Assembly (NCBI GenBank): GCA_947473045.1
Contig: CANJCO010000036.1
Location: 1 to 50,448, forward strand
Direction: 5' to 3'
DNA length: 50,448 nucleotides
From: Myxococcales bacterium
Lineage (GTDB): Bacteria; Myxococcota_A; Polyangia; Polyangiales; Polyangiaceae
Positions within the stretch are counted from its first letter, which is position 1. Each line of letters starts with the position of its first letter. This document shows, piece by piece, positions 1-50,448 of this stretch. The translations under genes were made by a program, and so were the position numbers. The notes beneath the pieces are model-generated. The model searched no databases. It saw nothing but the letters and a program-made list of their open reading frames with translations, and had not been told where the DNA came from.

Positions 1-147
1 AGCAGGGTGTTGAAAAACACCCTGATAGTAATTGGCGAAGCCAATTGCGTGGGGTGGGGACCCCGAAAAACCGCGTTTTTCGGGGCGGGGAGGTGCATAC
101 CTCCCCGAGATGAAAGGCTAGCAGGCCGTTCTTCAACGGCCTGCTAG
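1..147. repeat. Cluster of six hairpins, probable small non-autonomous repeat element (left end cut by window)
   Basis: Six inverted repeats follow one another with almost no spacing: 3-11/16-24 (loop GAAA), 31-36/40-45 (loop GAA), 51-55/60-64, 61-70/76-85, 86-94/99-107 (loop GCAT) and 118-130/135-147 (loop CTTC). The first and last are versions of one sequence in opposite orientation. The reverse complement of 118-147 reads AGCAGGCCGTTGAAGAACGG where the left end reads AGCAGGGTGTTGAAAAACAC. The differences fall on both arms of the stem, so pairing is kept. That is the form of terminal inverted repeats of a MITE- or REP-like element. No reading frame inside it looks real. The left boundary lies just outside the window. 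Confidence 0.7.
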
Positions 148-168
148 AACCGCTGTTCGGTTGAAACG

Positions 169-202
169 AAGAAGCCGGATCTCCCAGGAGGTCCGGCTTC
201 TT
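169..202. terminator. Bidirectional intrinsic terminator-like hairpin
   Basis: An 11-bp perfect stem (169-179 with 192-202, AAGAAGCCGGA) is extended inward by CTC/GAG around a short loop. The stem ends are A/T rich on both sides, with TTGGTTTTGT to the right. It lies 22 bases past the stop of the minus-strand lipoprotein gene ending at 225 and would terminate that transcript; it could also stop reading from the left. Confidence 0.6.
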
Positions 203-224
203 GGTTTTGTGCAGCGAACCGTCG

Positions 225-1271
225 CTACCTGCTCTCGAGCTTTTGGGACTGCTTGATGACCATCGACTGCGAGCCCTGCTTGGGCACCGTGATGGTCTTG
301 CTGTTCGACATCGAACCCTCGGCCCTGGAGGCCACGCCGTCGAGACGCAGATCGACCACGTAGCTTCCGGTGCCTTTTTCTTCGAGCATGGCGCCGGGCG
401 GGAGCTGCTCGTCGTCGACCGCGCGGCGGGGGCTGCTGAGGGAAGTCTCGGCTCTCACTTGCGCGGTGGTCGCAGTCTGCGCGAGGAGCGTGTAGCTCGT
501 GACGAGCTTCACGCCGGTCTGCGGATCGCCCGAAGCGCTGGCCCACTTCGCGCCGATGCCCACAGGCGAGCCCGGCAACGGGGCGATGAGAAACTCGAAC
601 GACTGCACGACGAGCGGCAGGATTTGCTGCGCCATGCGCGGGACCTTGTCGCTCGCGAGCTTGACCTCGCCGACCTCTCCCGACGAAGACGCATCGAACC
701 CCGCCTCGACGCCGACCATCGACTTTTCGAGCATCGCTTTTTGCTGCGCGGCCTGAGGCACCGTGGGGGGCAGCGCCACGTCGACCTTGGAAATCTTGAT
801 GTCGAAATGCGTCTTGCCCTCGGGAGTCCGGGCCTTTGGCGTGATGACATAGGTAAAGGTGATGGGCGGTTGATCGCCCGCGCCGGGCTGACCGGGGGCC
901 GACACCGAGAGCGTGATGGTCGAGGTGACCGTCGCGGCCCTGCCGAGGGCGAAGGCATACTGCAATTTGGCGCGCGGCTCGGCGCCTGGCTCCGTCACTT
1001 GAATCTTGCCGGGCGCCGCCTCGGGCCCCTCGCGCGGCTCGCCGCCGTCGGCAGCCCCGGCGCCTGCGCTGCCGCCGTCGCCTGCGCCGCCGTCGAACGC
1101 GACCTTGAGGTCGGCCGCGCCGCTCGGCGATGCGAAGAAGGAGTTGTAGACGATGTCGCTCGGGATCGGCTCAGGCGCCGCGGGAGCCTTGGTCGCCTCC
1201 TGCTTTGGCTGCTCTTTGCAGGCGAGGAGCATCGGGAGCAGGGCGGCGGCTACAAATAGGGTGCGGCGCAT
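225..1271 (-). CDS. Hypothetical lipoprotein, 348 aa
   Basis: The N-terminus is a lipoprotein signal: MRR, a hydrophobic stretch, then LLAC with the lipidated Cys near residue 18. A low-complexity Ala/Pro/Glu linker and a Gly/Ala/Asp-rich stretch near residues 55-85 follow. The rest has alternating beta-like segments and includes PVGIGAKW, which resembles proteins annotated as DUF6263 in myxobacteria; that match is from memory and tentative. It is probably attached to the outer or inner membrane facing the periplasm. It is divergent from the ketopantoate reductase gene and followed by the hairpin at 169-202. No catalytic motif is visible. Confidence 0.8.
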   Translation of the reverse strand: MRRTLFVAAALLPMLLACKEQPKQEATKAPAAPEPIPSDIVYNSFFASPSGAADLKVAFDGGAGDGGSAGAGAADGGEPREGPEAAPGKIQVTEPGAEPRAKLQYAFALGRAATVTSTITLSVSAPGQPGAGDQPPITFTYVITPKARTPEGKTHFDIKISKVDVALPPTVPQAAQQKAMLEKSMVGVEAGFDASSSGEVGEVKLASDKVPRMAQQILPLVVQSFEFLIAPLPGSPVGIGAKWASASGDPQTGVKLVTSYTLLAQTATTAQVRAETSLSSPRRAVDDEQLPPGAMLEEKGTGSYVVDLRLDGVASRAEGSMSNSKTITVPKQGSQSMVIKQSQKLESR

Positions 1272-1358
1272 TTCGGCGCGCAGCTTGTCGCGAGGCGGCC
1301 CCGCCGGTCAAGCGGGCTTTCGTGGGCGCGCGCGGTCAAGTGCGGTATCGCTCGGCAG

Positions 1359-2393
1359 ATGAAGTTCCTCGTCATGGGCGCGGGAGGCATCGGCGGGATC
1401 GTCGCCGCGGGTCTGCACGAGGCGGGCCGCGACGTGCTCGCGTTCACGACCAACGGCGCCATCGCCGAGGCAGTGCGACAAAACGGCTTTCGTCTGCGCG
1501 GCGCAGAGCGCTCGAGAGCCGTGCGCGGACGCATCACCACCGCGCCGCCCGAGGGCCCGTTCGATGTAGTTGTATTATGCACGCAACCTCCGCAAGTAGA
1601 AGAGGCCGCGGCGATGGCCTCTCGCGCTCTCGCCGAAGGCGGTGTCATGATCTGCCTGCAAAATGGGCTCTGCGAGGCGCGTGTCGCGAGGGTCGTCGGT
1701 GCGCACCGAACGCTCGGCGCGGTGGTCACCTGGGGGGCGGCGATGCCTGAGCCCGGCGTCTACGATCGCACTGCGCGGGGCGGCTTCGCGCTCGGCTCGA
1801 TGAGCGCCGCTTCGCAGCCGTCGCTCGAGCCGGTCGCCCGCGCGCTCGCAGCGGTCGCCCCCGTGGAGCTCACGTCGAACCTCGCCGGTCGTCGGTGGAG
1901 CAAGCTCGCGATCAACGCGGCGATTAGCAGTCTCGGGACGATCGGCGGCGATCGGGTGGGTGCGCTCATGCGGCACGCGTTCGTGCGGCGCCTCGCGCTC
2001 GAGGTGATGACCGAGGCCGCCCGGGTCGCCCGTGCCGAGGGGGTCGCGCTCGAGCGCGTCTCGGGTCTCGACCTCGACTGGCTCGCGCTCGGGGAACACG
2101 AGGCGCGCGGCTCCGCTTCGCCCAGCCTCGCCGCGAAGCACGCGCTGCTTTTGGGCGTGGGCATTCGCTACCGGCGCATGCGCAGCTCGATGCTCGCCGC
2201 CATCGAGCGCGGTCGTCCCCCTGCGGTCGATTTTCTCAATGGCGAGATCACGCAGCGAGCCGCCGCTCACGGCATCGCAGCGGGGCTCAACGCGGCCGTT
2301 TCCCGTGCTGTCTGGGCCATCGCCCGCAACGAAATGTCGCCTGGCACGGCCGCTCTGCGATCCTTGTTCGACGCGTCGCAGGCGAAGCGATGA
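1359..2393 (+). CDS. 2-dehydropantoate 2-reductase family protein (ketopantoate reductase)
   Basis: The family reduces ketopantoate to pantoate with NADPH in the cytoplasm (pantothenate and CoA synthesis). The Rossmann motif GAGGIGG is at residues 7-13. The catalytic Lys fits K182 with N186 in the stretch RWSKLAINAA, as in PanE/ApbA proteins, and the 344-residue length is close to the family norm of about 300-340. The stop overlaps the start of the downstream molybdoenzyme (ATGA at 2390), so the two are translationally coupled. That pairing is not typical for a dedicated panE. A paralogue acting on another 2-oxo acid is possible, so I give no symbol. The AT-rich patch around 1571 uses codons unlike the rest of the gene. 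Confidence 0.88.
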   Translation: MKFLVMGAGGIGGIVAAGLHEAGRDVLAFTTNGAIAEAVRQNGFRLRGAERSRAVRGRITTAPPEGPFDVVVLCTQPPQVEEAAAMASRALAEGGVMICLQNGLCEARVARVVGAHRTLGAVVTWGAAMPEPGVYDRTARGGFALGSMSAASQPSLEPVARALAAVAPVELTSNLAGRRWSKLAINAAISSLGTIGGDRVGALMRHAFVRRLALEVMTEAARVARAEGVALERVSGLDLDWLALGEHEARGSASPSLAAKHALLLGVGIRYRRMRSSMLAAIERGRPPAVDFLNGEITQRAAAHGIAAGLNAAVSRAVWAIARNEMSPGTAALRSLFDASQAKR

Positions 2394-4531
2394 GCACCAC
2401 GAAGACCGCGACCTGCATGCTCTGCGAGGCGGTGTGCGGGCTCGAGCTCAAGGTCGACGGCGACCGGTTGTTACGCGTGGTGGGCGACGCGCGCGATCCG
2501 TTCAGCCGCGGCCATATTTGCCCCAAAGCCGCCGCCATCGACGACGTACGGATCGACCCTGATCGGGTGACGTACCCGATGCGGCGCACGCGCGGAGGCG
2601 GCTTTTCGCGCGTGAGCTGGCGCGACGCGCTGGGCGAGGCGACCGATCGCCTCTCCAAAATCCGCGAGGCCCACGGGCGCCACGCCATCGCCACCTACGT
2701 GGGCAATCCGCTCGCGCATTCATACGGCGCGCTGCTCGGATCGATCACGCTGCGGCAGGCGCTCGGCACGCGCAACAACTTCTCGGCGACGTCGGCCGAC
2801 CAGCTCCCGCACATGCTCGCCTCGCTCGAAGTGCTCGGGCATCAGCTGCTGCTGCCGGTGCCCGATATCGACCGGACGCAGTTCATGCTCATCGTCGGCG
2901 CCAACCCCGTCGTGTCGAACGGCTCGATCATGACCGCGCCGGGCGTGAAGAAGCGCCTCGAGGCAGTGCGCGCGCGTGGCGGAAAGGTCATCGTCATCGA
3001 TCCGCGTCGCACCGAGACGGCGGCGATCGCCGATGAGCATCACTTCATTCAGCCCGGCACCGACGCGTTATTTTTGCTTGCTGTATTATACACGATATTC
3101 GCCGAAGGGCTCGCGCGGCCGGGCAGGCTCGCGCCCCTCGTCGACGGGCTCGGCGCCCTCGAGGCTGCCGCTGCGGACTTTTCTCCGGAGTCGGTCGCTC
3201 CGGTCACCGGCATCGCCGCGGACGTCACGCGCAGGCTCGCGCGTGAGCTGGCTGCCGCGGGCGGCGCGGCTTGCTACTCGCGGATGGGCGCGTGCACGCA
3301 GGAGTTCGGAGGGCTGACCGCCTGGCTGACCCTCGCGATCGATGTCGTGACCGGAAACCTTGATCGCGCTGGCGGCAACATGTTTCCGACGCCCGCCGCC
3401 GACCTCATCGGGCTCGCGAGCGCGCTCGGAAGGCGCGGCAGCTTTGCACGCTACCGTTCACGCGTTCGCGGGCTGCCCGAGTTCGGTGGCGAGCTGCCCG
3501 TGGCCGCGCTCGCCGAGGAAATCGAGGCCCCCGGCGACGGCCAAATCAGGGCGCTCATCACCATGGCCGGTAATCCCGCCTTGAGCTCACCCAACGGTCC
3601 GGCCGTCGAGCGCGCGCTCGCAAGCCTTGAGTTCATGGTCTCGGTCGACGTGTACATCAACGAGACGACGCGCCACGCCAACTTGATTTTGCCACCGTCT
3701 TTTGGCCTCGAGCGCGATCACTACGACCTTGTATTTTACGCCCTCTCGGTTCGAAACGCGGCGCGGTATGCGCCTGCAATCTTCGCGAAGCGAGGCGAGG
3801 CACGCGATGACTTCGACATCGCCACCGAGCTCGCGGCGCGCCTCGCGTCACGCGCAGCGCGTGGCCTGCGCGGCTGGGCGACCTTCGCGAGCGTGCGCGC
3901 CGTTCAGGCGCTCGGTGCGCGCCGGATGCTCGACGGCCTCCTGCGCGCGGGGCCTCACAAACTGTCGCTCGCGAAGCTCAGGGCGTCTCCGCATGGCGAA
4001 GACCTGGGCCCCCTCGAGCCGAGGCTGCCGAAGCTCCTCGGAGCCGATCGCCGCATTCAGATCGCGCCGCGCCTGTTTCTCGGCGATCTTCCGCGATTGA
4101 AGCAGCGCCTCCTCGCGCCGCCGCTCGCGCCTGGAGCGCTCGTGCTCATCGGCCGACGCCATCTTCGCAGCAACAACTCGTGGCTCCACAACAGCGCGCG
4201 GCTCGTCAAGGGGCGGGCGGCGTGCGTGCTGCTCATGCATCCCGAAGACGCGCGCGCGCGAGGCATCGCCAGCGGCGGCGCCGTCAACGTCCGATCCCGC
4301 ACGGGCGTCGTGACGGTCGTCGCCGAGGTGTCAGACGAAATGGGCCGCGGCGTCGTGAGTCTGCCTCACGGTTGGGGGCACCACCGGCAGGGCGCGCAGC
4401 AGTCCGTCGCGTCGTCGCGCGCGGGGGTCAGCGTCAACGATCTCACCGATGAGCAGTTCATCGACGCGCTCACCGGAAATGCCGGGTTCAGCGGCGTTAC
4501 GGTCGAGGTTGCGCCCGCGCCCGCGCCCTGA
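2390..4531 (+). CDS. Molybdopterin-dependent oxidoreductase with N-terminal [4Fe-4S] domain
   Basis: This belongs to the formate dehydrogenase/nitrate reductase/DMSO reductase superfamily. The N-terminal iron-sulfur cysteines are C9, C12, C16 and C44 (CMLCEAVC, then GHICPKA). Bis-MGD cofactor-binding segments include NPVVSNGSIM and VIVIDPRRTETA. A C-terminal molydopterin dinucleotide-binding domain is suggested by RSNNSWLHNS and the SLPHGWGHHR stretch. At 713 residues it has the usual size for a single catalytic subunit. No twin-arginine signal is seen, so it should be cytoplasmic. No electron-transfer partner subunit lies beside it. The substrate cannot be told from sequence. A cluster of TTA, GTA and ATA codons around 3065-3100 is striking in such a GC-rich gene. 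Confidence 0.88.
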   Translation: MSTTKTATCMLCEAVCGLELKVDGDRLLRVVGDARDPFSRGHICPKAAAIDDVRIDPDRVTYPMRRTRGGGFSRVSWRDALGEATDRLSKIREAHGRHAIATYVGNPLAHSYGALLGSITLRQALGTRNNFSATSADQLPHMLASLEVLGHQLLLPVPDIDRTQFMLIVGANPVVSNGSIMTAPGVKKRLEAVRARGGKVIVIDPRRTETAAIADEHHFIQPGTDALFLLAVLYTIFAEGLARPGRLAPLVDGLGALEAAAADFSPESVAPVTGIAADVTRRLARELAAAGGAACYSRMGACTQEFGGLTAWLTLAIDVVTGNLDRAGGNMFPTPAADLIGLASALGRRGSFARYRSRVRGLPEFGGELPVAALAEEIEAPGDGQIRALITMAGNPALSSPNGPAVERALASLEFMVSVDVYINETTRHANLILPPSFGLERDHYDLVFYALSVRNAARYAPAIFAKRGEARDDFDIATELAARLASRAARGLRGWATFASVRAVQALGARRMLDGLLRAGPHKLSLAKLRASPHGEDLGPLEPRLPKLLGADRRIQIAPRLFLGDLPRLKQRLLAPPLAPGALVLIGRRHLRSNNSWLHNSARLVKGRAACVLLMHPEDARARGIASGGAVNVRSRTGVVTVVAEVSDEMGRGVVSLPHGWGHHRQGAQQSVASSRAGVSVNDLTDEQFIDALTGNAGFSGVTVEVAPAPAP

Positions 4532-4703
4532 AAATCGCAGGCGCAGAGTGCGGCGCCGATCGCGTCGCCGGCTGCGGCGGCCGCGCGATGAGAAGGCGCC
4601 TAAACTGCAAAGAGCACGAGCAAGACGCAGCGCACACTGGAGCCCCTTCGCGTAACGCTGACGTGCACCGAGGCGTTCGCTTCGGCGGCGGCGCCGACGT
4701 TGG

Positions 4704-5639
4704 CTACGCGCGCAGGGTGATGGCGCGCGGCACGAGCTCGATTGACACGGGCAGGGCGCCCAGAGGCTCGCCGTCTACATCCAGAAGAAAGAGCGATCGC
4801 GCCTCGTCGTCGAGCAGCTCGAGCTCGATCTTTTCGCACGAAAAATGGGTCGTATGCGGGCCTGCCAGGTGCGAGCCGTCGTAGATCCGCTGCGAGTTGA
4901 CGAGGAACGCGAGCTTGTTCTCGGCGCTCATCGTGACAACGTCGAAGCGGCCGTCGTCGGGCTTCGCCATCGGCGCGACGTGCATGCCCGAGCCGAAGTA
5001 CTCGCCGTTGCAGACTGCAATCATCAGCGCCTCGACCTCGCGCACCGTGGTGACGCCGTCGCTGGTGACTGTGCAGCGCACCTTGGTGATCTTCGAACGC
5101 AGCAGCGCTCGAACCGAGGCCACGTAGTAGGCAGCCGTGCCGCCGAGCAGACGCGAGCCGGTGGCCACGTACTGGTCGACGAGCCCGCCCAGCCCCGCCG
5201 ACAGGATGTTCACGAAGTGTCGGGTGCGGGGGGCGCCATCGTGACCGGTGAGCTGTGCGCGGCCCACGTCGATGGTGCGCTTGCGGCCGCTCGTAAGCGC
5301 TTCGAGGTAGCGGTCGAGGCGGTGCTCGATGCCGAGCGTCTTGCGAAAGTCGCCGCCAGTCCCCTGACCGATGAGGCCGAGCTCGACGTGGCCGCCGGCC
5401 TCGGACCGCATGACTCCATCGACGCAGTCGGAGAGCGTTCCGTCTCCGCCCACTGCGACGATGAGCTCGCGACCATCGCGCGCAGCAGCCTCGGCGAGCG
5501 CTACCGCGTGCCCGGGATGTTTGGTGTATTCTGCATCTACCGGGCCGAGGACGCGCTCGGCCGTGGCGCGAAGCTCCGGGAACGTGCGCTTGGTGCGACC
5601 TCCGCCGGAGGCCGGGTTCACGATGAAGAGCGGCTTCAT
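4704..5639 (-). CDS. Diacylglycerol/lipid kinase family protein (YegS-like), 311 aa
   Basis: The protein carries the catalytic signature of the DAGK_cat family: NPASGGGR at residues 8-15 and GGDGT at 64-68 for nucleotide binding. Members phosphorylate diacylglycerol, sphingoid bases or related lipids at the membrane surface. I place the start at the ATG at 5639 because MKPLFIVNPASGG is the normal family N-terminus and because ATGA there overlaps the stop of the upstream epimerase gene. The longer frame reaching 6347 reads through that epimerase gene in another frame and is not real. It is the last gene of a three-gene lipid operon, so an ether-lipid or unusual glycerolipid head is a reasonable substrate. 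Confidence 0.9.
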   Translation of the reverse strand: MKPLFIVNPASGGGRTKRTFPELRATAERVLGPVDAEYTKHPGHAVALAEAAARDGRELIVAVGGDGTLSDCVDGVMRSEAGGHVELGLIGQGTGGDFRKTLGIEHRLDRYLEALTSGRKRTIDVGRAQLTGHDGAPRTRHFVNILSAGLGGLVDQYVATGSRLLGGTAAYYVASVRALLRSKITKVRCTVTSDGVTTVREVEALMIAVCNGEYFGSGMHVAPMAKPDDGRFDVVTMSAENKLAFLVNSQRIYDGSHLAGPHTTHFSCEKIELELLDDEARSLFLLDVDGEPLGALPVSIELVPRAITLRA

Positions 5640-6649
5640 CGGGCAGAAGGCCAGATCACGCCCCGCGCGCGCAGATCGTCGACCGTGTCTTGAAGGGTCG
5701 TCATCGGGTCGCGCGGCAGCCAGCCGAGATCGGCCTCGGCCTTCGCGCAGTCGCAGTACCAGTAGTACTGCGCGAGCTCGATGCTCACGGGATCGACTGG
5801 CAATTCGAGGCCGATTTTGCGCATCGCGCGCTGAAGGATCGAGGCGCCTGCGCGCGCGAATTCGGGGGCCCGCGGCATCGGAAGCAGGGGAGCCTTCACC
5901 CCGCCCACGCGCGCGATGCGGGCGAAGAATTCGCGCATGGTGACGTTGCACGCGCTCACGAGGTAGCGCTCGCCTGGGCGCCCCTTGTCGATCGCGAGGC
6001 GCATGGCCTCCGCGGCATCGCGCGCGTCGACGAAGGCCACGCCGCCGGGCGGCACCGCGGGGATCTTTTCTTCGAGCAGCTGACGCACGTCGCCCGTCGA
6101 CGAGCCCTCCCGATCGCCCGGTCCGAGCAGCAGGCTCGGGTTGACCGACACGACCGCGAACTCGCTTGTGCTCGCGCCCAGCGCTGCCTGCTCGGCGAAG
6201 AGCTTGCTGCGGTAGTAGGGCCACTTGTTTATCAGGCCGATCGGCGTCTCGTCGGTCTCGACCGCGATGTGATCCGGATCGGCCGACACGGCCACGGTGC
6301 CGCTCGTCGACGCCACGATTGCACGCGTGACGCCTGCCGCTTTGCACGCGGCGAGCACCGACATCGTGCCAGCGCGGTGCACGCGGTCGAGGGCCTCGGC
6401 GTCGCTCGGATCACGCGAGACCTTGCCCGCGCAGTGAAGCACCACGCTGCACCCCGAGGCCGCTTCGGCTACTGCGGCTGCGTCGAGAATATCGCCCTGT
6501 TTCACCACGGCGCCCCTGGGCGCGGCCCCGCCTCTGCGACTCATCGCGACGACCTCGTGGCCATGCGAAAGCAGGTTCGCGACCACGTGGGAGCCTAAAA
6601 ATCCGGTGGCTCCGGTAACAAGGATTCGGCTCACGATCGGTTCCTTCAT
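5636..6649 (-). CDS. NAD-dependent epimerase/dehydratase (extended SDR)
   Basis: This is an extended short-chain dehydrogenase: the NAD(P)-binding motif GATGFLG is at residues 13-19 and the active-site YxxxK fits Y145/K149 (YYRSK). It resembles dihydroflavonol-reductase-like and HpnA-type epimerases, about 330 residues long. The likely role is reduction or epimerisation of a sugar- or lipid-linked hydroxyl group. It starts 21 bases after the stop of the 1583-residue lipid enzyme and overlaps the lipid kinase start by ATGA, so all three are one transcription unit. By context I infer a role in lipid modification; the exact substrate is unknown. Confidence 0.88.
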   Translation of the reverse strand: MKEPIVSRILVTGATGFLGSHVVANLLSHGHEVVAMSRRGGAAPRGAVVKQGDILDAAAVAEAASGCSVVLHCAGKVSRDPSDAEALDRVHRAGTMSVLAACKAAGVTRAIVASTSGTVAVSADPDHIAVETDETPIGLINKWPYYRSKLFAEQAALGASTSEFAVVSVNPSLLLGPGDREGSSTGDVRQLLEEKIPAVPPGGVAFVDARDAAEAMRLAIDKGRPGERYLVSACNVTMREFFARIARVGGVKAPLLPMPRAPEFARAGASILQRAMRKIGLELPVDPVSIELAQYYWYCDCAKAEADLGWLPRDPMTTLQDTVDDLRARGVIWPSAR

Positions 6650-6670
6650 GCGGCGCGGGCAGGCGCTGCG

Positions 6671-9600
6671 TCAGTTGAGTTGAAAGGCCTTTTGGAACGT
6701 CTCGAGGAGCGAGACGTCGTTGCTCTTGACCGCGCCGCTCAGAAACTCTGCGACCCCTGGCACGTACGATTCGCGGACGATGCGGGTGAACAGGTCGGCT
6801 GAGGTCTTGAGCACGCAATCGGCGGAGCCTCCCTCGGGCTTGCCGAGCTTGATCTCACAGCTGGTGGGGGAGACCTTAACCGTCCACTTCGACAGCTCGT
6901 CGCTGCCGAGCGTGAAGTAAAACGACACCGCGCGGTCGACGGCGCCCGGCTTGAATTTGCCCTCCAGCTCCTGAAAGAGCGTCACCATCGGGTGCTCCTT
7001 TTTCGGGGCCGCCCTCTCGCCGTCGGTCACCGTGCGGAGGTCGAGGAGGCCGCCTTCTTTGAGGGAGACGATGGCGAGCCGCGCCAGACGCGAAACCTCT
7101 CGGGACGCATCGGCGAGCGTCTTGCCGTGCGTGAGCCGTCGCAGATCGTCGATCGCGAGCGGCAGGCCGATTCGGGCGGTGATCTCGCGCTTGAGCGGCA
7201 CGGTCGCGCCCTTCGGCATCGCCTCGTAGGTGCCGCCCAGGTAGATCGGCAGCAGGTCGACGCCGTGGGTCAGCGCCAGGTGCCCGACGAGCGGCTTGAA
7301 GTCCTGAAGCTCTCCCGTCGGCGTGCGCGTGCCTTCGGGGAAAATGAGCACCGTGCGGCCGCTGCCGATGACCTCGCCGGCCTGCCGCAGACTTTGCCGA
7401 ACGCCGCCCTTGCGATCGATCGCGCGCAGATTGGTGAAGTTTTCGAAGAACGCGCGCTTGATGCCTTGATCGAAGAAGTAGTCCTGCGCGGCGAGCGAGA
7501 CGATGTCGCGGCCGTAGTCTCCGAGCGCGTGACGCACGAAGCCCATGTCGAGGTGGCTCGTGTGGTTGGCGATCACGATGGTAGGGCGGTTGTGGGGGAT
7601 GAACGCGCGCCCGCTGACGCGCGGCTTCATGACCTGCCCGTAAAATACGTCCTGCAGCCTTCCGATGACGCCCTTCGCTGCGTCCTGTACCGGCTCGGGG
7701 AGCACCACGTTCTTCGCCTCGCGGCCTTCGATGTGCGCGGCGCGCCGCTCCGACTTCGCCTCGCGTCCACGCGCCGCCCCGAACAACGCCTCGACGTCAT
7801 CGACGGTGCGGCATGCCTGAAGCTGCTGCGGATCGATCGTGCGCGACTTGGATTCGAGCGCTTCGAGCAGCTCAGTCAGCATCAGCGAGTCGAACCCGAG
7901 ATCGCCCGCGAGGGTCGCGGCTCCGGTGAGCTCGAGCGCGGGACGCCCGCTCACCGCGGCGATCGCGGTTCGTACGGCGCTCGCGTGCGCGGCGTCGCCC
8001 TCGCTGGTCGTAGTCGTGGCGGCGATCAGCCGTCGCAAGGTGTCGGTCACCTCGTTGCGCTTCACCTTCCGCGTGGCGGTCCGGGGCAAAGGTGCATCAT
8101 ACAAGTGAACGATCGACGGCTGCTGGTGGTAGGGCAGGCGCGCGAACGCCTGACGAAGGGCAGCCATCGCGCGCTCGTTGCGCTCTGCGCGGGCATCGAC
8201 CACCGCGTCGCCGAGCGAGGACGGCGGCGGCAGCGAGTCGCGCGAAGGGGTGCCCGCAGGAACGGCGAGGCAGGCGACGCGCTCACCACCGCGCGGCGCT
8301 TCGACTCCCACGATGGCCAGCTCGGAGACGCCCTCGATTTCGCCGAGCGCGCGCTCGATGTCGTCGGGATACACGTTTTCGCCCGTCGACGTGACGATCA
8401 CATCTTTGATGCGTCCGACGATCGACAGGCGCCCTGATTTGTCGAGCTTGCCGAGGTCGCCCGTGCGCAGCCAGCCGCCGTCGGCCATGACCGCGCTCGT
8501 GGCGTCATCGTCGGTGTAGCCCGCCATCACGTTGGGGCCCTTGGCCAGCACTTCACCGACGCCGCTGTCGTCGGGCGCGTCGATTTTGATCTGCACGCCG
8601 GGCACCGGCTTGCCGACGTTGCCGGGCTTGCTGCGCGCCGAGGGCGACGCGACCGTGAGCACGGGCGCGGCCTCGGTGAGCCCGTAGCCTTCGGTCAGCT
8701 GAAGGCCGAGGCCCGCGAAGAACTCCTGCGTCTCTCGGGGGAGCGCGGCGCCGCCTGAAATGATGGTGCGCAGGCTCCCGCCGAGCGCGTCGTGCACCGG
8801 CGCGAAGAGGAGCTTGCCGGCATCGACGCCGAGGGCGCCCGCGAGCTTTCGGTTGGCCTCCGTCGCGAAGTCGAAGGCGGCGGCGACCACGGGGCCGCGC
8901 GCTTCGAGCTTCGAGCGAACGCGCCGTTCGATGAGCTGCCACAGCGCGGGCACGCCGACCATCGCGGTCGGACGCGCGAGCTCCATGCCGAGGTTGAGGC
9001 GGTCTGCGTTGATCTCGCCGAGGTAGACTACGCGCGCTCCGCGAGAGAAGGGCAGCAGCAGCCCGCAGGTGAACTCGAAGGTGTGGTGCAGCGGCAGTAC
9101 GCTGAGCACGCGGTCGCGATCACCCAGCGGAAAAATCGGTGCGAGCGCCGCGATGAGCGAGGCGAAATTCTTGTGCGTGAGCCGCACGCCCTTCGGCTTC
9201 CCGGTGGTGCCGCTCGTGTAGATCAGGCTGGCGATGTCGTCGTCGAACACCTCGACGTCGGGAGCGCCGAGCCCTTCGCCGGCGGCCGCGATCGCGTGCA
9301 GATCGACGAAAGTATAACGCGGGTATTGTGCACGTATCGCGGCGCCCGATTTGGCCTCGACGTGCGCGTCGGCGATCACGATCGACGCGCCGCTCTCAGC
9401 GAGCACGTTGGCGAACGGCCCGGCCTCGATTTCGGGATCGACGGGTACGGCGGTCGCGCCGGCCCTCAGTACGCCGAAAAACGCGACGGGCCAGTCGGGA
9501 TGGTTCTTCCCGGCGATGGCGACGCGGTCTCCCTTTTTGACGCCCATCTCCGCGAGGCGCGCTGCGACGGCGCGCGCCCGGTCGCGAACGTCGGCGAAGG

Positions 9601-11422
9601 TGACGCGGGTCATGCCCACGGTCTCGCCGTTGTCTTCGTGGATGAACGACAGCGCGACCCTGTGTTCGTGGCGCTCGGCCATCTGGTCGACGAGGTGCAC
9701 CAGCGTCTCATGCGCCGCGAGCGCCTTCTTCTCGCGCTTCATGCGCGCGTCCATTTCGGGAACGATCAGCTTCTCGACCGCCGGCATGTGAACGCCGTAA
9801 AACCAGTCGGCCCAATCGAGCTCATCCGGGGCCCAGCGCAGCTTGACCTTCCACGCGTCGTCGAGGCGGGCGTAGGCCGCGCGCGTGTTGGCACAGGAAA
9901 ACGGCCCGTGCGGCCACGTCGAAAACGGCGCGAAGAGGTGGAGCAGCTCGCCGATCTTCTTTTGGCCCGCCGAAAACCCTTCGAGCGCGCTCGCCGCGGG
10001 TCGCGCGATGCCGCCCACGGCCCCGGGGGCCGCCTTGAGCATCTTCGCGAGGGAGCGCGTGGCTTTCGCCATCGCGGGCGCGCCGATGCGGTCGATCGTC
10101 TCGATCGAAACGATCGAAGGCTCGATGTGCGCTTGCACGTAATTCAGCAGCGGATTGCCGCCGCGCTTCTGAAACGACTTGCGCTTGTAGAGCCCCATCA
10201 GCTCGCCGAGGCGATAGGTCGTACACGGGTTCAAATCGCTCGAACCCAGCTGATAGACAGGCTTTGCGTCTCCCTCGAGCAGCTCCGCGAGCGCGAGGAT
10301 CATGCCGACCGCGACCATGTCGGTGGGGATGAGGTCGAGCGTTGACTCGTTGCCCGGCAGCTGGGGGGCGCCTTTGAGCACCAGGTAGATGAAGGGCACC
10401 GTGGTGGAGATGCCTTCGTTCCAACCGCGATACGGATACGCGTCGGTCGTCTCACAACAGGCCGGGCGCGCGATGGTGAATTTCAGCCCGCTGCGCGCGA
10501 TGATCTGCTCGCCGATGCTCTTGGTGTAAGTGTACGTGTTGGGCCATCCCCAGTGCGTCGCGCGCTCTGAGCCCGCCTCGATGAGCTTGTCACTCACCCA
10601 GCGTCGTCGCACCTTCGCGAGCTCGTCATCGAGCGCCTTCCCCTCGGTCGGCTCGCCGCGAGACAGCAGGTTCTTGCGGGCTTTTTCGAGAAACTCGCTC
10701 TGACGAAAGGCATCGTCACAGCGGTGGCGCGCCTGCGCGATGAGATCGAGGCAGTCGGCGATTTCGCGCTCCGGAGACCACAGGTCGCGCCCGAGCTCTT
10801 CGCAGCGGGGGAATGGATACGTGAACGGATCGACCTCGAGGATCGGGCCTTTTCGCAGCCCCGCGACGTAGCACGTGCTCGTGTGAAACAGCGGCACGTC
10901 GCCGAGCGCGCGCGCAAGCGACACGAGATTTTGCGAGCCGAACGCGTTCGCGTCGAGCGCCTCGTCGAGGGGGGGATTGAAGTCGACGACGCCGGCGACG
11001 TTGACGAGCGCGTCGACCGTGCCTTTCAGTTGGTCGATCAACGCCCCGTCGACGCCGCAGTTCTCGCGACCGACGTCGCCGTTGATCGGCGTCACCTTCG
11101 TGCGCAAAAATGCGGCAAATGCGTCGCCGCCGCCGTGGCTCTCGCGCAGGGAGCGCAGCGCGTCGCTCGTCGCGATGTCGCTCCAGAAGCGCTCGTCGCT
11201 GGTCTTGCCCTTGCCGGCGCGCACCATCAAAAACACCTGCCCGATGTTCGGGAAGCGCTCGAGGAGCATCGCGAGAAACACCTTGCCCAGGAAGCCGGTG
11301 CCGCCGAGCAGCACGAGGCGCGTGCCGTCGAAGATGCGCTCCACATCGAGGCCCTCGCGCGGCGCGGGCGCGCTGGTGGGGCGGTTCACGAGGGCGGCAG
11401 GCGAGGGCGTGGCGGTCGACAT
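6671..11422 (-). CDS. ElbD-type multidomain lipid enzyme: fatty acyl reductase, acyl-CoA/ACP ligase, carrier protein, PlsC acyltransferase, SCP2
   Basis: Five domains can be read in 1583 residues. Residues about 30-545 are a fatty acyl-CoA reductase (GGTGFLG at 40-46, YTYTK at 297-301). Residues 565-1130 are an AMP-forming acyl ligase (YTSGTTGKPKG near 735-745, EGYGLTEAAP near 911-920). Residues 1145-1215 are an acyl carrier domain with phosphopantetheine Ser1179 (GFDSL). Residues 1240-1470 are a PlsC acyltransferase (NHTSHLD at 1286-1292, FPEGTR at 1361-1366). Residues 1478-1583 are an SCP2-like lipid-binding domain. The order matches the Myxococcus ElbD enzyme of ether-lipid synthesis as I recall it; the SCP2 tail may be extra. 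I chose the ATG at 11422 because AAAAGGG sits 7 nt upstream; the frame is open to 11554. Confidence 0.9.
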   Translation of the reverse strand: MSTATPSPAALVNRPTSAPAPREGLDVERIFDGTRLVLLGGTGFLGKVFLAMLLERFPNIGQVFLMVRAGKGKTSDERFWSDIATSDALRSLRESHGGGDAFAAFLRTKVTPINGDVGRENCGVDGALIDQLKGTVDALVNVAGVVDFNPPLDEALDANAFGSQNLVSLARALGDVPLFHTSTCYVAGLRKGPILEVDPFTYPFPRCEELGRDLWSPEREIADCLDLIAQARHRCDDAFRQSEFLEKARKNLLSRGEPTEGKALDDELAKVRRRWVSDKLIEAGSERATHWGWPNTYTYTKSIGEQIIARSGLKFTIARPACCETTDAYPYRGWNEGISTTVPFIYLVLKGAPQLPGNESTLDLIPTDMVAVGMILALAELLEGDAKPVYQLGSSDLNPCTTYRLGELMGLYKRKSFQKRGGNPLLNYVQAHIEPSIVSIETIDRIGAPAMAKATRSLAKMLKAAPGAVGGIARPAASALEGFSAGQKKIGELLHLFAPFSTWPHGPFSCANTRAAYARLDDAWKVKLRWAPDELDWADWFYGVHMPAVEKLIVPEMDARMKREKKALAAHETLVHLVDQMAERHEHRVALSFIHEDNGETVGMTRVTFADVRDRARAVAARLAEMGVKKGDRVAIAGKNHPDWPVAFFGVLRAGATAVPVDPEIEAGPFANVLAESGASIVIADAHVEAKSGAAIRAQYPRYTFVDLHAIAAAGEGLGAPDVEVFDDDIASLIYTSGTTGKPKGVRLTHKNFASLIAALAPIFPLGDRDRVLSVLPLHHTFEFTCGLLLPFSRGARVVYLGEINADRLNLGMELARPTAMVGVPALWQLIERRVRSKLEARGPVVAAAFDFATEANRKLAGALGVDAGKLLFAPVHDALGGSLRTIISGGAALPRETQEFFAGLGLQLTEGYGLTEAAPVLTVASPSARSKPGNVGKPVPGVQIKIDAPDDSGVGEVLAKGPNVMAGYTDDDATSAVMADGGWLRTGDLGKLDKSGRLSIVGRIKDVIVTSTGENVYPDDIERALGEIEGVSELAIVGVEAPRGGERVACLAVPAGTPSRDSLPPPSSLGDAVVDARAERNERAMAALRQAFARLPYHQQPSIVHLYDAPLPRTATRKVKRNEVTDTLRRLIAATTTTSEGDAAHASAVRTAIAAVSGRPALELTGAATLAGDLGFDSLMLTELLEALESKSRTIDPQQLQACRTVDDVEALFGAARGREAKSERRAAHIEGREAKNVVLPEPVQDAAKGVIGRLQDVFYGQVMKPRVSGRAFIPHNRPTIVIANHTSHLDMGFVRHALGDYGRDIVSLAAQDYFFDQGIKRAFFENFTNLRAIDRKGGVRQSLRQAGEVIGSGRTVLIFPEGTRTPTGELQDFKPLVGHLALTHGVDLLPIYLGGTYEAMPKGATVPLKREITARIGLPLAIDDLRRLTHGKTLADASREVSRLARLAIVSLKEGGLLDLRTVTDGERAAPKKEHPMVTLFQELEGKFKPGAVDRAVSFYFTLGSDELSKWTVKVSPTSCEIKLGKPEGGSADCVLKTSADLFTRIVRESYVPGVAEFLSGAVKSNDVSLLETFQKAFQLN

Positions 11423-11454
11423 GGCACGACCCTTTTGGCTGGGGCGCGGAGGCC

Positions 11455-11460
11455 TGTCAA
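11455..11460 (-). promoter_or_regulatory. Candidate -35 box for the lipid operon
   Basis: A perfect TTGACA on the minus strand, inside CATTGACAGGCC, lies 32 nt before the ATG at 11422. The same twelve-base context and nearly the same distance occur before the HAD gene at 16453. No good -10 hexamer follows, so this is a candidate only. Confidence 0.35.
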
Positions 11461-11510
11461 TGTAGAGCGATTTACGCGGCGGGCTCGCCGGGTGGGCGCC
11501 CCGGCTGCGG

Positions 11511-12407
11511 TCACTTGCAGTCGAACTTGGTCCCGTCGGCGGCGGCGAGCTCACAGCCCTTTTTGCAGGCTTTGTCGAGGGCGAACACGCCGGCCGTGCA
11601 GGTCAGTCGGCTCTTGAGGTCGCCGCTGCACGCGAGGCCGCCCTCTTTGAGGCAGGCGTCACCGAGCTCGGCGAGCGACTGGTCGCACCCGGCCTGGTAG
11701 TGGCTTCGGCCGTCGCGGCCGTAGCTGTTGACGTCGCACTTGAACTTGCCCTTGCAGGTGGGGCCGGGGACGAGCTTGCCGCCCTTACAGACGAGGATGA
11801 TGTCGCCCTTCGGATCGCAGGCCACGGCGAGCTCGGGGTCGTTCGCGTCGCAAGGCTCGCCCACCATGCCCACCGAGCGATCGCAGTTGGGGCTGGTCTT
11901 GATCGAAATGCACTGCTTGCGCCCGCGGCATGGATGAAACGGCACCATTTTCCCCGCGGTACACGCGAGCTCGGCGGTGCCGTCCTCGGTGCAGGCCGAC
12001 CCCTTGATGCAAACGTCGCCTTCTTTTGCGAACGGGTTTTCGCAGTGAGCTTCGCCGCGATCGTCGACGACGCAGCCTTCGCCCGCGCACCGCGTGACGA
12101 ACGCGAGCTTGCCGTTTTGACACAGCAGCTTGGCCTTGCCATCGACGCTGCACGCCCCTGTGTTCTCGGCGACGCACGGATCGCCCACGTCGGCGCGCGT
12201 GCTGTCGCAGGTCGTGGCGCCGTTCGCTTCTGCGCAGCCCGCGGGGCCCTTGCACGTCTCGAGCGTGTACACGCCGCCGGAGCAGGCGAGCCGCGACGTC
12301 GGGGTCTCACAGCCCTTCGCGTGGCCGGAGCAGGACGTGCCCGGCGTGGGCTTGCAGGCGGCGACGAGCAGAGCGGCAGCGGCGAACAGAGAGGCGAGGC
12401 GCTTCAT
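11511..12407 (-). CDS. Cysteine-rich repeat lipoprotein, 298 aa
   Basis: A lipoprotein signal ends in LLVAAC (Cys near residue 18). The mature part is built from about five tandem modules of 45-55 residues. Each follows roughly G-x-x-C, then an acidic or Gly-rich spacer with Cys, then L-x-C-x-x-G-K-L, then C-x4-6-C. Such Cys spacing suggests a chain of small disulfide-stabilised domains exposed in the periplasm or on the cell surface. I do not recognise a named family. The gene is co-directional with the lipid operon downstream but separated by 88 bases, and its neighbours give no clue to function. Confidence 0.82.
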   Translation of the reverse strand: MKRLASLFAAAALLVAACKPTPGTSCSGHAKGCETPTSRLACSGGVYTLETCKGPAGCAEANGATTCDSTRADVGDPCVAENTGACSVDGKAKLLCQNGKLAFVTRCAGEGCVVDDRGEAHCENPFAKEGDVCIKGSACTEDGTAELACTAGKMVPFHPCRGRKQCISIKTSPNCDRSVGMVGEPCDANDPELAVACDPKGDIILVCKGGKLVPGPTCKGKFKCDVNSYGRDGRSHYQAGCDQSLAELGDACLKEGGLACSGDLKSRLTCTAGVFALDKACKKGCELAAADGTKFDCK

Positions 12408-12452
12408 GCGCTCGCACGTTACAGCAACTGCGCGGCGTGTTTCAGCCGATTT

Positions 12453-12475
12453 CAGTCCTCCCGACCTCAGGACTG
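12453..12475 (-). terminator. Candidate terminator hairpin after the amidohydrolase gene
   Basis: CAGTCCT (12453-12459) pairs with AGGACTG (12469-12475) across a 9-base loop, 33 bases beyond the stop of the minus-strand gene ending at 12508. On the minus strand it is followed by AAATCGG, with no U-tract, so termination is plausible but not certain. Confidence 0.35.
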
Positions 12476-12507
12476 CGAAGCGCCCGGCGCGCCGAAAATG
12501 GCCGCGG

Positions 12508-14124
12508 TCAGTTGCACTTCACGAGCGGCGCGAGCGGCGCGAAGTTCCAGCCGTCGTTCGGGGTCTGCGTGTCGACGTCAGTCATCGCCTTGTCGAGCGC
12601 GCCCTTGATCGCGCTGTAAGTCTGGTCGAGCTTGTTGGTCTTGTCGGTGGTGGCGACGCAAAGAAATTTCTGCGACTGGCAGATGTCGAGCGTCTCGCAC
12701 CCCGGGGCCGCGGGCGCGATCGCCGCGAGCTCGAGGTCGCCGTAGAGCGCCACGCCGCCGATCATGACGAGGCGCACCTGCTTCGGCGTCGCGGCGACGA
12801 TCGCGTCGTAGGGCGCGCCGACGTTGCCGGTGAACACTGTGAGGTCGGCCATTGCGCCCTTTTCGATGGTGCCGATGACGCCGCCCAGCGCGAGCACCTT
12901 CGCGGCGTTCTTCGTGGCCATCGTCACGAGGTCCTGCGTCGTGAGGCGGTTGCCGAAATTCTTGTTGTCCCAGTCGTCGGCGAAGCGCAGCTCGTCGAGC
13001 AGGTTTTGGCTGCCGCCCATCGACCAGTCGGGCGCGATCGCGACGAGCACGCCGGCGTCGAGCGCAGCAGGCAGGTCGGCGGTCTTGCCATAGAGGGCGA
13101 CGTTCGACTTCGGCGACCACGTGAGCTTCATGCCGGCCGCGCCCATCTTCGCGAACTCCGCCGGCGTAAATGCGGCCCCGTGCGTGATGGTGGTCTGCGG
13201 CGCATACAGGCAGCCCGGCGGCGTCGAGCCTGAGCCGAGCGTGGTGAACTCTGCGAGCGCCTTCGCGTCGAGCCCCTCTCCGCAGTGCACGAGAAACGCG
13301 TCGGTGGTCTTGCTCGCGAAATTGGCGCACACGCCGGTGGCGTTCGACGGCGGGAAGATCGCGCTCGTCTGGACTTTGTCGCTCCCGAGTCCGTTTTGGG
13401 AGACGTCGACCGATCGCGCGAGCGAGCCGAAGCAGGCAGCGCTCGTGCCGGGGAGGCCGACGATGCTGGTAGTGCCCGCGATCAGGCCTTTTAGCTCGCC
13501 CCATTTGTCGAGCTCGCAGCGCAGGCTTCCTTGTGCGTTGCCGTAAGGCGTGTTCGCGCACCATGTCGGCTTGCCCTGCGAGTCGTTCGCGAGGCACTGC
13601 TTGACGTCGAGCATGGCCTGATAGCGTGCTTCATTCGGCCACTGGTCGTGGTCCTGATAGGGCATCAGCGGCAGCCAGTCGGAGTCGTCGAAGACGTCGA
13701 ACAATATGTGGTTGTGGGTGTCGATCAATCCGGGCGAAATCACCCCGCCCGTCTCGACGATCGTCGCGCCGCTCGCGCCAGGCTCGCCCGCGCAACCGGC
13801 GCCCGGGGCCACGCAGGTGATCTTGTCTTTCTCTACGAGCACCTGGCCGACAATGATCTGATCGGGGGTGACGATCGTCCCCGAAAGCAGGATGCGATCC
13901 TTCGCGCCGACGATCACGCTCGCGTCGCCCGCGGGCGCGTCGATCCCGCCATCGCTTCCGCCTCCGCCTCCGCCGTCGTCCGAGGCTTCGGGGGGAGCGA
14001 TACGGTCGGCGCGTACGCCGGCGTCAAAGGGCGTGGGGAGAATGAGATCGTCGCTCCCGCACCCCGCCCATACCAGCGCGAGTGCAGGAACCACCGCGAG
14101 CCCGGAGCCAAGCAAAAGTCGCAT
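12508..14124 (-). CDS. Amidohydrolase family lipoprotein, 538 aa
   Basis: The N-terminus is a lipoprotein signal (hydrophobic stretch then LVWAGC, Cys22). A long Asp/Gly/Ser-rich linker to about residue 65 follows, a pattern common in myxobacterial lipoproteins. The remainder is a metal-dependent amidohydrolase with the HxH motif DTHNH (H137, H139) after the small N-terminal beta-domain. Further candidate metal or catalytic residues sit in VHCGEG, TITHG and APDWSM. Relatives include imidazolonepropionase-like and chlorohydrolase-like hydrolases that cleave C-N bonds in rings or amides. The lipid anchor places it in the periplasm or at the cell surface, which suggests nutrient use or detoxification. 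The substrate is unknown. Confidence 0.87.
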   Translation of the reverse strand: MRLLLGSGLAVVPALALVWAGCGSDDLILPTPFDAGVRADRIAPPEASDDGGGGGGSDGGIDAPAGDASVIVGAKDRILLSGTIVTPDQIIVGQVLVEKDKITCVAPGAGCAGEPGASGATIVETGGVISPGLIDTHNHILFDVFDDSDWLPLMPYQDHDQWPNEARYQAMLDVKQCLANDSQGKPTWCANTPYGNAQGSLRCELDKWGELKGLIAGTTSIVGLPGTSAACFGSLARSVDVSQNGLGSDKVQTSAIFPPSNATGVCANFASKTTDAFLVHCGEGLDAKALAEFTTLGSGSTPPGCLYAPQTTITHGAAFTPAEFAKMGAAGMKLTWSPKSNVALYGKTADLPAALDAGVLVAIAPDWSMGGSQNLLDELRFADDWDNKNFGNRLTTQDLVTMATKNAAKVLALGGVIGTIEKGAMADLTVFTGNVGAPYDAIVAATPKQVRLVMIGGVALYGDLELAAIAPAAPGCETLDICQSQKFLCVATTDKTNKLDQTYSAIKGALDKAMTDVDTQTPNDGWNFAPLAPLVKCN

Positions 14125-14198
14125 CCGCGCAGTCTAGCGGAGATCGAGGCAAATCGCCCCGTGCGCGTGTCACTGGGCCAAAATGAAGCGAATCGCGA

Positions 14199-15779
14199 TC
14201 AGACTGTGACGTCGGCCATCATGATCGGCGAGAAGTGGAAGCACGTGATGTCAGGCGACGCGGGCGCGGTTTCGCGCGCCATGTCGAGCGCCTGCGTCAT
14301 GGTCTTGGCCGTCTCGTAGCCGAACAGCTTGGGCATGTACTCGTTGTCGGCGCCAACGACGATGACGCGCCCGAGCCACTGCCGGCCGGCTTCGCCCCAG
14401 TACCACATGAAGAAGGGGTGCGCCGGGTGGTAGGCGTGCCCGGTTCGGTACATCTGGATGTAAGCGGGGTTCGACGCGAACTTCGCCTCGAAGCGCTTGT
14501 GGAGCTCCATCGCGTCGCGGGTCTCGGGCAGCAGGTTGTGCACGAACTCGATGTAGGGGGCGTGGTGGTTCTTGTCGAACATGTCGGTCATGGGATGGGT
14601 GATGATCATGGTCCCACCCTTCTTCACGAGCGGCTGCCCACGGTAGCAGTTGAAAATGTAGCCCTGCGCCAGCACCTGCACGAGCAGGGGGTTCAGAAAC
14701 GAGTTCACGTTGTAGGGCGAAATGTAGGGAATGCCGGCGACCATGATGTCGCACTGACCCTTCACGGGAACGAGGTACTGCTCGTACGACTTCTTCAGCG
14801 TCTGCGCGTGCACGGCCTCGGTCTCGCCGGCGAAGACCCCCGTCACGCCATAGGGTGACGGAACGCGCGAAAATATGGCCTGCCGTGCGGCCTGCGGCGT
14901 GCGCGCCAGGGTCGCGGTCAGCGCCTTGAGCCCAAAGCGCTCGGTCGCCGTGAGGTCGTCTTCGTTCTTCGCGAGGAACTCGAGTGGACGATCGAACATG
15001 CGGTTGTTCACCGTGGTCTCGATCGTAAACACGTTGAGGTTCTTGTTGGTGATCTTGCCCATGCGCTCGACGCTGGAGTTCAGCTCGCTCGACTTTGGGT
15101 CCATATAGGAGTGGCAGTTGCGCATCACGCGGGGGTTGTGGTGCGCCTTGAGGCTGCGGTAGCCGCACAGCCCCACAGACACCGATTTGTGACCGCCATC
15201 CATGGGAACCAGGTTGAGGTTCACATAAATGAGCAGATCGCTCTCGACGGCCTTCTTGTTGAGCTCGACCTCTTCGCCCAGCTCGGTCGTGCCGACGTAC
15301 TTCATGCCGTCGGGGTCTTCGGCGTCGTGGTTGTAGAGGCGGTCGGGGTAGTAGGCGCCGTGAATGCGGTCGCCCACGATCCAGCGAATCTCGTCGCTCG
15401 TCATGCGGCGGTGCACGCTCGTAGCGATGATCATCGTTACGTCGTCGACGCCGTGGTCGGCGAGCTGCTGGAGCACGATGGTCAGCACGCGCTCGCGAAT
15501 GTCGGGTCGCTTCATCGGCGGCAGCGGCAGCGAGATGTCGTCAATGGCGATGACGACCTTCATGCCCGGACGCAGCTTGGCGTGCAGCGGATCGGAGTTG
15601 TGCGGGTGGTTGATCGCGTAACGGATCGCGGCGTCGACGTCTTTGAGCGCGGCCATCGGCGGGCGCGGGTAGATGACGCGCGTCCCCACCGGCAGATCGA
15701 CCTCCATGAGGCGATCGCCGTAGAACAAAGTGCGGGGTGCGCTCTTCTTGTCGAGCGTGACGACGAGGGGGTGAGTCAT
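14199..15779 (-). CDS. LarA-like (lactate racemase domain) protein, 526 aa
   Basis: The N-terminal half matches the LarA/DUF2088 nickel-pincer racemase fold. The clues are KVVIAIDDISLPLP near residues 74-87, ATSVHRRMTSDE with a conserved His, and MDGGHKSVSVGLCGY, which corresponds to the GG-K-S-x3-G segment of LarA. The C-terminal half is longer than in LarA (about 420 residues). It carries several His/Asn-rich stretches, so the family is a distant relative and racemase activity is not assured. No larB, larC or larE cofactor genes are seen nearby. The start at 15779 follows the HAD phosphatase stop by 8 bases, so the two form one operon. Confidence 0.8.
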   Translation of the reverse strand: MTHPLVVTLDKKSAPRTLFYGDRLMEVDLPVGTRVIYPRPPMAALKDVDAAIRYAINHPHNSDPLHAKLRPGMKVVIAIDDISLPLPPMKRPDIRERVLTIVLQQLADHGVDDVTMIIATSVHRRMTSDEIRWIVGDRIHGAYYPDRLYNHDAEDPDGMKYVGTTELGEEVELNKKAVESDLLIYVNLNLVPMDGGHKSVSVGLCGYRSLKAHHNPRVMRNCHSYMDPKSSELNSSVERMGKITNKNLNVFTIETTVNNRMFDRPLEFLAKNEDDLTATERFGLKALTATLARTPQAARQAIFSRVPSPYGVTGVFAGETEAVHAQTLKKSYEQYLVPVKGQCDIMVAGIPYISPYNVNSFLNPLLVQVLAQGYIFNCYRGQPLVKKGGTMIITHPMTDMFDKNHHAPYIEFVHNLLPETRDAMELHKRFEAKFASNPAYIQMYRTGHAYHPAHPFFMWYWGEAGRQWLGRVIVVGADNEYMPKLFGYETAKTMTQALDMARETAPASPDITCFHFSPIMMADVTV

Positions 15780-15787
15780 GTTGTTAC

Positions 15788-16453
15788 TCAGGTGCGTTCG
15801 AGCGTGAGGACGGGCCAGCCGTAGGCCTTTGCGAGCATCGCGAGGCGCGTGTCAGGGTTCACCGCCGCGGGGTGACCCACGACGCTGAGCATCGGCACGT
15901 CGGAGTAGCTGTCGGAGTAGGCGAAGCAGTCGTCGAGATCGTGGCCGCCGTCGCGCGCGTGCTGGCGAATGAGTCGAGCCTTCTCGGGCCCTGCGACGAC
16001 CGGTCGCAACAGGCGGCCGGTGGCGTAGCCGTCTTTGACCTCGAGGCGGTTGGCGATCACGCCCGTGGCTCCGAGGTAGGCGGCGAGGCGGTCCATCAGA
16101 AAATCGAGCGCGCCGCTCACGAGCACAACTTCCTGCCCCTCGTCGCGGCAGCGTCGCACCAGCGCGCGAGCATTCGGAAAAAGCGCGGGTTTGATGATCG
16201 TGTCGAAGCACTCGTCGGCGAGCAGGTGCAGGCGATCGTGCGAAGTGCCGGCGTAGGCCGAAAACAGCAGCTCGTTGAACGTGCGGCGGTCGCGCAGCTC
16301 GGCCAGCAGCAGCTGCGGCGATCGCACAGCCGTTTGCAGCAGCTTCGCAGCGCTCGCGAGCGGATTGTGCTGGTTGACCAAATAGAACAGCGTCGGATGC
16401 ACGAGGTTCGTGCGAACGAGCGTTCCGTCGACGTCGAAATAGCTGGCAGCCAC
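15788..16453 (-). CDS. HAD-IB family phosphatase, 221 aa
   Basis: Haloacid-dehalogenase signature motifs are in order. Motif I DVDGT has nucleophile D7 and general acid D9. Motif II is the Ser of VSGALDFL. A Lys in EKARLIRQ and motif IV acids in DSYSDVPML complete the set. The size and spacing match the phosphoserine-phosphatase-like HAD-IB group, which hydrolyses small phosphate esters in the cytoplasm. It is the first gene of an operon with the LarA-like protein. TTGACA lies 33 nt upstream of its ATG in the same sequence context as before the gene at 11422. The substrate cannot be assigned. Confidence 0.88.
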   Translation of the reverse strand: MAASYFDVDGTLVRTNLVHPTLFYLVNQHNPLASAAKLLQTAVRSPQLLLAELRDRRTFNELLFSAYAGTSHDRLHLLADECFDTIIKPALFPNARALVRRCRDEGQEVVLVSGALDFLMDRLAAYLGATGVIANRLEVKDGYATGRLLRPVVAGPEKARLIRQHARDGGHDLDDCFAYSDSYSDVPMLSVVGHPAAVNPDTRLAMLAKAYGWPVLTLERT

Positions 16454-16486
16454 GGCGGCCGAGGGTTTCGCCTACAAACCCCGGCC

Positions 16487-16492
16487 TGTCAA
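16487..16492 (-). promoter_or_regulatory. Candidate -35 box for the HAD/LarA-like operon
   Basis: A minus-strand TTGACA within CATTGACAGGCC, 33 nt before the ATG at 16453. The -10 region is weak. It is identical in context to the hexamer at 11455-11460. Confidence 0.35.
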
Positions 16493-16580
16493 TGCGTCGC
16501 TCCGTTCGCGGCTGCCGCGGGAGACCCTGCGCCTCGATGCGCTTCGCGCAGCGGCGATGGCGGCGGGGCCCGCTACGGCG

Positions 16581-18731
16581 TCACCAGACCGCGCAAACGT
16601 GCCCGCTGTTCATCGCGCTGCCGGCCTTGCACGAAAACGCGGCGGCGAAGGCGGGGGTGTCGGCCATCGGGCCGTTGACGCGAAAGCGAGGCGGCGCGTG
16701 CGGGTTGGTGCGCGCGAGCATTTCGAGAAATTCCGGCGTCTCCTTCGAGCACCAGCCTTGCGCGTAGGCCAAAAAGAGCAGCTTTTCGTCGGAGAAGCCC
16801 TGCACTTCGCGGTGGGCCTCGGGGTGCGCCTGCTTCCAGGCCACGAGCGCCTCGTAGCCGAGCTTTACGCCGCCGATGTCGGCGATGTTCTCGCCCGCTG
16901 TCAGCTCGCCGTTGAGCTTCACGCCGGGGACGGCCTCATAGGCGCTGTATTGATCGACGACGCATTTCGTCGCGGCGACGAAGCGGCTCTTGGTCTGCTC
17001 GTTCCACCAGTCGCGCAGGTTTCCATCGCCGTCGAACTGGCTGCCTTCGTCGTCGAAGCCGTGGGTGATCTCGTGTCCGATCGTGTTGGCGCCCTCGTCG
17101 CCGATGTTGACCGGCGCGTAGAAATCACGCGAGAAAAACGGGGGCAGCAGCTCGCCCGCGGGCAGCACAATCTCGTTCAGCGACGGGTCGTAATAGGCGT
17201 TTACCGTGGGCGGGGTCATCTCCCAGTCGCCGCGGTCGACGGGCTTGCCGATCTTCGCGAGGCGCCTGCGGCGGTCGAAGCGGCTCGCGCTCATGGCGTT
17301 GCCTGCATAGGCGGTGCGCGAAACGCTGAAGTCGTAGGTGCGGTAGCGGTCGGGATAGCCCACCTTCGAGCCCATTTTCATCAGCTTCTCGAGCGCCTTG
17401 CCGCGCGTCTCGGCGTCCATCCACGGAAGGCCGCTCAGGTCGCGTCGCATGGCTCCCTGAATTTGCGCGACAAGCTCGCTCGCGCGCGCCTTCGAGTCGC
17501 CAGCGAACTTCGCCTCGACGAACGGCTGCGCGAGCAGCTCGCCGAGCGCGCCGTCGACGCCGCGCACGCAGCGCTTCCAGCGCGGCTCGAGCTCCTTTTG
17601 CCCCGACAGCTTCTGCCGCATGGAAAAGCCTTCGGCCACCATCGCGCGGGTGAGCAGCGGGGCCTTGGTGCGCGCGAGGTGCCAGGTCAGGTACGCGCGC
17701 CAGGCGGCAGGCTTCTCGGCGTGCATCATGGCGTCGACGCCCCGGAAATAGCCCTCGTCGTTGATCGAGATGGCCTGCACGTCGGGCTGTCCGATCTGCG
17801 CGAAGTACGTGTTCCAAGGAAAGGTGGGCGCGACCTTCGGCAGCCCCGCGCGATCGACGCGGTGGTAGATCTTGTAGGGATCGCGTCGCGTGACCTTCGC
17901 CTGCTGGAGCTTCGCGAGCGCAGTCTCGATGCGGAGCACCTGGGCAGCGGCGGCCGTGACTTGCGGCGAGAGGGCGAGCGCGACCTTGCCGTCCGGCCAC
18001 GAACCCGCGGGTGAGAGCGCGAGCGCCAGCATGCGTCCCACGTGCTCCGTGTAGAATGCACGTACCTCCTTGAGGTTGCCGTCGTCCTTCAGATAGTAGT
18101 CGCGATCCGGCAGGCCGATTCCGCTCTGGTCGAGCCCCGCGATCATCTGGGTGGCGTCCTTGAAGTCTTGCTGGGCGCCCACATCGAAGAGCACAAACAC
18201 GCCCGCGTCGTGGAGCGTCGCGACGGCGTCTGCGAGGCTCGCGAAATCTTTCACGGCGGCGATTTTTTGCATCAGCGGAGCTATTGGCGCGACGCCAGCT
18301 TTCTCGATGCCTTCTTCGTCCATGCACGCGGCGTAATAGTCGCCGAGCTTCTGGTCGCGCGGGCTCGCGCCCTTCGCGCTGGCCGCTGTTTCGAGCGTGG
18401 CCCGCAGAAATTCCTCGTTCTGCTTTTCGATGGCCTCGGTCGTGCCCCAGTGCGGTTTATCTGAAGGAATCGGCGTATTTTTTACGAAGCCCCCGCACGC
18501 GTACGCGAAGAAGTCCTGGCAAGGATCGACCGCGCCGTCCATCCAGTCGGGGACGATGCCGGTCTGCGCCAGGGTGAGGCCCGACGGCGGCTGCCGCGCA
18601 GGAGACTGCGCCGACTGCGCGGGAGGCGGCGGCGTGGTCGCCGTGGCCGGCGCTTGGGGGGCTCCTGCGCAGGCGAGAGCGGCGAGCGCGGGCAAGGAGG
18701 ACGCGAACAGGGCGCGGCGGAGGGTTTTCAC
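16581..18731 (-). CDS. M13 family zinc metallopeptidase (PepO/neprilysin-like), lipoprotein
   Basis: The zinc-binding motif is HEITH in TIGHEITHGFDDEGSQFD, with the third ligand in ENIADIGG, the classic pair for M13 (neprilysin/PepO) enzymes. The C-terminus ends with the family-typical NSGHVCAVW. About 716 residues is the expected length for the full two-lobed enzyme, which cleaves short peptides. The GTG at 18731 gives an N-terminus MKTLRRALF with a lipobox near AALACAG, so the protein is probably anchored and periplasmic; a GTG at 18749 is the alternative start. It is transcribed in the same direction as recQ upstream, 28 bases away. Confidence 0.92.
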   Translation of the reverse strand: MKTLRRALFASSLPALAALACAGAPQAPATATTPPPPAQSAQSPARQPPSGLTLAQTGIVPDWMDGAVDPCQDFFAYACGGFVKNTPIPSDKPHWGTTEAIEKQNEEFLRATLETAASAKGASPRDQKLGDYYAACMDEEGIEKAGVAPIAPLMQKIAAVKDFASLADAVATLHDAGVFVLFDVGAQQDFKDATQMIAGLDQSGIGLPDRDYYLKDDGNLKEVRAFYTEHVGRMLALALSPAGSWPDGKVALALSPQVTAAAAQVLRIETALAKLQQAKVTRRDPYKIYHRVDRAGLPKVAPTFPWNTYFAQIGQPDVQAISINDEGYFRGVDAMMHAEKPAAWRAYLTWHLARTKAPLLTRAMVAEGFSMRQKLSGQKELEPRWKRCVRGVDGALGELLAQPFVEAKFAGDSKARASELVAQIQGAMRRDLSGLPWMDAETRGKALEKLMKMGSKVGYPDRYRTYDFSVSRTAYAGNAMSASRFDRRRRLAKIGKPVDRGDWEMTPPTVNAYYDPSLNEIVLPAGELLPPFFSRDFYAPVNIGDEGANTIGHEITHGFDDEGSQFDGDGNLRDWWNEQTKSRFVAATKCVVDQYSAYEAVPGVKLNGELTAGENIADIGGVKLGYEALVAWKQAHPEAHREVQGFSDEKLLFLAYAQGWCSKETPEFLEMLARTNPHAPPRFRVNGPMADTPAFAAAFSCKAGSAMNSGHVCAVW

Positions 18732-18759
18732 GGGCCCGCACGCTAGCACTTCGGGGCCA

Positions 18760-20643
18760 TCACGCTCCGGCGATGACGCTAAGAAACCCTTCGCCGTAGT
18801 TCTCGATGCGGCTCGGACCGAGCCCGTGAATGCCCGCGAGCTCGCCGAGGGTCGCGGGCTTGCGTGCGGCGAGCTCGACGAGCGTGCGGTCGTGGGCGAT
18901 CACGTAGGCCGGCACGCGCTTCTTCTTCGCGACTTCGGCGCGATGGGCGCGCAGGCGGTCGACGAGCGGATCGCCGTCGGGCAGGGCGGCTGCGCTCGCT
19001 TTCGCTGCGCTCTTGCGCTTGCGCTCGGTGCGCGGAGGCAGCCGCAGGCGAATGCTCTCCTGACTCTTGAGCACGTCCCAGCCGGCGCGGGTCACGAGCG
19101 GCACGGGATGCTCCGTGGCCGTGAGGTCGACCCAGCCCGCGGCGATCAGCGCGCGAAGCAGCGCCGTGACCCACTCGGGGCGCTCGCTCGAAAACAGGCC
19201 GAACGTGGTCAGCTCGGTGAACCCGAAGCGGCGCGTGCGCTCGTCGTCCTTGCCGACGAGCATGCTGACGATCGCGGCGAGTCCGGCGCGCTGGTGGGCG
19301 CGAGCAACGCCCGAAAGCGCTTTTTTTACGATGAGCGTCGCGTCCTCGTCGGGAGCGTCGTCGACCGACTCGCAGACGTCGCAGTGGCCGCAACCTCCGA
19401 GCACTTCGCGCTCGTCACCGAAGTAGCGCAGCACGAAGTCGTGCCGGCAGGTGCAAGCGTCGAGGTAGGTGAGAAGCTCCCGAAAGAGGCGCCAATTTCG
19501 CTCGATTTGGTCTTTCGTCGGAGGCGTGTCGCCGCTGCTCATCTCGACGAGGCGCCTGCGCAGCGAGATGTCGGCGCCCGAGCACAGAAGCAGCCCGTGG
19601 GCCTCGTCGCCGTCGCGTCCCGCGCGTCCGACCTCCTGATAATACGCTTCGATCGACGACGGCGGCTGCGCGTGCACCACGAGGCGCACGTCGTCGCGGT
19701 CGATGCCCATGCCGAACGCGTTGGTCGCCACGATGACGTCGACTTTCTTGCGCGCAAACGCGCTCGACACCTTCGTGCGCGTGTCGGCGGGCATGCCGGC
19801 GTGGTAGCCGAGCGCGCGCCAGCCCTTCGATTTCAGGTCCTGCGCGAGCTCTTCGGTGTTCTTGCGGGTGGCGGCATAAATGATCGCCGCGCCCGCGGCC
19901 TCGCGCTTGTTCACGAGCGCCCGCTCCAGCTGCTCTTCGATTTCCTTGCGCGCGGCCTTTGGCCCATCGACCCAGCGCGCGGAGAGGTGCAGGTTGGGTC
20001 GCGCGAACCCTCTGAGAATTTCGTCGTGCGGGCGGTCGACAAAGCCGAGTCGCTCGATAATTTCGCGGCGCACTTCAGGGGTCGCCGTGGCCGTGCACGC
20101 GAGCACGCGATCGGGGGCGAGCTCTTCGAGGAGCGGTCCGATGCGCAGATAATCGGGGCGAAAATCGTGTCCCCACTGCGCGATGCAGTGCGCTTCGTCG
20201 ATGGCCACGAGCGACGGCTTGAGCCGCTTGAGCAGCTGCGCGAAGCCGCCGTAGGCGAGCCGCTCGGGTGCCGCGTAAACGAGCTTGTATTCGCCGCGGG
20301 CGAGCGCCTCCTCGCGGGCGCGCCGCTCTTCGACGGGGAGGGTCGACGCGATGAACGTCGCCGCGATGCCGCGCGCGTGCAGGCTGCGCACCTGGTCTTC
20401 CATGAGCGCGACGAGCGGTGAAAGCACGAGCGTCGTGCCCGGGAGCACCGTGGCGGGAAGCTGGTAGGTGAGCGACTTTCCGCCGCCGGTGGGCGCGACG
20501 ACCAGCACGCGCCGCGAGCCTTCGAGCAGCGCCGAAATGGCGTCGCGCTGCCATGGTCGCAGCTCGCGCAGGCCGAAGGTGGCTTCGAGCGCGACCTCTG
20601 CGGCTGCGATGAGTGCGGGCGTCGTCTCCAAGGCGCGCATCAT
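18760..20643 (-). CDS. recQ: ATP-dependent DNA helicase RecQ
   Basis: Superfamily 2 helicase motifs are clear: Walker A PTGGGKS, the DEAH box in AIDEAHCIAQWGHDFRPDY, and motif VI-type QEVGRAGRDG. The zinc-binding cysteines of the RecQ-Ct region follow (CTCRHDF then CGHCDVC), then a winged-helix segment. A C-terminal HRDC-like domain ends in GLGPSRIENYG. At 627 residues this is the full bacterial RecQ architecture, acting in recombination and stalled-fork repair. I start at the ATG at 20643; a second ATG follows directly at 20640, and the upstream frame to 20667 is less likely. The gene is divergent from the lipoprotein at 20713 with 69 bases between. Confidence 0.93.
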   Translation of the reverse strand: MMRALETTPALIAAAEVALEATFGLRELRPWQRDAISALLEGSRRVLVVAPTGGGKSLTYQLPATVLPGTTLVLSPLVALMEDQVRSLHARGIAATFIASTLPVEERRAREEALARGEYKLVYAAPERLAYGGFAQLLKRLKPSLVAIDEAHCIAQWGHDFRPDYLRIGPLLEELAPDRVLACTATATPEVRREIIERLGFVDRPHDEILRGFARPNLHLSARWVDGPKAARKEIEEQLERALVNKREAAGAAIIYAATRKNTEELAQDLKSKGWRALGYHAGMPADTRTKVSSAFARKKVDVIVATNAFGMGIDRDDVRLVVHAQPPSSIEAYYQEVGRAGRDGDEAHGLLLCSGADISLRRRLVEMSSGDTPPTKDQIERNWRLFRELLTYLDACTCRHDFVLRYFGDEREVLGGCGHCDVCESVDDAPDEDATLIVKKALSGVARAHQRAGLAAIVSMLVGKDDERTRRFGFTELTTFGLFSSERPEWVTALLRALIAAGWVDLTATEHPVPLVTRAGWDVLKSQESIRLRLPPRTERKRKSAAKASAAALPDGDPLVDRLRAHRAEVAKKKRVPAYVIAHDRTLVELAARKPATLGELAGIHGLGPSRIENYGEGFLSVIAGA

Positions 20644-20712
20644 GGCCGCGATCGCTCCGCGGTGCACGCGCGGCGTAGCGACAGGCCCCGGCCTCGGCTA
20701 CGCTCGGCCCCG

Positions 20713-22332
20713 ATGGGAATCGAAACCAGAGTCGCTTTCGTCGCTCTCGCCGCCGCCGCCCTTTTCGCGTGCTCCGACCCGGCAGCCCCGGCAAAGTCGA
20801 CGATTCTGGGGCAGCCCGATGCCGAGGCGCCCGACGCGTCCGTTCCGGTCGACGCTGACGTCGGTGTGGACGCCGCCGATGCCTCGAAGCCCGACAGCGC
20901 CGCGGCCGATGCGGGCTTGCCAACGCCGAATGTTGGCTGGCTGTGGCATCCTTCGCGCGTCGATTCGGTTCGCGGCGTGGCGACCGACGCCGCTGGCGCC
21001 ACCTTCGCAGTCGGCGAGTTTACGGGCGCGCTCGTCGATTTTGGTGCCGGTCACATCGCCTCCAGCGCCGATGAGTTTTCGTCCGACGCGTTCGTCGTGA
21101 AGCTCGACGCTTCGGGGGCGCCTGCGTGGGCCGTGGCGATAGGCGGAGCCAACGCCGATGAAGGAGCCGCGATCGCGGTCGATCTGGCCGGAGACGTCTA
21201 TGTCACGGGCCGCTACGAGTCCTCTCAGGGCTACGCGTTCAACCTCGGCGGCCTGACCATCTCCGCGCCCGTCGGCGCCCAGTACGGCGGGTTCGCCGCG
21301 AAGCTCAAGGGCAGCGACGGCTCCGTGCTGTGGGCGATCCCCCTCGCGAGCGCGGGCAGCGGCGTTCGCTTCGCCTGCCGCGCCGCCGCGGCCACGACCA
21401 AGGTGGTCGCGTTCGGCTGCGACTTCGACGGCAAGGCGTTCGAATACCCGGGCGGATCGCTCCAAAATCTCGATCAAGTCGCGTTGCGCGCCGACGTCGC
21501 CGTGCTCGCAGTCGACCCTGCGACCGGCAAGGCGCTGTGGGCCAACCGGATCGGAACCGCGGGCGCGCTCGACGCGATCGGCAATCTCGCGGCCGATTCA
21601 AGCGGCGACGTGCTCGTCTCGGCGACGGTCTACGGAGCCACGGTAGCCGACGCGCTCGGCTCGCTTTCGGCTTCAAAAATAGGCCTTTTTTCGAACGGCG
21701 TGCTGGGGCGCATGAGCGCTGCCTCGGGCAAGCTCGCGTGGAGTCGCCTCGTCGGAGGCGGCGCTCCGATTGATGCGCGAGCCATCGGCGCAGACGGTGT
21801 CGGGCACCTGTTCGCGACCGGATCGGTGACAACGGCCGGCGATCTCGGGCTTTCTGCGCCGATCACAACAGCGGGGCCGACCGACGCGTACGTCGCAGCG
21901 CTCGACGCAAGCACCCGCGCCACGAGCTGGGCCAAGCTCGCCGGCGGAAGCGATCACGCTCCGTTGCCCTTTGAATTTGCCGCAGCGATCGCAGTGGACG
22001 GGCAGGGAAACGCGCTCGTCGGCGGCGCGCACTTTTCGACCGACGCCGCCGCGTTCGGTTCGGCGATTCAGAACCCCCTCGCTGCCGGACATCTCGGCGC
22101 CGCGTTCTGCGCCAAACTCACGCCCGCCGGGGCGGTGACCTGGTCGTACGGCTTTCCGGCCAGCGGCGTGATGGAGTCATCTCAGGTGACCTCGGTGGCC
22201 TTTGCGGCCGGGGGCGCAGCTCGCGTGGGCGGGCTGTGGCAGGGAGCGGCCCGCATCGACGGCGCGATGGCCTACAAAAGCAACCTCGGCGGCAGCACGC
22301 CGGCCGGCTACGTGCTGGCGATCAAGCTTTGA
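20713..22332 (+). CDS. Beta-propeller-repeat lipoprotein, 539 aa
   Basis: A lipobox LFAC (Cys20) follows a signal peptide beginning MGIETRV, then an Asp/Ala-rich linker. The body contains at least six imperfect repeats of about 60-70 residues. Each has the form D-x-x-G-x-x-x-W-A, then IAVD-x-x-G-(N/D)-x-L-V-x-G, which is the pattern of SBBP- or PQQ-like beta-propeller blades. The fold is expected to be an exported propeller for binding rather than catalysis; no active-site motif is seen. I chose the ATG at 20713 over an in-frame upstream start at 20662 because the signal peptide begins there. Its last 25 bases overlap the convergent Nudix gene. Confidence 0.8.
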   Translation: MGIETRVAFVALAAAALFACSDPAAPAKSTILGQPDAEAPDASVPVDADVGVDAADASKPDSAAADAGLPTPNVGWLWHPSRVDSVRGVATDAAGATFAVGEFTGALVDFGAGHIASSADEFSSDAFVVKLDASGAPAWAVAIGGANADEGAAIAVDLAGDVYVTGRYESSQGYAFNLGGLTISAPVGAQYGGFAAKLKGSDGSVLWAIPLASAGSGVRFACRAAAATTKVVAFGCDFDGKAFEYPGGSLQNLDQVALRADVAVLAVDPATGKALWANRIGTAGALDAIGNLAADSSGDVLVSATVYGATVADALGSLSASKIGLFSNGVLGRMSAASGKLAWSRLVGGGAPIDARAIGADGVGHLFATGSVTTAGDLGLSAPITTAGPTDAYVAALDASTRATSWAKLAGGSDHAPLPFEFAAAIAVDGQGNALVGGAHFSTDAAAFGSAIQNPLAAGHLGAAFCAKLTPAGAVTWSYGFPASGVMESSQVTSVAFAAGGAARVGGLWQGAARIDGAMAYKSNLGGSTPAGYVLAIKL

Positions 22333-22733
22333 CCGAGGCGCGCGCGGACCTTTTCGAGCACGCCGACGTCGGCGGCCGGGAAGAGGGCAGGGTCGAGCTC
22401 GGCCGACGTCCACCACGCAAAATCCGCGACCTCGATCGCGCGCGGCGGGGGCGATGTCTGTAATATGCACGCTTCATAAAATAGCAAAAGCACGGCCTTG
22501 CCCGCGTCCTCGTAGCGATGGAACGCCACCTCGACGATGCCCTTGACCGTGACCTCGACGCCGAGCTCTTCGCGCAGCTCGCGGGCCAGGGCGACGGTAG
22601 GGTCTTCGCCTTCTTCGAGCTTTCCGCCAGGAAATTCCCACGCGCCGGCGAGGTGCGCGCCCGCCCGTCGCTGCGTGACGAGCACACGGTCACGCTCGAA
22701 AATTACACCCGCGACGACGACGATGGTCCGCAT
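22308..22733 (-). CDS. Nudix hydrolase, MutT/8-oxo-dGTP diphosphatase-like, 141 aa
   Basis: The complete Nudix box GX5EX7REUXEEXGU is present starting at GGKLEEGEDP and running to RELREELGV (residues about 36-58). It is preceded by the MutT-like segments GVIFERDRVLVTQRR and AGAWEFPGG. The length is typical for (deoxy)nucleoside triphosphate diphosphatases that clean oxidised nucleotides from the pool. Substrate choice cannot be proven. The 3' end overlaps the convergent lipoprotein gene by 25 bases. The stretch around 22455-22500 uses AT-ending codons (ATA, TTA, CTA, ACA) rare elsewhere in the window. Confidence 0.9.
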   Translation of the reverse strand: MRTIVVVAGVIFERDRVLVTQRRAGAHLAGAWEFPGGKLEEGEDPTVALARELREELGVEVTVKGIVEVAFHRYEDAGKAVLLLFYEACILQTSPPPRAIEVADFAWWTSAELDPALFPAADVGVLEKVRARLGQSLIAST

Positions 22734-22792
22734 CCTGATTCCGGCGAACGTCGTAGCTCAATTCAGGGCCGCTTTGGGATAACGTGCGCGCC

Positions 22793-25462
22793 ATGCCGAC
22801 CCTCAGGCCCGAGCCGCACGCTTTGCCCACGCGCCCCCAACTGCCCCCCTCGCTCATCGAGCGCCACGCCGCGAACTACTCGCCCGGCGACGGAAACGCG
22901 CCCGGCGCCGGCGGCGCGCCCTTCGCGCCCGGCGCGCCCGGCGGCGGCGGCTTCGACCCGAACGAGGGCAACTTCAAGAAGGGGTCGACCAAGCCGATCA
23001 TCATCGTGCTCGGCCTCGCGGTTGTCATCGGCGCGGTCGGACTCGGCATCATGGCCGCCAAGAGCGAAGGCGAAAAGGTGACCGTCGACGGCGTGGTGCA
23101 GGAGCGCAAAAATATCTACATGTTGCCCAAGGCCGAGCAGCTGCCGAAGTGGCGCGCGTGGGCCAGGCGCGACGACGTGCCTTCGCTTCAACAAGACGCG
23201 TTCGCGAACCTGGCGTGGGCGCGCGACGAAGAGGGGCTCAAGCTCATCATCGAAAAAGGCCTCGGATCGAGCGATCACCGCGTGCGCGGTCAGGCCGCCA
23301 CTGCACTCTACGACTACGGCTCACCGAAGGCCGACGCCGCAAAGCCGCGCCTGCTCGAAGTGCTCAAAGAGGCCGACAGCACCGACAAGCCGCAGATCAC
23401 CTGGGCCCTCGCAGTGCTCAAGGAGGCGAGCGCGTTCGACGCGGTGCTCGCTGAATACCGCACCGGGCACCTCGGCAGCATCCAGAAGCTCGACGGATCG
23501 CCTGCGTTCGACCCCGACGTTCTCGCGGGCATGGTGCCCCTCGACAAACTCGCCAGCTACGCGGGCGACGAGAGCGAGAGCGTGCGCCAGCTGACGGCGA
23601 CCATTCTGTCGCGCACCGCCGATGACAAATGGACCGACGTGCTCATCAAGCTCGTCGTCGACAAGAGCGTCGAGGTCGCGCGCGAAGCAGCCGTGGGCCT
23701 CGGGCGCATCGCCAACGAGAAGGCGATTTCCCCGCTGCTTCAGGCCCTCGACAAGGCGAACAAAGACTCCCGTCAGCGCTTCCTCGAGGCGCTCCGTGAC
23801 GGCGTCGGCGGTAACGGGCTCGTGCTCGCGCTCAAGAGCATTCAGAAGGGCCACGAAGCGTTCCAGATCAAGCAGCTCTTCGACATGATGAAGGAGCTGC
23901 AGGACCCGCGGTCGGCCGACACGCTTGTAAAGTACATCGAATCCAACCCGCACCCGCACTGGAAGACCGAGGCTGCGCTCCGCCTCGCCGAGATCGGCGA
24001 CGCGCGCGCGGTGCCCTATCTCGCGTGGCGCCTGCAGCAGGATCCGATGAAGCTCTACAGCGACAAAGAGGACGACCTCTTTGCGCGACTTCGCCTCGAC
24101 GACAACGAGCGCGTCGTAGCCGCGCGCATGATCGCCGATCTCGCGATTTTGCACCCCGACAAGCGCGACGTGATCCGCGCGCAGGCCGAGGACGCCGTGC
24201 TTGCGTGGGCGCTCGAGCACCCGCAACCGCACGCCAACGCGATGCGCTTCCTCGCGGTGGTCAACTCGCCCAAGGCCGCTCCCAAGCTGCGCAAGTGGGC
24301 GGATCCGACCGATCCGCTGCCGAAGGAGGGGCAGCAGCCTCCCATGCCCGACAGCTTCGCGACTGCCCAGAGCGCGCTGCGATATGTGGGATGGTCCCAC
24401 GATCCCGAGGGGTGGTCGATTCTCACCAAGCAGCTGACGCGTCGGCCCCCCAAGGTCGATGTCACCATGGAGTCGCTCCAGCAGGGCGGGCTGGCGATCC
24501 TGGGCATGACGGTGCGCGGCCTCGGCGTCGGCGCGAGCGACGGCTTCGCCGAATGGGGTGATCCCAAGGCGTTCCCGCTGCTCATGAAGTACATCGAAGA
24601 CCCCATGGACAACGAGCAGGGCCGCTATCAGGGCTGCTTTGCGCTCTCCTGGGTCGCGACCGACGACAACATGAAAGAGGTCGCGAAGAAGGTTCACGAC
24701 TACAACAAGCCTGATCCGAAGAGTCAGCTGGTGCGCGGGTGCCTGCTCGAGACGATGATTCACCGGCCGGTGCCCGCCGCTGCTGCCAGCCTCGTCGATC
24801 TCATCACGGCGCAGGCCGACACGCAGGTGCGCCATCAGGCCGCGCGCGCGATCGGCTTCGGCGGCGTGGACGGCGCCGTCAAGGCGAAGTTGATGGACAT
24901 GCTCAAGGACGACCAGCTGCGCGCCGACGCGATGCTCGCGCTGCTCATCGGTGCGGATCCCGACACCGTTCAGCAGGGGCTCGCCCGCTACAACGGCAGC
25001 GGCCCCGAGGCGATGGAAGAGCTGAAGGACATCTACAACCGATCGTTCGGCTACTGGAGCGACCGCAACTACCAGAGCGGCGACATCGCGCGCTGGATCA
25101 TCAACGCCGAGTCGTGCCGCTACGTGAAGGTCAACGACGCGCTTCAGGACTGGCCGCGCATGATCCTGCAGCGCGCCGTGCAGGGCATCGAGTTCAACAA
25201 CGGTCCCCACTCGATGACCCTCGTTCAGTTCCGCACTGGCCTGCTCCGCGACGCCAAAGGCGCCGACGCGAAGAAGCGCACCGACGCTGTGGCGATTCTC
25301 AAGTTCATGCGCGAAAAGGGCTCCCTGATGGCCCTTCGCAACGAGCCGGGCGACGTCGGTGAGCTCGCGCGCAAGGCGTTCTTCGAGGTCATGAACCCCA
25401 AGATGGTCGAGCAGAAGATCCCCGACGCAGCGAGCGACAAGGCTGGCACCGCGAAGCCGTGA
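22793..25462 (+). CDS. HEAT-repeat protein with one transmembrane segment, 889 aa
   Basis: The first 60 residues are a Pro/Gly/Ala-rich, probably disordered and cytoplasmic tail. One hydrophobic helix at residues 68-89 follows, then a long soluble part of repeated helical pairs, many with the HEAT signature (for example ARVPYLAWRL-type and VAREAAVGLGRIANEKAI stretches). Such alpha-solenoids act as binding scaffolds, and the topology suggests the solenoid faces the periplasm. I use the ATG at 22793; a GTG 9 bases earlier is possible. A GATAAC box at 22778-22783 could be a -10 giving a very short leader. The stop overlaps the next start (GTGA at 25459). Confidence 0.82.
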   Translation: MPTLRPEPHALPTRPQLPPSLIERHAANYSPGDGNAPGAGGAPFAPGAPGGGGFDPNEGNFKKGSTKPIIIVLGLAVVIGAVGLGIMAAKSEGEKVTVDGVVQERKNIYMLPKAEQLPKWRAWARRDDVPSLQQDAFANLAWARDEEGLKLIIEKGLGSSDHRVRGQAATALYDYGSPKADAAKPRLLEVLKEADSTDKPQITWALAVLKEASAFDAVLAEYRTGHLGSIQKLDGSPAFDPDVLAGMVPLDKLASYAGDESESVRQLTATILSRTADDKWTDVLIKLVVDKSVEVAREAAVGLGRIANEKAISPLLQALDKANKDSRQRFLEALRDGVGGNGLVLALKSIQKGHEAFQIKQLFDMMKELQDPRSADTLVKYIESNPHPHWKTEAALRLAEIGDARAVPYLAWRLQQDPMKLYSDKEDDLFARLRLDDNERVVAARMIADLAILHPDKRDVIRAQAEDAVLAWALEHPQPHANAMRFLAVVNSPKAAPKLRKWADPTDPLPKEGQQPPMPDSFATAQSALRYVGWSHDPEGWSILTKQLTRRPPKVDVTMESLQQGGLAILGMTVRGLGVGASDGFAEWGDPKAFPLLMKYIEDPMDNEQGRYQGCFALSWVATDDNMKEVAKKVHDYNKPDPKSQLVRGCLLETMIHRPVPAAAASLVDLITAQADTQVRHQAARAIGFGGVDGAVKAKLMDMLKDDQLRADAMLALLIGADPDTVQQGLARYNGSGPEAMEELKDIYNRSFGYWSDRNYQSGDIARWIINAESCRYVKVNDALQDWPRMILQRAVQGIEFNNGPHSMTLVQFRTGLLRDAKGADAKKRTDAVAILKFMREKGSLMALRNEPGDVGELARKAFFEVMNPKMVEQKIPDAASDKAGTAKP

Positions 25463-26010
25463 GCACCCGGGCGCTCGCGGCGCTTTCGCTGGGGCTCGCG
25501 TTTGGATGTAGAGTGCAACCATCGGCGATCGGGGCGCCTGCGGCTCCGGTTGCCGTCGACTCCCCGGCTGGCGTCGCGCTCGTGGCCGCGTGCACGCCGT
25601 CGGGCCCGGAGCTGTGCTTCAACGCCATCGACGACAACTGCAACGGCGTGATCGACGAGGGCTGCGGGCTCACGACCGGAGCCCTGCAGTTCACGATCGC
25701 GTGGGGCGACAGTCCGGCAGACGTGAACCTGCGCGTGCAGGGCCCCGGCGCTGGCGCGGTGGGAAGCCCTCGCATCGACAGGGACTGCCCCCGCGAGGGC
25801 TGCGGCGGGCAGAACGTCGAGAACGCCTTCGTCGAGGGCGCGGACGTGATACGGGGAAAATACACGGTATCGGTCGAGCTGGGCGACACGCACGGGGCGA
25901 GTCTGCCCGTCCGCGTGCGATTCGGCGGTCGGGTGCTGTCGAAGAGCTACGGCGCCGATCTCGAGCTCGAGCGCCGCGGCGACGTGAAGACCTTCGTATT
26001 CACCCTGTAG
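25459..26010 (+). CDS. MopE-motif lipoprotein with YfaP-like C-terminal domain, 183 aa
   Basis: A GTG start overlapping the preceding stop (GTGA) gives MSTRALAALSLGLAFGC, a lipoprotein signal with the Cys near residue 17. Residues about 45-68 contain CFNAIDDNCNGVIDEGC, the Asp/Asn-rich, two-Cys putative metal-binding motif found in many myxobacterial exported proteins (MopE-like). The remaining 110 residues look like a small beta-sandwich similar to YfaP/DUF2135: a WGDSPADVNLRV stretch, then VELGDTHG and VRVRFGG. Translational coupling suggests it works with the HEAT-repeat protein, perhaps at the same envelope site. Function unknown. Confidence 0.75.
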   Translation: MSTRALAALSLGLAFGCRVQPSAIGAPAAPVAVDSPAGVALVAACTPSGPELCFNAIDDNCNGVIDEGCGLTTGALQFTIAWGDSPADVNLRVQGPGAGAVGSPRIDRDCPREGCGGQNVENAFVEGADVIRGKYTVSVELGDTHGASLPVRVRFGGRVLSKSYGADLELERRGDVKTFVFTL

Positions 26011-26035
26011 TTGGGCGGGGTCGGAGCCTTTGGCT

Positions 26036-26063
26036 TTGACGCGCGCGGCCGCGGCCCTATAAA
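26036..26063 (+). promoter_or_regulatory. Sigma-70-type promoter for the Fe-S oxidoreductase gene
   Basis: TTGACG at 26036-26041 and TATAAA at 26058-26063 are separated by 16 bases. This is the best consensus promoter in the window. Transcription should begin around 26070, only about 6 bases before the ATG at 26076, so the message would be nearly leaderless. Confidence 0.6.
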
Positions 26064-26075
26064 ACGCGGCATCTC

Positions 26076-28289
26076 ATGGGTCCGACCGTAATGCTGTCCC
26101 TCGTCCTCGGCGCTTTCCTTCTATTTGGCTGGTCGGCGCAGAGGCGCTTGCGCCTGCTGCTCACCGGGGCGCCGGAAGATCGCTTCGGTCAGCTCAAAGA
26201 GCGCCTGCTGCTCACCTGGCGCTACGCGTTCGCGCAGGAGAAAATGGACTACTACCAGCCCGCTGGTATCGCCCATAAGCTGATTTTTGCGGGCTTTATC
26301 GTGCTGCTGATGCGCACGCTCATCTTGTGGGGGCGCGGCCTCTCGGCGGGCTTCAACCTCTGGGTGCTCGCGCCTTCGACCGTGATCGGCGGAGTGTACG
26401 AGTTCGCGAAAGACTCCGTCGCCATGCTGGTCGTGGGCGGCGCGGCAGTGTTTTTCTACTACCGCGTTCTTCGCCCGATCAAGCGCACGACCAAGAGCGC
26501 CGAGGCCGTGTTCATCCTGCTGATCATCATGACGATGATGATCTCGGACATGTCGTACGACGGCGCGATGCTCGTGCTCGCCGCGCGCAAGGCCGAGTTC
26601 TGCAGCGCCGGAGCCGCGTCGATCGCGACGGCCGCGCAGTGCGACGCGATTCGCGCCATCGTGGCTCCGCTCGGCGAGGGATTGCATGTGGCGGAGTGGG
26701 CGCCCTACCCGAACCCGTCGGGTTCGCTGTTCGCTGTCTTTTTTCGCGGCCTCGGTCCGGCAGCCCTCGTGGCGATCGCGACGGCGGGCTTTTGGACGCA
26801 TTCGTCGCTCGTGCTCGTGTTTCTGAATCTGCTGCCCTATTCGAAGCACTTTCACGTGATCACGGGCATCCCGAACGTGTTCTTCAAGGACCTGAGCCAT
26901 CCCGGCCGTCTCAAGCCGATGGCGGCCAACGCCGAGCAGCTCATGGAGAAGCTCGGGGCCATCAGCGAGATGGCCGATCCGTTCGAGGCGCCGTTTGGCG
27001 TGGCGCGTATCGAGCATTTTTCGTGGAAGGCGATCCTCGACTTTTACACTTGCACCGAGTGTGGTCGGTGCTCGGAAAACTGTCCCGCGCACCGCACAGG
27101 CAAGCTCCTTTCGCCGAAGCTCCTCACCCTCGATCTTCGCGACCACCTCTACAATCGTGAGCACGAGCTCGTCGCGGGCCACGAAGCGCGTTCCGCCCCG
27201 CGGCAAGGGCAGCCCGACGCAAAGCTCGCGGCGATCAATGTCTCGCCCGACCTGATTCATCCCGACGTGCTCTGGGCGTGCACCACGTGCCGCGCATGCG
27301 AAGAGCAGTGCCCCGTGATGATCTCCTACGTCGACAAGATCGTCGACATTCGTCGAAACCTGATGATGGTGCGAAACGAGTTTCCGCATCAGCTGCAGAA
27401 GCCGTTTCAGGCCATGGAAACCAACGGCAACCCGTGGAATCTCTCGCGCATGGATCGCGCCGCCTGGAGCGACGGTCTGGGCATCAAGACGTTCGCGGAG
27501 CACCCGACGGCGCAGGTGCTCTACTGGGTCGGCTGCGCGGCCAGCTACGACGATCGCGCGAAGAAGATCGCGCGCGCCACGGCGCGGCTTCTCACGCAGG
27601 CCGGCGTTGATTTCGCGATCCTCGCCAAGGAGGAGTCGTGCACCGGCGACCCCGCGAGGCGCGCCGGCAACGAGCTGCTCTTCGCGATGCTCGCCGAGGG
27701 CAACGCGGCCACGCTCAACGGCTACGCCGAGCAGGGCGGAATGCGTCAGGTCGTCACCGCCTGTCCGCACTGCTTCAATACGCTCAAGAACGAATATCCC
27801 GACTTCGGCTGCAAGCTCGAAGTGGTTCATCATACTGATTTTTTGATGGGCCTTTTGTCGGAGAAAAAGCTCGATCCGAAGCACGCTGCGCCGGGAAAAG
27901 TCGTCTATCACGACAGCTGTTATCTCGGCCGTTACAACGGAGTCTACGAGTCGCCGCGTGAGATCCTCCGCCGCATTCCCGGCGTCGAGCTCGTAGAGGC
28001 GGAGTACTGGAACAAGCAGCGCGGCCTGTGCTGCGGCGCCGGCGGCGCGCAGATGTGGATGGAAGAGCAAAACCAAAATCGCGTGAACGTCAAGCGCACC
28101 CTGCAGCTCGTCGACACGGGCGCGACGACCGTGGCGAGCGGCTGCCCGTTCTGCATGACGATGCTGACCGACGGCCTGAAGAGCCAGTCGCTCGAAGAGA
28201 AGATTCAGCAGCTCGACGTGGCAGAAATCCTCGAGAGAAGCTGCTTCGGGGTGGAAGTGACCGAGGTCGCCGCCGCGGCCGCAGAGTGA
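26076..28289 (+). CDS. Membrane-bound Fe-S oxidoreductase (HdrD/GlpC-type, candidate ETF:menaquinone oxidoreductase)
   Basis: About five to six hydrophobic helices occupy the first 260 residues, resembling a NarI-like haem/quinone membrane part. Two [4Fe-4S] motifs follow: CTECGRCSENCP near residue 328 and CTTCRACEEQCP near residue 407. Two CCG-type cysteine domains follow these, including ACPHCFNTLKNEYPDF and GLCCGAGGAQMW. The 737-residue layout matches the membrane FeS proteins described as ETF:(mena)quinone oxidoreductases (EMO), which pass electrons from acyl-CoA dehydrogenases via EtfAB into the quinone pool. No etfAB genes are in the window, so the partner is inferred. A strong promoter sits just upstream. 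Confidence 0.85.
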   Translation: MGPTVMLSLVLGAFLLFGWSAQRRLRLLLTGAPEDRFGQLKERLLLTWRYAFAQEKMDYYQPAGIAHKLIFAGFIVLLMRTLILWGRGLSAGFNLWVLAPSTVIGGVYEFAKDSVAMLVVGGAAVFFYYRVLRPIKRTTKSAEAVFILLIIMTMMISDMSYDGAMLVLAARKAEFCSAGAASIATAAQCDAIRAIVAPLGEGLHVAEWAPYPNPSGSLFAVFFRGLGPAALVAIATAGFWTHSSLVLVFLNLLPYSKHFHVITGIPNVFFKDLSHPGRLKPMAANAEQLMEKLGAISEMADPFEAPFGVARIEHFSWKAILDFYTCTECGRCSENCPAHRTGKLLSPKLLTLDLRDHLYNREHELVAGHEARSAPRQGQPDAKLAAINVSPDLIHPDVLWACTTCRACEEQCPVMISYVDKIVDIRRNLMMVRNEFPHQLQKPFQAMETNGNPWNLSRMDRAAWSDGLGIKTFAEHPTAQVLYWVGCAASYDDRAKKIARATARLLTQAGVDFAILAKEESCTGDPARRAGNELLFAMLAEGNAATLNGYAEQGGMRQVVTACPHCFNTLKNEYPDFGCKLEVVHHTDFLMGLLSEKKLDPKHAAPGKVVYHDSCYLGRYNGVYESPREILRRIPGVELVEAEYWNKQRGLCCGAGGAQMWMEEQNQNRVNVKRTLQLVDTGATTVASGCPFCMTMLTDGLKSQSLEEKIQQLDVAEILERSCFGVEVTEVAAAAAE

Positions 28290-28304
28290 CCTGAACTCGC
28301 GCCT

Positions 28305-28320
28305 CGCCGATGTTTCGGCG
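28305..28320 (+). terminator. Candidate terminator hairpin after the Fe-S oxidoreductase gene
   Basis: CGCCGA (28305-28310) pairs with TCGGCG (28315-28320) around a TGTT loop, 15 bases after the stop at 28289, with further GCGC pairing possible outside a bulge. There is no U-tract. Confidence 0.35.
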
Positions 28321-28351
28321 GCGCGCAGGCCGCTTTGGTATGCTGGGGGTT

Positions 28352-29584
28352 ATGCTTCGTCGTATTGCCTGCGGTTTGACTCTCGCTGCGGTGGGGTGCT
28401 CGTCGGAGCGGGCTGCGTTTGAGTCTGACGCGGGGCCCGACGCGGCGATCGTGGCCGACGCCGCTCCGGTCACCTTTCTCGACGCCGGGGCGAGCGACGC
28501 CAGCTTCAATCCGGACGCCGCGTGCGCGGCGGCCAAGGCGCCTGCCAAGACCGCACCGCTGCCCGTCGATATCATCTGGGTCGTCGACAACTCGGTGAGC
28601 ATGGCGCCGGCGGTGGCGGAGCTGTCGCAGGGCATCAACGCGTTCGCGACGACGGTCGGTGGCAAGGGGCTCGATTACAAAGTCATCATGCTGTCGCTCC
28701 GCAGTACGCAGAGCCCCATTCAAGTCAGCGGCAAGACGCGGTATCCCGTGTGCGTTCCGCAGCCGCTTTCGGGCGACGCGAACTGCGGTGACGGTCCGAA
28801 CTTCGTCGGCGTCGAGACGGACATTTACAGCACGCAGCCGCTCGAGCAGTTCCTTGGCACGCTCGCCCAGACCAAGGGCTACCTGCAGACCGACCCGCGT
28901 GGATCGAAGCCGTGGCTTCAGGAGCTGCGGCCGACCGCGACCAAGACCATTATCGTCGTGACCGACGACAACTCGCGCCTGTCGTCGGGCGATTTCGAGA
29001 AGTTCCCGGGCGGCACGAATCCGGGCAATCCGGGGCTCATGCTGCCCGCGGGAATTTCCGATCCGTCGTGGAAGGGGCTCTTCGACAACTACGTGTTCGG
29101 CGGAATTTACGGGTGGGGCTCGCAAAACGATCCGGGCCTGCTGTGCACCTACCCGAACAACAGCAAGCCGCCGAGCTCCGGCTCCAATTACACGGCGCTC
29201 GTGACCAAGACGGGCGGCCCGCGCGCGAAGATTTGCGACGGGGCTGCCGCGTGGTCGACGTTTTGGAACGACGTGGAGACGGCGGTGCTCGCGACCTCGA
29301 AGATCTCGTGCACGATCGACATTCCGCAGCCTGCCTCTCAGGGGGCGATCGATCCGCACAAGGTCAACGTGACGCTCGATGACGGCATGACGCAGACCCT
29401 GATCGGCAAGGTCTCCGACGCGACGGCGTGCGGGCCGACGGGCGGCTGGTACTACGATCAGGATATCAATCCGACGAAGGTGATTCTGTGTCCCGCTTCG
29501 TGCGCGCAGGCGCAGACGCTCGTGGGCCTCAACAAGAAGGGCAGCGTCGAGGTTCTCTTCGGCTGCGACACCGTCGCGAACTGA
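28352..29584 (+). CDS. von Willebrand factor A domain lipoprotein, 410 aa
   Basis: From the ATG at 28352 the protein starts MLRRIACGLTLAAVGC, a lipoprotein signal with Cys16, followed by an Asp/Ala-rich linker to about residue 55. The vWA domain begins VDIIWVVDNSVSM, where D-N-S-V-S at 79-83 is the metal-ion-dependent adhesion site. The later threonine and aspartate fit in IIVVTDDNSRL. Members bind protein ligands through Mg2+ and are common surface proteins in myxobacteria, often with unknown targets. An alternative start lies at 28340 and a longer open frame reaches 28310. A hairpin at 29592-29614 follows the stop. Confidence 0.84.
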   Translation: MLRRIACGLTLAAVGCSSERAAFESDAGPDAAIVADAAPVTFLDAGASDASFNPDAACAAAKAPAKTAPLPVDIIWVVDNSVSMAPAVAELSQGINAFATTVGGKGLDYKVIMLSLRSTQSPIQVSGKTRYPVCVPQPLSGDANCGDGPNFVGVETDIYSTQPLEQFLGTLAQTKGYLQTDPRGSKPWLQELRPTATKTIIVVTDDNSRLSSGDFEKFPGGTNPGNPGLMLPAGISDPSWKGLFDNYVFGGIYGWGSQNDPGLLCTYPNNSKPPSSGSNYTALVTKTGGPRAKICDGAAAWSTFWNDVETAVLATSKISCTIDIPQPASQGAIDPHKVNVTLDDGMTQTLIGKVSDATACGPTGGWYYDQDINPTKVILCPASCAQAQTLVGLNKKGSVEVLFGCDTVAN

Positions 29585-29591
29585 TCGGCGC

Positions 29592-29614
29592 GCTGCCGGT
29601 GCGCGCACCGCAGC
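29592..29614 (+). terminator. Candidate terminator hairpin after the vWA gene
   Basis: GCTG and CGGTG (29592-29601, one bulged C) pair with CACCG and CAGC (29606-29614) around CGCG, 8 bases past the stop of the vWA gene. It is GC-rich without a clear U-tract. Confidence 0.4.
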
Positions 29615-29718
29615 GTGCGGTCCGACGTTGAACGCGGGGCGCGATCCGCGCACCACAAACGTCAGAAGATGCGCGGCGACCTTGCGCCTCCGCGCCGCTC
29701 TCTCCGCGAGGTGCTAAG

Positions 29719-29904
29719 ATGCATGCGATGACCGCTTGCCCTATCTGCAAAGGCTCTGCGCTCCCGCGCACCGACAACGCCGACCATCCGTTCTGCGGAT
29801 CGCGCTGCAAGCTGATCGATCTCGGGAAGTGGCTGGGCGAGGCGTACCGCGTTCCGACTCAGGACTCGCCCGACAGTGACGAGCACAGCGAGGCGGCTTC
29901 GTGA
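29719..29904 (+). CDS. yacG: DNA gyrase inhibitor YacG (zinc protein), 61 aa
   Basis: The four zinc-binding cysteines fit the YacG family exactly: C7 and C10 (CPIC), then C26 and C30 (FCGSRC). The family-typical CKLIDLGKWLGEAYRVP follows. In Escherichia coli YacG binds the GyrB C-terminal region and inhibits DNA binding by gyrase. The length of 61 residues is normal. The start could be the ATG at 29719 or the one three codons later. The stop overlaps the GTG start of the next gene (GTGA), which couples it to an outer-membrane-type protein, an unusual partner. Confidence 0.93.
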   Translation: MHAMTACPICKGSALPRTDNADHPFCGSRCKLIDLGKWLGEAYRVPTQDSPDSDEHSEAAS

Positions 29905-30668
29905 AGCGCGCCGCCATCGCGTCCAGCGCGTGCGTCGTGCTGCTGCTCGCAACGGGCGCGCGCGCGCAGGCGCTCGCTCCGCCGCCGCCGATTAGTCCGG
30001 GCGCGGTGGGGGCGCCGTACGCGCCGCAGCCGTCCGCGTCGCCGACCGTGCGTCAGCTCGACGAGGCGGAAAAAGAGGACAGCGGACGAGGTCTCGAGTT
30101 CGTCTACGGCAACGCCGAGGCGGGCCTTTCTTACATGAGCCTGACTTCGTTCAGCGACACGTCGCTCGGGCTCACCCGCACCGATCAGACCGGCTCGATG
30201 CTCGGCGCCGGTGTCGGCGTGCGCTTGCTCGTGCTTACGCTTGGCGCCCGCTTTCGCTACAACATGTTCAGCGCCTACGACCTCGGCCAGCTCGACGCCG
30301 TCGTCGGGCTGCACATACCGGCCGGCATGTGGGATCCATACATCGCGATTCACGGCGGCTACGATTTTGTCGGATCGTTCGGCGACGGTGTGGCGGCGGT
30401 TGCGAAGCAGGACACCCCCGCGAGCATCTCGGTTCACGGCGGCAACGTTGGCCTCGCGCTCGGCATCGATTACTACCTGTTCAAGTACTTCTCCCTCGGG
30501 GCCGAGGCCGGCGCGGAGGCTATCTTCCTCAAGCGACCGCCTCTCGCGCTTCCGGCGGGCGTCACCGCTGTCGATCCGCAGATCGTCAGCAATCCGCTCT
30601 ACCAGTCGAGCGGCTCCGCTGCGGGGTTCGGCGCGGGCGCGTCGGTTCACGCAGGCCTGCACTTCTAA
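29901..30668 (+). CDS. Probable outer-membrane beta-barrel protein, 255 aa
   Basis: A Sec signal peptide (MKRAAIASS, hydrophobic core, cleavage near GARAQA) is followed by a Pro-rich segment. Alternating beta-strand-like stretches rich in Gly and aromatics then run to the last residues, which end in an aromatic (GLHF), as outer-membrane barrels do. The size suggests an 8- to 10-stranded barrel. There is no specific motif, so I call only the likely location. The GTG start overlapping the yacG stop is supported by the signal peptide. Confidence 0.75.
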   Translation: MKRAAIASSACVVLLLATGARAQALAPPPPISPGAVGAPYAPQPSASPTVRQLDEAEKEDSGRGLEFVYGNAEAGLSYMSLTSFSDTSLGLTRTDQTGSMLGAGVGVRLLVLTLGARFRYNMFSAYDLGQLDAVVGLHIPAGMWDPYIAIHGGYDFVGSFGDGVAAVAKQDTPASISVHGGNVGLALGIDYYLFKYFSLGAEAGAEAIFLKRPPLALPAGVTAVDPQIVSNPLYQSSGSAAGFGAGASVHAGLHF

Positions 30669-30686
30669 CCAGCCCCAGCCTCCCCT

Positions 30687-30712
30687 GCGCCAGGTTGGTG
30701 GATCACCGGCGC
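30687..30712 (+). terminator. Weak hairpin between the beta-barrel and PrsW-like genes
   Basis: GCGCC (30687-30691) can pair with GGCGC (30708-30712), enclosing GGTG/CACC at 30697-30707. It lies between two co-directional genes and has no U-tract. Confidence 0.3.
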
Positions 30713-30734
30713 TTGCGCGACTAGGCTGACGCGC

Positions 30735-31892
30735 GTGCTCGATACGCTGCGGTGGCTGTCGCTCGCGCTGCTGCCCACAGTCGCAGCGGCGTTGCTCGTC
30801 CGGGTTACCGACCGCGAGCGCGAGCCCCTTTGGCTCGTGTCGACCACCTTCGCCCTCGGCGCGTTCGGGGGACTCTTCGCCCTCGCCCTCGAGGTGCACG
30901 TCGCGCGTCTCACGGGCATGACGATCGAGGCGCGTGCGTCGGGCGAGGGACCGGCGCTGCTGTTTCTGTTCGCGTTCGTCGCTCCGCTCCGTGAGCTCGT
31001 GAAGGTGGCTGCGTGCTGGCCCGCGTTTCGGTCTCGGCACTTCGATGAACCGTACGATGGCGTCGTTTACGCCGGGGCTGCCGCGCTGGGCTTCGCGTCG
31101 GTCGAGAACGGCTTTCTTTTGCGGCTTCATCCCGACGGCGCGGTCGGCATCGCGCGCGCGCTGCTCTCGGTGCCCGCTCACCTGTTTTTCGCATGTTTGT
31201 GGGGATATGCGCTCGGACGCGCGCGCCAGACGAAGGAGCCCGGCAGCGGCTTTCCGCTGCTCTTCATCGGGGCGCTGCTCGCGCACGGGCTCTATGTTCA
31301 CCTCGTTTACGGCCGGCCTGCCGGCGCGCTCGTGGTGGCCGCGGCGGTGCTGGCGGCGATGAGCGCGGTGAGCTTTTTTCTCGCGCGCGATTTGCTGCGA
31401 CGGGGGCAGGAGCGGTCGACTTTGACGCGCATGTCGCTCGCGTCGATCGACGTGCTCTCCGGACCTCCGAGCATTCGTCGTGTGCGGGACGCGATGGGCG
31501 CGAGCGGCCGTCCGATCATGCTTCGGTGGATCGCGATCGGCACGCTCGTGACGGCCGGCGCGATGGTGCTCGGGGCGTGCGCGTCGGTAGCGCTCGGCCA
31601 TTTTGGCGGCGTCGATTTTTCGATCGTCGATGAGCACGATGTCGCGACGACCGCGCCTCTGGCGCTGCTCGGTGCCGGGGTGCTCGCGGCCTTTCCGCTG
31701 TCTGGATTTCTCATCGCCCGGGCCTCGGGTATTCCGTCGCTGCTCGAGCCGGCGGCCTCGGCGGGCCTCGCGATTGTGGTCGTGCTCGGCGCCCTCGGCA
31801 TGGTGGGTCCGGTCGCTGTGGTGCTCGCCCTCGCCCTGGCGCCCATCGCGTTTGGCCTCGCCTGCATCGGCGCCTGGGTTGGCAGAACCTGA
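30735..31892 (+). CDS. PrsW family intramembrane metalloprotease-like protein, 385 aa
   Basis: About nine hydrophobic helices are visible. The PrsW-type conserved positions are FASVENGF (Glu and Asn in the second motif), the His of VPAHLFFACLWGYALG and the His of HGLYVHLVY. The first motif, EExxK in PrsW, reads RELVK here, with Arg in place of the first Glu. PrsW proteases cut membrane proteins such as anti-sigma factors; this copy may retain activity or act as a variant. The last 130 residues form an additional four-helix hydrophobic region beyond the core. The GTG start at 30735 is the only reasonable one. Confidence 0.8.
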   Translation: MLDTLRWLSLALLPTVAAALLVRVTDREREPLWLVSTTFALGAFGGLFALALEVHVARLTGMTIEARASGEGPALLFLFAFVAPLRELVKVAACWPAFRSRHFDEPYDGVVYAGAAALGFASVENGFLLRLHPDGAVGIARALLSVPAHLFFACLWGYALGRARQTKEPGSGFPLLFIGALLAHGLYVHLVYGRPAGALVVAAAVLAAMSAVSFFLARDLLRRGQERSTLTRMSLASIDVLSGPPSIRRVRDAMGASGRPIMLRWIAIGTLVTAGAMVLGACASVALGHFGGVDFSIVDEHDVATTAPLALLGAGVLAAFPLSGFLIARASGIPSLLEPAASAGLAIVVVLGALGMVGPVAVVLALALAPIAFGLACIGAWVGRT

Positions 31893-31958
31893 TCACCGAG
31901 ACGGCCCACGAACAAAGCGCGCTTGGGTGCTGTCGCCCTGTGCGATGCTCGCCGGGCC

Positions 31959-34057
<2,099 letters not shown>

Positions 34058-34061
<4 letters not shown>

Positions 34062-35149
34062 GCGGCTCAAGGCCCCCTGATTCCGCGCTCGGTGGCGGCG
34101 ACGTGCTGGTCGTCGACGACTTCGCCGATACGGTCGCCCTGTACGAAGCGCTGCTCTCAGATGATGGTCACCGGGTGCGCACCGCCGCGAGCGGGTCAGA
34201 GGCGCTGCTCCGCGTCGACGAGCGCGAGCCGGAGCTCGTCCTGCTCGATGTATCGATGCCGGGAATGGACGGCGTCGAGGTTCTCAGGCGGCTTCGCGCG
34301 CGGCGCGGGGGCGGTCCCGCGGTGTTGATGCTGACCGCAGCGCGGCGTGATCCGATCGCGATCGAGGCTGGATTGCGCGAGGGCGCGGACGCGTACCTCA
34401 CCAAGCCGATCGAGGGAAGGGAGCTCGTGGCCCGCGTGCGCGCAGCACTCGATACATTTCGTTTGAAGAGAATTATTGAGACGCAGCGCCGTGATCACAT
34501 CGCGATGCTCGTGCACGATTTAAGGCACCCATTGAGCTCACTCGGCCTCCTCGCCGAAGTGCTGCAGTCGGAAGACCTATCGTCTGAAGAGAAAACTTCG
34601 GCGGTGGCAACGCTGCGCGCGCTCTGCTCCGACATGGCGCGCCTCGTCGACGGCGTCCTCGTCGCGAGCAGGCTCGAAGCGGGCCTGTTCACGGTGGAGC
34701 CGCGCGCGACCACGGTTCGCCTCGTGCTCGCCCCGACCATCACGGTATTTTCCCCGATCGCCACGCGCCGGAAAATCGCCCTCGCGTTCGACGGTGAGCT
34801 CGACCGACCCGTGTTCGCCGACGCAGTGAAGCTGCGCCAGGCGATCGACAATCTGGTAGCGAACGCCCTGAAGTTTACGCCGAGGTCGGGCCGGGTGCGG
34901 GTCCGCGTCTCGAGCGAGGCGGGTGCCGTGAAGTTTGAGGTAAGCGACAGCGGCCCGGGCGTGCCTACGCTCGAACGCACTTCGATTTTTGATCGCTACG
35001 CACAAGGCAATCGCGGCCGCGCTGCGGGAGGATCGGGGCTCGGCCTCGCGATCGCTCGCGGCATCGCCGAAGCTCACGGCGGCTCGATCGCGGTCGGTGA
35101 AAGTGAGCTTGGCGGCGCTCGATTCTCCGTGACGGTGCCCTCCCCGTAG
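34058..35149 (+). CDS. Response regulator-histidine kinase hybrid (receiver first), 363 aa
   Basis: An N-terminal receiver domain has acidic pocket D20/D21, phosphoacceptor D64 (LLDVSMPGMDG) and K116 (LTKPIEG). It is followed directly by a short HisKA-like helix pair (H153 in LVHDLRHPLSSL) and an HATPase domain with N-box NLVANALKFTP and G-boxes DSGPGVP and GLGLAIARG. There is no DNA-binding output and no membrane segment, so it is a soluble relay whose kinase is switched by its own receiver. It starts with GTG overlapping the stop of the membrane kinase, which makes that kinase the probable phosphate donor. Confidence 0.88.
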
Positions 35150-35152
35150 CCG

Positions 35153-35350
35153 TCACTGGCGCGCGCCGCGAACCGCCTCGCAGCGCTCCATGCAGTCGAT
35201 GTTGTCGGCGCACTGCGTGGCGCAGTCTTTCGACTTTCCCGATTTTCCAGCGCAGGACGGGTCGCGCTCGCACTTCATCGGATCGCGCGCCGCGGCCCGC
35301 TCGAGCGAACCGCACGCCGCGCACGCGAGCATCAGGAGCAGCATACGCAT
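35153..35350 (-). CDS. Small cysteine-rich lipoprotein, 65 aa
   Basis: From the ATG at 35350 the frame reads MRMLLLMLACAACGS, a short lipoprotein signal. A mature part of about 52 residues follows with six cysteines in CERDPSC, CATQC and CMERC pairs. Paired Cys of this spacing suggests a small disulfide-bonded helical hairpin in the periplasm. No family recognised. The stop lies 3 bases from that of the convergent receiver-kinase gene. The open frame continues upstream to 35407, but the signal peptide decides the start. Confidence 0.65.
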   Translation of the reverse strand: MRMLLLMLACAACGSLERAAARDPMKCERDPSCAGKSGKSKDCATQCADNIDCMERCEAVRGARQ

Positions 35351-35433
35351 GCAACGTAAGTAGCCATCCTGCCGCGCCCGCGCAACGCGGACAGCGGCTG
35401 GTTTCATCGGGCTGCGGTGGTAGCATTTGCGTC

Positions 35434-35625
35434 ATGAGCCAATCGAGGTCGGAAGTTCTGGCGGCGTCGCAGCGAAAGGGCATGGCTGCGGGCGCCGCCA
35501 CGGCGGGCGCGATCGCGCTCGGTGTCGTGGGCGCGCCGGTCATCGCAGCCATCGCAGCAGTGCCCGCCGCGTTGCTGACGTATTCGTGGTGGAAGCACCG
35601 CGCACAAAACGGCATCAAGTTCTAG
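35434..35625 (+). CDS. Small membrane protein, 63 aa
   Basis: An ATG at 35434 begins a 63-residue frame with a polar N-terminus (MSQSRSEVLAASQRKG). One long Ala/Gly/Val hydrophobic segment at about residues 17-50 follows, then a basic aromatic tail (YSWWKHRAQNGIKF). The hydrophobic span could be one helix or a tight helical hairpin. No family recognised. The composition and the gap between neighbouring genes favour a real gene, but a protein this short cannot be proven from sequence alone. Confidence 0.55.
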   Translation: MSQSRSEVLAASQRKGMAAGAATAGAIALGVVGAPVIAAIAAVPAALLTYSWWKHRAQNGIKF

Positions 35626-35700
35626 CGTCATCGCCCCGGCGTCCGATGGCCCGCGCCAATCGAGTTGACGGGGCGCTCGAAGAGCGGCGAGACTCGTTTC

Positions 35701-38700
35701 ATGGGGTCTTCAATTGAAATGCCACCCGAGTTGACGGGTGAGTGGTCGATTGAAGCCGCCGTCGGAAGCGGCGCGACAGCGGTCGTGTTTCGCGCACGGC
35801 ACGCGCGCACGGGCGCGGTTGGGGCCCTGAAGCTGTTTCGACATGCCCCCGTCGCCAGCGCGCAGCAAGCTGAGCGTGAACTGCTCGCGCTGCTCGACCG
35901 CAGGTGGGGGCCGAGGTTGCTCGACGCGGGGCAGACTCCGGACGGCGCGTCGTTTTTGGTCACGACCTGGACCGAGGGCGAGCCCCTCGACGTTCGACGC
36001 TCGCGCAGCGAGGCCACGCGGTTGCGTGACGCGGCCATCGTCGCCCACGCGGTCGGTCGGGGGCTCGCCGAGCTCCATGGGCTCGGCGTGTGGCACGGCG
36101 ACGTGAAGCCGCAAAACGTGCTTGTTCATGCCCGCGCTCCGGATCGCGACGCCGCCGAGGCGCGAGGTGCGACCCTCATCGACCTGGGACTCGCGATCAG
36201 CAGCGGCTCGGTTGCGAAGGGGGGCACGTACCGCTACGCAGCGCCCGAGCTGGTGGCGGCGGGCGAGGCGAGCCCTGCGAGCGATGTATTCGCGTTGGGC
36301 GTGCTTCTCGCTGAGCTGATCGCGCCGGGCGTTTCCGGCGAGATCGACGCTGCGTCAGCTGCGCGCGGGGCCTCCGCTGGCCCGGGCGAACTACCGGCCT
36401 GGATCGGCGCGATGCTGTCGCGCGCGCCGGGCGGACGACCGTCGGCCGCGTGGATCGCCGAGCGCGCTGCGAGGTATCTGCAGCTGCCGTTCGATCCGGC
36501 CGACCGTGCGCAGGAGCGCGAACATGCCCTGCGGCGATCCTACCTGTGCGCGCGCGCCACCGAGCTGCTGGCCGGCGCGCGGTTGGCCGACGAAGTCGCC
36601 GAGCCCTGCCGCGGCTGGATGACCGACGCGCTCGCGATGCGCGCGACCATCCACGTCCCGCGTGAAGCCGGCGTCATTGCTCCAAGCGACGCTCTGACGC
36701 AGTCTCGATGGCTGGTTTCGCTCGTCGGCCCTGCAGCTGCCGCGTGGCCGGTCGCCGAGCTGGGCGGTGAGTCGAGCCTCGCGGCGCGCCTTGTCGAGCT
36801 CGCGCGTGCGCGGGACGCTGCCGGCTGGACCCTGGACGATCTCTTGAAGGCGGCGCCTTCGCCGCTCGCTGAGCCGCCAGCCGAAGCGGATCGCGCTGTG
36901 TGGATGGTACGCGAGCTGGTTCGAGCGCGCCCCGACGATCGCGCGATCGCGGCGGCAGAAGACCTCACGGCCGCGGGAAAAGCGCCGCAATCCGTCGTCG
37001 TCGAGCTGGTTTCTGCGTTGCTCCGCGCGGGTGAAACCGGACGCGCCTGGCTCGCGCTTTCCGGCGCCGACCCCTCGCTCGACGCCTTGCGGGCCGAGGT
37101 CGCGCGGCGTCGAGGCGAACGGGAGGTGGCGATCGCCCTCGCCGAGTCGGCCATCCGGTCGGAGAAGCAGGTGGAGCTCGCGCGCGCCACGCTGGCTCGC
37201 CTGCGTTGGGATGTCGGCGACGCGCGCGGGGCGGAAGAGGCCCTCGGCGACGCCGCGGACGCCGGCGCGTGCGAGGTTCGTGCGCTGCTCGCGCTGCGTG
37301 CAGGGGCGTTCGACGCTGGCGTGAAGGCTGCGGCTCTCGGCCGCGCGGTGGCCGCCGACGAGATGCCCGTGGCGCGCCTTTGGCTTGTGCAGGGTCTGTT
37401 GGAGCACGCTGCCGGGCGGTCGATCGCGAGCGCGGAGTCGTTCGGGCGCGCGGTCGACCTCGCACGCCGCGCCGGTGCCTGCGCGGAAGAAGCGACCGCT
37501 TTGGTCGGAGAGTCGGCCGCCGCAGCGGATTGCGGGGAGATCAGCCGCGCGCTTTCGACCGCGACGCGAGCCATGTTGCTGTTCGAGCGCCTGGGCAAAA
37601 AGGCCGAGAGTTCGCGCGCGTGGCTGCAGCGCGCGGCGACGTTGTCGACCGTAGGGGCGGCACACGAGGCGGAGCTCGCTGCGCGTGAAGCGATCGCGCG
37701 GTCCGGGCGCGACGCGCAGTCACGGGCGTACGCGCGCTGGGCGATCGTCGAAGCGCGTGCGCCCGGCGATCCAGTCGCCCGCGCCGAGACCATCCTCGCG
37801 CGCGATGAGCTGCAGCGCGGCGGAATTGACGACCGCGTGCGCGCTGCGGCGAGGGCGCTCGTGTGGGCGCCCGAGTCGGTCGAGGCCGACGCCGTGACCG
37901 AGATCGACGCTCTCGCGGAGAGCCTCCCCCACCAAGTGCGCTGCGACTGGTGGGGAGCCCGGGCGCGAATGCTCGCAGCCGACGGATCGGTTGCCCATGC
38001 CGAGCGCGTGCTCGACGGCGTTGTCGGCGCAGCGCTGCAGCCCGGACCGCTTGCGTCGCGCGGTCCTGCGCTCGATGCCGGCGCTCGGCTCGCGGTGTTA
38101 CTGGGGCGCGGAGATGTCGCGCGCCGCCTCGAATCGGCCCGACGCGAGGCCGCATCTCGCCTCGCGCAAACGACGCCTGTCGAGTTCGCCGTATCGATGC
38201 GTGACGTTGCGTGGGCGCACGCACAGGATGACGCCGGATCGCGCGAGGCTTCGTCCTTCGACGCTATACAAATCGCCCAGCTCGAGGTCATCGTGCGCTC
38301 GCTGTCGACGCGCGACAGCCTGAAGTCGCTGCTCGCGCAGGTGCTCGACGCGCTCGTGCTCTGGACGGGCGTCGAGCGAGGTCTGCTGCTGCTGCGTGCC
38401 CACGGCGGCAAGCTCGTTCCGCGGGCTGCGCGCAATCTGGCGAAGCAGGACCTGAAAGGTGATCAGCTCGCACTTTCGATGACGCTCGCTCAGCGCGCGA
38501 TGCAAACGGGCGAGATGGTCGTCGCAGCCGACGCACTCTCGGCGCTCGGTGACGTGCACGCATCGGTGCACGCGCTGCGGCTGCGCAGCGTGCTCGCGGT
38601 GCCGCTCATCGCGCGAGGAGAGGCGCTCGGCGTTGCCTACCTTGACGATCGCGCACGCGCGGGCGCGTTCGGAGAGCGGGAGCGTGCGTGGGTCCGACTG

Positions 38701-39822
38701 CTGGCAGGGCAGGCCGCCATGGCGATCGCGGACGCTCGCGATCAGGTGCTCCTGCGCAGAGCGGCGCGTCGGGCGGAGCGCGCGAGGCTCCAACTCGCAG
38801 AAGCGCTCGCGGCACGCGACGCGGAGCTCGACGTGACCCGGCTCGAGCTGTCCCACGCCCGCGGCGAGGGCGAGACCCGTTTTCGATACGAGGCCATCGC
38901 CGGCCGCAGCGAGCCGATGCGCGCGCTGCTCAAGGTCGTCGATCGGGTGACCGCTAGCGACGTTCCGGTGCTCGTGCTCGGCGAAAGCGGCACGGGCAAG
39001 GAGCTCATCGCTCGGGCGATGCACGAAAACGGCCCGCGTTCGCGGCGGGCGTTCGTCAGCGAAAACTGCGGCGCCGTGCCCGAGTCGCTCCTCGAATCGA
39101 TCCTGTTTGGACACGTGAAGGGAGCGTTCACGGGCGCCTCGCAGTCGAAGGCCGGCTTGTTTGAGGTCGCCGACGGGGGCACGATGTTTCTCGACGAGAT
39201 TGGCGAGATGCCGCTGTCGATGCAGACCAAGCTTCTGCGCGTCTTGCAGGACGGTGAGGTGAGGCCTGTCGGCAGCGAGCGGACGCGCAAAGTCGACCTC
39301 CGGGTCATCGCCGCGACGCATCGCGATCTCGAGGCGATGGTGGCCGACAAGACCTTCCGCGAAGACCTGTATTACCGACTCAACGTCGTCACGCTCCGCG
39401 TCCCGCCGCTCCGTGAACGGCCAGGGGACATCGCGCTCGTCGTGCAACACTTCTTGGCCAAGCACGCTGGCGGTCGCAAGCTCAGGCTCTCCCGGGCGGC
39501 GATGGACAGGCTGTGTGCGTTTCCGTGGCCCGGAAATGTGCGACAGCTCGAGAACGAGATCCGCAGGGCGCTTGTGCTCATGAGCTCCGAAACGCTGCTC
39601 GAGGCCGCGGACTTGTCGCCGGAAGTCCAGCGCGGAGGCCCTGTTGCGGCGCGTGAGTCGGGCTTCGATCTCAAGAGTCGTGTTGACACGCTCGAGCGCG
39701 AGCTGCTCATTTCGGCGCTCGAAAACACGCGCGGCAATCAGACGAAGGCGGCCGAGCTGCTCGGACTGTCACGCTTCGGGCTGCAGAAAATGCTCAAGCG
39801 GTTGGGCATCGGGGTTCGCTGA
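35701..39822 (+). CDS. Serine/threonine kinase fused to a sigma-54 transcription activator, 1373 aa
   Basis: The N-terminal kinase has a Gly loop GSGATAVV, catalytic Lys in GALKLF, a catalytic loop HGDVKPQN (H132-D134-K136; HGD instead of HRD) and DLG as metal motif. A long Ala/Arg-rich helical region without sharp motifs (about 300-860, TPR-like) follows. A GAF-like domain lies near 860-1010. An AAA+ sigma-54 activator domain has Walker A GESGTGK at 1094-1100, GAFTGAS at 1141-1147 for sigma-54 contact and Walker B MFLDEIGEM. A Fis-type helix-turn-helix ends the protein (NQTKAAELLGLSR). I start at ATG 35701; a TTG at 35665 is also open. The last 54 bases overlap the convergent crtI-like gene. 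Confidence 0.9.
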   Translation: MGSSIEMPPELTGEWSIEAAVGSGATAVVFRARHARTGAVGALKLFRHAPVASAQQAERELLALLDRRWGPRLLDAGQTPDGASFLVTTWTEGEPLDVRRSRSEATRLRDAAIVAHAVGRGLAELHGLGVWHGDVKPQNVLVHARAPDRDAAEARGATLIDLGLAISSGSVAKGGTYRYAAPELVAAGEASPASDVFALGVLLAELIAPGVSGEIDAASAARGASAGPGELPAWIGAMLSRAPGGRPSAAWIAERAARYLQLPFDPADRAQEREHALRRSYLCARATELLAGARLADEVAEPCRGWMTDALAMRATIHVPREAGVIAPSDALTQSRWLVSLVGPAAAAWPVAELGGESSLAARLVELARARDAAGWTLDDLLKAAPSPLAEPPAEADRAVWMVRELVRARPDDRAIAAAEDLTAAGKAPQSVVVELVSALLRAGETGRAWLALSGADPSLDALRAEVARRRGEREVAIALAESAIRSEKQVELARATLARLRWDVGDARGAEEALGDAADAGACEVRALLALRAGAFDAGVKAAALGRAVAADEMPVARLWLVQGLLEHAAGRSIASAESFGRAVDLARRAGACAEEATALVGESAAAADCGEISRALSTATRAMLLFERLGKKAESSRAWLQRAATLSTVGAAHEAELAAREAIARSGRDAQSRAYARWAIVEARAPGDPVARAETILARDELQRGGIDDRVRAAARALVWAPESVEADAVTEIDALAESLPHQVRCDWWGARARMLAADGSVAHAERVLDGVVGAALQPGPLASRGPALDAGARLAVLLGRGDVARRLESARREAASRLAQTTPVEFAVSMRDVAWAHAQDDAGSREASSFDAIQIAQLEVIVRSLSTRDSLKSLLAQVLDALVLWTGVERGLLLLRAHGGKLVPRAARNLAKQDLKGDQLALSMTLAQRAMQTGEMVVAADALSALGDVHASVHALRLRSVLAVPLIARGEALGVAYLDDRARAGAFGERERAWVRLLAGQAAMAIADARDQVLLRRAARRAERARLQLAEALAARDAELDVTRLELSHARGEGETRFRYEAIAGRSEPMRALLKVVDRVTASDVPVLVLGESGTGKELIARAMHENGPRSRRAFVSENCGAVPESLLESILFGHVKGAFTGASQSKAGLFEVADGGTMFLDEIGEMPLSMQTKLLRVLQDGEVRPVGSERTRKVDLRVIAATHRDLEAMVADKTFREDLYYRLNVVTLRVPPLRERPGDIALVVQHFLAKHAGGRKLRLSRAAMDRLCAFPWPGNVRQLENEIRRALVLMSSETLLEAADLSPEVQRGGPVAARESGFDLKSRVDTLERELLISALENTRGNQTKAAELLGLSRFGLQKMLKRLGIGVR

Positions 39823-41370
39823 ACGGAGCGCCGGGCGCGGAAACGCTTCGTCGACGCTCGGCGCGCGCGAGGGCGCGAGCGGCTTGCCGAAGCGAGCTGC
39901 AATGTCGGTCGCCGCGATGTTGGCGCTCTCGAAGATCGTCAGAAGCCCGCTGCCGGGATGCGTGCCGCCCCCCACCCAGTGCAGATTTTCAATGTCCTCA
40001 TCGCGCGACTTCGGCCTCATCGGGCCGAGCTGCATCCACGTGTGCGAGAGGTTGAACACGGCGCCTCGAAAGACGCGAAAGTCGTCGCGCCACGTCTCGG
40101 CGGTGTAGCTGCGCTCGAAGCGAATGTGGCGCTCGACGTCGTGGATTCCGACCTTGGCGAGACGCCCCTTGATGTGTGAAGCAAACGACTTGGCCTTCGC
40201 CTGCCAATCAACCGCGACGCCCGTGTTTGGGCACGGCACGAGCACGTAGAGCGCGGAGTGTCCCTCCGGCGCGTTTCCGGGATCGGAGACCGTGGGATTG
40301 CACACGTAAAACGGCGCGTCCTGCTCATCGAGCGCGGCGTCCTTGAGCGCGTCGCGATCGGTTCTGCGTGCGCCGTCCGAGAGGTAGATCGCGTGGTGCG
40401 GGACGTCGCGGTAGACCTTATCGAGTCCCAGGTACAGCATGAACGTCGAACACGAGTACGCGTGCGATTCGAGCGCGGTGTCGGTCGCGTGGGGGCGGTG
40501 TTCAGGGGCGATCAGCGCCCGCTTCGCTAGCGCCAGGTCCGCGTTCACCACGACATGGCCCGCGGCGATAAACTCGCCGGTCGCGAGTTTGACGCCGGTC
40601 GTCGCCCCCCCCGCCACGACGATTTCGCGAACTTCGCTTTCCATGCGCACGACCCCTCCGAGCGCCTCGAACGCCCGGAGCATGCCGTCGGCGAGCGCGC
40701 GAAATCCGCCCTTTGGGTGCCAGACGCCAAAGGCGAGCTCGAGAAACGGAATGACCGAAAATACGCTCGAGCAAGTCGTCGGATGCAACCCGAGATACTT
40801 CGACGGATAGCTCATCGCGTAGACGAGGCGCTCATCGCCAAGCGATCGCATCAGCGACCTGTACAGCGACTCCCAAGGCATGAACTTCGCCGCCGGAAGC
40901 AGCCGCAGCGGGTTGAAGTACGACGGCAAGCTGTGCGCGTCGTGGGCGATGAACCGGTCGTAGGCAATCGCGTATTTCTCCGTGTGCTCCTCAAAAAACC
41001 GATCGAACCGATCCGCGCCGTTCGGCACGAGCCTGGCCCACTCGTCGCGGTTGCGGTGCGGATCAGAAAACGTGTCGAGGTGGGAGCCGTCCCAAAAGTG
41101 AATGCGGGTGTTGGGATCGACCGGCTCAAGAGTCACGTAGTCTTCGATGCGCAGCCCGGCGCGCGAAAATATCTGCGCTAGCACGTGAGGCAGCTGAAGA
41201 ATTGTCGGCCCCGTGTCGAACGCGTACCCGTCCTCGACGATGCGCCCCATGCGCCCGCCCGGCGTCGCCTTGGCCTCGATGAGCGTGGTTTTTAGACCCA
41301 TTCCAGCGAGCAAAATGGCGGTCGCGAGGCCGCCGGGGCCCCCTCCAACGACGACAACGTGGCGGTTCAT
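39769..41370 (-). CDS. Phytoene desaturase-type FAD oxidoreductase (CrtI family)
   Basis: The dinucleotide-binding motif VVVVGGGPGG at residues 5-14 is followed by IEAKATPGGRMG. The C-terminal FAD signature WVGGGTHPGSGLLTIFESA, typical of bacterial CrtI-type desaturases, is present. At 533 residues it is close to the family norm of about 500. Such enzymes dehydrogenate phytoene or related carotenoid or polyisoprenoid precursors at the membrane. No phytoene synthase or other carotenoid gene is nearby, so substrate is inferred from family only. I use the ATG at 41370, where the Rossmann motif begins; frames to 41454 add an unconserved tail. The stop lies inside the convergent activator gene. 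Confidence 0.88.
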   Translation of the reverse strand: MNRHVVVVGGGPGGLATAILLAGMGLKTTLIEAKATPGGRMGRIVEDGYAFDTGPTILQLPHVLAQIFSRAGLRIEDYVTLEPVDPNTRIHFWDGSHLDTFSDPHRNRDEWARLVPNGADRFDRFFEEHTEKYAIAYDRFIAHDAHSLPSYFNPLRLLPAAKFMPWESLYRSLMRSLGDERLVYAMSYPSKYLGLHPTTCSSVFSVIPFLELAFGVWHPKGGFRALADGMLRAFEALGGVVRMESEVREIVVAGGATTGVKLATGEFIAAGHVVVNADLALAKRALIAPEHRPHATDTALESHAYSCSTFMLYLGLDKVYRDVPHHAIYLSDGARRTDRDALKDAALDEQDAPFYVCNPTVSDPGNAPEGHSALYVLVPCPNTGVAVDWQAKAKSFASHIKGRLAKVGIHDVERHIRFERSYTAETWRDDFRVFRGAVFNLSHTWMQLGPMRPKSRDEDIENLHWVGGGTHPGSGLLTIFESANIAATDIAARFGKPLAPSRAPSVDEAFPRPALRSANPDAQPLEHFLQPEA

Positions 41371-41489
41371 AGGGCCTTCGATGCTGCTGCGGCTGCCGGG
41401 CGCAGGCAACCGCTCAGTCGGCGTGCGCATCACTTGTCGAGAAGCACTGGACATGGATCGAAAGTCGCGATAAACGACGCCACTCGCTC

Positions 41490-41562
41490 GGGGCCGTAGC
41501 TCAGCTGGGAGAGCGCATCCATGGCATGGATGAGGTCAGGGGTTCGATCCCCCTCGGCTCCA
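41490..41562 (+). tRNA. tRNA-Ala, anticodon GGC
   Basis: A full cloverleaf folds over 73 nt. The acceptor is GGGGCCG (41490-41496) with CGGCTCC (41555-41561) and discriminator A at 41562. The D arm is GCTC..GAGC, and the anticodon stem CATCC/GGATG has loop ATGGCAT giving anticodon GGC. The T arm is AGGGG TTCGATC CCCCT. CCA is not encoded. It reads GCC alanine codons. It is divergent from the crtI-like gene and precedes the amidoligase region. Confidence 0.95.
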
Positions 41563-41565
41563 CGA

Positions 41566-41613
41566 AACACCGCCCGCCGGCGCGCCGCCTGAAAAGGCGA
41601 GCGTGCCGGTGTT
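41566..41613 (+). terminator. Nested hairpin directly after the tRNA
   Basis: AACACCG (41566-41572) pairs with CGGTGTT (41607-41613). Inside it CGCCT (41586-41590), loop GAAA, AGGCG (41595-41599) forms a second stem that extends by GC pairs around a bulged A. It begins 4 bases after the tRNA, so a tRNA terminator or processing structure is likely, though there is no strong U-tract. Confidence 0.45.
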
Positions 41614-41759
41614 GTATCTGCGGTTTGCCGTGTCGCAGCGGCCGGCTCGCGCGCTTCGCAGCACAAGTTCGCTGCCCGCAGCTTCGGCAGACGTTTACGC
41701 CTGCGAACGGCCCGCTCGGAAAATCGGCATCGTTTGAAACGAAGACGCCGACGCGATCG

Positions 41760-41789
41760 CTGACAAACGCATCAAAGGGCCGCTATCGT
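41760..41789 (+). promoter_or_regulatory. Candidate promoter of the esterase/ATP-grasp operon
   Basis: CTGACA (41760-41765, five of six -35 positions) and TATCGT (41784-41789, four of six -10 positions) are 18 bases apart. The -35 ends 33 nt before the ATG at 41799, giving a nearly leaderless message, as inferred for several other genes here. Confidence 0.35.
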
Positions 41790-41798
41790 GTCGGGTCA

Positions 41799-42563
41799 AT
41801 GGATCACGTCGACCCCAATCTTCCTCGCAATGATTTCGGCTGGTACAGCCACCGCACCGGCAAGCAGATGCCGATCGTCCAGTACGGCACCTCGGGGCAC
41901 CCGCTGCTGCTGCTGCCCACCGCCCAGAGCGACCTCTATGACTGCGAGCGCTTTCTGCTCATTCGGTCGATTCAGCACCACATCTTCGCGGGGCGAGTCA
42001 CCGTTTTCTCGATCAACAGCGTTAACGCCGACGCATGGATGAATGACAAGGTGCCGGTGCCGGTCGCCGCGCGCCGCCAGGCCGGTTATTCGGCTTACGT
42101 CGAACAGGAAGTTGTGCCCCATATCCGCCGATGCGTCGGCGATGCGAACGCGCGCATTGGAATTACGGGTGCCAGCTTCGGGGCCTTTCACGCGGCGAAT
42201 CTCTTCTTCCGCCGCCCGGATGTGTTCGACACGCTCGTCGCTATGAGCGGCTTCTACGATTTGATTCCCAGCTACACGCAGGGGCTGATGAGCGACGATA
42301 TCTATTTCAACAATCCGATGAGTTACATACCGAACATCTCGGATCCCGGAGTGCTCGATATCATCAAAAACCACACCCAGATTCATATCGTGAGCGGGCA
42401 GGGCGCCTACGAGGCGCCGAACGCGTCGCGGCGATTTTCTTCAGCACTTTGGGCCAAAGGCATCTGGAACAACCTCGACCTCTGGGGCCATGACATGCGT
42501 CATGATTGGCCGACCTGGCATCGCATGCTCGACTTTTACATCTCGGAGAAGCTCGGATGGTAG
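41799..42563 (+). CDS. Esterase-like alpha/beta hydrolase, 254 aa
   Basis: The nucleophile elbow is GASFG with Ser126 in GITGASFGAFHAAN, after a short first strand (GTSGHPLLLLPTAQ). Candidate catalytic His are H231 and H235 in WGHDMRHDWPTW. The fold resembles the esterase family that includes enterochelin-esterase and mycolyltransferase-like proteins, with no signal peptide, so it is cytoplasmic. I start at the ATG at 41799; the open frame runs back into the tRNA, which cannot be coding. It overlaps the next gene by 7 bases and begins an operon with two ligases, so it may hydrolyse or transfer an ester or amide in the same pathway. Confidence 0.85.
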   Translation: MDHVDPNLPRNDFGWYSHRTGKQMPIVQYGTSGHPLLLLPTAQSDLYDCERFLLIRSIQHHIFAGRVTVFSINSVNADAWMNDKVPVPVAARRQAGYSAYVEQEVVPHIRRCVGDANARIGITGASFGAFHAANLFFRRPDVFDTLVAMSGFYDLIPSYTQGLMSDDIYFNNPMSYIPNISDPGVLDIIKNHTQIHIVSGQGAYEAPNASRRFSSALWAKGIWNNLDLWGHDMRHDWPTWHRMLDFYISEKLGW

Positions 42564-43522
42564 TGGGGCTCAAGCGCGGCGGTGCGCCGCTGCGCGTTGG
42601 GCTCTTCGTCGGTCGCGAGCGCTCGTTTCCCGAAGCGCTTATCGCCGAGGTTCACGCACGCGACGCCGGGGTGACCGTCGAGCTTGCCGAAATGTCTGCG
42701 CCGAGCGCTCTCGAACCCTCCCCGTATGATGTGCTGGTCGACCGCATATCGCACGACGTCGTCTGTTTTCAGCCCTACTTGAAGCTCGCGGCGCTCTACG
42801 GCGCCCGAGTCATCAACAATCCTTTCTGGCGCATCGTCGACGACAAGTTCTTCAACGCGGGGCTTGCTGCGCGGCTCGGCATCGCGGTGCCAAAGACCCG
42901 GCTCCTGCCGCAAAAGTCGTACGGCCCCGACACCACCGCCGGCTCGCTGCGCAATCTTCGCTACGTCGACTGGAATGAGCTGGCGGCCGATCTCGGCTTC
43001 CCCATGTTCATCAAGCCGCATTGGGGAGGCGGCTGGAAGGACGTTTCTCGCGCGAAGGACATGCGCGCGCTCATGGTCGCCTACGACGCCAGCGGCGCGC
43101 AGACGATGATCGTGCAGGAGGAAATTGTCTGGACGCAATACATCCGGTGCATCGTCATCGGGCAGCGCGACGTGCGTCCGGCCCTGTGGGATCCCAGGCT
43201 TACGCATCTCGATCGCTACAAACGCGCTCACGAGACAATGCCGGCGATGACCCCCGAGCTTGAGCAGCGCGTGCTCGATGACGCGCTTCGAATCACGCAG
43301 GCGCTCGGCTACGACATGAATACGGTCGAGTTCGCCGTGCGTGACGGCATCCCCTACGCGATCGATTACATGAATTCGGCGCCCGACTTCGATGTCTCGT
43401 CGCTCGGCGAGGCTCACTTCGAGTGGGTCGTGCGGCGAATGGCCGAACTTGTTATCGACGCGGCCAATACCCAATCTCCTGTGCGAAATCGCTGGGATGA
43501 GCTTTTGCGGAGTTCTCGCTGA
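42557..43522 (+). CDS. ATP-grasp ligase (copy A), 321 aa
   Basis: The ATP-grasp features are MFIKPHWGGGWKDV near residues 154-167 (ATP-binding Lys and Gly-rich loop), IVQEEIVWTQYIRC in the hinge region, and acidic metal ligands in MNTVEFAV and YAIDYMNSAPDFD. Enzymes of this fold join a carboxylate to an amine through an acyl-phosphate. The ATG at 42557 has GGAGAA 6 nt upstream and overlaps the esterase stop. The stop TGA overlaps the next ATG (TGATG). It is a clear paralogue of the ATP-grasp gene at 46748-47701, sharing DDKFF, GYDMN and APDFD at matching positions. Substrates unknown. Confidence 0.87.
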   Translation: MVVGLKRGGAPLRVGLFVGRERSFPEALIAEVHARDAGVTVELAEMSAPSALEPSPYDVLVDRISHDVVCFQPYLKLAALYGARVINNPFWRIVDDKFFNAGLAARLGIAVPKTRLLPQKSYGPDTTAGSLRNLRYVDWNELAADLGFPMFIKPHWGGGWKDVSRAKDMRALMVAYDASGAQTMIVQEEIVWTQYIRCIVIGQRDVRPALWDPRLTHLDRYKRAHETMPAMTPELEQRVLDDALRITQALGYDMNTVEFAVRDGIPYAIDYMNSAPDFDVSSLGEAHFEWVVRRMAELVIDAANTQSPVRNRWDELLRSSR

Positions 43523-44763
43523 TGTTTGCGCCCCTCCGTGATCCCTTCAACAGGCACTACTCCGACGCGCTCTTTCATCGGTATCGCGATTCGCTGACCT
43601 CGAAGCTCGGCGGTTTCCCGTTCCGGCTCGCCGAGACTCCGCTGTTTTTTCCGCGGAGCCTTGTTGATCATCTGGGCGATTCGGCTCTGCAAATCGTTGA
43701 GCAGCTCTCTGCGCCCGCGACGCTCGCCGCCCTGCGCCGCGCGATACCGGCGCATTACAACGTGCCGGGCATGACGAGTCTGCCTGATTGCGTGCAGGTA
43801 GATTTCGCGATCGTGCAGACTGCGGACGGTCAATTCGAGGGCCGCGTCGTCGAGCTGCAGGCGTTTCCGTCGCTCTACGCGCTCGAAACCATCGAGGCGG
43901 ACGCGTGGGCCGATGTCCTGCGCGACGTGCCCGGGATGGGCGGAGAGCTCACCTGTTTCTTCTCGGAGGACCGGGCGAAGGCGGTCGAGTTGATGCGTCG
44001 CTGCATCGTCGGCGACAACGACCCTGCCGAGGTGGTTCTCGTCGACTATCAGCCACTCTCCCAAAAGACGCTGCCAGACTTTCTCGCTACCAAGCGGCTG
44101 TTTGGCGTCGATGCCGTCTGCGTCACGGAAATCGAGAAGGAGGGGCGCCGGCTCTTCCGTCGTGTTGCGGGAAAGCGTGTGCCCATCGCGCGAATCTACA
44201 ACCGCCTCGTTTTCGACGAGCTCGAGCAGAAGGGGGTGTCCGTTCCATTTTCGTGGAACGAGGAGCTCGACGTCTCCTGGTGTTCGCACCCCAACTGGTA
44301 CTGGGTGTGGTCGAAATTCTCTCTCCCGCACGTCGACCACCCCACGGTGCCGCAGGCTCGCTACCTCTCGGAGTTTCGCGAGCTACCGACCGATCTGGAC
44401 AACTACGTACTCAAGCCGCTGTTCTCCTTCGCAGGCTCGGGCGTCATCGTGGACGTGACGCGCGAGGCATGCGATGCGGTGCCGGTCGAGCTCCGGGACA
44501 AATACCTGCTGCAGCGCAAGATCGAGTACGCGTGGGCCATTCGAATGCCCGGTACGGAGCCTGGCGAAGTGCTTGGCGCGCACAACGCAGTCAAAGCTGA
44601 GGTGCGTGTCATGCTCATGCGAGGCGGCGAGGGCGAACCGCTCGTTCCGCTTCTACCTCTCGTACGGCTGTCTCGCGGAAAGATGCTCGGCGTAGACCAG
44701 AACAAGGCGGCCGAGACCGAGTGGACCGGCGGCAGCGTCGGCCTCTGGCTCGCCGGACAGTAA
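43522..44763 (+). CDS. Unassigned ATP-grasp-like protein of the ligase operon, 413 aa
   Basis: I cannot name a family with certainty. The central and C-terminal part looks like an ATP-grasp fold: YVLKPLFSFAGSGV (Lys and Gly-rich loop near residues 294-307), LLQRKIEYAWAI (hinge) and NAVKAEVRVMLM (metal-binding segment). An earlier conserved-looking stretch is VPGMTSLPDC, then VVELQAFPSLYAL. The order could fit a permuted or glutathionylspermidine-synthase-like ATP-grasp. The start overlaps the previous stop (TGATG), so it is made together with copy A. A GC-rich terminator region follows. It is a good candidate for a third amide-forming enzyme of the cluster. Confidence 0.72.
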   Translation: MFAPLRDPFNRHYSDALFHRYRDSLTSKLGGFPFRLAETPLFFPRSLVDHLGDSALQIVEQLSAPATLAALRRAIPAHYNVPGMTSLPDCVQVDFAIVQTADGQFEGRVVELQAFPSLYALETIEADAWADVLRDVPGMGGELTCFFSEDRAKAVELMRRCIVGDNDPAEVVLVDYQPLSQKTLPDFLATKRLFGVDAVCVTEIEKEGRRLFRRVAGKRVPIARIYNRLVFDELEQKGVSVPFSWNEELDVSWCSHPNWYWVWSKFSLPHVDHPTVPQARYLSEFRELPTDLDNYVLKPLFSFAGSGVIVDVTREACDAVPVELRDKYLLQRKIEYAWAIRMPGTEPGEVLGAHNAVKAEVRVMLMRGGEGEPLVPLLPLVRLSRGKMLGVDQNKAAETEWTGGSVGLWLAGQ

Positions 44764-44765
44764 GC

Positions 44766-44810
44766 CGCGGGGCTGCTTCGCCCGTCAGGGGCCCCGCGTG
44801 TAGGGGCCCC
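44766..44810. terminator. Competing GC-rich hairpins between convergent genes
   Basis: Two alternative 8-bp stems share one strand: CGCGGGGC (44766-44773) with GCCCCGCG (44791-44798), and GGGGCCCC (44788-44795) with GGGGCCCC (44803-44810). They lie in the 55-base gap between stops at 44763 and 44819 and may terminate from either side; there is no U-tract. Confidence 0.5.
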
Positions 44811-44818
44811 CGGTTCGT

Positions 44819-45922
44819 TCAGATTCCGCGCATCGTCTCTGCGATGAGCCAATCGACGACCGCCTTCGGATCTTTGGTTCGCTCGTAGACTTCGATTTGG
44901 CGGTGCGCGCTCGTCCCCTCGCGGGCGATGTCGATCGCCTTGCGGACGATGTCGCGCGTACCCAGAATTTCGGCGGCCTCACCGACGAACTCGACGAGCT
45001 CGACGATGAGGTCGGCGAACGGGCGCTCCTCCCGTCGGCCGAAGTCGATGAGCTTTGCGTCGCTTCCAAAGCGAACGGCGCGCCACTTGTTCTCCTCGAT
45101 AAGGCTGCGCGGATACGAGCGCCACTGCGTGTTGCGGCGATACATCAAGTACAGCTGCGCCATCAGCGCCTGAATGAGCGCGACGATCGTGATCGTTTGG
45201 TCCATCGAGGTGGGCATGTCGCAGATTCGAATCTCGACGGTGTCGTAGATGTGGTGCGCTCGCACGTCCCACCAGATCTTCTTGCCGTCATCGATGCAGC
45301 CGGTCTCCACCAGCAGCTTGACGAAGCTCTGGAAGGCCTCGTAGCTCTTGAATTCGTCGGGAATTCCGGTTCGCGGGAAGCGCTTGAAGATCTGCGACCG
45401 CATGCTCATGAGTCCGCCGCGGCGCCCGAGCCAGAAGGGCGAACTGGTCGTGAGCGAAAGCAGGTGCGGAAGAAAATACCGAATCTGATTTTGCAGGGCG
45501 ATCGCGACTTCTTTGTCTTTAATGCCGACGTGCACGTGCAAACCGAAGATCAGGTTCGCGCGGGCGACGTCCTGCAAGTCCTCGATGATCGTGTAATATC
45601 GTTGATTCGGGCTGATTTCCTGCGTCTTCCAGTCGCTGAACGGATGGGTCGACGCCGCCACGATGCGCAGCCCGCCCTGCCGCGAGAGGCGGTCGAGTTC
45701 GCCTCGCATCTCGATGAGTTCGCTTTTTACTTCGGCCACGTTGCGGCACACGTTCGTTCCGACTTCGACCACCGACTGGTGCATCTCCATACGAACGCGC
45801 TCGCGAAGCACGCTTTTCCCATCTTCCAGGAGGCGCGAGATGTAGCTCTTCAGCTCGCGCGTTTCAGGGTCGACGATTTGATATTCTTCTTCGACGCCTA
45901 GGGTGAACTGACCGTCCAACAT
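44819..45922 (-). CDS. GCS2-type carboxylate-amine ligase (YbdK-like), 367 aa
   Basis: The protein begins FTLGVEEEYQIVDPETREL, the signature of the glutamate-cysteine ligase type 2 (GCS2/YbdK) family. Other family features are MEMHQSVVEVGT, ANLIFGLHVHVGI and VEIRICDMPTSM. These enzymes form a gamma-glutamyl or similar amide bond with ATP, and many of them belong to peptide-like metabolite clusters rather than glutathione synthesis. At 367 residues it is full length. It faces the ligase operon convergently, and its start is divergent from the MarR regulator across a 294-base gap. The amino acid substrate cannot be stated. Confidence 0.9.
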   Translation of the reverse strand: MLDGQFTLGVEEEYQIVDPETRELKSYISRLLEDGKSVLRERVRMEMHQSVVEVGTNVCRNVAEVKSELIEMRGELDRLSRQGGLRIVAASTHPFSDWKTQEISPNQRYYTIIEDLQDVARANLIFGLHVHVGIKDKEVAIALQNQIRYFLPHLLSLTTSSPFWLGRRGGLMSMRSQIFKRFPRTGIPDEFKSYEAFQSFVKLLVETGCIDDGKKIWWDVRAHHIYDTVEIRICDMPTSMDQTITIVALIQALMAQLYLMYRRNTQWRSYPRSLIEENKWRAVRFGSDAKLIDFGRREERPFADLIVELVEFVGEAAEILGTRDIVRKAIDIAREGTSAHRQIEVYERTKDPKAVVDWLIAETMRGI

Positions 45923-46216
45923 AGCGACAAGTTACTATCAGACTCGGCAAGTGCGCGAGGTCGCAATTGTGCGCGGCGCGAGATCTGCGGGCGCGGCGGG
46001 CGACAGGTCGGGGTGGCCGGGGGCCGTCCGGGATGTGGCCGGGCCGGGTGGTTGGGGTCCCCCGACCGCCACGCGGCGCGAGTAACCGGCGCCGTCGGTC
46101 GTTAGCTAGCTTGCGATCACGACTAAATCGGGGGGCTTTCCGCGCGGACCCACTCTCTTCCCAACCACTCCCCGCGCCCTCGCGCCGTCGGCACGTCCGG
46201 TGCATGGACGCGCCCC
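45923..46216. other. Long intergenic region between the GCS2 ligase and MarR genes
   Basis: No convincing gene is seen. A very GC-rich stretch at 45990-46080 contains the hairpin GGTTGGGG/CCCCGACC at 46050-46067. Next to the GCS2 start, GATAGT on the minus strand (45939-45934) could serve as a -10. AT-richer sequence at 46101-46130 (TTAGCTAGC, TTGCGATCA, TAAATC) is the most promoter-like part before the MarR gene. The region is a natural place for a MarR operator, but I cannot point to a clean palindrome of the usual form. Confidence 0.5.
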
Positions 46217-46714
46217 ATGCACTTCCTGTCCTTCAGCGCGAAGCGCGCCTATTACGCGACTCTGGCCACCGGCCGCCAACTTGCGCGCCATTTCGGCCTC
46301 ACGCCCGCCCGCTTCGATCTGCTTTACGCTGCCCATTCGCCCAGTGGCCAACATCGCACGCAGTCTGCCATCCGGGCGAAACTGGGCGTCGCGCGCGCGA
46401 CGATCTCCCGGATGCTCGCGCGTCTCGAATCGCTTGGCCTCGTCAGGCGGACACGGAGCCTGTCGGACAGGCGCACTCTCGAAGTTCGCCTGACCGAGGA
46501 GGGGCTCCGCCGACTACGCCGCACGCAGTACTGCGTTAGCGCTGCCGGCTACCTTGATAACGCCTACGAGGGCTTTTACGAAAGCGCAGGCTATGAGCTG
46601 GTCCCGGACAGGTACATCGCAGTCGACGAACTCAATAGCTGCATTCGCAGCCTTGCGCGTCATTTCGGAGACCGCGCTATGCTTCATTACCCGGGTGATC
46701 CGATGCTCGAATGA
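46217..46714 (+). CDS. MarR family transcription regulator, 165 aa
   Basis: A winged helix-turn-helix of the MarR type is clear: IRAKLGVARATISRMLARLESLGLVRRTRSLSDRRTLEVRLTEEGLRRL. It has the recognition helix around residues 55-70 and the wing with the family-typical SDRRTLEVRLTEEG. Flanking helices would form the dimer interface. MarR proteins are usually repressors released by a small molecule. Its place in the middle of the amidoligase genes suggests it controls them, perhaps sensing the pathway product. A 9-bp inverted repeat at 46690-46738 overlaps its 3' end. Confidence 0.88.
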   Translation: MHFLSFSAKRAYYATLATGRQLARHFGLTPARFDLLYAAHSPSGQHRTQSAIRAKLGVARATISRMLARLESLGLVRRTRSLSDRRTLEVRLTEEGLRRLRRTQYCVSAAGYLDNAYEGFYESAGYELVPDRYIAVDELNSCIRSLARHFGDRAMLHYPGDPMLE

Positions 46715-46738
46715 CGAACAGTTAACCGGTCACCCGGG
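46690..46738. terminator. 9-bp inverted repeat between MarR and ATP-grasp genes
   Basis: CCCGGGTGA (46690-46698) and TCACCCGGG (46730-46738) pair perfectly across 31 bases. They span the end of the MarR gene and the gap before the convergent ATP-grasp stop at 46748. It may be a bidirectional terminator or a protein-binding site. Confidence 0.4.
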
Positions 46739-46747
46739 CTTGAGCCT

Positions 46748-47701
46748 TCAGGCGCGCTTGGGGCGCTCGCTGGCTTCCTGAGCCAAATATCGCCGATAAC
46801 CGTAGTGCGGTTCGTGTTTTCGTCCCTCACGGGCGCACGTGATTACGTGTTTCGCCATCTGGTCGACTACGATGTTGAAGTGCTTCGGCAGAATTGAATT
46901 CACGTCGAAGTCGGGCGCTGGATTGGTGAAATCGATCGCGTACGGGACGCCATCGCGACACGCGAATTCCACGGAGTTCATGTCATAGCCCAATGCGTGA
47001 TTGAGCGCATAGGCCCCGTCAAGGACCTGATTTTCCAAGGCTTTCGGCATGAAGGCGCCGTCGTTTTCTACATAACAGCGTCGCTTGGGATCGTACTGAA
47101 TCGGATAGATGAATTCCTTGCCGATGCAGATGCATCGAATGTACTGGTCGAATTCGATCCCTTCCTGCAACGTCATCACGAGCTCGTGACTCGCGTTGTA
47201 CGCAGCCATGAGCTCGGCCATGTTCTCGACCTTCGTTACGTTTTTCCAGCCGCCGCCATCGGCCGGCTTAAGAAACGCGGGAAACCCGACGTATTCGGCG
47301 ATCGCCTCCCAATCGAGCGGGAACTCCAGGTTGCGCAGACTGCGGCTGGGGTCGATTCCCTTCATATAAGAGCGCTGGGGCAGGAGCACGGTGCGCGGAA
47401 CGGCGACCCCGATTTTCGCGGCGAGCGAATATCCGAAGAACTTGTCGTCACTCGACCACCAAAACGGATCATTGATGACGTAGGCGCCTGCGAGCGCGGC
47501 GTTCTTGAGGAAGAATCGGTAGAAAGGGACCTCGTGGCTGAGGCGATCGACAATGACACTGTAGTTCATGTCGAGGCGCTCTTTTACCGCGCCAATTTTG
47601 ATGAGGTCGGCGTGAAAGCCGGGCGTCTCGTTAACCTTGGCGATGAACGCGCCAGGGAAGGTGTTTTCCATGCCGACGATGAGGCCGATTCGTTCCGTCA
47701 T
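46748..47701 (-). CDS. ATP-grasp ligase (copy B), 317 aa
   Basis: A paralogue of the ligase at 42557. Its ATP-grasp features are AFLKPADGGGWKNV (ATP-binding Lys and Gly-rich loop), LQEGIEFDQYIRCI (hinge), and MNSVEFACRDGVPYAIDF with APDFDVN (metal ligands). The N-terminal RIGLIVGMENTFPGAFIAKV matches RVGLFVGRERSFPEALIAEV of copy A closely, so the two arose by duplication. I start at the ATG at 47701, where the copies align; an upstream start at 47719 is open. It lies downstream of the glutamine-amidotransferase-like gene on the same strand, 87 bases away. Ligase activity is secure by family; substrates are unknown. Confidence 0.87.
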   Translation of the reverse strand: MTERIGLIVGMENTFPGAFIAKVNETPGFHADLIKIGAVKERLDMNYSVIVDRLSHEVPFYRFFLKNAALAGAYVINDPFWWSSDDKFFGYSLAAKIGVAVPRTVLLPQRSYMKGIDPSRSLRNLEFPLDWEAIAEYVGFPAFLKPADGGGWKNVTKVENMAELMAAYNASHELVMTLQEGIEFDQYIRCICIGKEFIYPIQYDPKRRCYVENDGAFMPKALENQVLDGAYALNHALGYDMNSVEFACRDGVPYAIDFTNPAPDFDVNSILPKHFNIVVDQMAKHVITCAREGRKHEPHYGYRRYLAQEASERPKRA

Positions 47702-47737
47702 AGGCGCGGAGCCTACCATGCGCCCTACAATCTTAGG

Positions 47738-47761
47738 AACGCCGGATTCGCGCGCGGCGTT
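47738..47761 (-). repeat. Inverted repeat between glutaminase-like and ATP-grasp genes
   Basis: AACGCCG (47738-47744) and CGGCGTT (47755-47761) form a 7-bp stem with a 10-base loop in the 87-base gap between two minus-strand genes. It could be a terminator, an attenuator or an operator; nothing in the sequence decides which. Confidence 0.35.
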
Positions 47762-47788
47762 TCACAATCGTTTGGCGGTGCGCGACGC

Positions 47789-48697
47789 TCAGACGGCGAC
47801 GTCGAAATCCTGCATGCCCATCATCGGAGGCCCGAGCTCGTTCCAGCCGCGGCCTCCCGCCAATTCGTTGAATCGGTAGGTCAGCCATCCCGGGACGAGC
47901 AGCGCGAAGGTTTTGGCGAGCCGGTCGGGGTTGCCGAGGCTCTTCACCATTCGATCAAGCAGCGCGTCTCCGTAAGCCAGCCTGAGCGCATTTTGACTCT
48001 CCGGCTTTTCGACCCACGCCATGACTCCGGGCTTGTCGGCCTCTGGATGGAACTGCGTGCCGTCGACGCCCGCGGTGAAGCGAATCGCGAGTGCGGCGTC
48101 GCCCTTGTGCGCCCCGTGAGACTCATGCGTCTCGGTCGCGAGTACGGCCCCTCCGATGTCCGCGAGGCGCTGGGAGTCGAGGTCAACCGCCTGCCAATCG
48201 CGGTGTTCCCAGCTAAACAGCCGGTACCCAAAGGGACGAAGGTAGTCGGTCGCCTCTCCGTCGGCCGTCATGTAGGCCGGCATCAGCCCAAATTTTTTCG
48301 TCTCGCGTCGGGCCATCTGCGCGACGCCGTAGTGGAGCACGCCGAGCTCGAACGAGTGGCAAATCAGAAGCGCTTTTGGGGACGTGAAACGGTCCTTCAA
48401 ATTCGCCTCGGTGACGCGGTCGAGGAAGGCGCGGTACCCCGTGGACCAAGGGTCTTCGTAGCCGTCGGTCGGGGCGCCAGGACCGCCTGACGAGAGCAGC
48501 AAGTCGGTGTCGGCGTCGGGCAGCTCGCCGAGATTTCGAGGTTGTACGTGCTTGAATACGACGTCGAGCGAAGGGTTCGCCTCCCGAACGCGCTTCGAAA
48601 AACCGTCGACGAGGCGACGGAAGCACCGGGTCGCTTGGTTGGCGACGCCGTTGTTCATGTCGACGAGGCAAACTTTCAAGCGCGAGGGATGCTGCAT
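47789..48697 (-). CDS. Class I glutamine amidotransferase-like protein, 302 aa
   Basis: The triad of class I glutamine amidotransferases is complete: nucleophile C113 in ALLICHSFELGV and the His/Glu pair H217 and E219 in GTQFHPEAD. The oxyanion-strand motif LLSSGGPGAPTDG lies at about residues 67-79. The domain normally hydrolyses glutamine and hands over ammonia, but relatives cleave gamma-glutamyl bonds. No synthase domain is fused. Placed beside a GCS2 ligase and ATP-grasp ligases, it may supply ammonia or remove a gamma-glutamyl group. I start at the ATG at 48697, since upstream residues to 48751 do not fit the fold. It is divergent from the subtilase with 53 bases between. Confidence 0.87.
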   Translation of the reverse strand: MQHPSRLKVCLVDMNNGVANQATRCFRRLVDGFSKRVREANPSLDVVFKHVQPRNLGELPDADTDLLLSSGGPGAPTDGYEDPWSTGYRAFLDRVTEANLKDRFTSPKALLICHSFELGVLHYGVAQMARRETKKFGLMPAYMTADGEATDYLRPFGYRLFSWEHRDWQAVDLDSQRLADIGGAVLATETHESHGAHKGDAALAIRFTAGVDGTQFHPEADKPGVMAWVEKPESQNALRLAYGDALLDRMVKSLGNPDRLAKTFALLVPGWLTYRFNELAGGRGWNELGPPMMGMQDFDVAV

Positions 48698-48750
48698 GGC
48701 GATGATAAAGGTTAGCAAACTTGGGACTATTTTGACATGGTGTTCGCCCA

Positions 48751-49932
48751 ATGCCGCGAAAATCCGAGGGAAAGAGCTCTGTCATACCGACGCCGTTGTC
48801 ATCCCGCGGGGGCCGCGAGCGCGAGCCGTTGCCGCTGTCGGAGCGCTTGCATGCAGACGCGCGCTTTACGGGCCGCGGGGTCACCGCTGCCTTCATCGAC
48901 TCCGGGTTCTTCGCCCATCCCGACCTGATGACGCCGCATTCACGCATTCACGCCTTCCACGATGTGATTGCCAACACGGGAGGCACGGAACTTGTGGGCG
49001 TCGCCGACGCTTCTTCCTGGCACGGCATGATGTCGACGGTCGTTGCAGCCGGGAACGGATCGCTGAGCGGCGGGCGCTTTAAGTCCCTGGCGCCGGACCT
49101 CGGCCTCGTGCTCGTGCGGGCGGGCACCCTCTCCCGGGTGCACCACGACGACATCGCGAGGGCGATCGAGTGGGTGCTCGTTAACCGCGCGCGCTACGAC
49201 ATTCGCGTCCTCAATATTTCCTGCGGCGGCGACTACGAGGCGAGCTACCTCGATGACCCAATGAGCAGGTTTGCCGAGGCGTGCGTTCGCGCCGGCATCG
49301 TCGTTGTCGCCGCGGTAGGCAATTCTGGCTTCAAGCCGGGCTACGTCGTGCCGCCGGCCAGTGTTCCCGCGGTCATCAGCGTCGGGGGACTCGACGACGA
49401 GGGGAACCCGCACCTCGGGCGACTTTCGGCCTACCGCAGCAGCTACGGTCCGACCATCGACGGTATCCAGAAGCCAGAGATCATTACGCTCGCCGACTGG
49501 ATTCCCGCCCCGATCCTGCCCGAGACGCCGACCCACAGAGAGGCGATGCTACTGCGCAAATTCGAGAAGGCTGCCGACGAGGACTTGCGTCGCCTCGTCG
49601 ACGAGCACCCGGGCCTCTTTCCGGCGCTCGACATGGCCAAACACCAGCCGCCGTACCTGATGCGACAGGTCATCGCGGCGGCGCTCCGCGACGAAAAGGT
49701 GATTCACGACCACTACAAGATGGTCGATGGCACCAGCTTCGCGGCTCCCATTGTCACGAGCGTCGTTGCTCAGATGCTGGAAGCGAATCCGGCCCTGAAG
49801 CCGGCCCAGGTGAAGCGCATACTTGTGCAGACGGCGAAGCGGGTACCGAATATCGAGTTCGACAGGCAGGGCTGGGGCGCGATTCAGCCGAAGCTGGCCG
49901 TCGAGAAGGCGATCGAGACCGGGCGAGGGTAG
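48751..49932 (+). CDS. Subtilisin-like S8 serine peptidase, no signal peptide, 393 aa
   Basis: The catalytic residues are D50 (AAFIDSGF), H91 (SSWHGMMS) and Ser at about 329 (DGTSFAAP). The oxyanion Asn is near 192 (VAAVGNSGF). The N-terminus (MPRKSEGKSS) has no signal peptide and no pro-domain of the usual size, so the enzyme should stay in the cytoplasm. About 135 residues separate the oxyanion Asn from the Ser, roughly twice the distance in subtilisin. The extra part (about 255-320) is charged and helical. It is divergent from the amidotransferase-like gene, sharing a 53-base promoter gap. It may process a protein target or the cluster product. Confidence 0.9.
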   Translation: MPRKSEGKSSVIPTPLSSRGGREREPLPLSERLHADARFTGRGVTAAFIDSGFFAHPDLMTPHSRIHAFHDVIANTGGTELVGVADASSWHGMMSTVVAAGNGSLSGGRFKSLAPDLGLVLVRAGTLSRVHHDDIARAIEWVLVNRARYDIRVLNISCGGDYEASYLDDPMSRFAEACVRAGIVVVAAVGNSGFKPGYVVPPASVPAVISVGGLDDEGNPHLGRLSAYRSSYGPTIDGIQKPEIITLADWIPAPILPETPTHREAMLLRKFEKAADEDLRRLVDEHPGLFPALDMAKHQPPYLMRQVIAAALRDEKVIHDHYKMVDGTSFAAPIVTSVVAQMLEANPALKPAQVKRILVQTAKRVPNIEFDRQGWGAIQPKLAVEKAIETGRG

Positions 49933-49967
49933 GAAAAGTCGATTTCGCCCGGCCTTCGAGGTCGAAT

Positions 49968-50448
49968 TCACACGGGGCGCTTGCCGACAATGGCCTCCAG
50001 GAGGGCTCGGTCGCCTTGAAGGGCCACGCGTTGCATGTAGAATGCAAGTCCCCGTCGGCCACCGAGCTCCTCGCCGCCGCCGGCGCGACCAGGCCCGCCG
50101 TGGATCAGGGCCGGGAGGACCATGCCGGGAGCCATGGCCTGCGCGGCGATCTTCTCTGACCCGATGGTCACCCGGCCGTGAAACGGGGCGATTCCGAGCA
50201 CAACGTTCCGCACGAAGTCCTTGTCGTCGGAGTAGACGCTCGTAACGAGGCCGCCGCCGCCCCCGCTCACGAGGGCGACCGCGCTCGCGGCGCTCCCGTC
50301 GTAGGCCATGACGGTGGCGACGGGGCCGAAAACTTCGTGGTTGTGCGCGAAGTCCGTCACGTCCGGCGACTCGCTCACCACGAGCGTCGGCGCGATGAAG
50401 AAGCCTTTGCCCGGCGCCGCCCCGACGCCGTCCAGGGCGCCAGAACCA
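49968..50448 (-). CDS. Aldehyde dehydrogenase, PaaZ/BoxD type, C-terminal 160 residues (start outside window)
   Basis: The frame is open from the right edge of the window to the stop at 49968. It carries the C-terminal part of an aldehyde dehydrogenase of the PaaZ/BoxD group: GKGFFIAPTLVV, NHEVFGPVATVMAYDGS, RVTIGSEKIAAQ, and the very typical LIHGGPGRAGGGEELGG followed by FYMQRVALQGDRALL. Family members oxidise CoA-linked semialdehydes in phenylacetate or benzoate degradation. The catalytic Cys and cofactor site lie in the missing part. The internal GTG at 50381 is not the true start. Its stop is 36 bases from the convergent subtilase stop. Confidence 0.85.
   Translation of the reverse strand, partial: GSGALDGVGAAPGKGFFIAPTLVVSESPDVTDFAHNHEVFGPVATVMAYDGSAASAVALVSGGGGGLVTSVYSDDKDFVRNVVLGIAPFHGRVTIGSEKIAAQAMAPGMVLPALIHGGPGRAGGGEELGGRRGLAFYMQRVALQGDRALLEAIVGKRPV

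Follow-up and report, generated by a model that had tools for sequence, protein, structure and literature searches.

Several described systems resemble the gene cluster considered here. One is the synthesis of glutathione, glutathionylspermidine and trypanothione by GCS, GSS and GspS. Another is the class of amidoligase neighbourhoods predicted by Iyer and colleagues in 2008 and 2009, in which GCS2-like ligases and ATP-grasp ligases reportedly occur beside GATase-like thiol peptidases and further hydrolases, with peptide metabolites as the predicted products. For YbdK of E. coli, to our knowledge, no physiological substrate has been established. A further example is the fungal E-64 pathway, in which stepwise standalone amide ligases make a small pseudopeptide (PMC12568646). 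The same source, citing Pederick et al. 2023, describes YgiC and YjfC as peptidyl-polyamine synthetases.

The window, that is, the whole stretch of DNA that was analysed, is a contig of 50,448 nucleotides (C36) from a 5.15-Mb genome. Between positions 41799 and 49932 the initial annotation had placed eight neighbouring genes for amide ligases, hydrolases and a MarR regulator. All eight ORFs are open at these positions, and their families were confirmed by Pfam and NCBIfam scans and by two predicted folds. Catalytic residues are kept in the seven genes that have relatives, that is, in all but the MarR gene. With high confidence, these seven genes form a functional unit. Our preferred reading, with a probability of roughly 0.6, is that the unit is an NRPS-independent pathway dedicated to the synthesis and turnover of a short peptide or peptide-amide.

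The first three genes lie on the forward strand. They are EST (41799..42563), an esterase D-like alpha/beta-hydrolase (PF00756), followed by AG1 (42557..43522), a RimK/LysX-like ATP-grasp ligase of a second clade with weak ATP-grasp matches, and ORF3 (43522..44763), a predicted ATP-grasp ligase without a sequence family. The stop codon of EST and the start codon of AG1 share the sequence ATGGTAG at 42557-42563, and the junction of AG1 and ORF3 reads TGATG at 43520-43524. Because each stop overlaps the start of the next gene, the three genes look translationally coupled. ORF3 is convergent with GCS2, with 55 bp between them.

ORF3 had been described as an unassigned, ATP-grasp-like third ligase. 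At E 0.1, neither Pfam nor NCBIfam has a family that matches it, and assignment through the PDB failed, as a profile search found no sequence match there. Its structure was predicted by AF2 from 18 homologues, with a mean pLDDT of 85. The model matches YgiC of E. coli with a VIA Z score of 24.9 (343 residues, rmsd 3.5), YjfC of E. coli with 24.3, the glutathionylspermidine synthetase GspS with 22.5, human GSS with 22.3 (plant, yeast and human glutathione synthetases all score about 22) and Cp1B, a ligase of the fungal E-64 pathway, with 21.6. The next structural group, RimK/LysX/Ddl, follows at a Z of about 7, far below these scores. On this model ORF3 is a real ATP-grasp enzyme with the fold of glutathionylspermidine and glutathione synthetases. 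Since it fits this fold but no sequence model, it is best described as having the same fold, not as a member of the family. Its ATP-grasp-like nature is thus upheld, and the label “unassigned” can be dropped.

Residues D94, E111 and N394 of ORF3 are invariant, and the candidate metal-binding motif reads E111-x-Q113 in the sequence comparison. The metal ligand motif of GspS is E-x-N, as opposed to E-x-Q in ORF3. A profile scan of about 85,000 genomes found at least 589 relatives, the best 80 of which come from Myxococcota, Acidobacteriota, Planctomycetota, Gemmatimonadota and KSB1. Among the matches listed, those in Polyangiales include Sorangium, Polyangium and Minicystis. Plasmid-borne spread was rejected, as neither ORF3 nor AG2 had a match in 72,556 plasmids.

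AG2 (46748..47719, reverse strand) is the core RimK/LysX-like ATP-grasp ligase of the set, recognised by its orthologues and their co-occurrence. Both AG1 and AG2 give weak matches to RimK/LysX/Ddl-like ATP-grasp models, every one under the curated cut-off; against TIGR00768 (RimK) they score 27.5 and 34.1 bits, with a cut-off of 143.4. By sequence, they are related to RimK without being RimK proper. The pair had been taken for a duplicated ATP-grasp. The two proteins are 49% identical and fall into separate clades, which rules out a recent duplication and points instead to old paralogues. AG1 clusters with the only AG that Acidobacteriota and Planctomycetota have (SH-aLRT 93), and AG2 with the remaining Myxococcota copies. 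Orthologues of AG2, defined at 53% identity or more, adjoin GCS2 in many loci. One AG1-like copy elsewhere (G287, contig C96, 32129-33070) has one in-frame TAG, and may be a decaying gene or reflect a sequence error.

The GCS2 gene (44819..45922, reverse strand) encodes the YbdK-type ligase of the set. It scores 509.6 bits against NF010039 (cut-off 371) and 302.9 bits against TIGR02050 (cut-off 176.4), matches PF04107 above cut-off, and finds YbdK (PDB 1r8g) at E=4.6e-45. Residues E11, E13, R221, E230 and R232 are among those invariant in 26 homologues. By curated model, GCS2 is thus classed as a full member of the YbdK-type carboxylate-amine ligase family, with predicted ligase activity.

Between GCS2 and AG2 lies a segment of roughly 820 bp (45928-46749) that carries the MarR-family regulator (46217..46714, forward strand) in the opposite orientation. 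The gene itself is present as annotated (PF12802). Its membership in the set could not be maintained: no MarR homologue occurs in any system locus compared, and in a genome of the same genus (G340) only about 50 bp separate AG2 and GCS2 opposite this segment. A role as conserved system regulator is ruled out on these grounds, and the segment is read from sequence comparison as a lineage-specific insert outside the system. The regulator may still control the window's own copy.

GAT (47789..48697, reverse strand, in an ORF that extends to 48751) had been called glutaminase-like. Its start is probably at 48697, not 48751, because homology begins there. It has no Pfam match, and in NCBIfam only a weak one (13.1 vs 205 bits). 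Its AF2 model (pLDDT 88) reaches Z 22.5 to the stand-alone GATase TM1158 and 21.4 to the Arabidopsis gamma-glutamyl peptidase GGP1; these two and homoserine transsuccinylase are tied at Z 21-22.5, followed by gamma-glutamyl hydrolase at 18.6. The Cys-His-Glu triad (C131, H235, E237) is invariant in 23 sequences, down to about 20% identity. Going by the model, GAT has a real class I GATase fold that is about equally near to gamma-glutamyl peptidases.

The fold leaves two readings of the reaction. In one, GAT is a true glutaminase that gives ammonia to one of the ligases, so that the product is a primary amide and the rest of the pathway is unchanged. The intact triad agrees with this, as does the fact that the top structural match, tied with a gamma-glutamyl peptidase, is a glutamine amidotransferase. 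Other genomes, which lack GAT, speak against it, for they carry the metallopeptidase M29 (PF02073, E=1.9e-15) in the same operon slot. Among 39 whole genomes with ORF3, 17 carry M29 at the locus, and GAT is missing from every one of them. Of the 22 without M29 at the locus, GAT is present in 21, including those in which ORF3 is on its own, and the last has neither hydrolase. A candidate division KSB1 genome (L173) has an ORF3 homologue, no GAT and no neighbouring M29.

GAT and M29, the latter scored at the locus, thus follow the exclusive pattern in 38 of 39 ORF3 genomes (Fisher p about 4e-10, with kinship ignored). On the ORF3 tree, the GAT state is a single deep change, so the split has no independent replication and the Fisher test overstates independence. 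The system exists in two versions, each keeping its own hydrolase. Since GAT or M29 occupies the same slot, the simplest inference is that both do the same job, with GAT acting as a peptidase or gamma-glutamyl hydrolase and not as an ammonia donor. The GATase fold and triad behind the earlier label hold, a peptidase-type hydrolase is the likelier function, and the ammonia-donor reading is improbable.

The last gene, SUB (48751..49932, forward strand), is a subtilase of family S8 (PF00082, E=3e-33), whose triad D50, H91 and S329 is invariant in 14 homologues. It is not present in the Acidobacteriota loci and so may be a Myxococcota addition. A PADLOC search gave only generic subtilase and HTH matches and no system, and an anti-phage defence system was rejected. 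In EST, S126 and H235/D236 are invariant among 24 homologues.

Other genomes were searched for co-occurrence of the genes, as the initial annotation had proposed: in Acidobacteriota and Planctomycetota, EST, AG, GCS2 and ORF3, together with GAT or M29, are packed into tight operons. One type has the order EST-AG-GCS2-M29-ORF3; it is found in Acidobacteriaceae, where EST is the first gene, and in Planctomycetes, where EST is divergent. The other, AG-GCS2-GAT-ORF3, occurs in Thermoanaerobaculia and other Acidobacteriota. Gaps are mostly under 250 bp, and GCS2 and M29 usually overlap by 1 nt. Of 47 ORF3 loci (L136-L182), 26 have GCS2 in the available stretch, and many contigs are short. Within Myxococcota, GCS2-AG2-GAT-SUB runs adjoin ORF3 in three loci (L107, L142, L145), and L110 has such a cluster without GCS2. 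Because the families recur in tight operons of other phyla, their conservation is far beyond chance.

These operons also bear on a graspetide-type RiPP, in which AG1 and AG2 would cyclise a ribosomal precursor cleaved by SUB. ATP-grasp enzymes and proteases do pair up in some RiPP loci, and SUB is weakly similar to cyanobactin protease models. The short operon gaps, however, offer hardly any space for a precursor gene, and no conserved one was seen among ORFs of at least 80-100 aa. Moreover, neither GCS2 nor a GspS-fold ligase is a hallmark of graspetides, and the graspetide survey that was searched does not contain the term GCS2. This origin is very unlikely.

Other arrangements were noted in the loci compared. 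In L107 (6997-9984), and also in L108, L109 and L114, EST and ORF3 flank a gene for an M61 glycyl aminopeptidase-PDZ protein and one for an ATP-grasp_4 ligase; in the window, AG1 takes this position. In Myxococcota genomes without the system (L285-L288, L290), an ATP-grasp_4 protein, an ATP-grasp of roughly 416 aa that is about 30% identical to AG1 and AG2, and an EST homologue are found close together. Three Acidobacteriota loci (L138 3520-5342, L153, L157) have ABC-2 type transporter genes directly upstream of their AG-GCS2-GAT-ORF3 operon, which possibly encode an exporter of the pathway product.

In Polyangiales, the genes of the system are often scattered. For instance, a 13.3-Mb genome in two contigs (G336) has GCS2 and AG2 adjacent at 7.12 Mb, GAT at 7.53 Mb, SUB at 7.56 Mb, ORF3 at 5.91 Mb and AG1 at 12.20 Mb. 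Such distances in many Polyangiales would suit mere coincidental neighbours of unrelated function, and the initial annotation had held that scattering in related genomes would make the cluster coincidental. Taken literally, this is what Polyangiales show. The unit nevertheless stands, because the scattered genes share the same genomes and cluster in other lineages.

Their distribution among 124 Polyangiales genomes was compared. AG2 orthologues, GAT and SUB share one and the same set of 25 genomes. ORF3 is present in 23 of these carriers and nowhere else among the 124; GCS2 is present in 21, plus three outside at 55% identity. AG1-type second copies are found in 19 genomes, all of them carriers, and EST, counted from 56% identity upwards, in 13. 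Two genomes (G036 and G111) keep AG2, GAT and SUB without ORF3 or GCS2, so a genome can hold only part of the set.

Mapped on an rpoB tree of 85 genomes, presence switches six times. GAT, SUB and AG2 are concordant in five of five independent pairs, and ORF3 in at most four, with none discordant. With only five independent pairs the sign test cannot fall below p = 0.0625, so this result is supportive and by itself not conclusive. Together, the conserved operons in other phyla and the matching phyletic profiles lead us to reject coincidence, which they contradict for EST, AG, GCS2, GAT and ORF3, with fewer observations for SUB and AG1; it is the least probable reading considered.

How the peptide pathway might run can be outlined from the enzyme families. 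GCS2 would activate a side-chain carboxylate, likeliest the gamma-carboxylate of glutamate, and join an amine to it. AG2, and AG1 where present, would use acyl-phosphate chemistry to lengthen the chain. Like GSS, GspS and YgiC, ORF3 would put the last amino acid or amine on the chain carboxylate. GAT, or M29 in other lineages, would take off a terminal residue, possibly gamma-Glu. SUB may trim or degrade, and EST may cut an ester or thioester or release the product.

The ORF3 fold, being that of peptide-extending and peptide-capping ligases, counts for a peptide pathway. The proposal that ligases and hydrolases act as a unit is borne out, with three kinds of amide ligase, and the small peptide-like product suggested with it is consistent with the enzyme set. 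We have moderate confidence in a small peptide or peptide-amide as the product; the gamma-glutamyl linkage we only infer.

The main rival to this pathway is protein tagging, in which the ligases would put amino acids or a short peptide on a protein, and SUB, GAT and M29 would remove the tag. RimK-like and GS-fold ligases act in this way in known systems (RimK on S6, PafA with Pup), peptidases recur in the clusters, and SUB has no signal peptide evident on reading its sequence. Against this, no conserved gene for a small tag protein or a carrier, and no recurring target-protein neighbour, was seen in the loci, the operons have little room, and enzymes of known function with the ORF3 fold work on small peptides or acids. 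Tagging is considered unlikely.

Elsewhere in the window, two long genes were noted. The first (6671-11554) encodes a 1627-aa protein with an unusual order of domains, a NAD_binding_4 reductase followed by AMP-binding, carrier and acyltransferase domains. The second (35665-39822), next to a gene at 39772-41454 that resembles a carotenoid desaturase, encodes a single 1385-aa protein in which a Ser/Thr protein kinase, a GAF, a sigma-54 activator and a Fis HTH domain are joined.

Three phyla, Myxococcota, Acidobacteriota and Planctomycetota, share the set, and ORF3 also occurs in Gemmatimonadota and KSB1; two enzymes of the set lack a family model. The set supplies a defined group of partners for a YbdK-type ligase, and a definite operon, the product of which could be looked for in culturable strains of Sorangium, Polyangium, Minicystis and Hyalangium. 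It is a tentative proposal, at somewhat less than even odds, that this is an undescribed, phylum-spanning pathway to a new small molecule akin to glutathione or trypanothione. Its distinguishing features would be ORF3 and GAT, both absent from Pfam and NCBIfam, a GATase-fold peptidase replaced elsewhere by M29, and genes co-inherited in Polyangiales even when dispersed. Priority relative to the 2009 amidoligase survey (Mol Biosyst 5:1636) is uncertain.

Amidoligase operons are an already known kind, to which the present set belongs, having a like combination of ligases and hydrolases. The 2008 paper (PMC2588565) concerns a different GCS2-sized family from the GCS2 found here. YbdK-type carboxylate-amine ligases (PRK13515, NF010039) belong to the same curated family as this GCS2, which here is operonic with partner genes. 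The fungal E-64 pathway shares the fold of ORF3 through Cp1B, whereas GCS2, GATase and subtilase are not part of its description in the available portion of PMC12568646.

The glutathione, glutathionylspermidine and trypanothione systems, with YgiC and YjfC, share with this set a GCS2-family ligase and an ATP-grasp enzyme of the GSS/GspS fold. ORF3 differs from GSS, GspS, YgiC and YjfC in having no detectable sequence similarity to them, and those pathways lack the extra RimK-like ligases, the esterase, the GATase-fold protein and the subtilase seen here. They likewise pair peptide-extending chemistry with an amidase or peptidase activity, which is predicted here. By analogy, the enzyme set would match their logic, in which a side-chain amide is started, extended and finished, and the product is trimmed or recycled.
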